A DNA stretch of 64,000 nt, taken from NCBI RefSeq assembly GCF_025398735.1, contig NZ_CP104694.1:237501-301500 (forward strand). Reading direction: 5' to 3'. Made by a program: the position numbers and the translations under genes. Shown piece by piece: positions 1 to 64,000 of the stretch (position 1 is the first letter of the stretch; each line of letters opens with the position of its first letter). Below the pieces are notes generated by a model, which worked only from the letters and a program-made list of their open reading frames with translations, made no database searches and had not been told where the DNA came from. The stretch is from Tahibacter amnicola. GTDB lineage: Bacteria > Pseudomonadota > Gammaproteobacteria > Xanthomonadales > Rhodanobacteraceae.

Positions 1-800
1 TTCTCGAACGACAGCAGCTCGAAGTAGCGCCACATCAGATCGTCGGACAGACGCATTACCTTGCCGAAGATTTCGTTGGGCGGCTCATTGATGCCGATGT
101 AGTTGCCCAGCGACTTCGACATCTTGTTGACGCCGTCGGTACCTTCCAGCAACGGCATGGTCAGCACGATCTGCGGCAGCTGTCCGGCTTCCTCCTGCAA
201 CTGGCGTCCCACCAGGAGGTTGAACTTCTGGTCAGTGCCGCCCAGCTCGACGTCAGCCTTGAGCGCCACTGAGTCGTAGCCCTGCACCAGGGGATACAGG
301 AACTCGTGGATGGCGATCGGCTGTTCGTTCCGGTAGCGCTTCTGGAAATCGTCGCGTTCGAGCATGCGGGCGACAGTGTGCCTGGCCGCCAGCTTGATCA
401 TGTCAGCTGCGGACATCTGGCCAAACCACTCGGAATTGAACCGCACTTCCGTGCGTTCCTTGTCCAGCACCTTGAAGACCTGCTCGGCGTACGTCTCCGC
501 ATTGGCCTCGATGTCCGCGCGGCTCAGCGGCTTGCGCGTGACATTCTTGCCGGTCGGGTCACCGATCATTCCGGTGAAGTCGCCAATCAGGAAGATGACC
601 TGGTGCCCGAGGTCCTGGAATTGCCGCATCTTGTTGAGCAGCACCGTATGACCCAGATGCAGGTCGGGCGCAGTGGGATCGAAGCCGGCCTTGATGCGCA
701 GAGGACGGCCCAGCTTGAGCCGGGATTCCAGGTCTTCGCGCTTGATGATTTCTTCCGCACCGCGACCGATCAGGTCAAGCGCTTCCTGTAGCTGGGACAT
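1..800 (-). CDS. tyrS: Tyrosyl-tRNA synthetase, N-terminal part (cut by window edge)
   Basis: Class I aminoacyl-tRNA synthetase that charges tRNA-Tyr in the cytoplasm. The reverse strand reads [19 protein letters not shown] and stays open to the window edge, giving about 266 N-terminal residues. The HIGH signature appears as HLGHT near residue 47, and KMSKS is present near residue 229, so the catalytic core is nearly complete; the C-terminal S4-type RNA-binding part lies outside the window. The ATG at 798-800 is preceded by a GGAGAG ribosome-binding site. It is transcribed away from the M23 peptidase gene, with a shared intergenic region of about 120 bases. Identification is firm. Confidence 0.95.
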
Positions 801-856
801 CGGCGTAACTCTCCGGATAGCAGGCCAGCCCGGACAGCCTTTGCATTTCTGGCCGT

Positions 857-913
857 CCAGACGTCTGGTTCGTTAAATAAGAGGGGGTGGCAGTTAATTA
901 TTCGTTAACCACC
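857..913. promoter_or_regulatory. Palindromes in the tyrS / M23 peptidase divergent region
   Basis: A perfect 12-base palindrome CCAGACGTCTGG lies at 857-868. A second imperfect inverted repeat, with GGTGG at 886-890, GTTAA / TTAAC arms inside and CCACC at 909-913, follows. Both sit between the divergent starts of tyrS and the peptidase gene and are the AT-rich part of the gap, so an operator or promoter role is plausible. No regulator can be named. Confidence 0.4.
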
Positions 914-920
914 GAGATCC

Positions 921-2474
921 TTGCAAACCCGCGCCAATGCTGGCGTTGACGGGATTCGAATGACGCGGCTATGGTACGTTCCGTTTTGTCGGAATGCGAA
1001 CGTGACCGAGACCCCAGCCGCACATTCCAGCACCCGCCGCACCAACCGCCGCCTGGCATTGCGGCGGCGCGCACTTCGTAAACATTTTCATTTTTACTCG
1101 AAGTGCCGGAATTGGGCCCTGGCGAAAAATGTGTCGGTCGTGCCGATCAGCTGGCGCCGCGAACATTGGATCCTCGCCAGCGTTGCCGTCGCGCTGACCA
1201 TCGTCGCCGGCCTGGTGATGCCGACCTGGGCCAACGCGATGCGTCACGACGAGCTCCCGCCGGTCACCACCGTCTCGATACCGTTGCCGCCGCTGACGTC
1301 CGATGCCATCCATGCCGCCGACGGTGCCGAAGCGGGGCTTGTGCAGGCCGGCATGATGCCGGGGATGGGGGAAGACCCCTGGACGGTCGTCACCGTACGT
1401 CCGGGCCAGTCACTCGCCGACATTTTCCACGAGCACGGGCTTTCGCCGACCTGCCTCCAACGCGTGGTCGACGCGAAGGTCGACAACGGCGCTTTCCGCC
1501 GCATTCATCCCGGCGACGAGTTCGCATTCAAACGCGCGGACGGCCGCCTGAGCACCCTACGCTTTGATCGCGACGATCACACCCGCGTTGTCCTGACGCT
1601 CGATGAAAAGGAAGTCCACACCGAGATCGTCGAGCGCGCGCTCGAGCGTCGCGTCCACGTCGCGCACGGTGTGATCAGAAGCTCGCTGTTCGAGGCCGGT
1701 GACCAGGCCGGCATGTCCGACTCGATGACGCTCAAACTGGCCCAGGCATTCGGCTACGACATCGATTTCGCGCAGGACCTGCGCGTCGGCGACAGCTTCA
1801 CCGTCATCTATAACGATGTCTATCGCGAAGGCGAACGCCTGCGGGATGGTGAAATCCTCGGCGCCACGTTCATCAACGCCGGACAGCGCTACACCGCGTT
1901 TCGCTACGAAACGGCCGACGGCACGGTGTCGTTCTACAACGAGGAAGGCCGGCCGCTCAGAACCTCGTTCCTGCGCACGCCGGTAGAGTTCACCCGTATC
2001 TCCTCGCGCTTCAGCGCGGGCCGCATGCATCCGGTACTGGGCAAGATGCGCGCGCACAAGGGCGTGGACTACGCGGCGCCCTCGGGCACGCCCATTTATG
2101 CCGCAGGCGACGGAAAGGTCGAGTTCCGCGGCCAGAAGAGCGGCTTCGGCAATGTCGTGATCCTCCAGCACGCGGGCCGCTACAGCACCCTGTACGGCCA
2201 CATGTCGCGGTTCGCCGCCGGCTTGTCCAACGGCCAGCGCGTCCGCCAGGGCCAGTTGATCGGCTACGTCGGCGCCACGGGCCTGGCGACCGGGCCGCAC
2301 CTGCACTACGAATTCCGTCTCGATGGCGCCCATCGCGACCCGCTCAGCGTCACCCTGCCCAAGCCCGAGCCGCTGCCGGCCAGCGAGCTGGCGAAGTTCC
2401 GTGGCGTGACCCAGCCGATGCTGGCGCAGCTGAAGATGCTCGAAGACACACGCCTGGCTTCTGCCAGCAAGTAA
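921..2474 (+). CDS. M23 family murein endopeptidase with OapA/LysM-like N-terminal region (MepM-like)
   Basis: Predicted envelope-anchored peptidoglycan DD-endopeptidase. The reading frame gives up to 517 residues. After a basic stretch there is one hydrophobic segment (WILASVAVALTIVAGLVMP), then an opacity-associated/LysM-like region (VVTVRPGQSLADIFHEHGL) and a C-terminal M23 domain with zinc motifs H-x3-D (HKGVDYAA) and H-x-H (GPHLHYEF). This architecture matches the MepM/YebA family. The start is uncertain: 921 gives a long basic leader, the ATG at 960 and the GTG at 1131 (MSVVPISWRREHW) are alternatives, the last giving a conventional membrane-anchor N-terminus. The next gene, anmK, starts 2 bases after the stop, which links murein cleavage with murein-sugar recycling. 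Confidence 0.88.
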   Translation: MQTRANAGVDGIRMTRLWYVPFCRNANVTETPAAHSSTRRTNRRLALRRRALRKHFHFYSKCRNWALAKNVSVVPISWRREHWILASVAVALTIVAGLVMPTWANAMRHDELPPVTTVSIPLPPLTSDAIHAADGAEAGLVQAGMMPGMGEDPWTVVTVRPGQSLADIFHEHGLSPTCLQRVVDAKVDNGAFRRIHPGDEFAFKRADGRLSTLRFDRDDHTRVVLTLDEKEVHTEIVERALERRVHVAHGVIRSSLFEAGDQAGMSDSMTLKLAQAFGYDIDFAQDLRVGDSFTVIYNDVYREGERLRDGEILGATFINAGQRYTAFRYETADGTVSFYNEEGRPLRTSFLRTPVEFTRISSRFSAGRMHPVLGKMRAHKGVDYAAPSGTPIYAAGDGKVEFRGQKSGFGNVVILQHAGRYSTLYGHMSRFAAGLSNGQRVRQGQLIGYVGATGLATGPHLHYEFRLDGAHRDPLSVTLPKPEPLPASELAKFRGVTQPMLAQLKMLEDTRLASASK

Positions 2475-2476
2475 GC

Positions 2477-3592
2477 GTGGCCGACACCCCGTTTTTTCTC
2501 GGCCTGATCTCCGGAACCAGCGCGGACGCCATCGACGTGGCGCTGTGCCGGTTCACGCCGACACCCGAGTGCGTCGCCACCGCAGCATTCCCCTACCCGC
2601 CTGACCTGCGCCGGCGCGTTCTGGCGTTGGCGCGCGATGCCGTCCATGTGAACCTGGACGAGCTCGGACAGCTCGACGTGGAAATCGGCCGCGTCTTCGC
2701 CGACGCCGCGCTGGCGGCCCTGTCCGATGCAGGGGTGCCCGCGGCCGCAATCCGCGCCATCGGATCGCATGGGCAGACCATCCGGCACCGGCCCGGCGGC
2801 ACCGCACCCTTCACCCTGCAGATCGGCGACCCCAACACCATCGCCGAGCGCACCGGCATAACCACCGTGGCAGACTTCCGCCGCCGCGACGTCGCGGCCG
2901 GCGGCCAGGGCGCCCCACTGGTGCCGATATTTCACGCCGCGGTGCTGCGTCATCCCACGCACGACCGTGCCGTTCTCAATCTCGGCGGCATCGCCAATGT
3001 GACCTTGCTGCCGTCGGGCCCGTCGACCGATGTACGCGGGTTCGACACCGGCCCCGCCAACTGTCTGCTCGACGCCTGGGCCGAGCGGCACCAGGGCACG
3101 CATCGGGACGACGGCGGGCGCTGGGCGGCACAGGGAATGGTTGATCAGGGGCTCCTGGCCGACCTGCTGGCGGACCCCTACTTTGCCCTGGCCGGCCCCA
3201 AGAGCAGTGGCCGCGAAGTATTCAACCTCGACTGGCTCGACCGCGCCCTTGGCGGGCAGCAACGTCAGCCAGTCGATGTGCAGGCGACGTTGCTCGCCCT
3301 GACTGTGCGCAGCGTGGCCGATGCGATTCGACGGGATGCGCCCGGCACCAGGGAGGTGCTCGTCTGTGGCGGCGGCGTGCATAACGGTGCGCTGATGCGC
3401 GCGCTGACTGAATCGCTGGCGCCGGCCAACGTCGAGAGTACCGCCGCCTGCGGCGTGGATCCGGATTTCCTGGAGGCCATGGCGTTCGCCTGGCTGGCCC
3501 GGCAGCGGCTGGAGCGCCAGCCCGGCAGCCGCACGTCGGTGACGGGCGCGATCGGCGACCGGGTGCTGGGAGCCGTCTACGACGGCGGGTGA
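2477..3592 (+). CDS. anmK: Anhydro-N-acetylmuramic acid kinase
   Basis: Cytoplasmic kinase that opens and phosphorylates 1,6-anhydro-MurNAc from recycled cell wall to MurNAc-6-phosphate. The product has 371 residues, the usual length, and begins MADTPFFLGLISGTSADAIDV, the family's N-terminal phosphate-binding signature (usually SGTSxDGxD; here the glycine is alanine). Further family blocks are the NLGGIANVT segment and the GFDTGPAN motif. The start is GTG, 2 bases after the peptidase stop, so the two are probably cotranscribed. An AmpG-like importer is encoded close by on the other strand, completing a murein-recycling neighbourhood. Confidence 0.95.
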   Translation: MADTPFFLGLISGTSADAIDVALCRFTPTPECVATAAFPYPPDLRRRVLALARDAVHVNLDELGQLDVEIGRVFADAALAALSDAGVPAAAIRAIGSHGQTIRHRPGGTAPFTLQIGDPNTIAERTGITTVADFRRRDVAAGGQGAPLVPIFHAAVLRHPTHDRAVLNLGGIANVTLLPSGPSTDVRGFDTGPANCLLDAWAERHQGTHRDDGGRWAAQGMVDQGLLADLLADPYFALAGPKSSGREVFNLDWLDRALGGQQRQPVDVQATLLALTVRSVADAIRRDAPGTREVLVCGGGVHNGALMRALTESLAPANVESTAACGVDPDFLEAMAFAWLARQRLERQPGSRTSVTGAIGDRVLGAVYDGG

Positions 3593-3868
3593 CTATTCGC
3601 CGTCGTCGGTGAACAGGGGTTTGCCGGCGACCCGTTCGAAGGCTTCCAGGGCAGCGCGAAACGCCGCCGTTTCATTCGACTCCCAGGTTCCGCTGAGCAC
3701 GGCGATGTCATGCAGCTCGCGCCGGGCGATGTCATCCTCGGAAAGGCCCACGCCGCGACGCAAGGCGTGCAGGATCGCCTCGTTGATCGACCATTGGTGT
3801 TCGCGAGCGATCTCCTTGATGCGCTCGGCAAGCGTGTCATCGATGTGGCGTACAAGAATATCCGGCAC
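3593..3868 (-). CDS. FitA-like ribbon-helix-helix protein (antitoxin-type), no toxin partner seen
   Basis: Small DNA-binding protein of 91 residues that starts at a GTG behind an AGGGAC ribosome-binding site: MPDILVRHIDDTLAERIKEI. The N-terminal 40 residues (IDDTLAERIKEIAREHQWSINEAILHALRRG) have the pattern of the Arc/FitA ribbon-helix-helix fold, with a short beta strand and two helices. FitA-like proteins normally pair with a PIN-domain toxin, but no such gene lies next to it: the 3' side abuts the anmK stop with no gap (convergent) and the upstream neighbour is ampG. It is either an orphan antitoxin or a stand-alone regulator. The reading frame can be extended upstream to 4078, but that part overlaps ampG and looks noncoding. 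Confidence 0.7.
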   Translation of the reverse strand: MPDILVRHIDDTLAERIKEIAREHQWSINEAILHALRRGVGLSEDDIARRELHDIAVLSGTWESNETAAFRAALEAFERVAGKPLFTDDGE

Positions 3869-3938
3869 GTTCGTCCCTATTTCAAACGCTGTCGACCATG
3901 CCCCTGTATCCGCATTCTCGCAGCAAGTGTGGTCAATT

Positions 3939-5288
3939 TCAGCCGTCGACTCGATCACGTTCCATCCAATGGCGCAGGCGGGCGAATATCCACAGCGTAG
4001 GGATGATCGACAGCGCGCTGAAGGCGAAAAACGCCGCGTAGCCAAAGGATTCGACAAAAAACCCGGAGACACCCCCAATCAGCTTGCCCGGAAGGTTGGC
4101 CAGCGAGCTCAGGAGTGCGTACTGGGTAGCACTGAACCGGCGGTCCGCCAGGCCCGACATGAAAGCCACCAGGACCGTTCCGGCGAAGCCCTGGCAAAAA
4201 TTGTCGGCCGAAATCGCCGCGACGAAGGCCCACAACTGCTGCGGGAAGAGCCACATCAGCAGAAAGGCAAAGTTCGACAGGGCAACACCGAAGGCGGCTA
4301 CCAGCAGGCCACGACGGATCGGCCACAGCGTCGCCGCAACCCCGCCGAGGGTCGCTCCCGCCAGGCCCAGCCACACGCCGTACAGCTTCGAGACGGTGGC
4401 GATCTGTGCCTTGGTGAATCCGCTGTCGAGGTAGAACGGCCCGGCCATCACGCCGATCATCTGGTCCGGCAGCTTGTACAAGCCGACGAAGAGCAGGAGC
4501 GTCAGCGCCAGTGCGCTGCCATTGGACCGGAAGAACGCGATGATCGGTGCCAGGTAGGCCACCAGGACACCGGCCAGCCCCCGGGGCATCCCGCCGCGTG
4601 CCAATTGGTCGACCAACGGCTGGTCGATCGGTTGCTCCGTCGCGACGGCGGCGGCCGGCTCGCGCGACAGCACGATCGCCAACAGCGGCAGCAGCATCAA
4701 CGATGCTTCAATCAGATAGGTGCGCTGCCAATCCAGCCACTGGGCGGCATAAAGTGCCCCGGCGCCGCCGGCGATCAGCCCGAATCGATAACCAAAGCTA
4801 TAGGTGGTGACCAGGGCGGCCTGGTCTTCCTGCGCGGCCACGTCGATGCGGTAGGCATCGACGACGCTGTCCTGGGTCGCGCCGGCAAAGGTGGTCAGCG
4901 CCAGGAATGTGAGGAAGAGGGGCAGCTGACCGGTCGGACCGACCATCGCCATTCCGACGAGGCCGAGGACCACACCCAACTGCGACAGCACCAGCCAGCC
5001 CCGGCGACGCCCCAGACGTCCGAACAGGGGCGCCCGATAGCGGTCCAGCAGCGGCGCCCAGAAAAATTTCAGGACGTACAGCAGGGAGATGTAGCTGACC
5101 AGGCCGATGGAACCCAGGCTCAGGCCCGCTTCCCGGAACCAGTAGCCCAGGGTCACGCCGACCAGCAGGAACGGCAGGCCGGCGCCGAAACCCAGGAAAC
5201 ACAGCGTCAGTGCGGCCGGTTGCGCGAACGCCCGCCGCAACCGCGAAAAGCCGGATTCCCGGGCCAGGGACTCCGGCCGTGCACTCAC
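3939..5288 (-). CDS. ampG: AmpG-like MFS muropeptide permease
   Basis: Major facilitator protein of 449 residues with about twelve hydrophobic segments. The start of the transporter part, LGFGAGLPFLLVGVTLGYWF, followed by GLVSYISLLYVLKFFWAPLLDR and the basic GRLGRRRGW loop, is characteristic of AmpG, which imports anhydro-muropeptides across the inner membrane for recycling. It starts at a GTG overlapping the xthA stop by 4 bases (GTGA), so translation is probably coupled to xthA. The nearby anmK on the other strand supports the recycling role. A more general MFS assignment remains possible. Confidence 0.85.
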   Translation of the reverse strand: MSARPESLARESGFSRLRRAFAQPAALTLCFLGFGAGLPFLLVGVTLGYWFREAGLSLGSIGLVSYISLLYVLKFFWAPLLDRYRAPLFGRLGRRRGWLVLSQLGVVLGLVGMAMVGPTGQLPLFLTFLALTTFAGATQDSVVDAYRIDVAAQEDQAALVTTYSFGYRFGLIAGGAGALYAAQWLDWQRTYLIEASLMLLPLLAIVLSREPAAAVATEQPIDQPLVDQLARGGMPRGLAGVLVAYLAPIIAFFRSNGSALALTLLLFVGLYKLPDQMIGVMAGPFYLDSGFTKAQIATVSKLYGVWLGLAGATLGGVAATLWPIRRGLLVAAFGVALSNFAFLLMWLFPQQLWAFVAAISADNFCQGFAGTVLVAFMSGLADRRFSATQYALLSSLANLPGKLIGGVSGFFVESFGYAAFFAFSALSIIPTLWIFARLRHWMERDRVDG

Positions 5289-6073
5289 CGGGCGCTCCCG
5301 GGTTCCGGCGCGTAGTCCACCGTATAGGGCGCGTGGTCGGAGAACCGCGGTTCGCGCAGGATCTCGCAGGACTTCAGTCGCGCCTTGAGCGACGGGGTCA
5401 CGACCTGGTAGTCAATCCGCCACCCCACGTCGTTGGCCCGGGCCTGGCCGCGATTGGACCACCAGGTGTAGTCGCAGCCCTCCGGCTTCATGCAGCGGTA
5501 ACTGTCAACCCAGCCGCGCTTGAGAAACAGCTCGTCCAGCCAGGCGCGCTCTTCGGGCAGGCAGCCGGAGTTTTTCTGGTTCGAGGTCCAGTTCTTGATG
5601 TCGTTGCGCGTGTGGACAATGTTCCAATCGCCACAAATCACATAATCGCGGCCACTCGCCAGCCAGCTGTCGAAGATCGGCATGATCCACTCCATGGCCT
5701 TGAACTTGAACTGCTGGCGTTCATCACCCGACGAGCCCGACGGCACGTACAGTGAAACGACGCTCAGGTTGCCGTAGCGGGCCTCGATGTAGCGGCCTTC
5801 GTCATCGAAGGGCGCCCAGCCCAGACTGGTGCGGACTTCATCGGGTTCCTGGCGGCTGTAGATCGCGACGCCGCTGTAACCCTTCTTGGTCGTCGCGTCA
5901 CGGAAATACGTGTGATAGCCCTTGGGCCGGAACTGGGCGTCGGCCAGCTGGTGTTCCTGCGCCTTGGTTTCCTGCAGGCAGAGAATGTCCGGCTTGTGCG
6001 TGGCCAGCCAATCGAAGAATCCCTTGGTCGCCGCCGAACGGATGCCGTTGGCGTTGAAACTGACGATACGCAT
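5285..6073 (-). CDS. xthA: Exodeoxyribonuclease III
   Basis: Endonuclease/exonuclease/phosphatase-fold DNA repair enzyme that cleaves at abasic sites and degrades 3' ends. It has 262 residues, starting MRIVSFNANGIRSAATKGF. Family signatures are seen in order: the Asn of NANGIR, the metal-binding Glu of LCLQETKAQ, the GYSGVAIYSR block, GDWNIVHTRNDI, and the catalytic Asp-His of RFSDHAPYTVDY at the C-terminus. It is the first gene of a two-gene unit with ampG. Confidence 0.93.
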   Translation of the reverse strand: MRIVSFNANGIRSAATKGFFDWLATHKPDILCLQETKAQEHQLADAQFRPKGYHTYFRDATTKKGYSGVAIYSRQEPDEVRTSLGWAPFDDEGRYIEARYGNLSVVSLYVPSGSSGDERQQFKFKAMEWIMPIFDSWLASGRDYVICGDWNIVHTRNDIKNWTSNQKNSGCLPEERAWLDELFLKRGWVDSYRCMKPEGCDYTWWSNRGQARANDVGWRIDYQVVTPSLKARLKSCEILREPRFSDHAPYTVDYAPEPGSAR

Positions 6074-6160
6074 GCTCCATCAACCTGCAGCCGCAAAGCG
6101 CGCAGGGTAGCGGGCCCGCCCGGCGACGCCAAGCGCCGGACGGCATGCACGCAGACCGGC

Positions 6161-7246
6161 TCAGCTGCCGACGATACGCACCGACTGACCGGCCCGCAGG
6201 CGCTCGGCACCGCGCACCACGACCCGATCTCCGGCGGCCAGGGCACCGCTGACTTCCACACGGGCGTCACGCGCCACGCCGGCCTTCACTTCGACCTGTT
6301 CGGCGGTGTTGTCCGGTTTCACCCGCATGACATAGGTGTGCGATTCGCGCAGCACCAGGGCGTCACGCGGCACGGTCAGCCCGGCTGTTCCCTGGGATTC
6401 GGGCAGAGCGACTTCGACCGCGGTGCCGACCAGTGCGAATTCCTCCGGCAGGCTGACACGCAGCTCGAACTGGCGCGAGCGTTCGTCGCCCACCGGCACG
6501 ATGGCGCGGACGCTGGCAGGCTGGCTGGCGCCCTTGAGACGGATCTGCAGCTCCTGCCCGGCACGCAGGTGGGGCGCAAGATCCAGCGGGGCCTGCACGC
6601 GCGCCTCGAGGTTTTCGGTGTTGACCAGGTGCACCACCGGGCCGCCGGTCTGCAGGTATTCGCCCCGCTGTACAAAGCGTTCGCTCACCACGCCGTCGAA
6701 CGGTGCGCGGATGTCGGTTTCCGACAGCGCGTGCTCGATGCTGCGCCGTTCCGCATCGGCACGGGCGAGCTCCTGGCTGGCGCTTTCGAGCGTGGCGTTC
6801 GCCTCGTCGAGCTGGGTCTGCGCGACGGCGTTGCCGGGTGCGAGCTTGGCCAGGCGCGTGGCCTGGGTGCTGGCCAGATCACGCTGAGCCTTCGCGCGTC
6901 CGGCGCTGGCTTTCGCGCTTTCCAGGCGCAGGCGCAGGGCGACGTCATCGAGCTTGGCCAGCCGATCGCCACGTTTGACGACGGTGCCGACTTCGGCGAT
7001 CTCCATGACGCGGCCGGCCGCCACGCCGGCGATCTTGGCGTCTTCGCGGCTCACGACACTGCCCGGCACCCAGCGCGTGGGCGCCAGCGCCGTGGTGGTG
7101 GCCTCGCCGACGGCGACGGTGGCCGGCGGCGGGGCGGGTGCCTTTTCCGGCGCCTTGTCCTGGGCCTGGGTGAAGGCGAACGGCACGGCCGCAAGGCTGG
7201 CGATGAGGAACGAGAAAGTGACTGTTTTCATGGACGTGGTTTTCAT
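6161..7246 (-). CDS. RND efflux periplasmic adaptor (membrane fusion protein)
   Basis: Periplasmic adaptor that links an RND pump to an outer-membrane channel. The 361-residue product has a signal peptide (MKTTSMKTVTFSFLIASLAA ... AFTQAQ), a biotinyl-lipoyl-like half (GSVVSREDAKIAGVAAGRVM; VVKRGDRLAKLDD), an alpha-helical hairpin of about 60 residues, the returning half-motif TDIRAPFDGVVSERFVQRGE and a C-terminal beta-barrel. A GGGGAGT ribosome-binding site precedes the ATG. It begins 17 bases after the pump gene's stop and is surely in the same operon. No TolC-like gene is nearby. Confidence 0.9.
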   Translation of the reverse strand: MKTTSMKTVTFSFLIASLAAVPFAFTQAQDKAPEKAPAPPPATVAVGEATTTALAPTRWVPGSVVSREDAKIAGVAAGRVMEIAEVGTVVKRGDRLAKLDDVALRLRLESAKASAGRAKAQRDLASTQATRLAKLAPGNAVAQTQLDEANATLESASQELARADAERRSIEHALSETDIRAPFDGVVSERFVQRGEYLQTGGPVVHLVNTENLEARVQAPLDLAPHLRAGQELQIRLKGASQPASVRAIVPVGDERSRQFELRVSLPEEFALVGTAVEVALPESQGTAGLTVPRDALVLRESHTYVMRVKPDNTAEQVEVKAGVARDARVEVSGALAAGDRVVVRGAERLRAGQSVRIVGS

Positions 7247-7263
7247 GGGTACTCCCCGTTTGC

Positions 7264-10200
7264 TCAGGCCGCGCGTGGATAACTGGGTGCGTTCTCATCG
7301 CGCACCGGTGCCGCGTCCGCGGGCTTCTTCTTCGGCCAGTGCGCCAGGCGCATCAGGCTGGGCAACAACAACAACGAAAAGACGAGGCTGATCACGACGC
7401 CGCCGACGTTCACCGCCGCCAGGCCGCGGTAGATGACGCTGCCCGGGCCGGGATTGACCGCCATCGGCAGCGCGCCGAGAGCACCGGTCAGGGTGGAGGC
7501 GAGAATCGCGCGCAGGCGCTGGTTGAGGCCGATCCGGATGGAATCTTCCAGCGAGTGGCCGCTGAGCTGGGCCTCCCGGGTGAGATCGACCAGCAGGATG
7601 GCGTGATTGACGATCACGCCGATCATCATCACGAAGCCGATCATCGACAGAAGGTCCAGCGGCTGGAACGCGAACAGCCCCAGCGCGCGCAATCCGACCA
7701 TGCCGCCGATGAGCGCCAGCGGCACGGTCAGCATCACGATCGCGGCCTCGCGCACGGACTTGAACAGTGCCGCCATGATCAGGAACAGCACCAGCAACGC
7801 CAGTCCGAAGTTGGTCGCCATGGTCTGCACCACCTGCTGCAGGCGGTCGGCGCTGCCGGCCATGCGCACGGTACCGTCGGCGGGCAGGGTTGCCTTGATC
7901 GCGGGCACCACGTCCTTTTCCAGGGTCGCCAACGCATCTTCCAGCGACAGGTTGGGCGGCGGGTCCACGGTCAGGGTGATCGTGCGGCGGTGGTCGAGTC
8001 GACGGATCTGGGTCGGACCGATAACGCTGTTGAGCGAAACCAGGTCACCCAGCGGCACGATCTGGCCCGACGGCGTGACCAGCGGCGCCTCGGCCAGCTG
8101 TTCCGGCGATTGCCCGGCACTGGCACGCAGGATGATCGGCACGCGCGTTTCGCCGTTGAAATACTCGCCCAGCCAGGCGCCATCGCCGACGGCACGCACG
8201 ACGGTGCCGACCGCGGTGCGATCCCAGCCGGCTTCGGCGATGCGCCGGTCGTTGGGCACGGCGTGCAGTTCACTCTGGACGGCGTCGGTATTGGGGAAGG
8301 CCTGAACGCTGGCCCCGGGGAATTTCTTCTCCAGCAACTGGCGTCCCTGCTCTGCCGCGCGCTCGAGCGCGGCGGTGTCGTCGCTCTGCAGGTGCATCGC
8401 GACCGAACGCACCGATCCACCAAAGCCGCCGAAGAGATCCCCCTCGGTGGCAAAGGCACGCGTATCCGGCAGGCCCTGCACTACCTCGTTGCGAATGATC
8501 TGTTCCAGTTCGCCGATGCGTTTTTCGTCCACCACGCGCGCACCAATGGTGCCTCCGCCCGGCCACAGCAGCAGGTAGTAGTTCTTCAGCTGCGGCTGCT
8601 TCTCGCCCTTCATGTAAGGCTGCAGGCGCTCCAGGATGACCGGCGCGATCTCGCGATTGACCGCTTCGGGGCTCATGCCGGGGGGAAATTGAAGAAGGCG
8701 TCGATTGCGGCACGCTTGACCGGCGGCAGGTAGTCCAGCCGCGGCAGGAACACCCAGCACAGAATCAACGGCGCTACCAGGAGTGCAGCAACCCAGCCCA
8801 GCTGCTTTGGGCGCGAATCGGTCCAGCGGATGATCCATTCGGTCAGGCCCGGCCATCCGTCGCCGTAGCCGGACGACAGCTTCTTGGCCTTGAGCCAGCC
8901 GCCGGCCGCTGCCGGCAGCACCGTCAGCGCCACGACGATCGAAATCGCGACGGCAATCGAGATCGTCAGGGCAAGGTCGGCAAAAATCTGGCCTTCGACG
9001 TCCTGCAGGAACAGCACCGGAAGGAACACGGCGATCGTGGTGACCGTCGAGGCAAACAGGGCCGGCACCACCTGGCGCGCACCGGCCAGGGCCGCCTCGA
9101 ACGGCGTCTGCCCCGTTTCCTTCAGGCGGATGATGTTGCCCGAGACGACAATCGCGCCCTCCACCACCATGCCCACCGCGAAGGCGAGGCCGGCCAGCGA
9201 GATGACGTTGAGGCTGCGGCCGGTCAGCTGCAGCACGATGAAGGTGGCCAGCAGGCAGATCGGAATCGAGGTGGCAATCAGCAGGGTTGCACGCCCGTCC
9301 CGCATGAACCACCACACGCAGATCAGGGCCAGCAGCGCGCCCACGATCAGGTTCTCGGTCAGAAGACCCACGGCGCGATTGATGAACAGGCCCGAATCGA
9401 AGGACTGTTCGATGCCCAGCCCCTGGGCCTTGAGCGGTCCGTCACGCAGCTCGGCGACGACCGCCTTTACCTCATTGAGCGTGCCCAGGACGTTAGCGCC
9501 GCTCTGGCGCAGGATCTGCAGCCCGATCGCCGGATTGCCGTTCTGGTAGGCGAAGAACTGCTGTTCCGGCGGACGCACCTCGATCGTGGCCACATCCCCC
9601 AGCTTGATCGGCTTGCCGTCGCGCCAGGACAGCACCATCTCGCCCAGCTGGTCCGGTGTGTAGCGGCCGGTAAAGCGCAGGGTGAACTGACGGCGGCCCA
9701 CTTCCACCTGGCCGCCGGAGACGTCGGTGGCGCTGGCGGCACGCGCGGCGATGTCGGTGATCGAAACGCCCATCGCCGCAGCCTTGGCCAGGTCCACGGT
9801 GATGCGCACTTCATCCGGCGGGCCGGCATTGATGTTCACACCGGCGACGCCCGGCACGGCCTCCAGGCGCGGGCGGATCGTCGCCTCGATGTATTCGCGG
9901 TACTTGCTCACCGGCCCTTCGGTGCCCGGCAGTAGCTGCACGAAGAACCAGGTCAGCGACTGGTTGGAGTCATCGGCGCCCATCTGTACGACCGGGCGAT
10001 CCGCGTCGCGCGGCAGCGGCGGAAGGCGGTTGAGGCGTCCAAGCACTTCGACCAGGGCATTTTTCATGTCCGTGCCGATGGCGAAGGTCAGGTTGATGTT
10101 GCTGTTGCCGGTGCCGGCATTGCCGTCCAGCTCCTCCAGTCCCGGCAGGCCCTGCAGCACGCGCTCCTGGGGTTCGAGCAGTTCCGACTCCACTTCTTCC

Positions 10201-10367
10201 GGCGATGCGGATCGCCAGAAGGTGTTGATGGAGATCTGCGGACGCTCGATGTCCGGGAACAGCTGCAAAGGCAGCTTGCCCAGACTCAGAAGGCCAAACA
10301 GGCAGACCAGCAGCACGGTCACGCCGACGGCGACCGGATTTCGCAAAGATGATTCAATCAATTTCAT
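7264..10367 (-). pseudogene. RND efflux pump inner-membrane protein (HAE1-like), interrupted by a one-base frameshift
   Basis: AcrB/MexF-type proton-driven exporter of roughly 1034 residues, encoded here in two overlapping frames. The N-terminal part (from ATG at 10365-10367, ribosome-binding site AGAGG; MKLIESSLRNPVAVGVTVLL) carries the first periplasmic lobe and TM1-6 and ends ...AIDAFFNFPPA then stop. The other frame resumes exactly there as ...FPPGMSPEAVNREIAPV and runs through the second lobe and TM7-12 to 7264. The two join perfectly if one C is added to the C6 run at 8681-8686, so the family sequence FFNFPPGMSPEA is split by a single missing base. Either the pump is inactive or the assembly is one base short. 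The adaptor gene follows; a LytTR two-component system lies upstream. Confidence 0.9.
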
Positions 10368-10632
10368 GGCAGACCTCTCGCCGGAGCCCGTTCCCGGGAT
10401 GAGTGCGGCCATAGCTTCGCCCCGTCCCGCAAAGGTCGGATGCGGCAGAGGTCATAGAGGTTGCGTGGATTGCGGTGAACGGCCGCCCGGGTGCGGCGAA
10501 ACGTTCCTTGAGCTCGCTACGAGCGGGGCCCGGGGCAGAATCTGCGGCGCGGACGCGCCTTTTTACCTGCAGCGAGTGACGCGGCCGGACCAGCGCGGCG
10601 CACCGGTGCGCCGCGCATAGCCACAAAGAACA
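10368..10632. other. Intergenic region between the LytTR regulator and the RND operon
   Basis: About 265 bases with no credible gene on either strand. It must hold the promoter of the RND operon (reading leftward) and the 3' end of the regulator operon. Besides the hairpin at 10593-10616 it contains only GC-rich sequence; I see no clear -35/-10 pair and no LytTR-type direct repeat that I would defend. Confidence 0.5.
10593..10616 (-). terminator. Perfect 24-base palindrome just downstream of the LytTR regulator gene
   Basis: GCGCGGCGCACC is followed directly by its exact reverse complement, so the whole 24 bases form a perfect palindrome. It starts 17 bases past the regulator's stop codon. 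As RNA it would fold into a very stable hairpin and probably acts as a transcription barrier, but no run of T follows on the reverse strand, so it is not a canonical intrinsic terminator. An operator role is the alternative. Confidence 0.45.
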
Positions 10633-11433
10633 CTAGTTCATCAAGTGAACTTTATCTTTGTAGCTTCGCGACAACTTCAACGTGTGGCCGGAATCCAGCG
10701 TGACGAAGTATTCGCCGTTCAGATGCGAACGCAGCTCGCGCACGCAATCGAGATTGACGATGGTGGAACGGTGGATCCGCTGGAACCGGCGCGGATCCAG
10801 GCGCTGTTCCATGTCGCGCATGGTGGCGCGGATGACGAAGTTCTCGGTGTTCGTGTGGATGCACAGGTAATCGCCCGCGGCGTCGATCCAGCGAATGCAG
10901 TCCGGGTCCAGGCGGATCGTGCGATTTCCGTCCTTGATGGCGAGCTTCGCGGCGGGGCCGGCACCGAGGGTGGATTCCTGGGCCAGCGCCTCATCCAGGC
11001 TCATTTCCGGCTTGCCCGACACGCGCGCGAGCAGGCGCAGCAGACGGTCGCGATTCTGTTCGGCCTCCCGCGCCGCCAACCGCTCGCGGACGGTCTTCAG
11101 GGCCTGTTCCAGGCGTGATTCGTCGACCGGCTTGAGGAGGTAATCCACCGCGCAGGTCGAGAAGGCGTTGAGCGCGTACTGGTCGTACGCCGTGACGAAC
11201 ACCGTCAGCGGCAGCTGTTCGGCAGGCAGCGACTTGAGCAGGGCAAACCCGTCGACTTCCGGCATCTGCACGTCGAGGAACATCAGGTCCGGCTGGTGCG
11301 ATGCCACCGCGAGTGCGGCTTCGCGCCCATTGCCGGCCTGGCCGACGATGCTGATGTCACTGAAGGCGGCCAGGCGCAGTTCAAGCCCCCGGCGCGCGAG
11401 CGGCTCGTCGTCGACAATCAAGGTACGGATCAT
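10633..11433 (-). CDS. LytTR-family response regulator
   Basis: 266-residue two-component regulator. The N-terminal receiver domain (MIRTLIVDDEPLARRGLELR) has the acidic pair DD, the phospho-acceptor Asp in FLDVQMPEVDG, Thr in FVTAYDQYA and Lys in LLKPVD. The C-terminal LytTR DNA-binding domain is shown by IRWIDAAGDYLCIHT, MRDMEQRLDPRRFQRIHRSTIVNL and TLKLSRSYKDK. It overlaps the sensor kinase gene by 4 bases (ATGA), so the pair is coupled. Its position upstream of the RND operon in the same direction suggests it controls the pump. Confidence 0.93.
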   Translation of the reverse strand: MIRTLIVDDEPLARRGLELRLAAFSDISIVGQAGNGREAALAVASHQPDLMFLDVQMPEVDGFALLKSLPAEQLPLTVFVTAYDQYALNAFSTCAVDYLLKPVDESRLEQALKTVRERLAAREAEQNRDRLLRLLARVSGKPEMSLDEALAQESTLGAGPAAKLAIKDGNRTIRLDPDCIRWIDAAGDYLCIHTNTENFVIRATMRDMEQRLDPRRFQRIHRSTIVNLDCVRELRSHLNGEYFVTLDSGHTLKLSRSYKDKVHLMN

Positions 11434-12530
11434 GATTTGGTCTGGCTGGTCGGATCAAAGGGAAGACGTAGTACCGCCTCGACGCCGCCGGTCGCCCGAT
11501 TCCGCACGTCGAAGGACTGGTTGCTCCCATATAGCACGCGCAGCCTTTCCCGCGTATTCACCAGACCCACGCCGTGACCGTTGCAAGCGGGCCCTTCCGG
11601 CAGGCCCGGGCCATCGTCCTCGATATGGATCTCAAGCATGGCATTGTCGATGCGCGCGCGGATCGCAATCGTACCGCCCTCGATGCGGCGGCTGATGGCG
11701 TACTTGATGCTGTTTTCAATCAGAGGCTGCAGGATCAGGCTGGGCACCAGCGCTGTCCGTGCTTCGGTGCTGGCCTCGACTTTCACATTCAGGCGCTCGC
11801 CGAAACGCAGCTGCTCGATACCCAGGTAGCGGGTCACCGCCTCCAGTTCGTCGTTGAGCGTCACGCGCTGCATCGGATCCGAATCCAGCGAATGGCGCAG
11901 GAAGGCCGACAGTCCGCTCACCATGCGGTTGGCGGTGGCGTTCTGGTTGTCCAGCACCAGGGTCGAGATAGCGTTCAACGTGTTGAACAGGAAGTGCGGA
12001 TTGAGCTGGTAGCGCAGCATCTTGAGCTGGGCTTCATGCGCCATCGCGTTGGCGCGCAGGGCGGTTTCGCGCTCGTGCGCGATCTCGCGACTAAACTTGA
12101 TGCCGAAGTACAGGCCACTCCACGACAGGAAAACGTAGAAAGCCGTGCCGAAATAGCCCAGGTAACCCAGCAGGCTCGAGGGGCGGCAATCCAGGCACCA
12201 GCTGAAGACCACCTCGGCATACAGGCGCGCGTAGATCGCGGTCGCGATGGTCAGGAGCAAGGCCGCGGCACCGATCAGGCGCCAGGTCTGCAGGCCCCAG
12301 ATCGCCCGGTAGCCCAGGCGCAGCAGTGTCGATGTGGCGAAACCCAGCAGCGTCGAGGCAAGGATCACCCGGTAGTAGCTCGGCGGTTTTCCGTAGCCGA
12401 TCGCCGCCAGGAAGTTCAGCGCGAAATAGCCAGCCCAGCCAATGCATTGCAGCGCCCAGAACAGCCGCGTCGACGAGGCGAAAAAGCGTTTGAGGGCGGT
12501 CATCGTGAAGTCTGGCACCATGCGGCCCAT
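11430..12530 (-). CDS. LytS/YehU-type sensor histidine kinase
   Basis: Membrane sensor of up to 366 residues. Several hydrophobic segments fill residues 20-150; the cytoplasmic part has the HisKA_5/LytS signature MLRYQLNPHFLFNTLNAIS, whose His in NPHFLFN is the phosphorylation site, and an ATPase domain with N-box PLIENSIKYA and G-box DDGPGLPEG ... GHGVGLVNTRERL. The true start may be the ATG at 12519-12521 or 12501-12503 (MTALKRFFASS). It is divergent from pyrE and forms an operon with the regulator. The signal is not apparent; the CxxC in the loop WCLDCRP between predicted membrane segments could be a redox or metal sensor, which is inference. Confidence 0.9.
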   Translation of the reverse strand: MGRMVPDFTMTALKRFFASSTRLFWALQCIGWAGYFALNFLAAIGYGKPPSYYRVILASTLLGFATSTLLRLGYRAIWGLQTWRLIGAAALLLTIATAIYARLYAEVVFSWCLDCRPSSLLGYLGYFGTAFYVFLSWSGLYFGIKFSREIAHERETALRANAMAHEAQLKMLRYQLNPHFLFNTLNAISTLVLDNQNATANRMVSGLSAFLRHSLDSDPMQRVTLNDELEAVTRYLGIEQLRFGERLNVKVEASTEARTALVPSLILQPLIENSIKYAISRRIEGGTIAIRARIDNAMLEIHIEDDGPGLPEGPACNGHGVGLVNTRERLRVLYGSNQSFDVRNRATGGVEAVLRLPFDPTSQTKS

Positions 12531-12719
12531 GCTAGGGGGCCCGGCCCGATAGAAGAGCGCGTTTGGGCGTGTTTAGGCAACTCCTGGGCGCGTCTGGCGG
12601 CCGACCCTGACCATGTCCTCCATTCGTTTCCGGATGGGTACCGGTAGGCGGCCGCACGGCTCCATCCCTCCGCAGCACCCCGGCAGGTGCCTACAATTCC
12701 GCCTTTTCCGGAGGCCACC

Positions 12720-13364
12720 ATGCGCGACCATCAACGCGATTTTCTCGACCTGGCACTGGCGCGGCAGGTTCTGCGCTTTGGACAGTTCACCCTCAAGAGC
12801 GGCCGCACCAGCCCCTACTTCTTCAACGCCGGACTGATCGACAGCGGTGCCGCCCTGCATCGCCTCGGCCAGGCGTATGCCACTGCGGCGGTCGAATCGG
12901 GCATCGCCTTCGACATGCTGTTCGGCCCGGCCTACAAGGGCATCGCCCTGGCCTCGGCCACCGCCATCGCGCTGTCGACGCAGCACGGACGCGACCTGCC
13001 CTTCGCCTTCAACCGCAAGGAAGCCAAGACCCACGGCGAGGGCGGCAACCTGATCGGGGCGCCGCTCAAGGGCCGGGTGCTGATCGTGGACGACGTGATC
13101 ACCGCCGGAACGGCGATTCGCGAGTCCCTGGCCCTGATCCGCGACCAGGGCGCCCAGGCTGCTGGCGTGTTGATTGCATTGGATAGGCAGGAGCGTGGGC
13201 AAGGCAATCTGTCGGCCGCCCAGGAGGTCACTGCGGAATTTGGCATCCCCGTTATTGCGATTGCGCGCCTGGCAGACCTGCTCACGCTGGCCGCGGAGCG
13301 ACCGGAGCTCGCGGCCGAGCGGGAGCGACTGGAAGCCTACCGCACCGCCTACGGCACGGAATGA
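12720..13364 (+). CDS. pyrE: Orotate phosphoribosyltransferase
   Basis: Pyrimidine biosynthesis enzyme that joins orotate to PRPP giving OMP. It has 214 residues from the ATG at 12720, which is preceded by a strong GGAGG. The sequence [20 protein letters not shown], the substrate segment [29 protein letters not shown] and the PRPP motif [13 protein letters not shown] are all typical. An upstream in-frame start at 12687 is less likely because of the ribosome-binding site. The coaBC-dut-algC genes nearby are the standard Xanthomonadales arrangement. Confidence 0.97.
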
Positions 13365-13445
13365 CGCATATCGGCCGATTCGCGCGCCGCGACACGGCCT
13401 GGACGTTCACATGCCACCTATACTGCTCCGAAGGAGGAGACACCC

Positions 13446-14096
13446 ATGCGTTTAGCGGTACGAATCTCGATAGTCGGGCTGTTGGTGGCGTCCCTGGTCG
13501 GCGGCCTGGCGTACGCCCAGGGCGGCAGCTCCACGCGGCTGCGCTACAAGTGGCGTGACGAAAAGGGCGCTTTGCACTACGCCGACGCAATCACGCCGGA
13601 AGCCGCACGGCTGGGCTATGAGGTCGTGAACGGCCAGGGCCTGGTGGTCAAGCGCGTGGAGCGCGCCAAGACGGAAGAGGAACTGGCCGCCGCCAAGGTG
13701 GAAGCCGCCCGCGTCGCCGCCGAAAAGGCCGCCGCGGACGAAATGGCAAAGAACGACGCCCAGATGCTGGCGGCCTATCCGACGGAAGAAGACCTGCGCA
13801 AGGCGATGCAGGCGCAGATCGACCTGATCGACCAGAACATCCAGGCCACGGAGATCGGTATCGCCAGCCAGGAAAAGAGCCTTGCCGAACGGCTCAACCA
13901 CGCCGCCGAACAGGAGCGCGAAGGCAAGCCGGTGCCGCAGACCGTCCAGAACCAGATCAGCAAGCTTCGCAAAGGCCTGACCGACCACAAGGCCTTTCTT
14001 GAAAAACGCACTGCCGATCGCGCCGCCATGCTCAAGCAGATGGAAAACGAACTGGTGCACTACCGCGAACTGAAGACGCGCACCAAGGACCACTGA
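13446..14096 (+). CDS. Secreted DUF4124-domain protein with coiled coil
   Basis: 216-residue protein with a signal peptide (MRLAVRISIVGLLVASLVGG, cleavage near AYA-QGG), a DUF4124 region (YKWRDEKGALHYADAITPEA) and then a long Ala/Glu/Lys-rich helical stretch with heptad character from about residue 75 to the end. A GGAGGAG ribosome-binding site precedes the ATG. DUF4124 proteins are small periplasmic proteins of unknown function, common in Xanthomonadales. It ends at a strong terminator shared with the convergent algC gene. Confidence 0.8.
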   Translation: MRLAVRISIVGLLVASLVGGLAYAQGGSSTRLRYKWRDEKGALHYADAITPEAARLGYEVVNGQGLVVKRVERAKTEEELAAAKVEAARVAAEKAAADEMAKNDAQMLAAYPTEEDLRKAMQAQIDLIDQNIQATEIGIASQEKSLAERLNHAAEQEREGKPVPQTVQNQISKLRKGLTDHKAFLEKRTADRAAMLKQMENELVHYRELKTRTKDH

Positions 14097-14145
14097 CGCC
14101 AGCGCCGGTGCGGCACCGATGCCCGCTGGCTGACGCCACAAATGC

Positions 14146-14172
14146 AGAGGGGCGCCCACTGGGCGCCCCTCT
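14146..14172. terminator. Intrinsic terminator, probably bidirectional
   Basis: Perfect 12-base arms AGAGGGGCGCCC and GGGCGCCCCTCT with a three-base loop (ACT), followed on the plus strand by TCTTTTCC. It lies between the convergent DUF4124 and algC genes. Confidence 0.85.
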
Positions 14173-14212
14173 TCTTTTCCGGATTCACCGCCGCTCGCGA
14201 AGACGACCGGCC

Positions 14213-16654
14213 CTAGAACGGCAACTTGATATTCGGCTCCACGGCCTGCAGCTGCTTGCGGTAGGCATCCTGGATCCGCAGCATCGCCGTTTCGTTGTCC
14301 GCGTCGAATCGCAGCACCAGAATCGGCGTGGTATTGGACGCACGCACCAGGCCCCATCCGTCCGGCCAGTCGGCGCGGACGCCGTCGATCGTCGTCACGC
14401 GGGCGCCCTCGAAGCTGGCCTTTTCGCGGAACCGCTCGATAAAGCGGTAATGCTCGCCCTCGGCCATCGGGATTTTCAGTTCCGGCGTGCTCACACCCTT
14501 GGGCAGGGCGTCGAAGATCTGCTGCGGATCGCGTCCTTCCGGATCGCTGCCCAGAATTTCCATCAGGCGGGCCGCGGCGTAGATACCGTCGTCGAATCCG
14601 TACCAGCGTTCCTTGAAGAAGAAGTGGCCGCTCATCTCGCCGGCCAGTTCCGCTTCGATCTCGCGCATCTTGCTCTTGATCAACGAGTGGCCGGTCTTCC
14701 ACATCACCGGGCTGCCGCCGTGCTTGAGGATCTCCGGCTGAAGCTTGCCGGTGCACTTGACGTCATAAATGATCGAAGCGCCCGGATTGCGCACCAGCAC
14801 ATCCTTGGCAAACAGCATCAGCAGGCGATCGGGGAAGATCACCTCGCCCTGACGCGTCACCACGCCCAGACGGTCGCCGTCGCCATCGAATGCAAGGCCG
14901 ATATCGGCATTGACCTGCTTGACCGTGAGAATCAGGTCGCGCAGGTTGTGCAGGTCGGACGGATCCGGGTGATGGTTGGGGAATTCGCCGTCCACCTCGC
15001 AGTACAACGGCATCACATCGCAGCCGATGCCTTCGAGCACCTGCGGCGCGACCGCCCCCGGAACACCGTTACCGCAATCGATCACCACGCGCAGGCGCTG
15101 GTCGACCTGGATATCGCTGGTGACGCGGTCGATGTAGTCCGCCTTGACGTCCATGTGCTGCAGGCCGCCGTTACCGCTGGTGTAGCGGTTCTCGGAGATG
15201 CGCTCATAGAGCCCCTGGATCGCCTGTTCGGCGAGCGTCTCGCCCCCCAGGACAATCTTGAACCCGTTGTAGTCCGGCGGATTGTGGCTACCGGTAACCG
15301 ATACGCCCGAGCCGGTATTGAGGTGGTAGGTCGCGAAATACACCAGCGGGGTCGGCACGAGCCCCAGGTCGATGACATCCATGCCCGCCTCGCGCAGGCC
15401 GGCGATCAGTCCTTCGGTCATGTCGGGACCGGACAGGCGGCCATCGCGGCCCACCACGATCTCACGCAACCCGCGCTCGATACCTTCGCTGCCGATGGCA
15501 CGGCCGATCTGGCGCGCCACGCCTTTGTCGAGCGTCTTGCCGATCACGCCGCGAATGTCGTACGCACGGAAGATGCTGCGGTCCACGGCCAGTCCGTGCA
15601 CATGGCGCGGCGCGGCCGGCGGCGGCGGCGGGGCACCGGTGTGACCGGTGACTGCAGGACGGGGAGTGGCGGGGCGAACCGTGGCTTTGGGTTCCTGACG
15701 CAGTGCTTCGGCCATCGTGATCTCGGGCTCCTTGGAGGTTTTCGAACCAAGCTTCCCGCCGAGTTTCTCCAGGCCTGCCTGAATGCCGACCTTGCGCAGC
15801 CACAGCGCCATCGCACTGGCACCAGCAAAGACGAGGCTGAGTACCAGGAACAACCAGGGGTTATCGGGGCCGACGATGTACAGGCCCGGCGGTACGGCAG
15901 CAACGCGGAAGGTGGTCCCGCCCACCGGCATGCCGGGATCGATCACCACTTCCTGCTCGCCCGAGCCGACACCCACCAGCAACAGGTCGCCGCTGGAGCC
16001 GTCGCCCTGGCGCAGTTCCAGGCGCCCGAGAGCCACGTCGGCCGACGCAAACTGGTCGAGCAAGGGCTGCATGGGCAAGGCCACCCACGCGACGGCGATG
16101 ATCCGGTCGTCTTTCTTGACCGCCTCGGCAAAGGACAACACGCGCGTGGACTTGCCGATCACCGTGGACTGCACCGGAGCCGAGCCACCCTGCGCCTTCA
16201 TCACCTGCGCCGCCTTGGCGTAGCCGAACTGGCGGAAATCCGCGCGGATCACCGCCTGCAGATCGGGATCAAAGAACTGGACCTCGCTCATTTCCGGCAC
16301 CGCCAGACGCAACGCGGTTCGCGCCTCCTCGAAGCCCGCCTCGCCGTTCTCCAGCGGGCGCACGACAGCATCAGAGGCCAGTGCTGCGGCCAGGCGGTCG
16401 TGCGTTTCCTTGATGACCTGGGTCAGACGCACCGATTCGGTCTGGCGCAATCGCGCCAGATCCGCACGGGCGCCCGCATCACGCCACCGCTGTAACGCCT
16501 GCCAGCCGCAGAACACCGCGGCGATCATCAGTGCCGTCGCTGCTCCGAGCTGGGCGGCCCGCTTCCAGTTGATGTCGGGCAATGCGAACTTGCGGGTCGT
16601 GTCAGCCGCGGGTTCGACCACGGTTGCCGTTGCACCGGCCTTGCTATTCTTCAT
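14213..16654 (-). CDS. algC: Phosphomannomutase/phosphoglucomutase with N-terminal membrane-periplasmic domain
   Basis: Interconverts hexose 6- and 1-phosphates for LPS and exopolysaccharide precursors. About 813 residues, nearly twice the soluble enzyme: residues 1-330 hold a transmembrane segment (AAQLGAATALMIAAVFCGW), a periplasmic-type region and a second segment (PWLFLVLSLVFAGASAMALWL), then a Pro/Ala linker (APPPPPAAPR). The mutase part begins near residue 365 (DRSIFRAYDIRGVIG), with the phosphoserine loop GVSVTGSHNPPDYNGFK, the metal loop AFDGDGDRLGVV and the sugar loop GEMSGHFFF. The fused form is known in Xanthomonadales and relatives. The start at 16652-16654 has a GGAG site; an upstream TTG at 16678 is less likely. 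It lies 24 bases after dut. Confidence 0.93.
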   Translation of the reverse strand: MKNSKAGATATVVEPAADTTRKFALPDINWKRAAQLGAATALMIAAVFCGWQALQRWRDAGARADLARLRQTESVRLTQVIKETHDRLAAALASDAVVRPLENGEAGFEEARTALRLAVPEMSEVQFFDPDLQAVIRADFRQFGYAKAAQVMKAQGGSAPVQSTVIGKSTRVLSFAEAVKKDDRIIAVAWVALPMQPLLDQFASADVALGRLELRQGDGSSGDLLLVGVGSGEQEVVIDPGMPVGGTTFRVAAVPPGLYIVGPDNPWLFLVLSLVFAGASAMALWLRKVGIQAGLEKLGGKLGSKTSKEPEITMAEALRQEPKATVRPATPRPAVTGHTGAPPPPPAAPRHVHGLAVDRSIFRAYDIRGVIGKTLDKGVARQIGRAIGSEGIERGLREIVVGRDGRLSGPDMTEGLIAGLREAGMDVIDLGLVPTPLVYFATYHLNTGSGVSVTGSHNPPDYNGFKIVLGGETLAEQAIQGLYERISENRYTSGNGGLQHMDVKADYIDRVTSDIQVDQRLRVVIDCGNGVPGAVAPQVLEGIGCDVMPLYCEVDGEFPNHHPDPSDLHNLRDLILTVKQVNADIGLAFDGDGDRLGVVTRQGEVIFPDRLLMLFAKDVLVRNPGASIIYDVKCTGKLQPEILKHGGSPVMWKTGHSLIKSKMREIEAELAGEMSGHFFFKERWYGFDDGIYAAARLMEILGSDPEGRDPQQIFDALPKGVSTPELKIPMAEGEHYRFIERFREKASFEGARVTTIDGVRADWPDGWGLVRASNTTPILVLRFDADNETAMLRIQDAYRKQLQAVEPNIKLPF

Positions 16655-16678
16655 TCGCTGCACTCCGTGCGCCGGCAA

Positions 16679-17134
16679 TCACGCAGTTCCGGACGAGCCG
16701 AAGCCGCCCTCTCCGCGTTCTGTGGGTACGAATTCGTTGACCAGGCGAAAATCCGCGCGGGCGATTGGCAAGAAGACCAGCTGCGCGATGCGGTCTCCCG
16801 GCGCGATGGTAAAGGGCTGATTGGAGCGGTTCCAGCACGAAATCATCAGCGGTCCCTGGTAGTCGGCGTCAATCAGGCCCACGAGGTTGCCAAGGACAAT
16901 ACCGTTTTTGTGCCCCAGACCTGATCGCGGCAGGATCACGGCGCAGTAGCCTGCATCGTTGATATGGATCGCCATCCCGGTGGCGACGAGCTCGGATTGG
17001 CCCGGCGCCAGCACCAGTGGCGCATCGACCAGGGCCCGCAGATCAAGCCCGGCCGAACCCGGCGTGGCATACGCCGGCAGTGGAAATTCGGTTCCCAGGC
17101 GCGGGTCGAGGATTTTGATGTCGACGTCGATCAT
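16679..17134 (-). CDS. dut: Deoxyuridine 5'-triphosphate nucleotidohydrolase
   Basis: dUTPase, a trimeric enzyme that hydrolyses dUTP to dUMP and keeps uracil out of DNA. The 151 residues ([20 protein letters not shown]) carry all five motifs: [49 protein letters not shown] and the C-terminal arm [10 protein letters not shown]. The ATG overlaps the coaBC stop by 4 bases (ATGA), so translation is coupled. Confidence 0.97.
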
Positions 17135-18351
17135 GCGGCGTCCCTGCGGGAAGCGTTGAAGCGTGCGGTGATCCGCTCGATCAGACTGCGTGCGAGTTCG
17201 CGCTTCGACGCCGTCGGCAGATGTTCGGCACCATCGGCGGCGATGAGCGTGAGGGCGTTGTCGTCGGCTTCGAAACCCAGCCCGCCGCCGACGCGATTGG
17301 CGGCAATCATGTCCAGCCGCTTCTTTTCCAGCTTGAGGCGGGCATGCGCCTCGACATCCTGGGTTTCGGCGGCGAATCCGACCAGGAACGGCCGCCGCGG
17401 CAGCGCCGCGACCTCTGCCAGGATGTCCGGATTCTGGGTCAGGCAGAGGGTCATCCCGCCATCGCCCTGCTTCTTGATCTTGTGCTCGGCCACGGCGACC
17501 GGGCGGTAATCGCCGACGGCCGCCGCGGCGACGAAGATGTCGGCGCTCGCGGCGGCGGCCATGACTTCGCGATGCATCTCGCAGGCGCTGCGGACATTGA
17601 TCCGGCGCACGCCGGCCGGCGTCGGCAGATGGACGGGCCCGGCCACCAGGGTGACCTGCGCCCCCTGCCGAGCCGCTGCCTCGGCGACGGCAAAACCCAT
17701 GCGGCCAGAACTGCGATTGCCCAGGAAACGCACCGGGTCGATGTCTTCGAACGTCGGCCCTGCGCTGACCAGCACCCGGACTCCCGTCAGGATGCCGGGC
17801 GCGCGATGGCGCGCCAGCTCCGCCACGAGTTCGGTCGGTTCGAGCAACCGGCCGGGACCGATCTCGCCACACGCCTGGGCTCCGGATGCCGGGCCAAACA
17901 CCGCGACGTTCCGTTGGCGCAGCACGGCAACGTTTGCCTGGGTCGCCGCGTGGGCCCACATCTGCTGGTTCATGGCCGGGGCGATCGCCAGCGGCGCGGC
18001 GCTGGCCAGGCACAGGGTCGTCAGCAGGTCGTCCGCCTGGCCTTGCGCCAGACGCGCGATCAGGTCGGCCGAGGCCGGCGCGATGAGGATCTGGTCCGCC
18101 CAGCGCGCCAGCTCGATGTGCCCCATGGCTGCTTCCGCCGACTCGTCCCACAGGCTCTGGCGCACCGGGTGACCGGACAGGGCCTGGAACGTCAGCGGCG
18201 TGACGAAGCGTGCAGCCGACTCGGTCATGACCACACGCACCTGCGCCCCCGCCTCCACGAGGCGGCGGACCAGGTCAGCGGCCTTGTAGGCGGCTATACC
18301 ACCCGAGACGCCCAGCAGGATCCGCAGCTGCGCCAGGGAAGAAACGTCCAT
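17131..18351 (-). CDS. coaBC: Bifunctional phosphopantothenoylcysteine decarboxylase / phosphopantothenate-cysteine ligase
   Basis: Coenzyme A biosynthesis, two consecutive steps. The 406-residue product starts [24 protein letters not shown], the flavin-binding start of CoaC. The decarboxylase signature APAMNQQMW (PXMNXXMW type) lies near residue 135. The C-terminal CoaB half begins near residue 185 ([30 protein letters not shown]) and contains AAAVGDYRP and the KIKK loop. The ATG at 18349-18351 has an AGGA site; an in-frame TTG at 18369 is possible. It opens the coaBC-dut-algC operon, divergent from radC. Confidence 0.95.
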
Positions 18352-18488
18352 CAGAATATTCCTACGCAATTTCGCGACAATAGCTTACGGGAAAGCCGGC
18401 GCCGAGCGGACGCCCGCAGGCGTCGCGGCCGCTAATGTCCGACTGGTGGGCGGCCGGTGGTCGGCGGCCCGACGAAAGGACACTCGCA

Positions 18489-19160
18489 ATGCCGATCTCC
18501 CAATGGCCAGTCCAGGAACGTCCGCGTGAAAAACTGCTCAGCCGCGGTGCCCGGCAGCTCTCGGATGCCGAATTGCTGGCACTGTTCATCGGTACCGGCA
18601 GTCGTGGCCGGAACGCCGTGGAGCTGGGCCAGGAACTGCTGGCCGGCTGCGGCGGACTGGCGGCACTGCTGAACACCGAGAGCGAGCTGCCGCGCGTGCG
18701 CGGGCTGGGCACCGCCAAGCAATGCCGGCTCAAGGCCATCATCGAGCTGGCGCGCCGGGCCTCCGAATCGGCGCTCTGCCGGGGCACCGGTCTGCGCAAC
18801 CCGGGCGACAGCGCGCAATTTCTGGAAGAACGCCTGGCGGGCTATCCCTACGAAGTGTTCGCGGCCATCTTCCTGGACAACCGCCACCGCGTCCTTGCGT
18901 TCGAGGAAATGTTCCGCGGCACCATCGACAGCGCCTCGGTTCATCCGCGCGAAGTGGTGCGCGCCTGCATTCGCCACAATGCGGCAGCGGTGATCTTTGC
19001 GCACAACCACCCTTCCGGTGTTCCCGAGCCCTCGGAAGCCGACCGCGCGATCACCGCCGAACTCACCCGCGCGATGAGCCTGATCGGGGTGCGGGTGCTG
19101 GACCATTTTGTCGTCGGTGCCGGCTGCTCCGTATCGCTGGCCGAGCGCGGCATGCTTTGA
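18489..19160 (+). CDS. radC: RadC-family JAB1/MPN-domain protein
   Basis: 223 residues from the ATG at 18489 (MPISQWPVQERPREKLLSRG). The N-terminal helix-hairpin-helix-like part (SDAELLALFIGTGSRGRNAVEL) is followed by the MPN/JAMM metalloenzyme domain with E in AFEEMFRG and the zinc motif HNHPSGVPEPSEAD. The old link with DNA repair has been questioned for E. coli RadC, so the role is open. Divergent from coaBC, the usual arrangement in Xanthomonadales. Confidence 0.93.
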   Translation: MPISQWPVQERPREKLLSRGARQLSDAELLALFIGTGSRGRNAVELGQELLAGCGGLAALLNTESELPRVRGLGTAKQCRLKAIIELARRASESALCRGTGLRNPGDSAQFLEERLAGYPYEVFAAIFLDNRHRVLAFEEMFRGTIDSASVHPREVVRACIRHNAAAVIFAHNHPSGVPEPSEADRAITAELTRAMSLIGVRVLDHFVVGAGCSVSLAERGML

Positions 19161-19255
19161 TCGATCCGTTCCGGTTTCGCCTGTGACGCACCCGCTATCG
19201 CGGGCAGGCCGGACGTACCTATACTGCCATCGGCTTGGGGAGGGCTTGGCCGCAC

Positions 19256-20329
19256 GTGATCCTGCCGTTTCCGCATTCGTTTCCGGAAGACGCCACCGAA
19301 CGCGCGATCCCCGACGTCGTCCGCGCACGGGCGCTGCTGGCGGAGAAAGCCCCGGCGTTCGGCCTTGCGCTGGCGCGCCGCAGCGAGACGCTCGCGCGGC
19401 TCGCCGGCCCCGCCGAAGCCGGCCTCATCGCCCGCTGCAACGATGCCGTTTCGCTGGCCTACGCGCGGCTTGCGCATCGTCACGGCTCGTGGGGCGAGGA
19501 TTTCCACGCCTACCACAACGAACACCACATCCTGGAGATCTTCGACAGCCGCATCGCCCGCCTGATGAACGAGGTCGGCGCGACGGCCCTGTCGGTCCAC
19601 GACTGGCTGCTGCTGGGCCTGTTTGCCGCCTGCCATGACCTGCGCCAGCGCGAGCGTGCCGACTACTGCGCCGGAGTGGGCAGCAACGAGCGCGCGAGCA
19701 TCGAGGAAGGCCTGCGCATCCTGACCCTCTGCGGCTTCGATCCGGACAACGATGACGACTTTTTCATCGGCCTGGAGCTCATGATCGCCGGCTCCACGTT
19801 TGATGCACGCCCGGCGTCGGCGCTGGCCTGGGAGTACAACTCGGTGGACCTGCTGCAGTCCGGCGGGGCCCTGGCATCCAAGCTCGACGCCAAGCTCGAC
19901 AAGCACGCGGCAGGCTGGCGCCTGAGTCCGGCCATTGCACACGCGCTGGACCTGGCAACCATCGCCGCGGACCTGGATACCGCCAACGTCGCCGAACCGT
20001 TCGCCCAGTTCGTCGAAACGGGGATGCGCCTGTGCCTGGAACGGGAGATGCGCTGCCACCGCAGCGTCGATGACCCGGGATCGGCGCTGCCTGTGCTGGG
20101 TTTCCTGACCGACGGCCAGGAACGCTTCTTCTTCGAGCTCCATCGCTTCAATTCCGAAGCCGGCCGGCGCACCTTCTCCGCTGCGAAGGCCGCCAACGCC
20201 GCGCCGCTGCTGGCCCTGACGATGGCGTTGCGCGATCGCGTCGAACGGTTCGGCCAGCCCGGCTCCGGCGCGCAGGTGATCGCCGAGTTGCGCGCCCTGA
20301 CCCACCGGATCGCCGCCGACGCGACGTGA
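19256..20329 (+). CDS. HD-domain-like protein of unknown function
   Basis: About 357 residues. A histidine-rich set that fits a metal-binding HD/PDE-like fold is visible: YHNEHHILEIFDSRI around residue 85 and ACHDLRQRERAD around residue 125, giving the His ... HisAsp order of the HD superfamily, then a conserved-looking acidic region (DPDNDDDFFIGLELMI). No signal peptide or membrane segment. The start is uncertain; the GTG at 19256 lies 11 bases after GGGGAGGG, while a TTG at 19235 would add 7 residues. It stands between radC and folE. Phosphohydrolase activity is inferred from the fold only. Confidence 0.6.
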   Translation: MILPFPHSFPEDATERAIPDVVRARALLAEKAPAFGLALARRSETLARLAGPAEAGLIARCNDAVSLAYARLAHRHGSWGEDFHAYHNEHHILEIFDSRIARLMNEVGATALSVHDWLLLGLFAACHDLRQRERADYCAGVGSNERASIEEGLRILTLCGFDPDNDDDFFIGLELMIAGSTFDARPASALAWEYNSVDLLQSGGALASKLDAKLDKHAAGWRLSPAIAHALDLATIAADLDTANVAEPFAQFVETGMRLCLEREMRCHRSVDDPGSALPVLGFLTDGQERFFFELHRFNSEAGRRTFSAAKAANAAPLLALTMALRDRVERFGQPGSGAQVIAELRALTHRIAADAT

Positions 20330-20422
20330 TCTGCAGCACTGCCGCGATCACTGCCTCATGCGATTGCGCGACTCGTGTCTAAAAGGGAAGATTCCGTTTT
20401 TGTTGCATGTGCTGGAGTCGCC

Positions 20423-21022
20423 ATGTCCTCGCTCGAAATGAACAACGGCGTCCATCGTGACGAAGCCGAAGCCGCCGTCCGCACGCTGTTGCGCTGGGCC
20501 GGTGAAGACCCGTCCCGCGAAGGATTGCTGGATACCCCGCGGCGCGTGGTCGATGCCTACCAGGACTGGTTTTCCGGCTATGCGGACGATCCGGCCGAAT
20601 ACCTGCGCCGCACCTTCGAGGAGGTCGCCGGCTACGACGAAATGATCGTGTTGCGCGATATCGAATTCGAGTCGCATTGCGAGCACCACATGGCACCGAT
20701 CATCGGGCGGGCGCACGTGGGCTATCTGCCGACGAACAAGGTCGTGGGTATTTCCAAGCTGGCGCGCGTGGTCGAAGGCTTCGCCCGTCGCTTCCAGGTG
20801 CAGGAAAAGCTCACCGCGGAGATCGCCCGCTGCATCCAGGACGTGCTCGCCCCGCGCGGCGTGGGAGTGGTGGTCGAGGCGGTACACCAGTGCATGACCA
20901 CCCGCGGCGTGCACAAGACGCGTGTCTCCATGGCCACCAGCCAGATGCTCGGCGCCTTCCGCGACGATGCGCGCACCCGCGCCGAATTCCTCCAGTTCAT
21001 CGCCATTCCCGGCGCGCGCTGA
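20423..21022 (+). CDS. folE: GTP cyclohydrolase I
   Basis: First enzyme of tetrahydrofolate synthesis, converting GTP to dihydroneopterin triphosphate. 199 residues from the ATG at 20423 ([20 protein letters not shown]), with GGAG seven bases upstream. Diagnostic stretches: [19 protein letters not shown], the zinc/catalytic [39 protein letters not shown] and the second zinc ligand in [10 protein letters not shown]. The three zinc ligands (two Cys, one His) are present, so it is a complete FolE1. Confidence 0.97.
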
Positions 21023-21039
21023 GCCGGAGCGGCAGCGCG

Positions 21040-21501
21040 CTACACGCGGACGAAGGGCCGCTCGAACATGTGGTAGTGGCACTGCTCCATGCCCAGCGAC
21101 GCGTAGGTCTGCTGCGCGCGCTGGTTCTCCCACTCCACGTAGAGACGCAGGCCGATCACACCGTCCTGGGCGCGCGCGCGGCGCTCCATCTCGGCGTACA
21201 TCGTTCGGAATACGCCGAGCCGGCGCGCCTCGGGCGCCACGTAGACGCTCTGGATCCACCACCAGTCGCCGTTGCGCCAGTCGCTCCATTCGAAGGTGAT
21301 CAGCAGGCAGCCAGCCGCGACGCCATCGCGCTCGGCGATCATGTAAAAGCCGCGGCGCGGTTCGTCGAAGACGCTGGTGATACCCCGCGTGAGCAACGCC
21401 AGGTCAAGCTGTTTCTGCTCGGTTTCCAGGGCCATGGCGGCATTGCCCTGGGCCAGGAAGGGAATGTCGGCGCGCGTGGCCGGACGGACGGTGACGGTCA
21501 T
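21040..21501 (-). CDS. GNAT family N-acetyltransferase
   Basis: 153-residue acetyltransferase: MTVTVRPATRADIPFLAQGN at the N-terminus, the central strand WWWIQSVYVAPEARRLGVFRTMY forms the acetyl-CoA site (a relaxed Q/RxxGxG/A loop), and VEWENQRAQQTYASLGM is the typical C-terminal motif B. Substrate unknown. It is convergent with folE and lies just downstream of ntrC. Confidence 0.85.
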   Translation of the reverse strand: MTVTVRPATRADIPFLAQGNAAMALETEQKQLDLALLTRGITSVFDEPRRGFYMIAERDGVAAGCLLITFEWSDWRNGDWWWIQSVYVAPEARRLGVFRTMYAEMERRARAQDGVIGLRLYVEWENQRAQQTYASLGMEQCHYHMFERPFVRV

Positions 21502-21529
21502 CGGATTGCCCTTGAGTCGGTGATGGTCA

Positions 21530-22939
21530 CTACGGCCGGTCCGCGCGACGGCGCGAACTGCCGAGTTTCCGGGTCAGTGTGTTGCGCCCCAGGCCCAGCG
21601 CCTGCGCCGCGTGTTGCCGGTGTCCATCGTTGGCACCCAGGGCCGCTTCGAAGAGCACGCGTTCGAGCTCTGCGGTAGCGGTTGCGTGGAGGCCGCCATG
21701 GCCAGCAGCCAGCTCGCTCTCGGCCCAGCGCCGCAGACGCGAGGACCAGTCGGCCAACGGATCCTCCGTCGCCACCACCGGCCGTGCGAACGGCAGGTCC
21801 TCCGCACGCACCTCGCGCCCCGGCGCCATGACGGCCAGCCGGCGGCAGACGTTTTCCAGCTGGCGCACGTTGCCGGGCCAGTCAAACTGAGCCAGCGCAG
21901 CCAGGGCCCCGGGCGTCCAGCGCTTGGATTCCACCCGCAGTTCGTCGGCCGCACGGGCCAGGAAGTGCTCGGCCAGCAGCGTGATGTCCTCGCGCCGCTC
22001 GCGCAGTGCCGGCAGATGGATGCGCACCACATCCAGGCGGTGCATCAGATCCGCGCGGAATTCGCCACGTTCGACCTTGGCTTCGAGATTCTGGTGGGTC
22101 GCGGCGATGACGCGCACATCGGCACGGATCAGCTCGCGCCCGCCGACGCGGTAGAACTCCCCTTCTGCCAACACGCGCAGAAGGCGCGTTTGCAGCAGGA
22201 GGGGCATGTCGCCGATCTCGTCCAGGAACAGCGTGCCGCCGTCAGCCTGCTCGAAGCGCCCGGAATGGCGGCGGGTGGCGCCGGTAAATGCACCGGCCTC
22301 GTGGCCGAACAACTCCGATTCGAGCAGTTCCGACGGAATCGCGGCCGTGTTGAGGGCGACGCAGCCGGCCGCCGCGCGGGGGCTGTGGATATGCAGTGCC
22401 CGCGCAACCAGTTCCTTGCCAGTTCCGGTCTCGCCGGTGATCAGCACGTTGAGGCCGCTGGCGGCGACGCGGCCGATGGCGCGGAACACTTCGCGCATCG
22501 CGGGTGAACGCCCGATGAGATCCGGTTCGCGCGGCGTCGGGCGCGCGGCGGCAGTGGTCACCGCCGCACGCCGCTGCGACAGCGCGCGCTGCGCCGCCTC
22601 GACGGCCTGGTCAAGGTCAAAGGGTTTGGGCAGGTAGTCGAAGGCACCGTGCCGGTACGCCGCCGCGGTCGTGGCGACGTCGGTGTAGGCGCTCATCACG
22701 ATGACGGGCAACTGCGCCCAGTGCGTGCGCAGCCGCTCCAGCAGCGCAAGGCCACTCTGCCCGGCCATGCGGACGTCGGTGAACAGCAGGTCGGGCTGGC
22801 CTCCGGCCAATGCCTCCAGCGCGCTTTCGGCGTCTTCGAACTCGCGCACGCCCAGGCCCGCATCGCGCAGCGCCGCCGCCAGCACGAAGCGCACGCCTCG
22901 GTCATCGTCAATCAGCCAGACCGTCGCCGGCTCAGCCAT
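21530..22939 (-). CDS. ntrC: Nitrogen regulation response regulator NtrC
   Basis: Sigma-54-dependent activator, 469 residues. Receiver domain at residues 1-125 (VWLIDDDRGVRFVLAAAL; phospho-Asp in LLFTDVRM; Lys in LPKPFD); AAA+ domain from about residue 140 (LIGRSPAMREVFRAIG) with Walker A GETGTGKE, the sigma-54 contact loop GAFTGA, Walker B GTLFLDEIGDMP; C-terminal Fis-type helix-turn-helix (HAAQALGLGRNTLTRKL). The ATG at 22937-22939 is preceded by GGAGAGC; an in-frame ATG at 22951 is possible. It overlaps the end of ntrB by a few bases. Confidence 0.95.
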   Translation of the reverse strand: MAEPATVWLIDDDRGVRFVLAAALRDAGLGVREFEDAESALEALAGGQPDLLFTDVRMAGQSGLALLERLRTHWAQLPVIVMSAYTDVATTAAAYRHGAFDYLPKPFDLDQAVEAAQRALSQRRAAVTTAAARPTPREPDLIGRSPAMREVFRAIGRVAASGLNVLITGETGTGKELVARALHIHSPRAAAGCVALNTAAIPSELLESELFGHEAGAFTGATRRHSGRFEQADGGTLFLDEIGDMPLLLQTRLLRVLAEGEFYRVGGRELIRADVRVIAATHQNLEAKVERGEFRADLMHRLDVVRIHLPALRERREDITLLAEHFLARAADELRVESKRWTPGALAALAQFDWPGNVRQLENVCRRLAVMAPGREVRAEDLPFARPVVATEDPLADWSSRLRRWAESELAAGHGGLHATATAELERVLFEAALGANDGHRQHAAQALGLGRNTLTRKLGSSRRRADRP

Positions 22940-23939
22940 GGCGCTCTCCATACGGTAGCAACAACGTGAAGTGGGTCTCGCCGGCCCGGCTCTGGCCATC
23001 CAGCGCGCCGCCGTGTTCGCGCGCGATCTCCCGGCACACGGCCAGGCCCAGGCCACTGCCGTCCGCGCGTCCGCTGACCATGGGGAAGAACAAGGTATCG
23101 GCGATCTCCGGCGGAATGCCGCGACCGTTGTCGACCACGTCCACGCGCAGCGCCAGACGCACCAGGCGGTCATCGATCCGCGCGCCATGCTCGGCACGGC
23201 TGCGCAGCGTGATCCGCTCGGCGCCCGCCTCCATCGCGTTGCGCGCCAGGTTCAGCACCAGCTGGGTCAGGCGGTCGGGATCGCCGTCGATGGCCGGCAG
23301 GCTGGGATCGAAGTCCCGGATGAGCCGCGGCGGATGCTCGTCGGCAGCCAGGAGCGCGGCGACCCGTTCGAGCACCTCGTGAATATTCAGCGGCGCCCGC
23401 TGGGCGGCTCCGGTGCCCTGCAGCAGCCGGTTGGCAAGGGCGGCCAGGCGGTCGGCCTCGGCAATGATGAGGTCTGCCAGCTCCTTCGACGCCGGCTCCA
23501 CCACGCGCCGGCGCAACAGCTGCGCCGCGCCGCGCAAGCCGGCCAGTGGATTCTTCACTTCGTGCGCAAAGCCCCGTAGCGACTCTGACAGGCGCGCCGT
23601 GGACGCCGGGGGTGCGGGCGGCAGGGCGTGGATCTCCAGCAGCAGGTCGCCGTCGGGCAAGGGACTGAGGCTGACGTCGACCAGAACCACGCGCTGTGGC
23701 CCAACCGCCAGGGCCACGCCGCGCAGCTGGACGACCCGCTGTTCCAGTGCCGAGCGCGTCGCGGCCTCGACCAGTTCCGTGCGGCCGGGCGCCAGGTCCG
23801 CCAGGGTTTCGCCTTCCAGGCGTCGCCGGCTCTGCCCGAGCAGCTCGCACAGCGCGGCGTTCGGGGCGCACAGGCGCAAGCCTGCGTCGAGGCGCGCGGC
23901 GCCGGTGCTGAGCTGGTTCCAGAGTGCGGAGGTTTCCAC
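22932..23939 (-). CDS. ntrB: Nitrogen regulation sensor kinase NtrB (GlnL)
   Basis: Soluble histidine kinase that controls NtrC phosphorylation according to nitrogen status through PII. About 335 residues: an N-terminal PAS-like region (LSTGAARLDAGLRLCAPNAALCELLG), the H-box GFAHEVKNPLAGLRGAAQLL, N-box LVLNLARNAMEAG, and G-boxes VVDNGRGIPPEI and DGSGLGLAVCREI. No membrane segment, as expected. The likely start is the GTG at 23937-23939 (METSALWNQLS); an ATG at 23999 would add 20 residues, but it overlaps the NtrC-like site. It is followed by ntrC with overlap. Confidence 0.93.
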   Translation of the reverse strand: METSALWNQLSTGAARLDAGLRLCAPNAALCELLGQSRRRLEGETLADLAPGRTELVEAATRSALEQRVVQLRGVALAVGPQRVVLVDVSLSPLPDGDLLLEIHALPPAPPASTARLSESLRGFAHEVKNPLAGLRGAAQLLRRRVVEPASKELADLIIAEADRLAALANRLLQGTGAAQRAPLNIHEVLERVAALLAADEHPPRLIRDFDPSLPAIDGDPDRLTQLVLNLARNAMEAGAERITLRSRAEHGARIDDRLVRLALRVDVVDNGRGIPPEIADTLFFPMVSGRADGSGLGLAVCREIAREHGGALDGQSRAGETHFTLLLPYGERHG

Positions 23940-23964
23940 GCAATTGGTGCAATCAGGTTGATCA

Positions 23965-23979
23965 GCACCATCATAGTGC
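23965..23979. promoter_or_regulatory. NtrC-like binding site upstream of ntrB
   Basis: GCACCATCATAGTGC matches the enterobacterial NtrC consensus core GCACCATTTTGGTGC at 12 of 15 positions, with both GCAC/GTGC half sites intact and the correct spacing of seven. A weaker half-matching site (TGCACCAATTGCGTG on the reverse strand) overlaps the GTG start of ntrB, centred 28 bases away. This suggests autoregulation of ntrBC by NtrC, as known for the glnL promoter in enterics. Confidence 0.6.
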
Positions 23980-24050
23980 GACTCGCACCGGCAGATCATC
24001 TTTCGGGCGGGACTCCGGATGGAATGCTGACACCCCCATTGGATCGCGTC

Positions 24051-24434
24051 ATGCGCACTTCCCTGCCAGCCGGCGCCATTGCCGGTCGCCTGATTGCGCT
24101 GTTCTTCGCCCTGTTCGCGCTGGCGATCGCATTGCGTTATCCGATGGCCACGCGGACCGGGCTTGCGTTCAAGCTCGCTGTCATCCACTGGCCGCTGGGC
24201 CTGGCCATCGCCTGGTTCCACGAAGCGACCGCGCCACGCCTGCCCGCGCGGCTGTTGTACGCGGCGCTGGGACTGTTCCTTTTCGCGGGGGCAGTTCTTT
24301 GTGCCGGTGTCTACGGATGGGCGCCGGTGCAGGTGATCGGTCCGGCTCGCCTGGGCGCCGCCATTGCGATGGGCGTCATCAGCATTGCACTCGCCGTGTC
24401 CGCGTTCCGGATGTCGCGACCAGAGCCCCGGTAG
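24051..24434 (+). CDS. Small membrane protein, possibly DUF423-like
   Basis: 127 residues with four predicted membrane helices: LIALFFALFALAIALRY, LAFKLAVIHWPLGLAIAWF, LLYAALGLFLFAGAVLCAGVY and LGAAIAMGVISIALAVSAF. Length and the order of helices recall the DUF423/YgdD family, but the match is loose, so the family call is tentative. The ATG at 24024 (MLTPPLDRVMRTS) is an alternative start, nearer a GGATGGA sequence. It is divergent from ntrBC and shares the regulatory region that holds the NtrC-like site, so nitrogen control is possible. Confidence 0.55.
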   Translation: MRTSLPAGAIAGRLIALFFALFALAIALRYPMATRTGLAFKLAVIHWPLGLAIAWFHEATAPRLPARLLYAALGLFLFAGAVLCAGVYGWAPVQVIGPARLGAAIAMGVISIALAVSAFRMSRPEPR

Positions 24435-24966
24435 ACGGTCAGCCGGCCGACACCTGGATACGGGGGTTTCGCGATTCGCGGCCGCCGGAAAACGGTCGGG
24501 ATATTCGAATCCGTACCGCGTGAAGCGCCATTGGAATCGCCATCTGTTCTTATGCCAGGGCCAGCCGCGAATACTCCGACTGACGCCCGCTTTCCTTCCG
24601 CCCCGGGCATTAACCAGGGCGATTTCTGGCGAACACAACAACGCCCCACATCTGGCGGATTCCGGCGCATCGGCGCCTGCCACAGGCAAATCCGGACGCG
24701 CGCCCACCGGTATGCGCGGCCACGAAATGCACCAAAAGCAAAGAAATATTCCAGACAAATCATGTCATTGGCGATTTGTTTATTTATTTATTCCAACTTC
24801 ACCCCTATTCGCCTCCGTATCGTTTATTGTTACCGAGCGTCAGCCCCCGTACTTCTGGAATGCCTGCAGTTTGCCGTCCGGCACGACTCGCAAGCCGGAT
24901 GGTGCTGTGCGCGGGCTTTCCTCGTGGCTGGCGAACCTGGTCAAAAGCCTTCCTGGAGGGGAGTTC
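24435..24966. other. Long leader region of the metalloprotease gene
   Basis: 530 bases without a convincing gene. A reading frame continues upstream of the protease into this region but has no signal-peptide logic and atypical composition. The part from about 24770 to 24835 is strikingly AT-rich for this genome (TTGTTTATTTATTTATT), which marks the likely promoter and a 5' untranslated region of over 100 bases. No riboswitch recognised. Confidence 0.5.
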
Positions 24967-27900
24967 ATGAAACGCTTTTTACGAACCAGTAGTCGCTCAC
25001 TTTCGGCTTCATCCCTGTTGAAGCCGCTATTGCTGTGCCTTTTTGCGGCGACCTCGGCCCAGGCTATCCAGCCTGCCGATACGTCCGCGCACCGGCCGTT
25101 GCTGACACGGCCCTACCTGGCACCGGAACTGGAGGTGCAGCCGGCATTGGAGCCGTCGGCGAACCTCACCGAAAGCTTCAGCCTGCATCCGGCCGCCGCC
25201 GCTTTCGTCAAACGCCATCCGGGGCAGTGGGAGCTGCGCTGGGACCGGCGTGCGGACCGTCCCAACCTGATCCAGGGCGCCGGCGTACCGCTGATTCCGG
25301 GACGCGGCAATTCGCTCACGGCCGAGAAGATCGGCCTTTCCGCGGGCGAGAAGATCGACATGGCCGTCGTGGAAGCGCGCCTGCTCGACTTCGTCGCCGA
25401 AAACAGCGACCTGCTCCGGACCGACGGCCTGGAATTCCAGCTCGATCCGCAGGGCAGCGTCGCCTACGGCGAAGACAACTCGCACTGGTTTGTCGAGTTT
25501 GCGCAATCCAAGGACGGTGTTCGCGTACGCGGTGCGAACCTCTTCTTCCGAATTTCCAATGGCAACATTGTGCAATTTGGCAGCCATATGGTCGCGCCGG
25601 TGAAGATCGACGCGTTCCCGGCATCCGTGCGCGAGAAGGCCTTCGAGGTGGCATTAGGCGAGCTGGCCTTCCCGGCACGCGTGAAGGTTGAGACCCTGGT
25701 GCAGCCCGGCGAACTGCTGATCGTGCCGTTCGCGGCGGACAGCGCCCGCGCCGGCGAAGGCTACAAGGGCGCCAACGGCGAGGGCTACGCCCATCGGCTC
25801 GCCTGGCGGTTCGTCTTCCGCCTCACCGGCGACAAATCCACCTACGAGCTCCTGGTCGATGCCAAGACCAACCGCGTGATCGAGGTGCGCGATCTGAACA
25901 CCTACGCCAATGCCGTTGTCGACGGCGGCATCTTCACCGGCGTCAACACCGGCCCGGAAACCATCGTGCCGATGCCCTTCGCCGCCGTCACCAATGGCAC
26001 CGCGAAGGTGACAGATGCATTAGGCATCTACGACTACACCGGCGGAGCAGCCACGGTCACCCTGGACGGCAAGTACTTCCGCATGAGTGACACCTGCGGA
26101 TCGATCTCGCTGTCCAATTCCACCGACGGCAACCTGCACCTGGGCACCGACACCGGCACCGATTGCGGCGCAGCCGGCGGCGCGGGCGGCAACGGCAATA
26201 CGCGCGCATCCCGCAACGGCTTCTACTACCTGACCAAGATCAACCGCAAAGCCGCCACCTTCCTGCCCGGCAACAGCTGGATCGCCGGCAAGGTGACCGC
26301 CAACATGAACATCAACGACGTCTGCAATGCCTACTGGAACGGCAGCACGTTGAACTTCTTCAAGTCCGGCACATCCGGGTCGACCTCCTGCGCCAACACC
26401 GGTGAACTGGCGGCCGTGTTCCTGCACGAGTGGGGCCACGGCATGGACACCAACAGCGGCGGAGCCGCATCCGAATACGGCAGCGGCGAGGCCGTGGGCG
26501 ACACGTTCGCGTTCCTGGAAACCCGAACCGGCTGTATCGGCAACGGCTTCTTTGTCTCCGGCAGCGGCTGTCACAACTGCGCGGCTTCGTGCACCGGCGT
26601 TCGCGACCTGAATGCGTTCAGCACCCTGGGCGCCGCCACGATCGCCAAGCCCTCGACCATTACCGACAACGCCGGCGCCAACTGCGACCGTTTCGCGTGC
26701 CCGTACCTCGCCAATGGCATCACGCCCTACCAGGGCCCGATGGGCTACGAAGGCCATTGCGAAGCGTACATTTCCGGTTCGGCCAACTGGGACCTCGCGC
26801 AGAGCCTGGTCGCCCAGCACGGCGCGACGGCCGGCTGGGCGCAGATGGACAAGATCTGGTATGCCAGCCTCACGCCGAGCAAGAGCGCCTACCAGGTGAC
26901 CTCCGGCGGCAAGTGCAACGTATCGGCCACGGTGAACGGTTGCGGCGCGAACAACTGGTACACCGTGTACCTGGCCGCCGACGACGATGACGGCAATCTC
27001 GCCAACGGCACCCCGAACGCCTGCCGTATCTGGGATGCTTTCAATGCGCACGGCATCGCCTGCGGTACGCGCCCGGCCTGCTCGGGCGGCACGCCCGACT
27101 TCACCATCGCCGCCACACCTGCCAGCCAGAGCGTCTGCGCACCGGGCACCACCAGCTATACCGTCAACATCGGCGCCACCGGCGGGTTCAGCAACAACGT
27201 CACGCTGGCTGCCAGCGGCCTCCCGTCCGGCGTCACGGCCTCATTTGCTCCCAATCCGGTAGCACCCGGCTCCAGCTCGACGCTGACACTCAACGTCGCC
27301 TCGTCCGCGGCCGCCGGCAGCTACACCGTCACCATAAACGGCACCGCCAGCGGCAGCGCCGGACACTCAGCCACCACGCAGCTTGTCGTCAATGCCGGTG
27401 CGCCCGCTGCGCCGACCTTGTCCGCGCCGGCGAATGGCGCCACGGGGGTATCGACCTCGCCGACGCTGTCCTGGAACGCCAGCGCCGGAGCCAGCACCTA
27501 CACGCTGGAAGTTGCGACGGACGCGGCATTCAGCAACATCGTGCAGAACATCCCCGCCATCACCACGACCAGCCGCACGGTTACCGGGCTTTCGTCGGCG
27601 ACGACCTACCACTGGCGCGTCCGCGCGGTCAGCGGCTGCGGATCGAACACCTCCGGCGGTTTCAGCTTCACTACCAGCACCTCCAGCAATGTGCTGCAGA
27701 ATGGCGTGCCGGTGACCGGTCTTTCGGCGACGACAGGCAATTCGCTGCTCTACACGATGGTCGTTCCCGCCGGCGCGACCAACCTCCGGTTCGTCACGTC
27801 CGGCGGCACCGGCGATGCGGACCTCTACGTCAAGTTCGGTTCCGCACCGACCACCTCGAGCTACGACTGCCGTTCGATCGGTTCCACTAACAGCGAAACC

Positions 27901-28317
27901 TGCGCCATCACCACCGCGCAGGCCGGCACCTACTACGTGCTGGTCTACTCCTACGCCAACTTCTCCGGCCTGAGCCTCACCGGCAGCTTCAACACCGGCG
28001 GCGGCAACGTACTGCAGAACGGCGTACCGGTGAGCGGATTGGCAGCCACCAGCGGCAACTCCGTGCTGTACACGATGGAGGTTCCGGCGGGCGCCACCAA
28101 TCTTCGCTTCACCACCACGGGCGGCACGGGTGATGCGGACCTGTACGTCCGGTTCGGTGCGGCGCCGACGACCTCGACCTATACCTGCCGTTCGTGGACG
28201 TCGTCCAACGCGGAGACGTGCAACATCACGCCGGCGCAGGCAGGCACCTACTACGTGATGGTGCGGGCGTATGCGACCTTCTCCGGCGTCACGCTGACAG
28301 GCAGCTACACGCCATGA
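24967..28317 (+). CDS. Secreted gluzincin metalloprotease with FTP propeptide, Ig/Fn3 modules and two PPC domains
   Basis: 1116-residue exoprotease. The ATG at 24967 follows GGAGGGGAG. Order of parts: signal peptide (SLLKPLLLCLFAATSAQA); fungalysin/thermolysin-type propeptide to about residue 300; catalytic domain with zinc motif HEWGH at 487-491 and the third ligand Glu near 508 (GSGEAVGDTFAF); Cys-rich loops; an Ig-like module from about 714 (PDFTIAATPASQSV); a fibronectin-III-like module from about 816 (PTLSAPANGATGVSTSPTLSW); then two PPC domains (about 908-1008 and 1013-1116), each beginning VLQNGVPVxGL and sharing GGTGDADLYVxFG. PPC domains are usually removed after secretion. Export by Sec and a type II system is likely. 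The peptidase is thermolysin/fungalysin-like rather than a typical M4. Confidence 0.88.
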   Translation: MKRFLRTSSRSLSASSLLKPLLLCLFAATSAQAIQPADTSAHRPLLTRPYLAPELEVQPALEPSANLTESFSLHPAAAAFVKRHPGQWELRWDRRADRPNLIQGAGVPLIPGRGNSLTAEKIGLSAGEKIDMAVVEARLLDFVAENSDLLRTDGLEFQLDPQGSVAYGEDNSHWFVEFAQSKDGVRVRGANLFFRISNGNIVQFGSHMVAPVKIDAFPASVREKAFEVALGELAFPARVKVETLVQPGELLIVPFAADSARAGEGYKGANGEGYAHRLAWRFVFRLTGDKSTYELLVDAKTNRVIEVRDLNTYANAVVDGGIFTGVNTGPETIVPMPFAAVTNGTAKVTDALGIYDYTGGAATVTLDGKYFRMSDTCGSISLSNSTDGNLHLGTDTGTDCGAAGGAGGNGNTRASRNGFYYLTKINRKAATFLPGNSWIAGKVTANMNINDVCNAYWNGSTLNFFKSGTSGSTSCANTGELAAVFLHEWGHGMDTNSGGAASEYGSGEAVGDTFAFLETRTGCIGNGFFVSGSGCHNCAASCTGVRDLNAFSTLGAATIAKPSTITDNAGANCDRFACPYLANGITPYQGPMGYEGHCEAYISGSANWDLAQSLVAQHGATAGWAQMDKIWYASLTPSKSAYQVTSGGKCNVSATVNGCGANNWYTVYLAADDDDGNLANGTPNACRIWDAFNAHGIACGTRPACSGGTPDFTIAATPASQSVCAPGTTSYTVNIGATGGFSNNVTLAASGLPSGVTASFAPNPVAPGSSSTLTLNVASSAAAGSYTVTINGTASGSAGHSATTQLVVNAGAPAAPTLSAPANGATGVSTSPTLSWNASAGASTYTLEVATDAAFSNIVQNIPAITTTSRTVTGLSSATTYHWRVRAVSGCGSNTSGGFSFTTSTSSNVLQNGVPVTGLSATTGNSLLYTMVVPAGATNLRFVTSGGTGDADLYVKFGSAPTTSSYDCRSIGSTNSETCAITTAQAGTYYVLVYSYANFSGLSLTGSFNTGGGNVLQNGVPVSGLAATSGNSVLYTMEVPAGATNLRFTTTGGTGDADLYVRFGAAPTTSTYTCRSWTSSNAETCNITPAQAGTYYVMVRAYATFSGVTLTGSYTP

Positions 28318-28482
28318 CGCTTCGCTGATCCAACGCATCGGACGCGTTTCGCGGCGGCCGGCGCAAGCCGGCCGCCGCTGTTCCCTCGCACGGGGCCGTC
28401 TGTCGGACCGTCGCAGACGTTGACAACCCGCATTGCCGGGCGCGGTTAGGATGCGACCGGGGTGGTCCGGGAGGTATCCGTC

Positions 28483-29220
28483 ATGAAACAGCGCGTCCTC
28501 ATCGCCGTCTGTGCCATTGTTCTGGCGGGACTGCTACTGGCCGAGCCCGCGCTGGCGGGACCTGGCGGCAAGATCGCCCGCGCCGTGTTCGAAACCTTCT
28601 GGGGCAAGGTCGCGCTGGCCGGCCTGACGATCGTGTTCGCGCCGATCATCATCTATACGCTGGTGCGGGAGAAGCTGGCCGAACGGCGCGCACTGCGCGA
28701 TCTTCACTTCATGGCCAGGCATCATCAGCTGTTCGACTGGCTCGGCGTGCACCAGCGCGCGATCGACTGTTTCACGCGAGTGCATGCCGCCTGGAGCCGG
28801 GAAGATGTCCGCGAAGCCGCGGAATGGATGACCGAGTGGTACTGGCAGAACCAGCAGGTGGCGCATCTGGCACGCTGGGAGCGCGAGGGGCTGCGCAACG
28901 TCTGCCAGGTGCGGCGGCTGCGGCAGGTTCGGCCGCTGCTCTTCGCGCATCACAACAATGGCGCCGAGCACGAGGGCTCTCTGCTGGTGCTGTCGATCAC
29001 CGCCAACCTGTGCGATTACCTGCAAGCGCGCGCCACGGGCGTCGTGGTGGAGGGCAGCAAGGCATTCAAGGACGTCACCACGCTCTGGACGTTTGTCGTT
29101 TGCGACGGCCGCTGGCGCGTGGCCAACATCGAAGAAGACACGCTGTCGCTGATGTACGCCCGCTATGCGGCAACGCTGCCGCCGGTCGAGTCGACGCTGG
29201 GGCATTCTCTTTCGGCCTGA
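28483..29220 (+). CDS. Tim44-like-domain membrane protein
   Basis: 245 residues. The ATG at 28483 follows GGGAGG. A signal peptide or first membrane segment ([21 protein letters not shown]) is followed by a second hydrophobic segment ([19 protein letters not shown]), so the rest is probably anchored on the membrane. The C-terminal 150 residues ([36 protein letters not shown] ... [20 protein letters not shown]) fit the Tim44/MRPL45-like (SnoaL-like cone) fold. Function unknown in bacteria. Confidence 0.7.
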
Positions 29221-29311
29221 TTCGCGCGGGCCTCGCCCGACTGCTCGACATCCGCTGAAACATCCGATTGGACGGATTTCTCTGTCTCGCGAAGCTGATC
29301 GCTTGCAATTG

Positions 29312-29325
29312 GATCGCGCGCTATC
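29312..29325. promoter_or_regulatory. Probable OhrR operator in the ohrR promoter
   Basis: GATCGCGCGCTATC, an imperfect palindrome whose wider arms ATTGGATCGCG / CGCTATCTAAT match at 9 of 11 positions. It sits between a TTGCAA (-35-like) and TCTAAT (-10-like) element just before ohrR. Thirteen of its bases (GATCGCGCGCTAT) recur exactly in front of ohr. Confidence 0.6.
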
Positions 29326-29338
29326 TAATATGCGGCCC

Positions 29339-29800
29339 ATGAAGTCCCGCACCCCACCCGCCAGCGCCACACCCGCCCTCCTGCTCGACCAGCAGCTGTG
29401 CTTCGCGCTGTACTCCACCACGCTGGCCATGAACAAGGTATACCGGCGCCTGCTCAAGGCGATGGACCTGACCTATCCGCAATACCTGGTGATGATGGTG
29501 TTGTGGGAGCGGGACGCCGTGACGGTCTCGGAAATCGGCGAGCGCCTGTTTCTCGACTCCGCCACCCTCACGCCATTGCTCAAACGGCTGGAAACAGCCG
29601 GTCATCTGAGCCGCACGCGCGCCAAGGATGACGAACGCAATGTGCTCATCGCGTTGACGCCCCAGGGACGCGCGCTGCGCAAGCAGGCCCAGCGCGTGCC
29701 CGATGCCGTCTTCTGCGCCGCGCAGTGCGACCCGGAGGAGCTCGCCACGGTGAAGAGTCACCTGGAAAAGCTCCGGGCCAATCTCATGAAAGCCGAATGA
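29339..29800 (+). CDS. ohrR: OhrR-type MarR-family repressor
   Basis: Organic-peroxide-sensing repressor, 153 residues from the ATG at 29339; a second ATG at 29330 adds three. The reactive cysteine is at the usual N-terminal place in [20 protein letters not shown], followed by the [14 protein letters not shown] segment and a winged helix ([40 protein letters not shown]). Further cysteines near the C-terminus (FCAAQCD) suit the 2-Cys Xanthomonas-type mechanism. Immediately upstream of ohr. Confidence 0.93.
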
Positions 29801-29819
29801 TTCATCAGCGTACGCATTA

Positions 29820-29832
29820 GATCGCGCGCTAT
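29820..29832. promoter_or_regulatory. Probable OhrR operator in front of ohr
   Basis: GATCGCGCGCTAT, identical to the 13 bases in the ohrR promoter, lies 33 bases upstream of the ohr start. An exact repeat in two adjacent promoters of a regulator/target pair strongly suggests a shared repressor site and a separate promoter for ohr. Confidence 0.6.
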
Positions 29833-29864
29833 TCAGTCGTACACACCTCAATAAGGAGTCTGCC

Positions 29865-30290
29865 ATGAAAGTCGAAAACGTCCTCTACCGTGCCCACGCC
29901 AAGGCCACCGGCGGTCGCGATGGCCGCGCCACCTCGTCCGACAACGCCCTCGACGTGAAGCTGTCCACGCCACGCGAACTGGGCGGCGCCGGCGGCGACG
30001 GTACCAATCCGGAGCAACTGTTCGCGGCTGGCTATTCCGCCTGCTTCCTGGGCGCGCTCAAATACGTCGCCGGTAAGGAAAAGGTCGCCCTGCCGGCCGA
30101 GACGACCATCGAAGGCAGCGTCGGCATCGGCCCGATCGCCACGGGCTTCGGTATCGAGGTGGAACTGAAGATTGCCCTGCCGGGCCTTGATCGTGCCCAG
30201 GCTTCCGCGCTGGTGGAGAAGGCCCACGTCGTGTGCCCGTACTCCAATGCCACCCGCGGCAACATCAACGTGACGCTGACCCTGGTCTGA
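29865..30290 (+). CDS. ohr: Organic hydroperoxide resistance protein Ohr
   Basis: Thiol peroxidase of the Ohr/OsmC fold, 141 residues ([20 protein letters not shown]). Both catalytic cysteines are visible, in the motifs [16 protein letters not shown] and [15 protein letters not shown], and the arginine in the N-terminal GGRDGRA stretch is present. AAGGAG precedes the ATG. Cytoplasmic; reduces organic and fatty-acid peroxides. Confidence 0.96.
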
Positions 30291-30422
30291 TCGTCCGGGC
30301 CGGCCGCAGCCGTGGCTGGCCCTTTTCGCGCAGGCGGCGCGCGTCCGCACAAGCCGCTAAGATCCGCTACGAAGCCGCCGCAACTGGCGCCGCCCGACTG
30401 TTCCGTCCGAGGAGTCACCTCC

Positions 30423-31292
30423 ATGACGCAGATCGTGAAATGCGGACTCATCCAGACCTCCCTCGCCTGCAGCGTCGACGAGCCCCTCGAAACGATCCGC
30501 TCCGCCAACCTGGAAAAGGTGATGGTCTACCTCGACCAGGCCGGCCGAGAGGGCGTGCAGATCCTCTGCCTCCAGGAAGTGTGCACCGCTCCCTACTTCT
30601 GCGCCGAGCAGGACACCCGCTGGTACGGCTTTGTCGAACGGATCCCCGATGGCCCCACGGTCCGCCTGATGCAGGAACAGGCCCGGCGGCATCGCATGGT
30701 GATCGTGCTGCCGCTGTACGAAGAGGATGTCACCGGCATCTACTACAACACCGCCGCGGTCATCGATGCCGACGGAACCTACCTGGGGAAGTACCGCAAG
30801 AACCACATTCCGCACTGCGCACCGGGATTCTGGGAAAAGTTCTACTTCCGCCCGGGCAATCTCGGCTACCCCGTGTTCGCCACGGCCTACGCAAAGGTCG
30901 GCGTGTATATCTGCTACGACCGCCATTTCCCGGAGGGCGCGCGAGCCCTGGGACTGGCCGGCGCCGAAATCGTCTTCAACCCGTCGGCCACGGTTGCCGG
31001 CCTTTCCGAACACTTGTGGAAACTGGAGCAACCCGCGCACGCGGTCGCCAACGCCTATTTCGTCGGCGCGATCAACCGCGTCGGCGTGGAGGCCCCCTGG
31101 AACATCGGCCAATTCTACGGCCAGAGCTATTTCTGCGATCCACGCGGCCAGTTCCTGGCCATGGGCTCCCGCGACAATTCCGAACTCGTCACCGCGGAAC
31201 TGGACCTGGCGATGATCCGCCAGGTGCGCAATGTATGGCAGTTCTATCGGGACCGGCGGCCGGATACGTATGCGTTGTTGGTGCAGCCTTGA
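30423..31292 (+). CDS. Carbon-nitrogen hydrolase, beta-ureidopropionase / N-carbamoylputrescine amidase-like
   Basis: Nitrilase-superfamily amidohydrolase, 289 residues from the ATG at 30423 with GAGGAG upstream. The catalytic triad is seen as Glu in ILCLQEVCTAPYF, Lys in GKYRKNHIP and Cys in VGVYICYDRHFPEGA. The blocks RKNHIP, GNLGYPVF, GAEIVFNPSATVAGLSEHLW and VGAINRVGVE resemble animal-type beta-ureidopropionases more than AguB. No other pyrimidine-degradation or agmatine gene lies nearby, so the substrate (an N-carbamyl beta-amino acid or a polyamine derivative) is not fixed. Confidence 0.85.
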   Translation: MTQIVKCGLIQTSLACSVDEPLETIRSANLEKVMVYLDQAGREGVQILCLQEVCTAPYFCAEQDTRWYGFVERIPDGPTVRLMQEQARRHRMVIVLPLYEEDVTGIYYNTAAVIDADGTYLGKYRKNHIPHCAPGFWEKFYFRPGNLGYPVFATAYAKVGVYICYDRHFPEGARALGLAGAEIVFNPSATVAGLSEHLWKLEQPAHAVANAYFVGAINRVGVEAPWNIGQFYGQSYFCDPRGQFLAMGSRDNSELVTAELDLAMIRQVRNVWQFYRDRRPDTYALLVQP

Positions 31293-31670
31293 GGTCGTAG
31301 GAATGGGCGCGTGCATAGCACCTGCGCTGTTTCCCGGCTTGCTCGAAATTCTACGGCCTCGCAGGGCAAGTAGTGTCGCAGGACGCGTGCGCTCCCTGCC
31401 GCGCCTCTCAATCTCCGGCAACGGAGGATCTGCTTCCCCGCATTGCCTGTCTGGGTTGAATGTGCCAGGGTCCTTCGGCTTGGCATAGCCCTTACATCCA
31501 GCAGTCGCAAACGTCACGCCAACTGAAATAGCACAAGACCTCGCCGCGCCGCCGCGCAGAGGCCCATAGGGAAGAGCTGCGAATAGCGCATTTGCCCTGC
31601 GCACATGTGCAATCAGCTCCAGAAGAGGTCACCCGCGCTTCTCCGCGTGCCCGGCAAACAGGGCTGGGAT
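31293..31670. other. Gene-free stretch at the edge of the accessory island
   Basis: No gene can be supported. On the reverse strand a frame starting near 31604 reads like a lipoprotein N-terminus (ISVGVTFATAGCKGYAKP) but then runs without stop into the antisense of the amidohydrolase gene; it may be debris of a truncated lipoprotein gene. Confidence 0.4.
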
Positions 31671-31779
31671 CCGTGATGCGCGAGACCTGGTCACCGTCAG
31701 TCGGGGCGATTTCCAGCGAACGCCGAACTTGTCCGGCATGCGAAGCAGGGCCGAGTTCGCGCGACTGAAGCCCACTACG
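31671..31779 (-). pseudogene. Degraded fragment of an RHS/YD-repeat gene
   Basis: On the reverse strand this reads FSRANSALLRMPDKFG, then after a one-base shift RSLEIAPTDGDQVSRITDPS. This is clearly homologous to FSHAHAALTRMTDKFG-RSLEITRTGGGQVSRITSPS in the large RHS protein encoded at 34838-39664 (DNA there at about 37085-37190). The one-base deletion (AACGCCG for AACGGCCG) and the lack of homology on either side make it a relic of a second RHS copy. Confidence 0.8.
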
Positions 31780-31840
31780 GTGCTGTGGCGGGCGCACAAA
31801 TCAGCGCGCCTCTATCCGCCAGCCCGATGGATTCGCCCTG

Positions 31841-32329
31841 CTAGTCAGAGTCGAAAGTTGCGAGACTCTTCTCGGCTAGCGCCAGGTTCCGCCCCACTTG
31901 TCTCGAGAACGTTCCGCTCTTTGGGCGAATCTTGCGGTAAATTCTTATCGCGTCCCTGTAGCGCCCCTGGTCCGCAATCACGTTGGCCAGGTTAAACATC
32001 AGCTCACATGAGGCAGGACGCAGCTTTAGCGCAGCCGCGTAGTACCGCTCAGCCAGTTTCGGTCTTCCAAGGCTGTCATAGCAACCCGCAACAGCCCACA
32101 ACGCTTCACTATCTTCTGGCCAGCTGCGGACAGATTTCTTGAAGGCAGCCAACGCCTCTTCCCATCGACCGGATCGGGCGTAGGCATCGCCAACCAGGTA
32201 CCACGCGTGGTTACAGTCGCTTCCAAACGGCGGCCGTATGCGTTTACCGTCCGTCAGCTCGCCGACTACTTCATCATACCTTCCGCCGCGGAGTTTCGCG
32301 GCGATCCTGTCGAAAGGGTCAGATCGCAT
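31841..32329 (-). CDS. Small tetratricopeptide-repeat protein in the RHS island
   Basis: 162 residues (MRSDPFDRIAAKLRGGRYDE) with three to four TPR units: WYLVGDAYARSGRWEEALAAFKKSV, ALWAVAGCYDSLGRPKLAERYYAAAL and LMFNLANVIADQGRYRDAIRIYRKI. No signal peptide. AAGGGG lies upstream of the ATG. It is encoded downstream of the truncated RHS gene in the same direction, beside an RHS relic, where immunity or accessory proteins for RHS toxins are often found; that role is inference. Confidence 0.75.
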   Translation of the reverse strand: MRSDPFDRIAAKLRGGRYDEVVGELTDGKRIRPPFGSDCNHAWYLVGDAYARSGRWEEALAAFKKSVRSWPEDSEALWAVAGCYDSLGRPKLAERYYAAALKLRPASCELMFNLANVIADQGRYRDAIRIYRKIRPKSGTFSRQVGRNLALAEKSLATFDSD

Positions 32330-32424
32330 ATGGCCCCTTCTCTCTCACAACCAAACGGGGAGCATCATTGTTCCACACATTGCATCTTTGTACGTCAAAC
32401 CATTTAGTAGCGTGTTGCTCACCC

Positions 32425-32592
32425 CTAATCATGCCGACAGAAGCTCGCCGTACCGTCAGAGTTCGCTTGAACCAGCAGAGCAATTGACCGCAACGCCAGT
32501 AGGCGCCTCATCGAATCTACCTGGTCTGGCGTACACGAGCTCACCACACCCATGCGCTCCACACTCTCAAGCATATCCTCACGCTCGCGCAT
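32425..32592 (-). CDS. Short ORF, possibly the C-terminal remnant of a gene cut by an insertion sequence
   Basis: 55 codons starting MREREDMLESVERMGVVSSC and ending before the TPR gene. The amphipathic helical look (VDSMRRLLALRSIALLVQ) and the normal amino-acid composition suggest real protein sequence. There is no ribosome-binding site, and an IS3-type terminal repeat begins 18 bases upstream of the ATG, so it may be a gene whose 5' end was removed. No family recognised; an immunity-protein remnant is one possibility. Confidence 0.35.
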   Translation of the reverse strand: MREREDMLESVERMGVVSSCTPDQVDSMRRLLALRSIALLVQANSDGTASFCRHD

Positions 32593-32609
32593 CGCCCGTA
32601 GTCAATGCC

Positions 32610-32636
32610 TGATCTTGCCCCGATTTCCCGGACACC
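32610..32636 (+). mobile_element. Solo terminal repeat of the IS3-family element
   Basis: TGATCTTGCCCCGATTTCCC... over 27 bases differs at only two positions from the reverse complement of the right terminal repeat of the complete IS3 element at 32965-34213. It lies in left-end orientation, with no IS3 coding sequence after it: an IS5-type fragment follows. With the IS3 right-end fragment at 34529-34840 in the same orientation, it may mark the two ends of an older, disrupted copy. Confidence 0.7.
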
Positions 32637-32642
32637 TGCTTA

Positions 32643-32964
32643 GAGTGCCTAACAAAACGCCGCGTAGTCTACAATGCGTCAGCCACAAAGAGTTGAGTGC
32701 TGACGGATGAGTAAGCTTGAGATCAAGGACGATCTATGGGACGTGATTCGGCGGCTACTTCCGCCGGAGCCAGATCGCCCGAAAGGTGGTCGGCCAAGAG
32801 TGCCGGATCGTGCTGCCATCAACGGCATCGTGTTTGTCCTGAGGACGGGGATTCCATGGGAGCATTTGCCGCTCCGGCTAGGCTATGGATCCGGCATGAC
32901 CTGCTGGCGACGGCTGCGAGACTGGCAGCAGAGCGGTGTTTGGGATCGATTGCACAAGGAACTG
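32643..32964 (+). mobile_element. IS5-family insertion sequence, left part only
   Basis: Left part of an IS5-type element. It probably starts near TAGAGTGCCTAACAAAAC; the exact end is not certain. It is cut after 86 codons of its transposase by the complete IS3 element that begins at 32965. The right part is not found in the window. Confidence 0.65.
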
Positions 32965-32967
32965 TGA
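32707..32967 (+). pseudogene. IS5-family transposase, truncated after 86 residues
   Basis: MSKLEIKDDLWDVIRRLLPP opens the protein; the DUF4096-type N-terminal domain follows (GRPRVPDRAAINGIVFVLRTGIPWEHLP ... GMTCWRRLRDWQQSGVWDRL). The frame stops at a TGA supplied by the terminal repeat of the IS3 element; the DDE catalytic domain is missing, so it cannot be active. Confidence 0.9.
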
Positions 32968-33030
32968 TCCTACCCCAGTTTGCCGGACACCCGGATAAGC
33001 GATTCAATATCGCCATCTGAGGTGAGGCAA

Positions 33031-33326
33031 ATGACCAAGAAAGTTGTGGCAAAGAAGACCCGCAATCGCTATAGCGCGGAGTTCAAGGAACAGGCGCTGG
33101 CCCGCGCCGAGAAGGACGGCGTCGCTATCGCGGCGAAAGACCTGGGATTGGCGGAAAGCCAGCTGTATTCGTGGCGTCTGAAGTCCAAGCAAGCGGGTCA
33201 AATGACCGAGGAGCAGCGGGCAATTTTGGCGGACCATGCACGCCTGAAGCGCGAGGTCGCCCGTCTTGAGGAAGAAGTTACCTTTTTAAAAAAGCGGCGG
33301 CGTACTTCGCGAAACAGCCCAAATGA
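33031..33326 (+). pseudogene. IS3-family OrfA, one base short of the expected frame
   Basis: Helix-turn-helix protein MTKKVVAKKTRNRYSAEFKE..., with a leucine-zipper-like region (LKREVARLEEEVTFLKK). IS3 OrfAs usually end LKKAAAYFAK; here the sequence TTTTTAAAAAAGCGGCGGCG gives LKKRRRTSRN and runs on in the wrong frame to 33480. Restoring one base gives LKKAAAYFAKQPK and a TGA overlapping the orfB ATG (ATGA). The A6G run is also a classic slippery sequence, so -1 slippage would repair OrfA; alternatively the copy or the assembly lost a base. Confidence 0.75.
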
Positions 33327-34183
33327 AGTACGCCGTGGTCGCCGAGAACGAAGGGCAGCACTCGGTGCGGATGATGTGCCGTGCGCTTACCGTTTCGCCG
33401 GGTGGATACTACGAGTGGTGCAAGCGAGAGCCGTCGCGACGGACCCGCCAACGAGCAGCGTTGGATACCGTTGTAAATAGCGCTTTCCAGGCGCAAAAAG
33501 GTCGAGCAGGGGCGCCACGTTTGACTCACGGTTTGAAGCAGCAAGGCATCAATGCGGGACACAACCAAGTAGCCGAAAGCCTTCGCCGACAAGGTTTACG
33601 CGCCAAGGCGGCGCGCAAATTCAAGGCGACAACGAATTCCGCGCACTCGTTGCCGGTGGCGCCGAATCTGTTGCAGCAGAACTTCAGTGCCGAGCGTCCT
33701 AACCAAGCCTGGGTCGCGGATATTACATTTGTGGACACGGCGGAAGGCTGGCTCTATTTGGCGGTCGTGCTTGACCTATTTTCCCGACGTGTTGTCGGTT
33801 GGTCGATGTCGGATCGAATGACGGCTACGCTCGTGTGCGATGCCCTGCGAATGGCGCTATTTCGCCGCCAGCGGCCGCGTGGCGTGATCATTCATTCCGA
33901 CCGCGGGAGCCAGTACTGTTCACGCGAACATCGCGCCTTGCTCGCGGAGAATGGCTTGGTAGCCAGTATGAGTGCCAAAGGAAACTGCTACGACAACGCC
34001 GCGATGGAAAGTTGGAATCACAGCTTCAAGGTCGAAGCAATCCACGGCGAGCGGTTCGCGACGCGCCAACAAGCGCGTACACATGTGTTCGACTACATCG
34101 AGGTCTACTACAATCGACAGCGGCTCCACTCCACCCTGGGCTACGTCAGTCCAGAACAGTACGAGCTTCCGAAAGTCGCTTAG
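33323..34183 (+). CDS. IS3-family transposase OrfB (DDE integrase)
   Basis: 286 residues (MKYAVVAENEGQHSVRMMCR), with the IS150/IS3-type HTH_21 region followed by the rve integrase core. The DDE triad is intact: Asp in WVADITFVDT, Asp in IIHSDRGSQY, Glu in NAAMESWNHSFKVE with the K/R seven residues on. The C-terminal YIEVYYNRQRLHSTLGYVSPEQYE is typical. Probably active if produced, alone or as an OrfAB fusion. Confidence 0.93.
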   Translation: MKYAVVAENEGQHSVRMMCRALTVSPGGYYEWCKREPSRRTRQRAALDTVVNSAFQAQKGRAGAPRLTHGLKQQGINAGHNQVAESLRRQGLRAKAARKFKATTNSAHSLPVAPNLLQQNFSAERPNQAWVADITFVDTAEGWLYLAVVLDLFSRRVVGWSMSDRMTATLVCDALRMALFRRQRPRGVIIHSDRGSQYCSREHRALLAENGLVASMSAKGNCYDNAAMESWNHSFKVEAIHGERFATRQQARTHVFDYIEVYYNRQRLHSTLGYVSPEQYELPKVA

Positions 34184-34210
34184 GCCGGTGTCCGGGAAAC
34201 TGGGGCAAGA

Positions 34211-34465
34211 TCACAGCCCTTGCGACCGGCACCACGCGTTCTTCTCTTCCTCGCTCATTGCCGCCGTCGTCAGCAATGCCTCAAAGCGCGCTCCGGCTGT
34301 CCAACCGCCGTTCTTCTGGCCACTGGCCAGCGCCTCTGCGCGCCACCGCTCCAATGTATCCGCCGAGATGCCGATCTCGCGCGACACCACATTCACGTCC
34401 GCACTTTCCGGCGGCAGCAATCGCGCTACCGCCCGGTCCCTAAACGCCTTTCCGTATCGAGCCAC
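34211..34465 (-). pseudogene. OrfA of another insertion sequence, truncated
   Basis: GTG start with GAAGGA upstream; 84 residues (MARYGKAFRDRAVARLLPPE) of an IS3-type OrfA with the helix-turn-helix VVSREIGISADTLERWRAEAL and NAWCRSQGL at the end, where the TGA is provided by the neighbouring IS3 terminal repeat. In related OrfA proteins the sequence continues at this point. Unrelated in detail to the OrfA at 33031. A relic. Confidence 0.75.
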
Positions 34466-34528
34466 GTTCTTGTCCTTCGCCCCAGGGGTACGATTCTATC
34501 GGGGCGACAAGTAGTCTGACGTAAGGGG

Positions 34529-34840
34529 CGCGGGAGCCAGTACTGTTCACGCGAACATCGCGCCTTGCTCGCGGAGAATGGCTTGGTAGCCAGTATGAGT
34601 GCCAAAGGAAACTGCTACGACAACGCCGCGATGGAAAGTTGGAATCACAGCTTTAAGGTCGAAGCAATCCACGGCGAGCGGTTCGCGACGCGCCAACAAG
34701 CGCGTACACATGTGTTCGACTACATCGAGGTCTACTACAATCGACAGCGGCTCCACTCCACCCTGGGCTACGTCAGTCCAGAACAGTACGAGCTTCCGAA
34801 AGTCGCTTAGGCCGGTGTCCGGGAAACTGGGGCAAGATCA
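34529..34840 (+). mobile_element. Right-end fragment of the same IS3 element (312-bp duplicate)
   Basis: Repeats 33902-34213 with a single difference seen (T at 34654 for C at 34027, silent). It encodes the last 81 or so residues of OrfB and ends with the right terminal repeat, which abuts the RHS gene and supplies its stop codon. Near identity means the duplication is recent, and it offers a direct repeat for homologous deletion of the sequence between. Confidence 0.95.
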
Positions 34841-37800
34841 TGGTGCATCCACGAACCCCAGCGGATCCTCAGCTATGAACCGTCGCGCAGTCGGGCTGTA
34901 GTAACGTGCTCTGTAATAGTACAAGCCATTGTTATCATTCTCCCGTCCCGTGTATTGAAAAACGTTAGTCGACGGGGTACCGGCAACATTTTCGGACTGT
35001 ACATCCCCGTACGCCCCATACCGATACCGTGTCGCGATTTCGCCAGAGCTGCCTGCCAGCGCAATCGAGGTTCCAAGGTGATCGGTCAAGAAGTAGCGAC
35101 GTCCACCCACATCATCGATCGCATACCGCTCGTCGATCCCCAGCCCATTCAGAATCGTGGTCGTAACACCGCCGGCGGCGATGCTCACCGGGTTCGCGCC
35201 TTCATATCGATAGGCCAAGTTCTGACCATCGACTGTCCGGGAGGTCCGACGACCCACCGCGTCGTACCTGAACGTCGCCGTCGTAACACCTTGCGCGCGA
35301 ATCTCCACCAGTCGGTTCTGCACATCGTAGACGTACTCACTGGCTCCATCGCCAGTCATGTTTCCGTTGGCATCGTGCGTCACCGCCTGACCTCCGAAGG
35401 TCGTGAGCGCGTGATTCGCGTTGGTCCCTGAGAGTGAATTCGATGCATCCGGCAACAGCGTCTCGGCCCAACTTCCGCCCTGCTCGATCAATTGCCCGGC
35501 ACTGTCGTACCCATACGTCAAATCCCCAATCTGCGTCGCCCCCTTCAGGTACTGCAACGCCGTCAACTGACTCGCCGCATCAAACACCGAGTGCGTCCGA
35601 ATGCCATTCGGCAACGTCACATCTGTCCGACGATCGAGGTTGTCGTAGCCGAATCGCACCACTTCGCTGCCCTGCGTGATGGTCTCCAGCCGCTCGAATG
35701 GGTCGTAGTCGTACGACGTCGTCGGCAGGCCGCTCGGCTGGGTGGTCCTCAGTCGACCGAGATCGTCGTAGCCGTAGACGATGGATCCGTCGGCGGTCGT
35801 TTCGGTGGTGACCTGATCGAACTCGTTGTACGTGTAGTCCAGATTGCCGTCGGCGGTATCGATGATGTGCTCAATGCGATCGCCAATGTCATAGAGGCGC
35901 TCCTGCTGTGCACCGTCGGGACGGAAGGACTTCGTGGCACGACGCAGCGCGTCGAACTCCGTGCGGAAGGTGCGCTGCATGCGGTCGGTGTGCGTCATCC
36001 AGCTCAGGTCGGGGGCGTAGGCCCACGACTCGGTCTTGCGCATCGCATCGGTGCGCGACTTCAGGCGCTGCTGGTGATCGTAGGTCCAGGTGGTTTTGCT
36101 CTGCTTCGGATCGATCAGTTCGATCAGGTTGCCGCGGGCGTCGTAGCGCAGCGTGGTGACGCCGCCGGCGGGATCGCGGAATTCCACGACATTGCCTTCG
36201 ACGTCGTAGTCCCACTCGCTGCGCCGGTGCAGTGGATCGTCCACGGCGCGGGTGCGGCCGAGGGCGTCGATCATGCGGCGGCTGGTGCGCTGCAGGGGAT
36301 CGGTCACGCGCGAGAGGTCGTAGACGTCGTAGCCCAGGCTGATGGTGCGCGATTCCGGCAGCGTCACTGTTTCCACCAGGTCGCGTGCACCGTAGCGGTA
36401 GCTGACTTCGCGGCCGCGGTAGTCGCGCACCGACAGCAGGCGGCGGCGCAGGTCGTATTTGTACGTGGTCGTGTGATGGAGCGTATCCGTCACGGTTTCC
36501 ACGTCCAGGAATTCCGTGTACGTCACCCGGGTTGTCTGCGCCTTCGGCGTGCCGGCGAGAGCCGTGATCGTCTCCGGCAGCATGTCGGCGTTGTAGACGA
36601 TCTCCGTGCGACGACCGAGCACGTCGGTGACCGCCGTCGGAAAGCCGGCCGCATTGCGCTCGTAGGTCACCTTGCGTTCGAGCGGCGTGCCCAGCGCCTC
36701 CACGTCTTCCATCGGTACGCCGGTCGGATGGAACCGCACGCGACGGATCGCGCGGTTGGGACGCGTGACCGTGGTTTCGGTGATCACGCCGGCATTGCTG
36801 GTGTAGGCGAAGTCGAAGGTCAGGCCTTCGGCCAGGTCCTGGTGCTTTACGCGGCCTTCTTCGTCGTACACGTTCGTCACCATCGTGGCGAGGCGGCGGT
36901 CGCGTACGCGTTCGGCGCGGTTCTGAGCGTTATAGAAGATGTGCTCGTTGGTCTGGTCCGGATAGACGATTTCTTCCAGGTAGCCCGCGGCGTTGTAGAA
37001 GTACTTCCAGGTCTTCTTCGCCATGTCGGTGACTTCCTTCAGACGGTTCTGCCCATCCTGGAAGACATCGATGTAGCGACCGCTGGGCGAGGTGATGCGG
37101 GATACCTGGCCACCGCCGGTCCGGGTGATCTCCAGCGAACGGCCGAACTTGTCCGTCATGCGCGTCAGGGCGGCGTGAGCGTGGCTGAACTCCATCGTCG
37201 TACCGTCGCGCATCGTCAACAGCCACTGGCCGTTCACATAGCGCAGCGTCGCGCCGTAGAACGCGCTCGGCGTGCTGGTATGCAGGCCGCGGTAGTTCAG
37301 CACATTACCGTTCATGCTCCCCTGCAGCTGGAAGTCCACCCAGCTGCAGTCACCGCGCACCAGGTACAAGGTGGACAGCTTCACATCCAGGTCAGCCGCG
37401 GAGAAGTTCGGGTTGTAGAAGTAGAGGCTGTAGGAGTGCTGCCCGCCCTTGCCCACGTCGCGTGAGGTGTGGTCCTCGCTACGGTGTGTGGTGGTGAAGT
37501 CGATCGGAATCACGTCGCTCAGCGATGGGCCCTGGCTGTGGTGCAGAAACACGCCCGTGCGCAGATCCACCGGATCGCCATCGAGCACCGGGCAGGTGCC
37601 CGGCATGGTCTTGGCCGGCAGCAGCGGACCGAAGCCCAGGGAGAACCCGGCCGTGGTGTACACCGCCGTGTTCGCTTCGGGAATTACCTGCTTGCCGTCG
37701 GCCGAGACGCGGCCGCCGCCGTAGGTGAACCAGCCCTTGTTCGCAGGATCGTAGTTGAGAAATTCCGCGTACGTGCCCGGTGCGCGCCCTTCGTAGTTCG

Positions 37801-39664
37801 GGTAGATGACCTGGATACCGGGCGTCAGGCCCGGCTTCAGACCCTCGATGCGCGCGTTGCCCGGCTGCAGCGACATATGGATCGGCGTGTTCGACGGGAA
37901 GTCCACCGCCGAGCGGTCCAGCGGCAGGGGCACCAGGGCGATGCGATGAATCACCTTTCCGTCGCGGTCGCGCAGGATGGTGCCGGCGGGCAGGCGCAGT
38001 TCGAGCCCCGGCATCAGCGGGCTTTTGACGACCATGTCCGCCGTCAGCGGCGACGGCAGGGCGATCCAGTCCTGCTGGCGGATCTTCGGCAGGTACACCG
38101 GCTTGACCGGCGTCTGGCGCGTTGCATCGACTTCAATGCCAAGGACGAACTGGCCGTAGCTGTCGCCGTCCTTGCCGACCTTGCTGCCGTCGACATGCAG
38201 TTCCTGATGGCCGCCGGGCACGCCGTGCAGACGGTAGCGGCCTTCGCCATCGGTCTGCGTCGTGAAGGCACCGATTCGTACGCGAACGCCGGCCAGCGGG
38301 CGATCGCTGTAGCCCAGCACCTGTCCTGTCACTTCGCGACCGGACTCGCGCAGCTGGCGCTTGCGGAAGGCCGTGTCGCGCGTGTTCTGGGACAACGAGA
38401 GGATCTGCGCCTCGCGCACATCCGGCGGCAGGTCACGGCCCGTGCGCCACCGGCCGTCGAGGTTCTCGTCCGTCGGGATCCAGATATCCGGATCCTTGGC
38501 GCTGGCCTTGGCCAGGTGATACGGAATGGCAATCCGCGCCGGCTCACCCTTGGCCAGGGCCTCCTTCAACGTCAGCGGTGTTTCCGGACGAGGCTTTCCG
38601 CCAACCGCTGTGGCGGTGGCAACGCTATTGAGGGTGCTGGGCGAACCCTCCTCGCCCCCCGGGAGCGCTTGAGCGCGCGGATCCGCGTTCGCGGGGACAA
38701 ACGACTGCGTTCTGAATTCCAGCGCCGTGAACGGCAGGTTGCCGCCCTTTGCATCGCGCGCGCCGTTCACGAACAGCGTGTAGGCCGATCCGGGAAAGAG
38801 GTCCTGCTGCGGTGTGACAAACAGCAAGCGACCCGCCTCGGCCGGCACCGCCCGGATTGGTGTCAGGCCGTGGGGGCCCTGCAGGGTCACGGTGGCGTCG
38901 CTCAGGCTGGCCGGATCCAGCGGCGGCGTGAAGCGCAGCGCGATCAGCGCATCGATGGCCACGTTATCGGCGTTGGCGGCGGGCAGCGACGCCGCGATCC
39001 GCGGCACGCCACTTTCGCTGTCGGCCACTTCGCCAGGCGCGGTGACGAAACGCACACGGCTCGGCTCGTACAACGCAGTGCCGTGCTGGTCGTCCCGAAT
39101 CAGCACGCGACCATCGGCCAGCAGCGTCGCCGAATGCCCATGCCGTGGCGGCGTCAGCACATCACGCAGCAGCTCCGAGCGATTGGTGCGCCAGTCCCAC
39201 AACTCGGCTTCCGGCAGCGCGCCGAGCGTGCCGGAATGGCCGCCGATGACAAGCAGACGCCCGTCAGTGAGCACCGTGGCCGAATGGCCGGCGCGCGGCA
39301 CCAGCGCGATGTCGGTCGCTGGCGACAGCGCGCCGGTCGCGGGATCAAACCATTCGCCCGTCGTAACCAGTTTGCCCGCATCGTCCACGCCACCCCAGAT
39401 GAGCACGCGACCGTCGGGAAGCAGCGTGGCCGTGTGGTCGTAGCGCGCACGCTGCAGCGCCACCGGCAATGCCGCTGCGTTGGCGCGCAGATTTCCGCTC
39501 GCGTGACCGTCAACCCGGCCACCGGTGGCGAGGACATGGCCATTCGGCAACGTCACCGCCGCTGAATGATCCGCTGGCGCCGCGTGGCTGGTACCGGTCA
39601 GCAGGCCGAATACCAGCGCAAGCACCGTGTGTTTTGTCGAATTCGTAAACATCGAAGTGCGCAT
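34838..39664 (-). CDS. Exported RHS/YD-repeat protein, C-terminal tip removed by an insertion sequence
   Basis: 1608 residues. Order: signal peptide (TVLALVFGLLTGTSHA); Kelch/galactose-oxidase-like repeats to about residue 200 (DHTATLLPDGRVLIWGG; GHSATVLTDGRLLVIGG); a Big_5-like module (AASLPAANADNVAIDALIALRF); a carboxypeptidase-regulatory-like module (VTGQVLGYSDRPLAGVRVRI); a DUF6531-type start of the RHS cage (GDPVDLRTGVFLHHS); some twenty YD repeats; and the RHS core end YYYRARYYSPTARRFIAEDP. It stops four residues after EDPLG: the TGA belongs to the IS3 terminal repeat. In RHS proteins the variable toxin follows this point, so the toxin tip is missing. Starts 3 bases after the companion gene. 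Confidence 0.88.
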   Translation of the reverse strand: MRTSMFTNSTKHTVLALVFGLLTGTSHAAPADHSAAVTLPNGHVLATGGRVDGHASGNLRANAAALPVALQRARYDHTATLLPDGRVLIWGGVDDAGKLVTTGEWFDPATGALSPATDIALVPRAGHSATVLTDGRLLVIGGHSGTLGALPEAELWDWRTNRSELLRDVLTPPRHGHSATLLADGRVLIRDDQHGTALYEPSRVRFVTAPGEVADSESGVPRIAASLPAANADNVAIDALIALRFTPPLDPASLSDATVTLQGPHGLTPIRAVPAEAGRLLFVTPQQDLFPGSAYTLFVNGARDAKGGNLPFTALEFRTQSFVPANADPRAQALPGGEEGSPSTLNSVATATAVGGKPRPETPLTLKEALAKGEPARIAIPYHLAKASAKDPDIWIPTDENLDGRWRTGRDLPPDVREAQILSLSQNTRDTAFRKRQLRESGREVTGQVLGYSDRPLAGVRVRIGAFTTQTDGEGRYRLHGVPGGHQELHVDGSKVGKDGDSYGQFVLGIEVDATRQTPVKPVYLPKIRQQDWIALPSPLTADMVVKSPLMPGLELRLPAGTILRDRDGKVIHRIALVPLPLDRSAVDFPSNTPIHMSLQPGNARIEGLKPGLTPGIQVIYPNYEGRAPGTYAEFLNYDPANKGWFTYGGGRVSADGKQVIPEANTAVYTTAGFSLGFGPLLPAKTMPGTCPVLDGDPVDLRTGVFLHHSQGPSLSDVIPIDFTTTHRSEDHTSRDVGKGGQHSYSLYFYNPNFSAADLDVKLSTLYLVRGDCSWVDFQLQGSMNGNVLNYRGLHTSTPSAFYGATLRYVNGQWLLTMRDGTTMEFSHAHAALTRMTDKFGRSLEITRTGGGQVSRITSPSGRYIDVFQDGQNRLKEVTDMAKKTWKYFYNAAGYLEEIVYPDQTNEHIFYNAQNRAERVRDRRLATMVTNVYDEEGRVKHQDLAEGLTFDFAYTSNAGVITETTVTRPNRAIRRVRFHPTGVPMEDVEALGTPLERKVTYERNAAGFPTAVTDVLGRRTEIVYNADMLPETITALAGTPKAQTTRVTYTEFLDVETVTDTLHHTTTYKYDLRRRLLSVRDYRGREVSYRYGARDLVETVTLPESRTISLGYDVYDLSRVTDPLQRTSRRMIDALGRTRAVDDPLHRRSEWDYDVEGNVVEFRDPAGGVTTLRYDARGNLIELIDPKQSKTTWTYDHQQRLKSRTDAMRKTESWAYAPDLSWMTHTDRMQRTFRTEFDALRRATKSFRPDGAQQERLYDIGDRIEHIIDTADGNLDYTYNEFDQVTTETTADGSIVYGYDDLGRLRTTQPSGLPTTSYDYDPFERLETITQGSEVVRFGYDNLDRRTDVTLPNGIRTHSVFDAASQLTALQYLKGATQIGDLTYGYDSAGQLIEQGGSWAETLLPDASNSLSGTNANHALTTFGGQAVTHDANGNMTGDGASEYVYDVQNRLVEIRAQGVTTATFRYDAVGRRTSRTVDGQNLAYRYEGANPVSIAAGGVTTTILNGLGIDERYAIDDVGGRRYFLTDHLGTSIALAGSSGEIATRYRYGAYGDVQSENVAGTPSTNVFQYTGRENDNNGLYYYRARYYSPTARRFIAEDPLGFVDAP

Positions 39665-39667
39665 TCC

Positions 39668-42600
39668 TTATTGCACCGTCACGTCGAGGCTGGTGCCGTA
39701 GCCGTATTCCGGATCCATGAACAGGATGTAGCTGCCCTGCATGGGCGCCGCGGGTGGTGTCAGCGTGAGCGTGGTCTGGGAAGCCGAGAGCGTGAACGAG
39801 GCGACCGTCGATCCGTTCGGTGCCCATAGGAAACCCTTCACGTCACGACCTGCGCCGGCCGGCGAGGTGCGCGTGATGGTGATGGACGGTCGCTGGCTCT
39901 GGTTCAGGTCAAATCGCAGACGCGCGTTCTGGCCGCGTGCGAGCGTGAACTGACCGGTTTTTCCGGTGATTTCCTGGTCGTGCACCGCTGCACCGCCGAT
40001 CTCGAACTGTTCGGGCTTGGTACCGGGCGTGAACTCCATCAGCACCTGGTATTGGCCACCTTGCGTAATTTCAGGCAGATCGAAGTCGCAACTCTGCCGG
40101 GTCAACTCGCAACTGGCGTAGGGCTTCAGGTCGTACTGCGCGATCGGCTTGACCTCGGGGTTGAAGACGTAGAGCTGCGCGGTACTTTGCGGCATCCTGG
40201 AAAGCAGCGCCCCGAAGGCGACGTGCTGGCCCACCATTGCGCTGAACGTGGAACGCCACCACGGACCGGGCACGACCGCCAGATGCTGCGTGGGCGGAAC
40301 CTGGCTGCCCGTCGGTACGTCCACACCATCCGTGATGCGGCCCTCGAGCGACGCCTTGCCGGCATGCAGGGGATCGATGAAGACCTCATAGATGCCCTTG
40401 AGCGGAAAATCACCGATCTGGTACATCCCGTCCGCGGTCGCCTGGAAACCCTGCTGGAGGAGCGGCGCGCCGCTCAACACCACGCCATCGGGGCGCAGTA
40501 TCGTCACGCCGACACGTTGCGCCGGATCCGAAACGAGCTTCGTGACATGGACCGTCTTGCCCGCGCCGGGCTCCGCATAGAACTTCAGGCGCGCGTTGCC
40601 GCCGAAGCGGTCGATGCTGACACCACCTGCCTGGTCGCCGAGCTCCACCTCTTTGTCGATGGTCGTGTGTATCGTGGCCGAGGACGACGTGACGGGGCCA
40701 TTGGGGCGCACCAGCAGGGTGTAGCGGCCGTTCATGGTGGCCACCAGATCTATCTCACAGCCAGGTTGAGCCGGCGTAGTCGGTTTGCAGATCTGCCAGA
40801 ACGCCTGGATACCGTTTGGCGCGTACACCTCCATCACCAGGCTCGGCGACGAATTTCCCGCGCCAGGGTTGACCACGATATCGGTGAAGCCAATACCCAG
40901 CTTCGCATCCTTGTGCGTATCGAGCAGCAGGCGCGTCACCTTGCCCTCCGAGGCACCGAAGTTGGCGGCAGCGCCATTGGGAGCGAGTGGCAAGCCAGGG
41001 TCCAGGCCGATCATCGCACTGCCCGTGGCCCCGAAATCCGGTGTCAGCAACAGCTCGTACGTGCCGGTTGCCGGCAAGTTCACCGGATTGATGATGCCGC
41101 CCGGAACGAGCAGGCTGTCCGGAACCATCGGTGCGGTCGGCAGAAGGGAACCGTTGGGCGCGAAGAGGGAAACAAATGCCTTTTTCAGGGGATGGCCCAG
41201 CGTCAGGCCACTGGCAGAAATGGCCGCGTCGCCGCCTGCTGTTCCACTGAAGCGCAAACGCGCGCTCTGGCCGACACGGCCAAACGTGTACTTGCGCGGG
41301 CCGTCGAGATCACCCACCAGGTCCGACGACACCCAGACACGGCCTTCGACGGTGCCGGTGCGAGCGGCAACGTGGGCCGCGTAGGTCGCCGAACGCGCCG
41401 GACGTGGCAACACGAAACCGCAATTGCCGTCATTGTTCGCGGTGCCGAACGAGCAACTGCCGCGGCTCGGACCAGCCGATGTCAGCTTCGCCGTCGGACT
41501 CTCGGTGGAGTACAGCGCCAGGTCAGCGGCGCCGAGGGTCGGTTCGAAACCGATGCCCAGCGCTTCGTTCTTCCCGGCGTCAAACAGCACGCGTTTGGAC
41601 TGCGCCTTCTCCATGGCGGTGACCACGGCGCTGCCATCTTTGCGGGCAACCGCAGCCGACTCTACTTTCAACGAAACGGTGGTCGCACTGCTGGCATAGA
41701 TGCGCATGGCATAGACACCGCTGGCCGGCATCGGCGCGAAGTGATGCGACTGCGCCGTACCCGCGTACAACGTATACCCGGTGACGGTCGATCCATCCGG
41801 TGCGAAGTTGTAACTCTGCAAGGATCCGCCGGCGGGTGTAGTGCTCATCGCACTGGCCTGCACGCTGAGCCACTGTCCAGTCGAGCCTTCGAAATAGACG
41901 ACGTAGTACTTTCCTGCCGGCATTGCCAGCGGCTGCGCAGCACCATCGACCGTCAACCAGGCCGTTCCGCTGAAACGGGAGCAGTCCATCCCCTGCTCGG
42001 TCACCAGCAGCAGCGTGTCGCTGACGGCGGCACCGGCGGGCGTCCGTACGACCACCTTGCCACCTGCACTCTTGCGCGGCACGGTGACGCGCAAGCTCGT
42101 GTCCGAAAGGACCGTGACGACGGCGAGCTTGGCGCCCACTTCAACGCGCGTCATGCCGGCACGCGTGTCGAAATTCGAGCCGGTGATCGTGAATGTCTGG
42201 TCTTGAAGGACACAGGACGCCGACAACGATGCAATCGTCGGAGCGCCATCGGACGGTGTCACGGTGAATGCCTCGGCGCTCAGTGCCGATTGCCCGTCAC
42301 GCATGACGCGGATCGGGCCGCTGGTGGCCGCGGCGGGCACTGTGACGTTGAGAGTCGTTGCGGTCGCCGCGACGACCGATGCGACGACGCCGTTGAATTC
42401 GACCTGGTTCTGCGCGGGCGACGGTGAGAAGCCCGTGCCTTTGACGGTCACTTCTGCTCCGGCAGGGGCCGACCGCGGTGAAAAACCCGTAACGGCAACC
42501 GTACCGGCGCTGTAGCGCTTGACCTCCAGGATGCTTCCCACCGCGTCGTACACATACTCCGCCGTCTCGCCGGAGGCATTCGTGACGGTTTTCAGGCGTC

Positions 42601-42709
42601 CAAGCTCGTCATAGGAATAGGTCGTCGCCTCGGCGACGAAACACAGGCAGAACAGCAACAGTGTGGCAACACCTCGCTGCCACGCAGAAAACGGATGAAT
42701 CGTACGCAC
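39668..42709 (-). CDS. Exported protein with one YD repeat and IPT/TIG domains, companion of the RHS gene
   Basis: 1013 residues from the GTG at 42707-42709 (AGGA six bases upstream). The signal peptide (GVATLLLFCLCFVAEA) is followed at once by a lone YD repeat pair (YSYDELGRLKTVTNASGETAEYVYDAVGSILEVKRY), then two IPT/TIG-like Ig domains (VTGFSPRSAPAGAEVTVKGTGF; IASLSASCVLQDQTFTITGSNF), then several beta-rich modules of about 120 residues with recurring sequence such as SARLRFSG and NARLRFDL. It is joined to the RHS gene by a 3-base gap and surely cotranscribed. Function unknown; a surface or secreted scaffold is likely. Confidence 0.75.
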   Translation of the reverse strand: MRTIHPFSAWQRGVATLLLFCLCFVAEATTYSYDELGRLKTVTNASGETAEYVYDAVGSILEVKRYSAGTVAVTGFSPRSAPAGAEVTVKGTGFSPSPAQNQVEFNGVVASVVAATATTLNVTVPAAATSGPIRVMRDGQSALSAEAFTVTPSDGAPTIASLSASCVLQDQTFTITGSNFDTRAGMTRVEVGAKLAVVTVLSDTSLRVTVPRKSAGGKVVVRTPAGAAVSDTLLLVTEQGMDCSRFSGTAWLTVDGAAQPLAMPAGKYYVVYFEGSTGQWLSVQASAMSTTPAGGSLQSYNFAPDGSTVTGYTLYAGTAQSHHFAPMPASGVYAMRIYASSATTVSLKVESAAVARKDGSAVVTAMEKAQSKRVLFDAGKNEALGIGFEPTLGAADLALYSTESPTAKLTSAGPSRGSCSFGTANNDGNCGFVLPRPARSATYAAHVAARTGTVEGRVWVSSDLVGDLDGPRKYTFGRVGQSARLRFSGTAGGDAAISASGLTLGHPLKKAFVSLFAPNGSLLPTAPMVPDSLLVPGGIINPVNLPATGTYELLLTPDFGATGSAMIGLDPGLPLAPNGAAANFGASEGKVTRLLLDTHKDAKLGIGFTDIVVNPGAGNSSPSLVMEVYAPNGIQAFWQICKPTTPAQPGCEIDLVATMNGRYTLLVRPNGPVTSSSATIHTTIDKEVELGDQAGGVSIDRFGGNARLKFYAEPGAGKTVHVTKLVSDPAQRVGVTILRPDGVVLSGAPLLQQGFQATADGMYQIGDFPLKGIYEVFIDPLHAGKASLEGRITDGVDVPTGSQVPPTQHLAVVPGPWWRSTFSAMVGQHVAFGALLSRMPQSTAQLYVFNPEVKPIAQYDLKPYASCELTRQSCDFDLPEITQGGQYQVLMEFTPGTKPEQFEIGGAAVHDQEITGKTGQFTLARGQNARLRFDLNQSQRPSITITRTSPAGAGRDVKGFLWAPNGSTVASFTLSASQTTLTLTPPAAPMQGSYILFMDPEYGYGTSLDVTVQ

Positions 42710-43056
42710 ACGGTTCCTTGCCCGACGACAGATCGGGGATTGGCACGAGGGGGTTCGCTCGCTGCGGCAGGCTGGGCGCGAGCGTTGCATCGAAAGACAA
42801 CCATCTATTGTACGGAAAATTCCCGTTGGGTCGAGCCAGATGCTCCAAACAGCAACATCGCCGATACATCGATGACGTGACACGTTATTCCACTGGCTTA
42901 TGACGTCTCCGATGCGTTCGTCACCGCGACGTCGACGCTTCCTCCATGAACGAAATGGCACAAACGGTGTGATCGCGTATCATGCTTTTCCGTGGCGCAG
43001 CCCATTTACGCACATCAGGCGAGTTCCGAAAGCACCGGACGCCGGAAGAGCAACTT
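42710..43056. other. Divergent intergenic region between the RHS operon and the di-heme peroxidase
   Basis: About 350 bases with no supported gene; it is less GC-rich than the neighbouring genes. It should hold promoters for both directions. Reading frames crossing it on the plus strand are extensions without codon logic. Confidence 0.5.
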
Positions 43057-44132
43057 ATGGCACACCGAGCTTTCCTCAGACTCCTGATTGCGGTTGTCGC
43101 GTGCAATGTCGCGACCCTGTCCTGCGCCGGCGGGACTTCAGAAGTGCACAACGCCGCATCCATGCTTGGCGAAACGCTTTTTCAAGCACCGCGCTCAGCG
43201 CGGATGGCACCGTCAGCTGTGCCACCTGTCACCGACCGGAACTGGCCTTTACGGATGGCCGTGCTGTGGCTGTCGGCGTTGACCAACGACAAGGAACGCG
43301 GAACTCACCGACGTTGATCGACCTGCCTTCCGATGCGCCACTGTTCTGGGACGGTCGTCGCCAGCACCTGGAAGAACTCATCGTTGATCCGTTGACGAGC
43401 TTCCACGAACACGGATTCGCAACCGCGCAGGACGTTGCAGACCGCGTTGGCGAAGTTCCGGCATTGCGTGAAGCCTATGCGCGCACTTTCGGAAGCGATG
43501 CCGCCATTGACGCGCAGCGCCTGTCGGCGGCACTCGCCGCCTATGTGCGTTCGATTGACACAGAACCGACAGCGCTCGAAAAGTTTCTCGTCCATCGCGA
43601 CACTGCGCGTCTCACCCGCGAACAACAGCGGGGCCTTGAGCTCTTTCGCGGGCGCGCCGGTTGCACCGGCTGCCACACGCTCGACGAGAAGCGCGCAACC
43701 CTGACGGACAATCAATTCCACGATCGAGGTATTGGTGCCCGTCATCGCGAGGCCGGCCTGGGTGTGGTCGTCAACCGGGCACTTTCCAGCGAGCCCGAAA
43801 GGCTCGGCCAGACTATTCCCGCCGACGCGGCAGTCGCCGCACTGGGCCGGTTTGTCGTGACGCGAAATCCGAAGGATATCGGCGCATTCCGTACGCCGAC
43901 GCTACGAAATGTCGCCGTGACCGGTCCATATATGCACGATGGATCGATCGCGTCGCTGGCCGATGCGGTGGATCACGAGCTGTACTACGCCGATGAAACG
44001 CACGGCGCCGGATTTGACGCGCAGGACCGGCAGGCGCTGGTAGCGTTCTTGTCGGCATTGACGGAGGCGCGCTACTGCCACCGTGATTCCACGTGTGCTC
44101 CCTCCGCCACACCGGCGCGCAGCGGCCCGTAG
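43057..44132 (+). pseudogene. Di-heme cytochrome c peroxidase / MauG family, interrupted by a one-base frameshift
   Basis: The N-terminus (ATG at 43057, GGAAGAG upstream; MAHRAFLRLLIAVVACNVAT) encodes a signal peptide and reads ASMLGETLFQAP before going astray; the rest, STALSADGTVSCATCHRPELAF..., is in another frame. Adding one T to the T5 run at 43188-43192 gives LGETLFSSTALSADGTVSCATCH, the family norm. Both heme sites are present (CATCH and CTGCH), as are a distal Met in PYMHDGS and FRTPTLRNVAVTGPYMHDG. Expected mature function: periplasmic peroxide reduction or protein oxidation. Inactive here unless the missing base is an assembly error. Confidence 0.88.
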
Positions 44133-44162
44133 CGTGGCTCGCTGCGTGACGCCTGACATCCG

Positions 44163-47100
44163 CTACGGCCGCGGCTGCCCCAGCTGGCGGATCATGCTGT
44201 CGACACTGCCGCGCATCTTGCGTACCTGGTCCCAGATGTCGTGGTCCAGCGTCATCTTGTGGTGCAGCGCCGAGACCAGGGGCAGCAGGGTTTCCTCGTA
44301 GGCCTTGGCGATGCGCGTCAACGATTCGGCCAGCGCCGGAGGCACTTCGACCGCGGGCGTACGATCCAGTGCCGCGCGGATGGCATCGAGCGAATGCAGG
44401 GCGCGGAGCGCTTCTCTGGCATCGGCATGGTTCTGGCCGTGTTTCTCCAGTTGCGCGGCGATGCCGGCGAGCGCCTGCGCCGTGCGCGTGGCGCCGTCGG
44501 CGTCCTTGCCGCCCTGGCTCGCCAGCAGGCGGAAGCTGTCGCAGACGGACTGCCAGCGTGCGTTTTCTTCCGCCGAAGGCCGGCCGATCAGCTGGCCGAG
44601 CTTGAGCAGGTTTTCTTCGGCCCGCGCACCGAGCGTCTGGGCTTCGCCGCGGTAGTGGTCGCGGATCAGCGCGTCGAGTTCTTCCGGCGTCATCAGCGGG
44701 CTGAGCGCCGAGGCCAGCTTGGTCATGTTGCGATAGCTGCCCTGCAGCTTGAAGGGCGGCTCGGTGCGGTAGTGATCGTCCTGCGCTGCGCTGGCCACGT
44801 AGGCGGCGTTCACGCGCATCAGCACGTCGCGCACCCAGACCATGCGGCGTACCAGGGCGATCGTCTCCACGCTGACAGAACCGGCGACGGCACCTTCGTC
44901 TTCCTGGGCGGCGCGGATCGCAGACAGGATGTCGGCACGTGGACGTTCGGCCAGCGCGGCCGTTCCGGGATTGGCGGTCAGCGCGTTCTCGATGTAGCTG
45001 TCGGCGAACAGCGCCTCGCGCCCGCTGAGCACATCACCCAGGTTGTACACGTCGGCACGGTTGGCCAGCATGTCCGGAATGCGGAACACGTCGCCGCTCT
45101 CGGTGTACGGGTTGCCGGCCATCACCAGGGCGAACCGCTTGCCGCGCAGATCAATCGTGCGCGCCTGGCCGTCCACAACGGCATCGATACGGCGCGTCGC
45201 GTCGGCCAGGCTGATGAACTTCTGCAGAAATTCGGCGGAAAGGTGCTGGATATCGTCCAGGTACAGCATCACATTAGTGGCCATGGCCAGGCCCAGGTTG
45301 AGCTTGACCAGTTCCTCCGACGCGCTGCGGTGCGGCGACTGGGCGGGATCAAGACCCGTCGCCTCGTGCCCGAGCGTGGGGCCATTGATGCGCACGAAGG
45401 TCATGCCCAGGCGATCGGCGATGTATTCCATCAGCGTCGTCTTGCCATAGCCGGGCGGTGATATCAGCAGCAGCATGCCGGACCGGTCGCTACGGCGATC
45501 GTCAGCGCTGCCGATCTGCTTGGCGAGGTTGCGCCCGATCAAGGGCAGGTAGACCTCGTCAATCAGGCGATTGCGCACGAAACCGGCGAGCGGCTTGGCC
45601 AGGAAGCGATCCAGACCCAACCGCTGTCGCTCCGCCTCCACCAGCGCGTGGCGCACCGCGGCGAAGGCGTGCCACGCCGGCTCCACGCTGTCGGCATGGG
45701 CGGCGAGGCGTTCCAGGAACTCGGGGACGTCCAGCGGCAGTGCGCCGTCCTGGATGCGATCGTGGCGCCCGCGCAACGCAGTGAGCGTCTGCACCAGCGG
45801 CAACGTACGCCGCTCGCGCGGTACTGCAGGAAACGCCAGGATGACCGCCGCCTCCAAAGCTACCGATGGGGTAGCATGTTCTTCTCCGACCGCCTCGCAC
45901 CAGCGGCAGGCCAGCCCCAGGCGGTCGGCCACGGCAAGCTGCGCATCGAGGGCGCCCAGCACGCCGCGCGGCAGTTCGCTGCGTACGCGGTCGGCGAGGT
46001 CCTGGGCGGCGGCGGAAACGTCGAAGTGCGGATGATCCTGTCCCACGCTGATGACGAGGTGCCGCGCCGCAGCCGCCAGCTGCGCCGGGCTCAGGGAAAT
46101 TCCTGCGGCCTGCGCCGTGTGCGCGATCGCGGCCAGCCACGAGGGTGGTACCGGCGGCGCCAGGCTGTTCCGTACGAACCAGGCCAGGCCCGTCGCATGG
46201 CTGCGCAACGCGGTCTGCGCCGGGGGATCAAGCAGGGCGTAGTGGCATTGCGCCACCACGCGCGCGGCGGCTGGCACCGACAACTCGCCGGCACCACTGG
46301 CGAGTTTGGCCAGTACGTGCAGGATCTGGCCCGCATCGACGTCGTGCACGCCGCGCTGGTAATCCTCCACGGGATAGCGGCGCGCGTGTTCGGCCACCAG
46401 CGCCTGCACGGTGTCGGGTTCGACCGACAGGAGTGCGTCGCGCAAGGCGGTGTCGCCATCCTGCGCCGCGCGCCACAGGCGGTAGGCCAGGTATTCACCG
46501 CGATACACCGTGGCCGTTTCGTTCGGCAGGGATTGTCCCCACACCGCGCGAAACTCGTGTACGCGGGGGTCGTCGACCGGCCGCTGGTAGTCGCTGCCCA
46601 CCAGGCGCAGTGATACCGCATCGGCAGTGTGCAGCAGCGCGATATCCAGCGGCTTGCGCTCGACCGTGAAGCGGAAATTTCCCAGCGCCAGCGTATCGCC
46701 AGTGATACCCAGCTCGGTGCGATCGCGCAGGTCGCGCAGGCTGGCCTCGCGCAGCGATTTCAGGCGGCCGCCGAGTTCGTCCGCCGCCACCGCGTGGCCC
46801 AGCGCGCGCAGCTCGTCGATCTGCCGCAGGGCGCGTTCGACCAGACTGTCGCCGGCAAATAAGGCATGCACCTCTTCGGCCTGCGACAGGCGCGCGACGC
46901 GGCGCGGCACGCCGTCCAGCACGCGTTCGACGGCCTCGCGCAAACCCTGGGCGCGCTGCTCGCGCTGGCCGGCGATCTGCTCGCGGCGCGCCGCGAAGGC
47001 ATCGAGCACGGTTTCGCGCCGGCTGGTCAGTTCCACCAGGAAGGCGGGCTGCTCGCCAAAGCGGGCTTCCAGCTGCTCGATCTGGCCCAAGAGCTGCGCC

Positions 47101-49238
47101 AGCGCGTTGTCAGTGGATTCGGGCGTGTCGCTGCGACCGAGCAGATTCTCGACCGTCTGCTCCAGCACGGTCAGCTGCGCACCGAACTCCAGCCCCTGTT
47201 CTTCCTTGAGCAGGGTTTCGCGCCGGTTACGCTGCTGCGCGCGGATGCGGTTCACCTCGGCATAGAGCGTGGAGGTGCGGCCGAGCAGGTCGGCGCGCTG
47301 CTGCGCGTCGCTCTGTTCGAAACCAGCCACCAGTTCGCTCAGTCCGTCGAGCGATTCGGCGAGGGCATCCAGTTCCTTGCCCACATCCGCCAGCGCCGTG
47401 CTGGTCGTTGCCTTCGCGACATGGTCGGCGGCGTCGGCCAATCCCTTCTGCAGCGGCGCGAACGCTGCCGAATCGGCAAAGAACTTCAGCGCGCGCGCGC
47501 CGATGCGGTCCAGCTCCTCGCGCAGGCGCGTATCGAGGGACGCGACGTCCGTGGCGGCGACGTGCTCCTTCTCGCCCAGCAGAGTCAGCTCGCCGCGCTT
47601 GCGCTTGATCGAGCGGATCGCGTCGGTGAAATCCTCGGGTTTCTGCCACAACAGGCTGCTGACGCGCGAAAGCAGTTCGCCGACGGACTTGCCAGCCGCC
47701 TCCACCGCGTGACGCGCCTCGGTTTTCGCCTGTTCCAGCTTCTCGCAGGCCACCAGGGCTTCGCGCGCGCTGCGCCCAAGCGTGGCGACGTCCGCGCCGA
47801 TTTCGCCGGCTTCTGCCTCCGTCAACCATGGGTAGGCGTCTGCGCAGCGTCCGCTCAGGCGCACGAGCTGTTCGTAGCCAGCCTGGTTTGCCGCATCCGA
47901 TGCCAGGCGCAGCACCTCACGCAGATCGGCCAGTGCACGGACGACCGTCGCGTTGCCCACGCGCCCGAGCAATCCGCTCACGCGCGGCGCGACGCTGGCG
48001 TGTTCTTCGAAGGCAAAAGGCGTCCGCCAGAGCTGCATGGTGTGAAGGCGCGTCGGTTCTTCGCCCGACTCGGGTGTCATCAGCAGCACGCGGCCGTCGA
48101 GCAGGCGCGCATAGCCGTTGCCAAGGAGCGGCTGGCCCAGTGCTCGGTCAATCACGTTGTAGGACAACAGCGCATAGCGCCCGCCCACGGGCTCGTAGAA
48201 CACGTAGAGCATGTCCTCGCCGCTGGGCGCGCGCAGCTGGCGCTTGATGCGGAAGGCGGAGAAGTCGTGGCCCAGGTCGGAGAAGCGCTTGTATTCGCCG
48301 GATTCGAGATAGCAGCCGCCGGGGAACACGATGCCATGGTCTTCGGGCAAGGCCATGCACGAGGCGCCGATCTCGTCCAGGCGCACCACGCTTTTCTGCC
48401 GTGTATTGAACACCAGGTAGCGCGTCTGGTTTTCGCGGTAGGGCTTGATCCGCAGAAGGATCAGCGCACCGACAGGCGCGTAGGCGATTTCCGCATCCGC
48501 CAGGGACTGGTTCTTGTCGTCGACCGGCTCGCTGTAGATGCCCAGGCCGCTTTCGGTGTTGTTCTCGATCTTGATAGTGAGATCGCCGCCGATGGTCTCG
48601 ACGAACACTGTGTCCAGGATATTGGCGTGGGGATGGCGCCCCATGACGAACTGTTCGCGGGTGACGGGCTGCCACTCGAAGTCGTGCGTGGGCGGCAGCA
48701 CGTGATCGCGTTCGCCGCGGTTGTCCAGGTACTGCACACGGCCTTCGCGATCGATCGAGAAGCGGAAAACGCGCAGGTCGGTGGCCTGGGTGCCGGTGCG
48801 GAAGATCATCAGCAGCCGCTCGCCGATCACGCGCAACTGGTCGAGCGTGGTGGCGCGGTAATAGGTGAAGAGCTCGCGGAAATCCGCTACGAACCGCGCG
48901 TCATCCAGGAAGGTTCCGGCAATCGGCTGCGCCTGCAGTTCGGGCCCCTCACCGCTCTCGGCGAGCCGGTACAGGCAGAACACGTCGCCGACCTGGGTTT
49001 CCTTCTTCAGGCCGATGAAGACGTTGTAGCCGAGCAGGAACACATCACCGGCGCGCACCACGTCCCGCGCCACGCCGTTGTGCTCGGTGCGCGCATTCAG
49101 TCGCGCCAGCAGCTTGGCCTCGATACGGCCAAAGGCATCCAGGCGCCGGCGATTGAGTGCCTGCACCTTTTCACCGAGCGCCTGGCCGGTGGTGGCCAGG
49201 CGCTTGCGCAGGAGTTCGAACGTGGCGGAGGCAGTCAT
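44163..49238 (-). CDS. Giant AAA ATPase of the 'DNA repair ATPase' (DUF3686) family, in a PspA-flotillin operon
   Basis: 1691 residues (MTASATFELLRKRLATTGQAL). Residues 1-400 are a beta-rich domain (VFIGLKKETQVGDVFCLYRL; FVETIGGDLTIKIENNTESGLGIYSEP), about 430-850 are long coiled coils, and near 1262-1300 there is an AAA+ core with Walker A SPPGYGKTT and Walker B NVMLYLDDIQH, followed by a sensor region (KRFALVMAGNPYTESG). Usually annotated 'DNA repair ATPase', but I know of no direct evidence for repair. Last gene of the operon, 11 bases after the flotillin gene. A role in remodelling membrane-bound PspA/flotillin assemblies fits better; that is inference. Confidence 0.85.
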   Translation of the reverse strand: MTASATFELLRKRLATTGQALGEKVQALNRRRLDAFGRIEAKLLARLNARTEHNGVARDVVRAGDVFLLGYNVFIGLKKETQVGDVFCLYRLAESGEGPELQAQPIAGTFLDDARFVADFRELFTYYRATTLDQLRVIGERLLMIFRTGTQATDLRVFRFSIDREGRVQYLDNRGERDHVLPPTHDFEWQPVTREQFVMGRHPHANILDTVFVETIGGDLTIKIENNTESGLGIYSEPVDDKNQSLADAEIAYAPVGALILLRIKPYRENQTRYLVFNTRQKSVVRLDEIGASCMALPEDHGIVFPGGCYLESGEYKRFSDLGHDFSAFRIKRQLRAPSGEDMLYVFYEPVGGRYALLSYNVIDRALGQPLLGNGYARLLDGRVLLMTPESGEEPTRLHTMQLWRTPFAFEEHASVAPRVSGLLGRVGNATVVRALADLREVLRLASDAANQAGYEQLVRLSGRCADAYPWLTEAEAGEIGADVATLGRSAREALVACEKLEQAKTEARHAVEAAGKSVGELLSRVSSLLWQKPEDFTDAIRSIKRKRGELTLLGEKEHVAATDVASLDTRLREELDRIGARALKFFADSAAFAPLQKGLADAADHVAKATTSTALADVGKELDALAESLDGLSELVAGFEQSDAQQRADLLGRTSTLYAEVNRIRAQQRNRRETLLKEEQGLEFGAQLTVLEQTVENLLGRSDTPESTDNALAQLLGQIEQLEARFGEQPAFLVELTSRRETVLDAFAARREQIAGQREQRAQGLREAVERVLDGVPRRVARLSQAEEVHALFAGDSLVERALRQIDELRALGHAVAADELGGRLKSLREASLRDLRDRTELGITGDTLALGNFRFTVERKPLDIALLHTADAVSLRLVGSDYQRPVDDPRVHEFRAVWGQSLPNETATVYRGEYLAYRLWRAAQDGDTALRDALLSVEPDTVQALVAEHARRYPVEDYQRGVHDVDAGQILHVLAKLASGAGELSVPAAARVVAQCHYALLDPPAQTALRSHATGLAWFVRNSLAPPVPPSWLAAIAHTAQAAGISLSPAQLAAAARHLVISVGQDHPHFDVSAAAQDLADRVRSELPRGVLGALDAQLAVADRLGLACRWCEAVGEEHATPSVALEAAVILAFPAVPRERRTLPLVQTLTALRGRHDRIQDGALPLDVPEFLERLAAHADSVEPAWHAFAAVRHALVEAERQRLGLDRFLAKPLAGFVRNRLIDEVYLPLIGRNLAKQIGSADDRRSDRSGMLLLISPPGYGKTTLMEYIADRLGMTFVRINGPTLGHEATGLDPAQSPHRSASEELVKLNLGLAMATNVMLYLDDIQHLSAEFLQKFISLADATRRIDAVVDGQARTIDLRGKRFALVMAGNPYTESGDVFRIPDMLANRADVYNLGDVLSGREALFADSYIENALTANPGTAALAERPRADILSAIRAAQEDEGAVAGSVSVETIALVRRMVWVRDVLMRVNAAYVASAAQDDHYRTEPPFKLQGSYRNMTKLASALSPLMTPEELDALIRDHYRGEAQTLGARAEENLLKLGQLIGRPSAEENARWQSVCDSFRLLASQGGKDADGATRTAQALAGIAAQLEKHGQNHADAREALRALHSLDAIRAALDRTPAVEVPPALAESLTRIAKAYEETLLPLVSALHHKMTLDHDIWDQVRKMRGSVDSMIRQLGQPRP

Positions 49239-49249
49239 GCGCGCGCCGC

Positions 49250-51364
49250 TCAGTCTTTGTTGCCGCCGGTTCCCGGCAGCAGGCCGCCATCGGACGCCTT
49301 GGCCCCGAGCCGCTGCGCCAGGTTCGCCACCGACAGGTCACGCAACGCATCCGCACCGCCGATCGCGGCGATGAGTTCGCGCGCGTCGGCGATCAGGTCG
49401 CGTTTGCCGGCCTTGTGCTCGGCCAGGGCCTGGCTGAGCAGCGCGCTTTTGTCGACCGTGCCGTCGATGGCCTTGCCCAGGCTCAGCGAGCGCATGAAGC
49501 GTTCGAAGTAGGCACCGTCGCCGCCGACGATCTCGATGTTGGCCACCGACAGCGCCTTGGCCAGCACCTCGGCCTGGTCGCGGGCGATGGCTTGATTGGC
49601 ATCGATGCCTTTCATCGTCACCGCGTGGGCGTAGTCGAGCTGCATGCGCTGTTCTTCATGGGCGCGCGTTTCTTCGCTCATCGCCTTCATGGCTTCGAAC
49701 TTGTCCTTCAGGCCGCCAGCCTCCGCCGCGAAACGGACAGCGATGGCGTGCGCCTCGGCTTCGCCGTGTTTCTGCTTGCCGGACGCTTCGGCTTCCAGTT
49801 TCAGACGCAGTGCCTCGGCCTCGGCGACGCCGTGCTTCTGCTTGCCCGTCGCCTCGGCTTCCAGCTTCAGGCGCAACGCCTCGGCCTCGGCCGAGCCGTG
49901 CTTGGCGATAGCCTCGGCGTCGGCGATTTTCAGGCGCGCAGCGACCAGGCCTTCCTTTTCCGTCGCATCGGCCTGCGCGATGGCCACCTTCGCGGCGGCC
50001 AGGCCACTGGCCGCCTCGACGGCTTCGATACCTTCCGCCTCGCGCTTCTTGCCCTCGGCCGCCTTGCCGGCGATGGCGAGCTTGGCCTCGGCCATGGTGA
50101 GTTCTTCGGCGGCCTTGTGCTTGGCGCGCTGTTCTTCGGCCATGGCCTTGCGCACCTCGGCAATGAAGCTCTCTTCCGCCGCGCCCTCGGCCAGCACAAT
50201 GGTGCTCTTCTTCGTGCGTTCGGCGTCGGACAGGGTGCGCAGGTTCTTGATCTCTTCTTCCTGCTCGGCCACCGTGCGTTCGACCACGATGCGCTCGCGG
50301 ATCACATCCGCGATCGCCTTCTTCTGCACTTCGACGGCCTTCTCTTTCTCGATCCGGTGCAAGGTGACTTCGCGCTCGCGGTCGACCTGCTCCAGCTCGC
50401 GGGCGCGCGTGACGCGCTCTTCCTCGATGGCCACCGCGCGCTGGCGGTTCTTCTCGGCGACTTCGGCCTCGCGCTTCATGTTTTCCTGCTGCACGGCGAT
50501 CTGCTGGTCCGCCAGCAGCCGGGCGATCTCCGACTTGGAGCGCTCTTCCGCCGCCACTTTCGCCGACTCGGCTTCCTCGCGGGCGCGGGTGTTGGCAATC
50601 TCGCGCTGCTGGTTGGCCTCGGCGTAGGCCTTCTGGCGTTCCAGCTCCAGCACGGCCTCGGCGGTTTCGACGTCCTTTTTCTTGATCCGCATTTCTTCGT
50701 TGCGGCGCAGTTCGTTCGTGTGGACGTTCTGCTCGGCGGTCAGCTCGGTGATCTTGCGGATGCCCTGGGCGTCGAGGATGTTGTGCGGATCGAGCTTTTC
50801 CAGCGGCGTTTGCTCGAGATAGTCGATCGCGGCGTCTTCGAGTACGTACCCGGAAAGCTCATCGCCGATCTGGCGGACGATCTGGTCGCGGAAACGGTCA
50901 CGGGCTTCGTACAGGTCGACGAAATCCATCGCCTTGCCCACGGTCTTGAGTGCTTCGGAAAACTTGGCGCTGAAGAGGTCTTCCAGCGTCTGTTGGCTGC
51001 TCGCCCGTGCACAGCCAATGCCCTGGGCGACGCGCAGTACGTCGTCGCGCGTCTTGTTCACGCGCACGAAGAACTTCACCTTGATGTCGGCGCGCATGTT
51101 GTCCTTGCAGATGAGGCCTTCCTTGCCCATGCGCTCGATTTCGATGGTCTTGAGCGAAATATCCATCGTCTCGCGACGATGCAGGATCGGAATGACCAGC
51201 CGGCCCGTAAAGCTGACTTCCGGCTCGGCGCGCATGGTGTTGACGATCATGGCATGGCCCTGGTCCACCTTCTGGTAGAACTTGGCGACCAGCGCCATGA
51301 AACCCAGCAGGAAAACGACCAGTACGCCAACGGCGGCAATCAGGGTGATAACGGCGGTATCCAT
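49250..51364 (-). CDS. yqiK: YqiK-type flotillin (SPFH/band 7 protein)
   Basis: 704-residue membrane scaffold. N-terminal membrane helix (ITLIAAVGVLVVFLLGFMALV), SPFH/band-7 domain to about residue 200 (GHAMIVNTMRAEPEVSFTGRLVIPILHRRETMDISLKTIEIER), then a 350-residue charged, alanine-rich coiled coil typical of flotillins, with an internal 22-residue repeat, and a C-terminal oligomerisation region (EIVGGDGAYFERFMRSLSLGKAI). YqiJ is encoded just upstream, as in E. coli yqiJK. Organises membrane microdomains. Confidence 0.92.
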   Translation of the reverse strand: MDTAVITLIAAVGVLVVFLLGFMALVAKFYQKVDQGHAMIVNTMRAEPEVSFTGRLVIPILHRRETMDISLKTIEIERMGKEGLICKDNMRADIKVKFFVRVNKTRDDVLRVAQGIGCARASSQQTLEDLFSAKFSEALKTVGKAMDFVDLYEARDRFRDQIVRQIGDELSGYVLEDAAIDYLEQTPLEKLDPHNILDAQGIRKITELTAEQNVHTNELRRNEEMRIKKKDVETAEAVLELERQKAYAEANQQREIANTRAREEAESAKVAAEERSKSEIARLLADQQIAVQQENMKREAEVAEKNRQRAVAIEEERVTRARELEQVDREREVTLHRIEKEKAVEVQKKAIADVIRERIVVERTVAEQEEEIKNLRTLSDAERTKKSTIVLAEGAAEESFIAEVRKAMAEEQRAKHKAAEELTMAEAKLAIAGKAAEGKKREAEGIEAVEAASGLAAAKVAIAQADATEKEGLVAARLKIADAEAIAKHGSAEAEALRLKLEAEATGKQKHGVAEAEALRLKLEAEASGKQKHGEAEAHAIAVRFAAEAGGLKDKFEAMKAMSEETRAHEEQRMQLDYAHAVTMKGIDANQAIARDQAEVLAKALSVANIEIVGGDGAYFERFMRSLSLGKAIDGTVDKSALLSQALAEHKAGKRDLIADARELIAAIGGADALRDLSVANLAQRLGAKASDGGLLPGTGGNKD
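49765..49896. repeat. 66-bp tandem repeat within the flotillin gene
   Basis: Two full 66-bp copies and a short third start (at 49765, 49831 and 49897), each beginning GCCGTGYTTCTGCTTGCC on the plus strand. They encode the 22-residue unit HGxAEAEALRLKLEAEAxGKQ, in frame, in the coiled coil. Recent duplication is likely, since the copies are close at DNA level. Confidence 0.8.
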
Positions 51365-51437
51365 CTTCGGGTACTCCCGGTGGGTTGGGATCAGTGACAG
51401 GGCAAACGGACTTGACGAAACGGCGGGACGGTGATGA

Positions 51438-52052
51438 TCAGGACGGCGGGTCGTAGGCTTCCACGAGATAGCGGCCGCGCTCGCGATCCAGGTCGATGAT
51501 GAGCGCCGTGCTGCCCTTGACGAGCGAATTGGGGACGCCGGCGTACACTTTGATGTTCAGTCGCGCGCCGCCCGTATCCACCTCGGCCTGGCCGAAATTC
51601 TCTTCGACGCTGAGCGTGAGAATGCGACAGCTGCGGCCGATGACCGATTCGTGGCTCGCCCCCGGGTGGACGACGAACAGGGGCTTGAGCGGCCGCAGGC
51701 AGATCGCGGCCAGGGGCACGGCGGCCAGGAGCGCGACCACCAGCACGCCGCCGCCCACCAGCCACGGCGACGCGGCATACCACACCGGCGCCAGCGACAG
51801 GGCGAGCATGGTCAGCAGCCACCAGAAGAACACGACGCCACTGATGACGATGGAGAACGGCAGGCGGTCCAGTCCCAGGGCCAGCAGCGACTCCGGCACC
51901 GCATCGCCGTCTTCGCCGCCGACCCAGTCGGGGCCAACCGCATCGAAATCGAACATGCCAGCGATGGCGAGCAGCCAGAACACGATCAGCACGCCGAGCA
52001 GAATCGACGGAATGATCGCGGGAAAGTGCGTGAGGAGATAAAAGAAGTTCAT
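51438..52052 (-). CDS. yqiJ: YqiJ-like membrane protein with NfeD-type OB fold
   Basis: 204 residues: MNFFYLLTHFPAIIPSILLG opens the first helix, further helices are at LDRLPFSIVISGVVFFWWLLTMLALSLAPVWY and LVGGGVLVVALLAAVPLAAI, and the C-terminal 70 residues form the cytoplasmic OB-fold (IGRSCRILTLSVEENFGQAEVDTGGARLNIKVYA). YqiJ/NfeD proteins partner flotillins. The ATG overlaps the preceding gene's stop by 4 bases. Confidence 0.88.
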   Translation of the reverse strand: MNFFYLLTHFPAIIPSILLGVLIVFWLLAIAGMFDFDAVGPDWVGGEDGDAVPESLLALGLDRLPFSIVISGVVFFWWLLTMLALSLAPVWYAASPWLVGGGVLVVALLAAVPLAAICLRPLKPLFVVHPGASHESVIGRSCRILTLSVEENFGQAEVDTGGARLNIKVYAGVPNSLVKGSTALIIDLDRERGRYLVEAYDPPS

Positions 52053-52408
52053 GGTGTCTTCGCCCTCTTCCTGGTGCGGCTCCTGCTCTGCGACTCGGCG
52101 AATGCAAACAGTTCCTGTGCCACGCGCTCCTTGATCGCCAGGTGGTCGCTGGCGTCAAGGCCATAGCGGCTGCCCAGGAGCTGGTAATCCTCACCGCTCA
52201 GGCTCACCGTCAGGCGCGGGCGCTTGACCTGGCGCACCACTGGCAGCCCCAGTACGACGCGAACCTGGTCGGAGTTGGACAGGTTGGATTCGAAGGCGGC
52301 CGTTCGGATCGCCTGCATGACCGTTTCGGAAACGTCGAAGGCCACCTGAACCGCACGCAGGGCCGGTTCCGAGGAGCGCCAGCGACTGGGCAGGCGCTCA
52401 GTCTTCAT
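52049..52408 (-). CDS. Unknown 119-residue protein of the PspA-flotillin operon
   Basis: MKTERLPSRWRSSEPALRAV starts the protein; the middle part (VSETVMQAIRTAAFESNLSNSDQVRVVLGLPVVRQVKRPRLTVSLSGEDYQLLGSRYGL) looks like a strand-helix-helix DNA-binding-type arrangement (NLSNSDQVRVVLGL), and the C-terminus is basic (SRSRTRKRAK). No family named. It overlaps the PspA-like gene by 11 bases and yqiJ by 4, so it is firmly part of the operon; it could be its regulator or an adaptor. Confidence 0.7.
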   Translation of the reverse strand: MKTERLPSRWRSSEPALRAVQVAFDVSETVMQAIRTAAFESNLSNSDQVRVVLGLPVVRQVKRPRLTVSLSGEDYQLLGSRYGLDASDHLAIKERVAQELFAFAESQSRSRTRKRAKTP

Positions 52409-52952
52409 CGGCGGGCTTCCGGGGGTGCCGGGCGGGCAGTTGTTCCAGACGCTCCATCACGGCCTTGGGGCGGGCGCGTTCGAAACCGGCATCACGCCGG
52501 GTGCGCGCCACCGGCCGTGGGCGATCGCCCACGGCCTGGGTGGTCCGGCTGGCCGCGGTGGCGGTGCGGGCCATGGAAAGATCGCGCTCCAGCGTGCGCA
52601 TCTGCAGGGCGATGCGTGCCTGCACGGCGTCCAGCTGCGTGATGTGGGCATCAAAGCTGCCCACCAGCTCGCTTTCCAGCGCGACGGCGCGCGCCAGCTC
52701 CACCAGCCGATCGCGGTAACGCGGATGCTGCCACTCGCTGCGGGTGAGCTCTTCCAGCTCGCCCTGCGCGCGCAGCATGCGCCGGCGCGCCGCTTCGGCG
52801 CGGGCGCGGGCCGACTGGAGGTCCTTCTGGGTGCGTTGCAGCAGCGCCTGCGCCTGGCGCACGGAGCGCGGTTCGGCCTCGGCGGCAGCCGATTCCGGCG
52901 AGCCGTCCAGTTCGTTACGCAGGGCACCGAGGATGTCGTTCCACCAAGCCAT
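52398..52952 (-). CDS. Short PspA/IM30-like coiled-coil protein
   Basis: 184 residues. MAWWNDILGALRNELDGSPE could form the N-terminal membrane-binding amphipathic helix; residues 28-130 are continuous helix with heptads (RQAQALLQRTQKDLQSARARAEAARRRMLRAQGELEEL). The tail is Pro/Arg-rich and probably disordered. Shorter than canonical PspA (about 220) and most like YjfJ, which also follows a DUF2170 gene. Expected to bind stressed membranes. Confidence 0.7.
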   Translation of the reverse strand: MAWWNDILGALRNELDGSPESAAAEAEPRSVRQAQALLQRTQKDLQSARARAEAARRRMLRAQGELEELTRSEWQHPRYRDRLVELARAVALESELVGSFDAHITQLDAVQARIALQMRTLERDLSMARTATAASRTTQAVGDRPRPVARTRRDAGFERARPKAVMERLEQLPARHPRKPADED

Positions 52953-52961
52953 GGCGCGTTC

Positions 52962-53387
52962 CTAGACCAGGAAATCTGACAATGTGGAAATAGCGTCACG
53001 CCCGTTGTCGCTCAGTGTCGCCAACTCCAGCGCCACGTCGCGCGGCGAGGATTCGGGGCTGAGCGCGCCGAACAGCACGAAATGCCCACCGATCCGGCCG
53101 AACGCCGACAGGGGCACGCTCGGATTGAGATCGAGCAGGGTTTCCATCAGCTTGCTGCGCAGGCGCGGACGCACATCGCTGTCGCGCCACAGATAGCTGA
53201 TGCACAGCAGCTGGCTGCCGGTATCGGTCACGTAGATCGGCAACCGCTCGCTGCGGGGAAATCCGACCTCGATGACCGGTACTTCGCCGGGAACGCTGGC
53301 GATTTCGATCGCCTCGGTCATCAACTGGCGCTTGAGCAGCGGAAGCGTCGCCTTGATCAAGGCAGGCAGATTGTGGCGCTTGGGCAT
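52962..53387 (-). CDS. yjfI: DUF2170 (YjfI-like) protein
   Basis: 141 residues (MPKRHNLPALIKATLPLLKR; QLLCISYLWRDSDVRPRLRSKLMETLLDLNPSVPLSAFGRIGGHFVLFGALS). This alpha/beta protein family accompanies PspA-like YjfJ in the E. coli yjfI operon. First gene of the six-gene operon; AGGGG lies upstream of its ATG and the tandem operator at 53439-53470 is 51 bases before it. Possibly a chaperone-like partner of PspA, not shown. Confidence 0.82.
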   Translation of the reverse strand: MPKRHNLPALIKATLPLLKRQLMTEAIEIASVPGEVPVIEVGFPRSERLPIYVTDTGSQLLCISYLWRDSDVRPRLRSKLMETLLDLNPSVPLSAFGRIGGHFVLFGALSPESSPRDVALELATLSDNGRDAISTLSDFLV

Positions 53388-53438
53388 CCCCGACCCCTCC
53401 CCGGATCGCTCGGACCTGGCACAGCCACGCTATCGCCG

Positions 53439-53470
53439 CCGACATAACATGTCAAGACATATTATGTCGG
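53439..53470. promoter_or_regulatory. Tandem palindromic operator of the DUF2170-PspA-flotillin operon
   Basis: Two 13-base units GACAT-N3-ATGTC (GACATAACATGTC and GACATATTATGTC), separated by AA and flanked by CC/GG. As a whole this is a 32-base palindrome with 14 of 15 arm positions matching. On the reverse strand its centre contains TTGACA, which would serve as the -35 element, so a repressor bound here would block the promoter. The regulator is not identified. Confidence 0.75.
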
Positions 53471-53498
53471 CATGCCGCTACCCCGGTCCCGCGTGCCG

Positions 53499-55268
53499 CT
53501 AGGCGATTGCACCCATCGACAGGTGGGGCTCAAACGAGGCGACGCGATTCCTGCCAGACCGCTTGGCGTGATAGAGCGCGACATCGGCGCTGGCGACGAG
53601 GCGTTGCAGGTCATAGCCGGCCGACGCGGTCTGCGCCACGCCGAAACTGGCCGAGACGGGCTGGCCATGGCTGTTCCCGGACGTGGTGACCGTGGCGATT
53701 CGCGCGCGCAGCTCATCGGCCTTGCGCATCGCGGCGTCCTGCGAGGCGCGCGGCAGCACGATGGCAAACTCCTCGCCGCCCAGGCGGCCCAGTACCTCGT
53801 CTTCGGCCAGGCAGGACTTGCACACCTTGGTGACCTGCTTGAGCACGAAGTCGCCGGCCGCGTGGCCGTGCGCGTCGTTGATCTGCTTGAAGTGATCCAG
53901 GTCGAACAGCACCATGCTGACCGGCTCGCCGGCGCGCCGGCATTCCTCGAGCGTGCGTTCGGCCACGAACATGAAGTGGGGGCGGTTGGAGACGCCGGTC
54001 AGGCCGTCGCGCTGCGCCAGGCGCATGAAGTGCAGCTGCGCGCGCTTGGTGCGGTAGGTCCACAGCAGCAGGAACAGCAGTACCGTGCCTAGCAGGACGA
54101 TATACAGGCGCCCGTTCTCCACGGCCTTGTCGGCCAGCTGCTGCTGCAGCTGCAGAACCTGGTTCTGCTTGTTGAGCGCCTCGATGTGGAACCGGGCGGC
54201 CGCCACTTCCTGGCGGATCCGCTGGAATGCCAGCTGGCGCGCGCTGATGTCGTCGAGGTAGCCCTTGTCGGCCGCGGCGAACTTTTCATGGAAAGCCAGC
54301 GCCGATTTGTAGTCGCCCTGCGCACGGGCGATTTCGTACAGCACCTGGTAGGCCGTCACCAGGGGTTCGGTAATCTGGTTGGGAACCGCGTCGGCCACGG
54401 CGCGCTCGGCATGCTCGCGCGCCAGCGTCACATTGCCGACCTGCTTGTAGGCGCGCGCCAGCAACGCGTCGCTTTCGGAAACGATGCGGGCGTAACCGGT
54501 GCGACGCAGCGCGTCGTAGTGCCGGGTGAGCAGGTCGATCGCATCCTGGGCACGATCCTGCCGGGTCAACAGTTGCGCCACGTAGCCGCGGATCACGCTC
54601 GCGTGCAACGGTTCGCTCAGTTTCTCGCAGGCTTCGATGCCGGCCTGGAAGTCTTTGTCGGGGTTGGTCAGCTGGCCCGACTTGTACATCGCTTCCAGCC
54701 GCAGTTGCCCACCTTTGCAGGCGCCACGGCCCGCCCAGTCCTCGCTGAGCAGTTTTTCCGCATATTCCAGGCCCAGTTCGTACTGGCCGACCTGGTTGTA
54801 GAGGATCGCGGCGACGACGAATCCCTGTTCGCGCGCATCACGGTCGTGCACCTCGGGCAAGAGGTCGAGGATCTTGCTCAGCTGGCCGTAGGCTTCCTCG
54901 TAGCGCCGCGCGATGGCCAGCATGTTGACCACGGTGGCGCCGGCGCGGAAACGCAGTGTGGCGTCGGTGGAGCTGTCGATGATGCCGTTCAGGACCGGGA
55001 TCGCCCCGGCATAGTCGCCGTCGTAGGCGATCTTCCAGCCCTGCAGGTAGCGCAGGTACATCGCTTCGGCCGGCGGCAGCGCGTCGCGCTGGCTCTCCAG
55101 CTTGGCCATGATCTGGTTGAATTCGGCGTGGTTGGACGTCTTGATGGAATCGGCTTGCTTGAGCAGCAGCATGGCCGCGTCGGGTTCGATCGCGGCCGTG
55201 CTGTGCAAGGCGAGGATGAGCGCCAGCCCGACGCGTCGGAACAACCGGGCGATGGCGCCGCGCATCAT
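53499..55268 (-). CDS. TPR-GGDEF diguanylate cyclase, adjacent to the borosin precursor gene
   Basis: 589-residue c-di-GMP synthase. Signal or anchor sequence (VGLALILALHSTAA), TPR-type helical region to about residue 350 that would lie in the periplasm, a coiled coil, one membrane helix (LYIVLLGTVLLFLLLWTY) and a C-terminal GGDEF domain with active-site GGEEF and LFDLDHFKQINDAHGHAAGD. The inhibitory RxxD site is not visible (AEDE at that place), so it may lack product inhibition. It starts 4 bases after the stop of the putative precursor peptide gene, so both are surely on one transcript. Confidence 0.92.
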   Translation of the reverse strand: MMRGAIARLFRRVGLALILALHSTAAIEPDAAMLLLKQADSIKTSNHAEFNQIMAKLESQRDALPPAEAMYLRYLQGWKIAYDGDYAGAIPVLNGIIDSSTDATLRFRAGATVVNMLAIARRYEEAYGQLSKILDLLPEVHDRDAREQGFVVAAILYNQVGQYELGLEYAEKLLSEDWAGRGACKGGQLRLEAMYKSGQLTNPDKDFQAGIEACEKLSEPLHASVIRGYVAQLLTRQDRAQDAIDLLTRHYDALRRTGYARIVSESDALLARAYKQVGNVTLAREHAERAVADAVPNQITEPLVTAYQVLYEIARAQGDYKSALAFHEKFAAADKGYLDDISARQLAFQRIRQEVAAARFHIEALNKQNQVLQLQQQLADKAVENGRLYIVLLGTVLLFLLLWTYRTKRAQLHFMRLAQRDGLTGVSNRPHFMFVAERTLEECRRAGEPVSMVLFDLDHFKQINDAHGHAAGDFVLKQVTKVCKSCLAEDEVLGRLGGEEFAIVLPRASQDAAMRKADELRARIATVTTSGNSHGQPVSASFGVAQTASAGYDLQRLVASADVALYHAKRSGRNRVASFEPHLSMGAIA

Positions 55269-55272
55269 TGCC

Positions 55273-55548
55273 TCACGCGACCGCGCGGATGTGGCAGGCC
55301 GCGACGATGCGGCTCTTGTCGTCCTGCGGCGCGTCCTGCTCGTCGTTGTCCGGCGGCGCCAGAACGCAGGAACGTACTGGCGTCAGGCCCAGAGCCCGGC
55401 CGATCGCCGTGCGGTCGCCCGCCAGCAGGGCGGCCTTGATCGACGCATCGATCGTGCTGTCACCCAGCATGGCTTCCAAGCCTTCGCGGCCGCCGTCGCG
55501 CGCCGCCGTTGCACCGATACGCTCAAGAAACGCAATTGCCTCAAGCAT
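55273..55548 (-). CDS. Putative split-borosin precursor peptide
   Basis: 91 residues: MLEAIAFLERIGATAARDGG..., an AGGGGTG site before the ATG. Residues 1-55 form a small helical domain (FLERIGATA; LEAMLGDSTIDASIKAALLAGDRTAIGRALG) of the LigA/SonA-like type that serves as recognition domain in bacterial borosin precursors. Residues 56-91 are an extended tail with two Cys and two blocks rich in Val, Ile and Ala (PVRSCVLAPP and SRIVAACHIRAVA) separated by an acidic DNDEQDAPQDD; either could be the N-methylated core. The methylase of the borosin family lies upstream in the same direction. Similarity to SonA is from memory and should be treated as inference. Confidence 0.6.
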   Translation of the reverse strand: MLEAIAFLERIGATAARDGGREGLEAMLGDSTIDASIKAALLAGDRTAIGRALGLTPVRSCVLAPPDNDEQDAPQDDKSRIVAACHIRAVA

Positions 55549-55821
55549 GGATTCACCCCTTTCCGTTGTGCCGTGATGGCTGGTGTCGATGAGGTTGTCA
55601 GACCGCCTGCGGGTCACCCTCGCCCGTGCCGACGGCGTGCAGGGCAGCGTCGCTGCCTGCATTCCCGTCGGAGCCGGCGCCCCGGTGGGCGGCTCGCAGA
55701 TACTGCACGCAATCTGCCCAATCGGAAAGCGGAAAATCGGGATTCCTGGCATCGTGTGCCGCTACGCATTTTGCGTGTCCGGCCATTTTGGCACTGGCTC
55801 AAATCACGCCGTGGATACGCA
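55549..55821. other. Gap between acetyltransferase and precursor genes, with a weak small ORF
   Basis: 273 bases inside the borosin cluster. On the reverse strand a 62-codon ORF (55598-55786, MAGHAKCVAAHDARNPDFPL) has plausible composition but no ribosome-binding site, so I do not call it a gene. The region could hold a separate promoter for the precursor, which would need to be made in excess over the enzyme. Confidence 0.4.
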
Positions 55822-56337
55822 TCAACCCGGTGCGCGCCGCATCCGCCAGGTGCGCCATGGCGGTGGCGCCGGATCCGCCGTTTCCGGCAGCGCCGAAAAT
55901 CCGACGCTGACTACCAGCTGCTCGGCTCGCTCGTGCGCGCGGCGGTACTGCACGTAGACCTCATCCAGGCCAAAGGAGTCAAAGGCGATTTCGGTGAGTT
56001 TTCGCAGAATTTCCTTGCCGTAGCCGCACGACTGGCGTTCCGCCGGCAACAGGATTCCCGCCTCCGCGCAACCCCGGGTACGGTCGATGGACTGCAGTCC
56101 TGCCAGACCGAACGCGTTCTGCCCCGCCGCTTCGGCCACACTGAAAAAGGCGTGGCGGCAATCGGCGCCCGGTAACGACGGAAGTGCCGCGGCAAAAGCC
56201 CTTTCGACGCCGGCGGATGAGAGCGGCCGCGCCACGTGCTCCATGACCCCGGCGTCGCCGTAAAGATATTCGAAGAGGGCACGGTCGCCTTCCTGGAGCG
56301 GCCGAAGTACCAGGCGCGCCGTCGTGTAGATACGCAT
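55822..56337 (-). CDS. GNAT acetyltransferase (RimJ/RimL type) in the borosin cluster
   Basis: 171 residues (MRIYTTARLVLRPLQEGDRA), the usual RimJ/RimL start, with the acetyl-CoA site approximated by LLPAERQSCGYGKEILRKLTEIAFDSFGLDEVYV and the C-terminal ERAEQLVVSVGF. It begins 2 bases after the methylase stop, so the two are coupled. It may acetylate the N-terminus or a side chain of the matured peptide, or act as self-protection; both are inference. Confidence 0.85.
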   Translation of the reverse strand: MRIYTTARLVLRPLQEGDRALFEYLYGDAGVMEHVARPLSSAGVERAFAAALPSLPGADCRHAFFSVAEAAGQNAFGLAGLQSIDRTRGCAEAGILLPAERQSCGYGKEILRKLTEIAFDSFGLDEVYVQYRRAHERAEQLVVSVGFSALPETADPAPPPWRTWRMRRAPG

Positions 56338-56339
56338 GA

Positions 56340-57137
56340 TCAGTCGCCGGGAACCAGGGTCATGTCCAGCGCCGCCAGCTGCGCGCGTATCGCGCGGCGT
56401 GGCTCGAGCGGGCGCACCGGCGCGATGACGACCGTATCTTCCGCGTCGATCGGCGCCGCCGGCAGTTCGCACAGACGCACGGAATCCATACGCGGGGCCA
56501 CCACGGGCAGTGTCGGTGCACGGTAGATCACGACGGGATGGTCGGCCGGATAGTGTTCCAGCAGCAGTTCCACCAGGAGCTGCCGATAGGCCGGCCCGGT
56601 CGAGGTTCGCGTCAGTGAGCGATCGCCGGCCAGTCCCACCTGCCACAGGACCAGGTAGGCCGAGCTGTCGATGGTGCGCCGGTACAGCATGAACTGGCTG
56701 GCTTCGTAGTGCTGGCAGCCGACACGTCCCGGATCGATGCCCAGGTCGGCATAAAGGCAATCTTCCGCGGAAACGCCCGGCACCATGAGCGCCTCGTGCC
56801 CTTCCGAACGGGCCAGTGCGATGGCCCGGTGCGGTGCCCAGGCGAACACGCCCGGGTGCCCGTAGAAGGCGCCGCAGACCGATTGTCCGGCGCGAACCGG
56901 CGCAAGCATCGCCTCGACCATCTCCCGGTAGGTCAGCCGGCGTGACTTGCCCGCTTCATAGAACGGCTGGAGGCTGCGGACGTCCGGATGCAGCGTGCGC
57001 AGCCAGGCTTCGACGACGCTGTCGGATACACCGGCGAAGACGACGTCGGCCTGGGTGATATGACTTTTCGCCAGCGGCCCGATATGCGAGCCAAGGGTCA
57101 TGCCGATGCCGACGCAGACGAGCTTTCCCTGGGGCAT
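56340..57137 (-). CDS. Borosin-type peptide backbone alpha-N-methyltransferase (SonM/OphMA family)
   Basis: 265 residues from the ATG at 57135-57137 (GGAAG upstream), a tetrapyrrole-methylase-fold SAM enzyme: LVCVGIGMTLGSHIGPL at the N-terminus, then the active-site stretch QPFYEAGKSRRLTYREM. In OphMA, Tyr66, Arg72 and Tyr76 are catalytic; here the same spacing gives Tyr60, Arg66 and Tyr70, while the residue matching Tyr63 is Gln. The blocks GAFYGHPGVFAWAPHRAIA (about 89-107) and MVPGVSAEDCLYADLGIDP (about 118-136) are almost the borosin signature and unlike CobA or siroheme enzymes. It has no C-terminal clasp or core of its own, so it must act on a separate precursor. Confidence 0.88.
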   Translation of the reverse strand: MPQGKLVCVGIGMTLGSHIGPLAKSHITQADVVFAGVSDSVVEAWLRTLHPDVRSLQPFYEAGKSRRLTYREMVEAMLAPVRAGQSVCGAFYGHPGVFAWAPHRAIALARSEGHEALMVPGVSAEDCLYADLGIDPGRVGCQHYEASQFMLYRRTIDSSAYLVLWQVGLAGDRSLTRTSTGPAYRQLLVELLLEHYPADHPVVIYRAPTLPVVAPRMDSVRLCELPAAPIDAEDTVVIAPVRPLEPRRAIRAQLAALDMTLVPGD

Positions 57138-57273
57138 GGTGCTTCCGTGCGGAGCTGGCTGGGGCGCGCCAATCGCGGGAATCGCGCTGCTGCAGCGACG
57201 AAATGGGCGAATCGGCGTGAAGAACCGGAGTACATCAGGAAGGACGCGGCAATGACGCGGTGCAGCGAGCGGA

Positions 57274-57302
57274 GGAAAACGTGCCCGACGGACACGTTTT
57301 CC
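57274..57302 (-). terminator. Terminator of the HU-like gene
   Basis: Arms GGAAAACGTGCCCG and CGGACACGTTTTCC around a single base; 13 of 14 positions pair, with an A/T-rich outer part and a T run on the reverse strand. It lies 14 bases past the stop of the HU-like gene. Confidence 0.6.
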
Positions 57303-57315
57303 CCCGCAGGGACGA

Positions 57316-57723
57316 TCAGACCGCGGCGTCCTTGAGCTTCTTGAGCGCACGCGCCTTGACGCGGACGGTCGCCGGCTTGGCCGGGAACCAGCGCTCTTCG
57401 CCGGTGAACGGGTCTTTCGCGAAACGCTTCTTCTTGGCCGGAACAGCCTGGGCCGTCAGCTTGACGATGCCCGGCAGGGTGAACTGGCCGACACCCTTCT
57501 TGTGGATGGCGCCGAGGATGGTGCCCTCCAGCGCTGCAAGAACCGCCTTGACCGATTTCGGCTCAACGCCGGTCTGCTCGGCAATGTAGCGGCTCAGTTC
57601 GGACTTGGAGAAGGCTTCCTTGATCGGCTTGATTCCGCCGGCGGCGGCAGACGCCTTGGCGGCTTTCGCAGGAGCCGCGGAGCGGCGGGAAGCGGCGGCA
57701 GTGGTCGCAGATTTCTTAGGCAT
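57316..57723 (-). CDS. HU-family DNA-binding protein with Ala/Lys-rich N-terminal tail
   Basis: 135 residues, against about 90 for HU: an extra N-terminal tail of about 30 residues (SRRSAAPAKAAKASAAAGG), rich in Ala and Lys like histone tails, precedes the HU fold (FSKSELSRYIAEQTGVEPKSVKAVLAALEG; GQFTLPGIVKLTAQAVPAKK). The DNA-binding arm is present in a shifted form (DPFTGEERWFPAKPATVRVKARALKKLKD). Probably a nucleoid protein. The C-terminal arm resembles the DUF4496/HimA-like group found in Xanthomonadales. Confidence 0.88.
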   Translation of the reverse strand: MPKKSATTAAASRRSAAPAKAAKASAAAGGIKPIKEAFSKSELSRYIAEQTGVEPKSVKAVLAALEGTILGAIHKKGVGQFTLPGIVKLTAQAVPAKKKRFAKDPFTGEERWFPAKPATVRVKARALKKLKDAAV

Positions 57724-58173
57724 GTGGCAGTGGTCTCGTAAACAGTTGCGCTTGCGCGATCAATCGGCAAACGACCCTGCAACCAGGGCGCACGAACTTT
57801 ACTGCATGTTCGGGTCGAGCAAGAAACCCCCCGAGGCATTTTTCTGCGCCCAAAGCCCGCCGGTTGTCGATTTCGGCCACCGGCGCCACCCCACCTGCGC
57901 CCACTTCGACAGCCGTTCGCGTCACATCTGTCCAATCGGACAAGAAATGTCGTACCGGCCGCGGCGATGGGTTTACGTCGTGTTGCAAATGGGTGTTCTT
58001 TTCCCGTACGCGCCCTCGTTTATTCCCTTTGAAAGGGCGACGTCCCTCACACATTCGGGAGTTTTGCCCGTGTCTGGCGGTGACAGGCGATGCTTCGGCA
58101 GACCGGACAGCGGGTATCGGCACGCTTGGCCCGTTTAATGCTTCATCAGGATTACAACAGAGGAGTTCAGCAA
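57724..58173. other. Divergent promoter region between the HU-like gene and a small unknown gene
   Basis: 450 bases. No credible gene: plus-strand frames overlap the HU gene antisense. The part 57730-57850 should hold the HU promoter; an AT-richer patch around 57985-58030 and ATTACAACAGAGGAG before 58174 belong to the next gene. Confidence 0.45.
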
Positions 58174-58428
58174 ATGCGCACTTCGATGAAACTCAGCGAT
58201 ACGCTCAAAGAAGTCGAGACGCTGCGCCGTCGGCTGGCGCTCTGTGCCGACACGTCGTCCCGCGACAGCGTGAGCAACCAGTTGTTCAACCGCATCAATA
58301 CGCTGTGGCGCGAAGGTGCCATGAGCCGTAGCGAATGCTGGGAAATCTACTCGGAAATCCAGGCCGCGACGCACTTTGAAGATACAAGCCGCGTGCCGAT
58401 GCTGGCGCTTCGTACCTACGAATCGTAA
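58174..58428 (+). CDS. Small protein of unknown function
   Basis: 84 residues (MRTSMKLSDTLKEVETLRRR) with AGAGGAG upstream, a strong ribosome-binding site. Largely helical, charged and amphipathic (LFNRINTLWREGAMSRSECWEIYSEIQAATHFED); no membrane segment. No family recognised. Confidence 0.65.
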   Translation: MRTSMKLSDTLKEVETLRRRLALCADTSSRDSVSNQLFNRINTLWREGAMSRSECWEIYSEIQAATHFEDTSRVPMLALRTYES

Positions 58429-58901
58429 TCGTCACCATGCATCACCGGCAGTCGATCGTCCTTATCTCCGCCCGGCCGGCCCGGCGCCGGTACGCGGCGC
58501 CGGCACGATGTGTCGCTCTCACGCGGCGCTGATCCGCACCCGCATTGCCGCCGTCGGTGCGGCGTGTCCTCCTCCGGCGTCCGTCGCCGACCCCGCTTCC
58601 CACTGAACAGATCCCTACCCGGGACTGACGTTTTGTTGCTGCCCAGGCGGGCATAACGGCGAATTCACGGCGCCGTAAAGCGAATTACCCGTGCCCGTCG
58701 CGCAGGTCCGTGCGCATTGCCTACCCTGTCGGCGGGACAGAGCAAGCCGGCGCGACGACGGAATTCAGGCACGTGCAACGCCGCTGCACGCCGCCGCGCC
58801 CGCTCAGGCCAAAAGGGAACTTTTTCTTGCCCGGACTTCGCGGCGCAGGCAAGATCGGACATTGCCAACAGCATCTGGCGGACACTTTCCGGAATCGCGA
58901 A
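58429..58901. other. Intergenic region before the hybrid kinase
   Basis: 470 bases. The kinase frame extends upstream to 58710 without a proper start; I take the ATG at 58902. Nothing else stands out. Confidence 0.4.
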
Positions 58902-61900
58902 ATGGCGCCTGACGACGCTCGTATCCGCGCCTTCTTTGCGCAGGAACTCTTCGGGGTTTTCGAGCTCGACGACCAGGGACGCTACCGCTCCAGCAACGCC
59001 TGCTGGGCGTCGCTGGCGGGCCTTCCCGAGCACACCCTCCGCGGTCGCCCCCTGTGGCAATTCGTGCCTGCCGATGACGTGGCAGCGCTGCAGGAGGCGC
59101 TGGGCCGGGCGGCCGCCGCGCCGGTGACGCACAATTGCCGCATTGTATACAGCGGCGGGGGCCTGCGCGGTGTCCGAATGACGCTCTCGCCCGTCGCCGG
59201 TGGCGGGCTGATCGGCATCGCTCTGCCAACGTCCGCGACCGCACCGGATGGATCCCGGCCCATCCCTACTGGTCATGCGCTGGCCACGGAGCTGCTGGCC
59301 ATGGAGCGCTTGCATGCCATCACGACGCGCCTGTCGGGAGGCACCGACCTTGAGGCCATCCTCGGCGACATACTCGACGCCGTGCTCGACCTGCACGGCA
59401 CGCAGAGCGGTGCGCTGCAATTGCTCGACAGCGTGCGCGGTTCACTGCAACTGGCGGTACAGCGTGGATTGAGCGAGTCCTTCGTCGCCCAGCTGGACGG
59501 CGTGCCGGTGGTCGAATCCACCCTGAGTGGTCGCGCCATCTGCACGGGGCAGCGTGCCGTGCTCCAGGAGAACGAAGCGCTGCTCCCTTTCGAGGTGGCA
59601 GCACCGGTGGCGGAACTGGCCGACATCCGCTCCGCCCAGTGCACCCCGATCCTGACCCACGGCGGCCGGATGCTGGGCGTCCTCACCACCTATTGCACCG
59701 ATGAGCATTGCTTCGGCGAGCAGGAATTGCGACTCACGGATCTCTACGCCCATCAGGCGGCGGAGCTGATCGAACGCAACCAGGCCCAGGCCGAACTGCG
59801 TGCGAGCCAGGACCGGCTGCGCCTGGCGCTGGATGTCAGCCGCGTCGGCAGCTGGCGCTACGACCCGCTTACCGACGAGGGTGAGTGGGATTACCGCATG
59901 CGGGAAATCTGGGGCTGCACGATCACCGCCGCCGGCGCCAACATGCGCGAAGCACTGGGTCGCATTCATCCGCAGGATCGGGAAAGCGTGCACCGCGCCG
60001 TGCAGGATGCGCTCGATCCCGCCGGCGACGGCGCGTATTCGATCGACTACCGGATCTGCCTGCCCGACGGCTCGCAGCGCTGGATCTCCGCCAATGGCCG
60101 CGCCAGCTTCGAAGGCGAAGGCCAGGACCGTCACGCGGTCCTGCTCAATGGCACGGCGCTGGACATCACCGACCAGAAACGCGTCGAAGGCGTGCTCGAG
60201 CGCCTGATGCAGGATTCCGAACGCAGCCGACGCCTGTACGAGACCATCCTGTCCAATACGCCTGATCTGGTCTACGTCTTCGACCTGAAGCATTGCTTCA
60301 TCTACGCCAACGACGCGCTGCTGCAGCTGTGGGGCAAGTCCTGGGACGAAGCCGCCGGCAAGACGTTTCTCGAGCTGGGTTATCCCGAGTGGCATGCCGC
60401 GATGCACGACCGGGAAATCGACCTGGTGATCCGCACCCGCCAGCCCGTCCGCGGCGAAGTGCCCTTCACCGGCACGCAGGGGCTGCGCATCTACGACTAC
60501 ATTTTTACACCGGTACTGGGCAATGAAGGCGAAGTGGAGGCCATCGCCGGCACCACGCGCGACGTGACCGAGCGCAAACAGGCCGAGGAATCGATCCGCA
60601 CGCAGGCCGAGCGCCAGCGCCTGTTGTGGGTGGCGGCCGCGTCACTGCTCACCAACGATGATCCGGAACTGATGATGCGCGAGCTGTTTGCGCGCATCGC
60701 CCCGCACTTCTCGCTGGATACCTATTTCAACTACATCGTCGACGAAACTGACCACGTGTTGCGGCTGGAATCCTGCGTCGGCGTTCCGGACCAGTTCCTG
60801 TCCCAGTGTCGCCAGCTGGCTTTCGGCGAAGCCATGTGCGGCCACGTGGCGCTCACGCGCAATCCGGTCGTGGCCCGTTTTGTCCAGCAATCGGAAGATC
60901 CGCGCCAGGCGCTGCTCAAGACCCTGGGCATCCGTTCCTACGCCTGCTCGCCGATGCTGGCGGACAATCGCCTGCTCGGCACGCTCTCGTTCGCCAGCCG
61001 CACGCGCGATGTACTGGACGAGGACGACGTGAAATTCCTGCGCATCGTCACGCGCTACGTCACGGTGGCCTACGAACGATCGCGCCTGGTGAGAAAGCTG
61101 CGCGAAGCCGATCGCAAGAAGGACGAGTTCATCGCACTGCTGGCGCACGAGCTGCGCAACCCGCTCGCACCGCTGCGCAATGGCCTGGAAATCATGCGCC
61201 TTGCCGCCACCGACGCAGACGCCGTGGCGCGCGCCCGTTCGATGATGGACCGCCAGCTGGCGCACATGGTGCGGCTGATTGACGACCTGCTCGATGTCTC
61301 GCGGATCAGCCTCAACAAGATGGAATTGCGCCGCACCAGCGTATTGCTCGCGGACGTCGTCGCCAGCGCGGTGGATACGGCGCGCCCGTCGATCGAGGCC
61401 GCCGGGCACCAGCTGGAAATCGACCTGCCGCGCGACACCGTCGTGCTCGACGCCGACTTCACCCGCCTGGCACAGGTGATCGGAAACCTTTTATCTAACA
61501 GCGCAAAGTACACTCCTGCAAACGGAAACATCCTGCTGTCGGCCCAGGTGTTGCCGACGGAGGTGGTGATCCGGGTCATCGACAACGGCATCGGAATCCC
61601 TGCCGATTCCATGCATACGATTTTCGACATGTTCTCGCAGATCGACCGCAGCGTGGAACGCAGCACCGGCGGCCTCGGCATCGGCCTGGCACTGGTCAAG
61701 GGCCTGGTGGAAATGCACGGCGGCAGCGTGCATGCGCACAGCGACGGCCCTGGCCTTGGCAGCACCTTCACCGTGCAGTTGCCGCTGGGCCTGCGCGGCT
61801 CGACCGGCGAGACGGTCACGACAGACGCCGCCGCGGCGCCGGCGCGGCGCATCCTGGTCGTCGATGACAACCGCGACTCCGCAGCATCGATGGCTACCAT

Positions 61901-62219
61901 GCTCAGCCTGCTCGGCAACGAGGTGCACACGGCGCACGACGGCCTGGAGGCGGTCGAAATGGCGCAGACCCTGCGACCGGACATCATCCTGATGGACGTG
62001 GGCATGCCCGAGCTGGATGGACACGAGGCCACGCGGCGAATCCGCGCGCAGGACTGGGGCGGATCCATCCAGATCATCGCGCTGACCGGCTGGGGCCAGG
62101 CCGAGGACCACGCCCGGAGTGAGCAGGCCGGCTGCGACGGGCACCTGGTCAAACCGGTCAGTCTGGTGGACCTGCAGCGCGTACTGCACGCCCGTCGTGC
62201 CGGCGCACCGGTTTCCTGA
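58902..62219 (+). CDS. Hybrid sensor histidine kinase / response regulator with PAS and GAF domains
   Basis: 1105 residues, no membrane segment. Order: PAS (FGVFELDDQGRYRSSNACWA), GAF at about 130-290 (LHAITTRLSGGTDLEAILGDIL), PAS with PAC (LRLALDVSRVGSWRYDPLTD), PAS (ILSNTPDLVYVFDLKHCFIYANDA), GAF at about 565-735 (LLTNDDPELMMRELFARIAPHFSLD), HisKA with H-box LLAHELRNPLAPLRNGLE, HATPase with IGNLLSNSAKYT and GLGIGLALVKGLVEMHGG, and a receiver domain at 985-1100 (ILVVDDNRDSAASMATML; phospho-Asp in ILMDVGMPELDG; KPVSL). The start at 58902 has only GGAA upstream. No dedicated output partner is encoded nearby; the next gene is convergent. Confidence 0.92.
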   Translation: MAPDDARIRAFFAQELFGVFELDDQGRYRSSNACWASLAGLPEHTLRGRPLWQFVPADDVAALQEALGRAAAAPVTHNCRIVYSGGGLRGVRMTLSPVAGGGLIGIALPTSATAPDGSRPIPTGHALATELLAMERLHAITTRLSGGTDLEAILGDILDAVLDLHGTQSGALQLLDSVRGSLQLAVQRGLSESFVAQLDGVPVVESTLSGRAICTGQRAVLQENEALLPFEVAAPVAELADIRSAQCTPILTHGGRMLGVLTTYCTDEHCFGEQELRLTDLYAHQAAELIERNQAQAELRASQDRLRLALDVSRVGSWRYDPLTDEGEWDYRMREIWGCTITAAGANMREALGRIHPQDRESVHRAVQDALDPAGDGAYSIDYRICLPDGSQRWISANGRASFEGEGQDRHAVLLNGTALDITDQKRVEGVLERLMQDSERSRRLYETILSNTPDLVYVFDLKHCFIYANDALLQLWGKSWDEAAGKTFLELGYPEWHAAMHDREIDLVIRTRQPVRGEVPFTGTQGLRIYDYIFTPVLGNEGEVEAIAGTTRDVTERKQAEESIRTQAERQRLLWVAAASLLTNDDPELMMRELFARIAPHFSLDTYFNYIVDETDHVLRLESCVGVPDQFLSQCRQLAFGEAMCGHVALTRNPVVARFVQQSEDPRQALLKTLGIRSYACSPMLADNRLLGTLSFASRTRDVLDEDDVKFLRIVTRYVTVAYERSRLVRKLREADRKKDEFIALLAHELRNPLAPLRNGLEIMRLAATDADAVARARSMMDRQLAHMVRLIDDLLDVSRISLNKMELRRTSVLLADVVASAVDTARPSIEAAGHQLEIDLPRDTVVLDADFTRLAQVIGNLLSNSAKYTPANGNILLSAQVLPTEVVIRVIDNGIGIPADSMHTIFDMFSQIDRSVERSTGGLGIGLALVKGLVEMHGGSVHAHSDGPGLGSTFTVQLPLGLRGSTGETVTTDAAAAPARRILVVDDNRDSAASMATMLSLLGNEVHTAHDGLEAVEMAQTLRPDIILMDVGMPELDGHEATRRIRAQDWGGSIQIIALTGWGQAEDHARSEQAGCDGHLVKPVSLVDLQRVLHARRAGAPVS

Positions 62220-62237
62220 GCAGGGCCGAGCGCGGAT

Positions 62238-64000
62238 TCACCGTGCCGTTGTGGCGCTACAGCCGGCCAGCCAGCGTGTCACCAGGCGCCGCTGCCACGG
62301 TGCGAGGTTTCGCGCGGTGAGATGGGGCTCCAGCTGGGCGCGTTCGCGCAAGGGCGTTTGCCGCAGGGCGCAGCGTGCCCTTTCCAGCGCAACCTGCTCC
62401 ACATGGGGCTGCGGTTCGACCGGTGCCCCGCTGCCGCGCGCGGCGACCACGGCTTCCAGCTGGGGCAACGCCTGTGCGTAGTCGCCCTTTTCGACCTGGA
62501 TGATGCCGATCAGGCCCTGTGCATCGGTCGTGATGCCATGACCAGGCGGCAGGCCTTTGCTGGCGAGGGTGTACGCGGCGTCGGCCGCGGCCGCGGCCGT
62601 GGCGAGGTCGCCCTGCGCCAGGGCGATTTCGGCGCGGTCGTTGTAGAGAGACGCCAGCTCCGGGTGTGCCTTGCCCCAGAAGGTTTCGCCCTTTGCCATC
62701 TGCGCATCGATCCGCTCGCGCGCTTCGTCGGGGCGTTCGTTGCACAAGGCCGCCCACGCGAGATTGCGCCCGATCAGGATGTCCTCGGCCGGATTGGGCG
62801 CCCGGCGGCGTGGCGTGGCCTCCTGCGCCATCCGCAGCCAGTTTTCGCCGCGCTGGCACTCGCCCGCGTTGAGGGCCAGCCCTGCGGCGTTGTTGAGGCC
62901 GAGGATGTAGCGCTCCATGTTGGTGTACTCGTTGAGGCGATGCACCCGTTCGAAGATCGGCCAGGATTTTTCCGCCTCGCCGATGAGGTAATAGCCGATC
63001 GCCAGGTTGCCGATCTGGGCAAGATAGAGATCGCTGTCCGTCTCGCCGATCGATTCAAGCAGCTTCACCCCTTCCTGCGTATGCGCGTGGAACGCCTTCG
63101 GATCATCCAGGTGGTAGGACTCGCCAGCGACGGAACGCAGCGCATCTGCCTGCGCCATGACATCGCCCTGGTCGCCCGCGGCCTGTGCGGCGCGGGTGGA
63201 GAGATCGCGCGCCTTCGGGTGGTCTCCCAGCTCGCAGTGCACGCGCGCCACCGCCAGCAGCAGGGGAACCAGGCTGCGTGCGTCGCCGCCGCGGGCGAGC
63301 TTGTCCTGCAGTGACCGGGTGCCCTGGTCGAGCATCTCGCGTACGCTCACGTCGCCGCTGCTCGTCTTGTTGGGCGTCGCGACGCGAAACAGCGTCACCA
63401 GGTAGTTGGCGACGGCCTTGGTCTTCTCGTGTTCGCGCCGGGTGCGCTCGAGCAGGCGATCCTGCTGCACGATGTGGAAAATGGCAAATGTCGACATGGC
63501 GACAATGCCCAGAACGACCGGCCACCGCCGCCGCAACCAGGCCTTGGCGCGATAGCCCCGCTCGCCGCGTCGCGCGTCGACGGCCTGGCGTGCGAGCCAG
63601 CGCGCGAGGTCGGCGGCGAGCGCCCCGGCGCTGGCGTAGCGCTCCTCCGGACGTTTGCGCAGGGCCATGGCACAGATCGCATCGAGGTCGGCATCCACAC
63701 CGCGCAGCCGGCTCAGGCGCGAGGGCGCTTCGGCCTCCCGCGTGAGGATCGCGCTGATCAGTGCCTTCGGGTCATCCACGTCACCGTGTGGCGAGGCGCC
63801 GGTGAGCAGTTCGTAGAGCACCGCGCCCAAAGCGTAGACGTCGCAGGCGACGCCGGCATCCTGCCCTTCCGGCGACAACTGTTCCGGCGCGGCGTAGCGC
63901 AGCGTGAGCGGGCCGACCCCATCGGTGGTGATGGCCTCTTCGACCAGGAACCGCGCGATGCCGAAGTCGAGCAGCTGGGGCCTGCCATCGCGGTCGACCA
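62238..64000 (-). CDS. Serine/threonine protein kinase with TPR-like C-terminal region (5' end outside window)
   Basis: Hanks-type kinase; the visible part begins in the activation region with LLDFGIARFL (DFG) and LRYAAPEQLSPEG (APE-type), then the helical lobe (ACDVYALGAVLYELLTGASP; RKRPEERYASAGALAADLARWL). One membrane helix (RWPVVLGIVAMSTFAIFHIV) separates the cytoplasmic kinase from a periplasmic-type TPR-like region of about 430 residues. The HRD catalytic loop lies off the edge. Typical of Xanthomonadales and Myxococcota TPR-kinases; it ends 18 bases from the hybrid kinase stop (convergent). Confidence 0.9.
   Translation of the reverse strand, partial: VDRDGRPQLLDFGIARFLVEEAITTDGVGPLTLRYAAPEQLSPEGQDAGVACDVYALGAVLYELLTGASPHGDVDDPKALISAILTREAEAPSRLSRLRGVDADLDAICAMALRKRPEERYASAGALAADLARWLARQAVDARRGERGYRAKAWLRRRWPVVLGIVAMSTFAIFHIVQQDRLLERTRREHEKTKAVANYLVTLFRVATPNKTSSGDVSVREMLDQGTRSLQDKLARGGDARSLVPLLLAVARVHCELGDHPKARDLSTRAAQAAGDQGDVMAQADALRSVAGESYHLDDPKAFHAHTQEGVKLLESIGETDSDLYLAQIGNLAIGYYLIGEAEKSWPIFERVHRLNEYTNMERYILGLNNAAGLALNAGECQRGENWLRMAQEATPRRRAPNPAEDILIGRNLAWAALCNERPDEARERIDAQMAKGETFWGKAHPELASLYNDRAEIALAQGDLATAAAAADAAYTLASKGLPPGHGITTDAQGLIGIIQVEKGDYAQALPQLEAVVAARGSGAPVEPQPHVEQVALERARCALRQTPLRERAQLEPHLTARNLAPWQRRLVTRWLAGCSATTAR

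Follow-up and report, generated by a model that had tools for sequence, protein, structure and literature searches.

Borosins, TPR receptors and the architecture of the locus

The closest described system is the type IV borosin SonM-SonA of Shewanella oneidensis, in which, according to the available portion of its description, the methylase is a stand-alone protein of 263 residues and the precursor a separate protein with an N-terminal borosin-binding domain and a C-terminal core (PMC8429565). The methylase OphMA is related, with core and clasp fused to the enzyme. A GGDEF domain is defined within the scheme of borosin types in the Figure 1 legend of a further paper, the introduction of which credits types V-X to earlier work; the words "signal" and "c-di-GMP" are absent from its available text (PMC11395268). 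A search of the CC-licensed literature for borosins mentioned together with a diguanylate cyclase returned nothing, and no absence from print is claimed. One bacterial borosin product has reportedly been described in a later report.

Receptors of the RRNPP group (Rap, NprR, AimR) are TPR proteins encoded beside their own peptide precursor; they are cytoplasmic and have DNA-binding or phosphatase-type outputs. TPR domains located ahead of a GGDEF domain are also described in Vibrio cyclases, in the accessible part of a paper on RcbB of V. vulnificus, a cyclase repressed by its own TPR and freed from this by a partner that is itself another TPR protein; the same source cites two cyclases of V. 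parahaemolyticus whose TPR domains are predicted to be periplasmic, and the word "methyltransferase" is absent from that text (PMC12282931).

The window, meaning the whole stretch of 64,000 nucleotides of Tahibacter amnicola DNA that was analysed, carries four genes at 53499-57137, all on the minus strand and all found in place as in the preliminary description: a methylase, a GNAT acetyltransferase, a small precursor and a diguanylate cyclase. On sequence grounds it is a type IV split borosin locus, because the methylase is homologous to SonM and the 91-residue precursor belongs to a family whose profile matches SonA. The main finding is the fourth gene, in which a predicted periplasmic TPR sensor is joined to a cyclase with an intact GGEEF motif. 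Compared with SonM-SonA, the methylase is of nearly the same length (265 residues) with the same catalytic residues, whereas the precursor is longer (91 against 71 residues), its core CVLAPP and its tail differ, and a GNAT gene is present; in contrast to OphMA, core and methylase are separate. The GGDEF-containing type of the borosin scheme is possibly the same as a fused form found in five genomes (below), but the cyclase of the window is a separate gene, and the legend names no TPR sensor (PMC11395268). The earlier statement that a cluster of this gene content was not known is thus right only in part, since GGDEF already figures in that legend. The sensor resembles the RRNPP receptors in having a TPR superhelix of similar size, with Rap and NprR among its best structural matches, and differs from them in the predicted periplasmic position of this domain, its cysteine pair, the membrane helix and the GGDEF output. 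With the Vibrio cyclases it shares the order of TPR and GGDEF; a difference is that RcbB is partnered by a further TPR protein (PMC12282931).

The methyltransferase and the acetyltransferase

The product of the gene at 56340-57137 is a split-borosin alpha-N-methyltransferase of the SonM type (PF00590, E = 8.9e-21). In phmmer searches against PDB sequences it scores 238 bits to SonM (7ltc_A, E = 1.1e-69), 167 bits to OphMA (fungal OphMA-type, 7e-49) and 16 bits to a precorrin-4 methylase (0.07), and it remains below the equivalog cut-offs for corrin methylases, the NCBIfam tetrapyrrole models giving 12-28 bits against the 163-525 needed. A grouping with precorrin or uroporphyrinogen methylases had been named in advance as grounds for refutation; judged by these scores, not by a tree, the borosin assignment was not refuted. 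The borosin motifs and the residues Tyr60/Arg66/Tyr70 noted earlier are present; the three residues align to Y58/R67/Y71 of SonM, and the catalytic Tyr/Arg/Tyr is invariant across 29 aligned methylases, that of the window among them. Only 10 residues extend past the part aligned to SonM, which bears out the absence of a C-terminal core and leaves the enzyme without a fused core or clasp. An alternative, longer GTG start at 57350 would make the gene overlap the end of the upstream ORF.

The GNAT acetyltransferase (55822-56337; PF13302, 1.8e-16) has its ATG at 56337, 2 bp past the stop of the methylase gene. Together, the SonM-type methylase without a fused core, the separate precursor and the match of the precursor family profile to SonA uphold the proposal of a split borosin of the SonA type.

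The precursor

The precursor gene (55273-55548) starts 273 bp past the GNAT stop, with AAGGGGTGA preceding its ATG. Its product is composed of a borosin-binding domain (approximately residues 1-55), a predicted core around C61-V62-L63-A64 followed by P65-P66, and a tail with 6 Asp/Glu in 34 residues (18%; the mean over 93 tails of the family, which are Asp/Glu-rich, is 27%). Searched as a single sequence, it has no match in Pfam or NCBIfam and none of any meaning among PDB sequences, SonA included; the sole PDB match, a C4-dicarboxylate sensor at E = 0.049, was taken as spurious. When the neighbourhoods of related methylases at 30 loci were searched with it, their ORFs included similar small ones with E-values from 1e-8 down. 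A family profile built from 60 of 78 alignment rows, with the window precursor retained and three SonA-like as well as 15 divergent or long precursors dropped, matches SonA at 5.6e-6 without any SonA-like row in it, and the seven best sequences are all SonA constructs.

In the AlphaFold2 model (mean pLDDT 74), residues 2-52 contain four helices and the pLDDT of the tail drops below 50 after residue 70, in line with the small helical domain and extended tail proposed for this protein. A Foldseek search with the model returned no significant match, its six rows all having E = 7.4 or worse, but borosin proteins account for five of them; re-alignment of the folds is led by SonA and the OphMA clasp (Z 5.4-5.9; the clasp region 5.4-5.8), each weak taken singly. 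It is the profile comparison, then, and not the fold search that settles the relationship to SonA.

Anchoring the alignment on GD and LG places L63/I65 of SonA on V62/A64 of the precursor, methylation sites that are predicted only. The core patch is shared among relatives, with P65 at least 90% conserved in the family alignment, and it is repeated in some of them, as four repeats (spotted by eye) in locus L163 and as a duplicated VCCMMLP in L041. Many cores carry cysteine, and 44 of 96 contain C-x(2,4)-P, a motif that was written after the cores had been inspected. A C-terminal EIR-like motif was considered as a general feature of the precursors and rejected, matching only 8 of 96.

The TPR-GGDEF sensor

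Four base pairs past the precursor stop begins the gene of the 589-residue sensor (53499-55268), in which a TPR region (approximately residues 33-397, with C184 and C214) is followed by a membrane segment (388-404) and a GGDEF diguanylate cyclase domain (PF00990, 5.5e-40) with GGEEF at 497. GGDEF is the only Pfam domain above cut-off, the TPR models being weak. The N-terminal, signal-like hydrophobic stretch passes a 12-residue test and fails a stricter one of 17 residues. The GGEEF motif is intact in all 96 cassette cyclases, and all 67 aligned TPR domains have the two cysteines, a conservation that, so far as residues alone can indicate, fits a periplasmic disulfide.

The model of the TPR domain (pLDDT 94.3) is matched best by RapF (Z 24.2) and a phage Rap (24.1), with NprR at 22.6. 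The fold is a common one, subunits of the APC/C (23.8) tying with the Rap rows and MalT reaching 22.6. The sensor is not classed as an RRNPP protein itself, since its output is GGDEF and not of the DNA-binding or phosphatase type; peptide binding by its TPR superhelix is inferred only. Rfam and tRNA scans of the window gave no matches.

Association of the genes across genomes

The 80 named loci were selected for highest similarity from at least 569 confirmed relatives; eight end too soon, leaving 72. TPR and GGDEF matches are present in all 72, and the precursor was detected by HMM in 71 and by eye in the last one (L102). A search seeded with the window GNAT placed a GNAT gene between methylase and precursor at 13 of the 72 loci and, at eight, upstream of the methylase. 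Going by these gene neighbourhoods, the GNAT gene is an optional accessory and the TPR-GGDEF cyclase the most constant partner. Since such figures describe near relatives, samples of the order and the class are a fairer test; scoring in both was confined to the 5-10 best candidates of each genome.

Among 61 genomes, the window's included, a sensor match below 1e-10 occurs in all 33 that bear the methylase and in none of the 28 that lack it, the thresholds for a strong match having been chosen after the tables were inspected; at E = 0.001, weak matches also appear in three methylase-free genomes (G007, G008, G033). A same-strand sensor lies within 6 kb of 40 of 41 methylases. Across 250 genomes of the order, methylase and sensor were found together in 112, the methylase only in 9, the sensor only in 18 and neither in 111, and the two loci examined in which a sensor stands without a detected methylase (L164, L165) have no precursor beside the sensor. 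In the class-wide sample, seven of 11 genomes with a methylase match have no strong sensor match, and therefore some split borosins manage without it; in two of the seven the methylase match is itself weak (4.5e-28 and 1.6e-6).

Of seven sensors that lie far from any methylase, six are immediately preceded by a precursor of their own, and eight loci with a single methylase bear two precursor-sensor pairs. Precursor and sensor are thus the constant pair, and the methylase can be shared. Distances between cores track TPR distances given GGDEF (partial correlation 0.38) and not GGDEF distances given TPR (-0.03), with the reservations that phylogeny is not fully controlled and that the TPR alignment is the longer of the two. 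TPR-GGDEF-methylase fusions with a C-terminal methylase exist in five genomes (L158-L162), picked from 12 regions for having the methylase in a long open frame; two were run through Pfam.

When ORFs of at least 100 residues from the 80 named loci were clustered, no recurrent transporter or protease group was found beside the cassette except a pepsin-like one, bacterial pepsin homologs being present in a subset of these clusters. Each group was given its name by eye from a single example, and a minor one may have been missed.

A possible peptide-signalling cassette

The reading preferred here, with a probability of roughly 55%, is that of a split borosin peptide-signalling cassette, whose N-methylated peptide is the ligand of its own sensor and sets the level of c-di-GMP. 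In such a cassette, the SonM-type enzyme would dock the borosin-binding domain of the precursor and methylate backbone amides in the hydrophobic patch just past it, most likely within C61-A64; by homology, this biosynthetic step is near certain, the methylation itself being inferred from sequence relationships alone. The patch would then be detached from its leader, possibly undergo acetylation by the GNAT enzyme, and reach the periplasm or the outside, a step for which the inference is weak. The crossing of the membrane is unexplained, because no conserved exporter or dedicated protease was found beside the cassette in the clustered loci. In the periplasm, the peptide would bind to the TPR domain of the membrane protein encoded alongside it, a receptor step inferred from the gene pairing without bench data, and binding would alter the activity of the cytoplasmic GGDEF domain (inferred from the intact motif) and thereby c-di-GMP, and with it attachment or motility.

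Information could also flow in reverse, the TPR-GGDEF protein sensing some other periplasmic cue and controlling the making or methylation of a borosin that acts elsewhere. The fusions in five genomes would indeed put methylation under direct sensor control; this arrangement is nevertheless unlikely, given that six of seven methylase-remote sensors still keep their precursor, so that it is the precursor, not the methylase, that constantly accompanies the sensor, and that core sequences vary with the TPR domain and not with the GGDEF domain. Quite unlikely, too, is a precursor that stays in the cell as a protein, methylation of its tail switching a direct contact with the membrane cyclase without any free peptide: the acidic tails of the family, the tight gene spacing and the lack of a conserved protease or exporter are compatible with it, but the TPR domain is predicted to be periplasmic, and the repeated-core precursors of L163 and L041 look as if each gave rise to several released peptides.

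The methylated peptide might instead be an ordinary natural product, such as an antibiotic or a metal binder, with the cyclase only timing its production with surface growth. Fungal borosins are bioactive, as the part of the literature consulted reports for the nematocidal omphalotin A (PMC11285071), and cysteine is present in many cores; even so, this is very doubtful, since a gene that serves only for timing should neither be duplicated along with precursors nor be retained beside a precursor at a distance from the methylase. That the locus is not a borosin one at all, and pairs a tetrapyrrole-type methylase for a small molecule with an unrelated small protein, can practically be set aside. 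PF00590 includes precorrin methylases too, and the precursor by itself has no database family, but even the best precorrin enzyme falls about 150 bits short of OphMA-type enzymes and over 220 bits short of SonM, and the precursor family profile matches SonA.

If the co-encoded TPR sensor is the receptor, as the signalling cassette has it, the role of the peptide becomes directly testable with the purified sensor domain and a c-di-GMP readout. Such a cassette would represent an additional route from peptide to c-di-GMP in Gram-negative bacteria and could provide a context for the bacterial pepsin homologs. Because the pairing of peptide and sensor recurs in many related bacteria, the peptides may be private chemical messages. 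A wider generalization is tentative and stands somewhat short of even odds, namely that gammaproteobacterial split borosins, SonM-SonA included, include a class of backbone-methylated peptide pheromones whose Rap-like TPR receptors lie in the periplasm and are coupled to c-di-GMP or, through an exchanged output, to histidine kinases, with one precursor per receptor and a methyltransferase shared by several pairs. The signalling cassette itself is also supported by the joining of a sensor TPR to a histidine-kinase output in two genomes, although in one of them (L141) the cysteine pair is lacking, and by a TPR-GGDEF gene that comes after an orthologous SonM-SonA pair (1.3e-144 and 3.5e-20) in Shewanella salipaludis.

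Locus and methylase

The genome that holds the window is a single contig of 6.46 Mb and is 99.5% complete. On the minus strand, the cassette (53499-57137) runs from the methylase (56340-57137) to the GNAT acetyltransferase gene (55822-56337) and, after a gap of 273 bp, to the 91-residue precursor P0002 (55273-55548) and the 589-residue TPR-GGDEF protein P0004 (53499-55268). In sequence searches, the best match of the methylase is SonM, the enzyme of the Shewanella oneidensis split borosin system (1.1e-69), while the best fungal enzyme matches at 7e-49 and a precorrin-4 methylase at 0.07. Tyr60, Arg66 and Tyr70 are unvaried across 29 aligned methylases, and they align with SonM residues tested by the authors of PMC8429565. 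Split-borosin-type biosynthesis, which the preliminary description had proposed for this locus, is close to certain. In the neighboring region (44163-53387, minus strand), we recognized by eye what we take to be genes for a large AAA ATPase and for flotillin-like, NfeD-like, PspA-like coiled-coil and YbjN-like proteins.

Constancy of the sensor and its pairing with the precursor

The TPR-GGDEF protein is a regular companion of the methylase. Among the named loci, which are the best 80 of at least 569 confirmed relatives, 72 are testable (the other eight end too soon), and all 72 have TPR and GGDEF matches after the methylase; the precursor is detected by HMM in 71 of them and is visible by eye in the remaining one, L102. 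In 61 genomes, including that of the window, the methylase is present in 33, and a sensor match below 1e-10 is found in exactly those 33 (weakest match 2e-15, against 2e-7 for the best in a methylase-free genome). For 40 of 41 methylases, a sensor encoded on that strand is at most 6 kb away, and 47 of 54 sensors likewise have a methylase. A sample of 250 genomes from the order, in which sensor matches counted below 1e-40 and only the 5-10 best candidates per genome were scored, gave both genes in 112, the methylase alone in 9, the sensor alone in 18 and neither in 111 (Fisher 7e-40, kinship not corrected). In 369 genomes of the class, scored in the same way, a methylase match was obtained in 11 and a sensor match below 1e-15 in four, all within those 11. 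Of the seven methylase genomes without a sensor match, six have annotated neighborhoods (L142-L147), in which no sensor was found; the sensor is therefore common in this order and not universal among borosin-type methylases. The seventh, G330, whose neighborhood was not annotated, has a methylase match of only 1.6e-6.

The constant pair is the precursor and the sensor. Seven sensors are located far from a methylase, and six of these (L111-L116) have their own precursor directly upstream; for the seventh, L117, none was found. Eight named loci (L031, L036, L043, L048, L049, L060, L073 and L080) combine one methylase with two precursor-sensor pairs, and in L118 (G028:C10:31000-50000) five TPR-GGDEF genes surround one methylase. 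By eye, an ORF of L118 (6150-6428) looks like the terminal part of another methylase gene. Across L001-L128, a precursor is found no more than 700 bp upstream of 97 of 106 TPR-GGDEF ORFs; of the nine without an HMM precursor, two (L102 and L125) have one by eye. In multi-pair loci, TPR and binding-domain similarity assign the same partners in 9/9 comparisons, which are not independent. Core and TPR distances correlate at 0.38 given GGDEF, against -0.03 for core and GGDEF given TPR; once the binding domain is controlled for as well, the core-TPR correlation is 0.28, a value reached by none of 500 permutations. Both the partner assignments and the correlation are suggestive only.

Topology and fold of the sensor

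P0004 contains TPRs, a membrane segment (388-404) and the motif GGEEF at 497; its N-terminal hydrophobic stretch passes a 12-residue test and fails a 17-residue one. Across the cassettes, 96 distinct cyclases were compared: 91 pass the 12-residue test at the N-terminus, all have the membrane segment, and in 95 the basic residues after this segment equal or outnumber those before it. A cysteine pair, C184 and C214 in P0004, is unvaried in 67/67 aligned TPR domains, and cysteines 30 residues apart are also present in the five fusions with the methylase, in two SonM-type cyclases from Shewanella and in one histidine-kinase form out of two. Because of these topology features and the cysteine pair, and since the methylase and GGDEF need cytoplasmic substrates, the TPR domain is predicted to be periplasmic. 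GGEEF is found in 96/96 cassette cyclases and the RxxD I-site in 76/96; the window cyclase has AEDE at the I-site position.

The model of the P0004 TPR domain has a pLDDT of 94.3. Upon re-alignment, RapF with its peptide ranks first (Z 24.2, 314 residues, rmsd 4.7), followed by phage Rap proteins, with which APC/C entries (Z 23.8) are tied; NprR and MalT (22.6) and AimR (19.9) come lower. Foldseek's own ranking places LGN, a eukaryotic TPR protein, on top.

Fusions, output domains and the proposed ligand

In five genomes (L158-L162), TPR, GGDEF and methylase are fused into a single chain of 840-859 residues, encoded behind a SonA-like precursor (Pfam was run on two of the five). In two genomes, a TPR sensor of this kind (matches at 4e-52 and 7e-21) is carried by a hybrid histidine kinase (L140:7474-10434 and L141:7883-11131); both loci contain methylase and precursor, and L140 has a TPR-GGDEF gene besides. 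Shewanella salipaludis and S. waksmanii have a second methylase in addition to a window-like locus. That of S. salipaludis (L176) matches SonM over its full length (1.3e-144), the gene after it matches SonA (3.5e-20), and a TPR-GGDEF ORF begins 6 bp further on. The genes of S. waksmanii (L175) are arranged alike and include one for a TPR-GGDEF protein, the methylase there not having been compared with SonM.

That the borosin peptide is the ligand of the TPR sensor is inferred, without an assay, from the precursor-sensor pairing, the fusions, the swapped output domains, the fold and the correlation; a signaling role of the window-type peptide is an untested proposal. The tie of GGDEF to borosins is already in print: the Figure 1 legend of PMC11395268 defines a GGDEF domain for a scheme that sorts borosins into types, and the words "signal" and "c-di-GMP" are absent from that article. 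This legend is the only GGDEF-borosin overlap that a word search found in the searchable borosin literature, whose coverage does not include key papers.

Release and transport are the main gap in the peptide-ligand reading, and a survey of neighboring ORFs in the 80 named loci found no conserved exporter or protease beside the cassette. A pepsin-like aspartic protease gene lies near the methylase in eight loci (L108:3648-5339, L094:3638-5209, L102:4598-5899, L076:3892-5172, and L063, L093, L104 and L027), with PF00026 confirmed by Pfam for three; we presume these proteases to be shewasin-like. In the 61 genomes, PF00026 is present in 8/33 with and 0/28 without a methylase (p 0.006, kinship uncorrected, five of the eight from the window's genus). 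Of these eight, only G060 has the gene beside the methylase, within the annotated part, and the PF00026 gene of G019 does not match the cluster-type HMM. The window's genome has no PF00026 gene, so the protease cannot be essential; it is a candidate maturation enzyme. A word search of two articles on bacterial pepsins (PMC2761423, PMC4814920) found no mention of operon, GGDEF, acetyltransferase or methylase-type words.

Precursor and predicted core

Single-sequence database searches with P0002 gave nothing useful by themselves. Related methylases are adjoined by similar small ORFs, reached from P0002 alone at 1e-8 or better, and a 60-row family profile without SonA-like rows (18 of 78 rows left out, three of them SonA-like) finds SonA at 5.6e-6, the top seven PDB sequences being SonA constructs. 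With the SonA-like rows, SonA is found at 1.9e-10, partly by construction. The AlphaFold2 model of P0002 has four helices and a disordered tail; none of its six Foldseek matches is significant, five being borosin proteins, and SonA tops the fold re-alignment (Z 5.9, rmsd 5.2, 68 residues) with a score within the chance range of helical bundles.

With the register set by the GD and LG pairs, V62 and A64 of P0002 occupy the positions of SonA L63 and I65, and the directly following P65 is conserved at 90% or more in the family alignment. Just past the domain, C-x(2,4)-P occurs in 44/96 precursors, against 8.5 in shuffled tails; by eye, a Gln/Pro-rich patch replaces it in others, many from Dyella. 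The L163 precursor (4902-5336), with a domain HMM match of only 2e-3, has by eye four copies of a C-x-V-x-T-P-like patch, and that of L041 has VCCMMLP twice, as expected for cores. A methylase gene adjoins the L163 precursor, and the 12 kb of this locus contain no sensor. In Tahibacter aquaticus (L016:2855-3274), and also in L089, the precursor tail carries DKDEEEIRxxA-like repeat units after the usual core patch.
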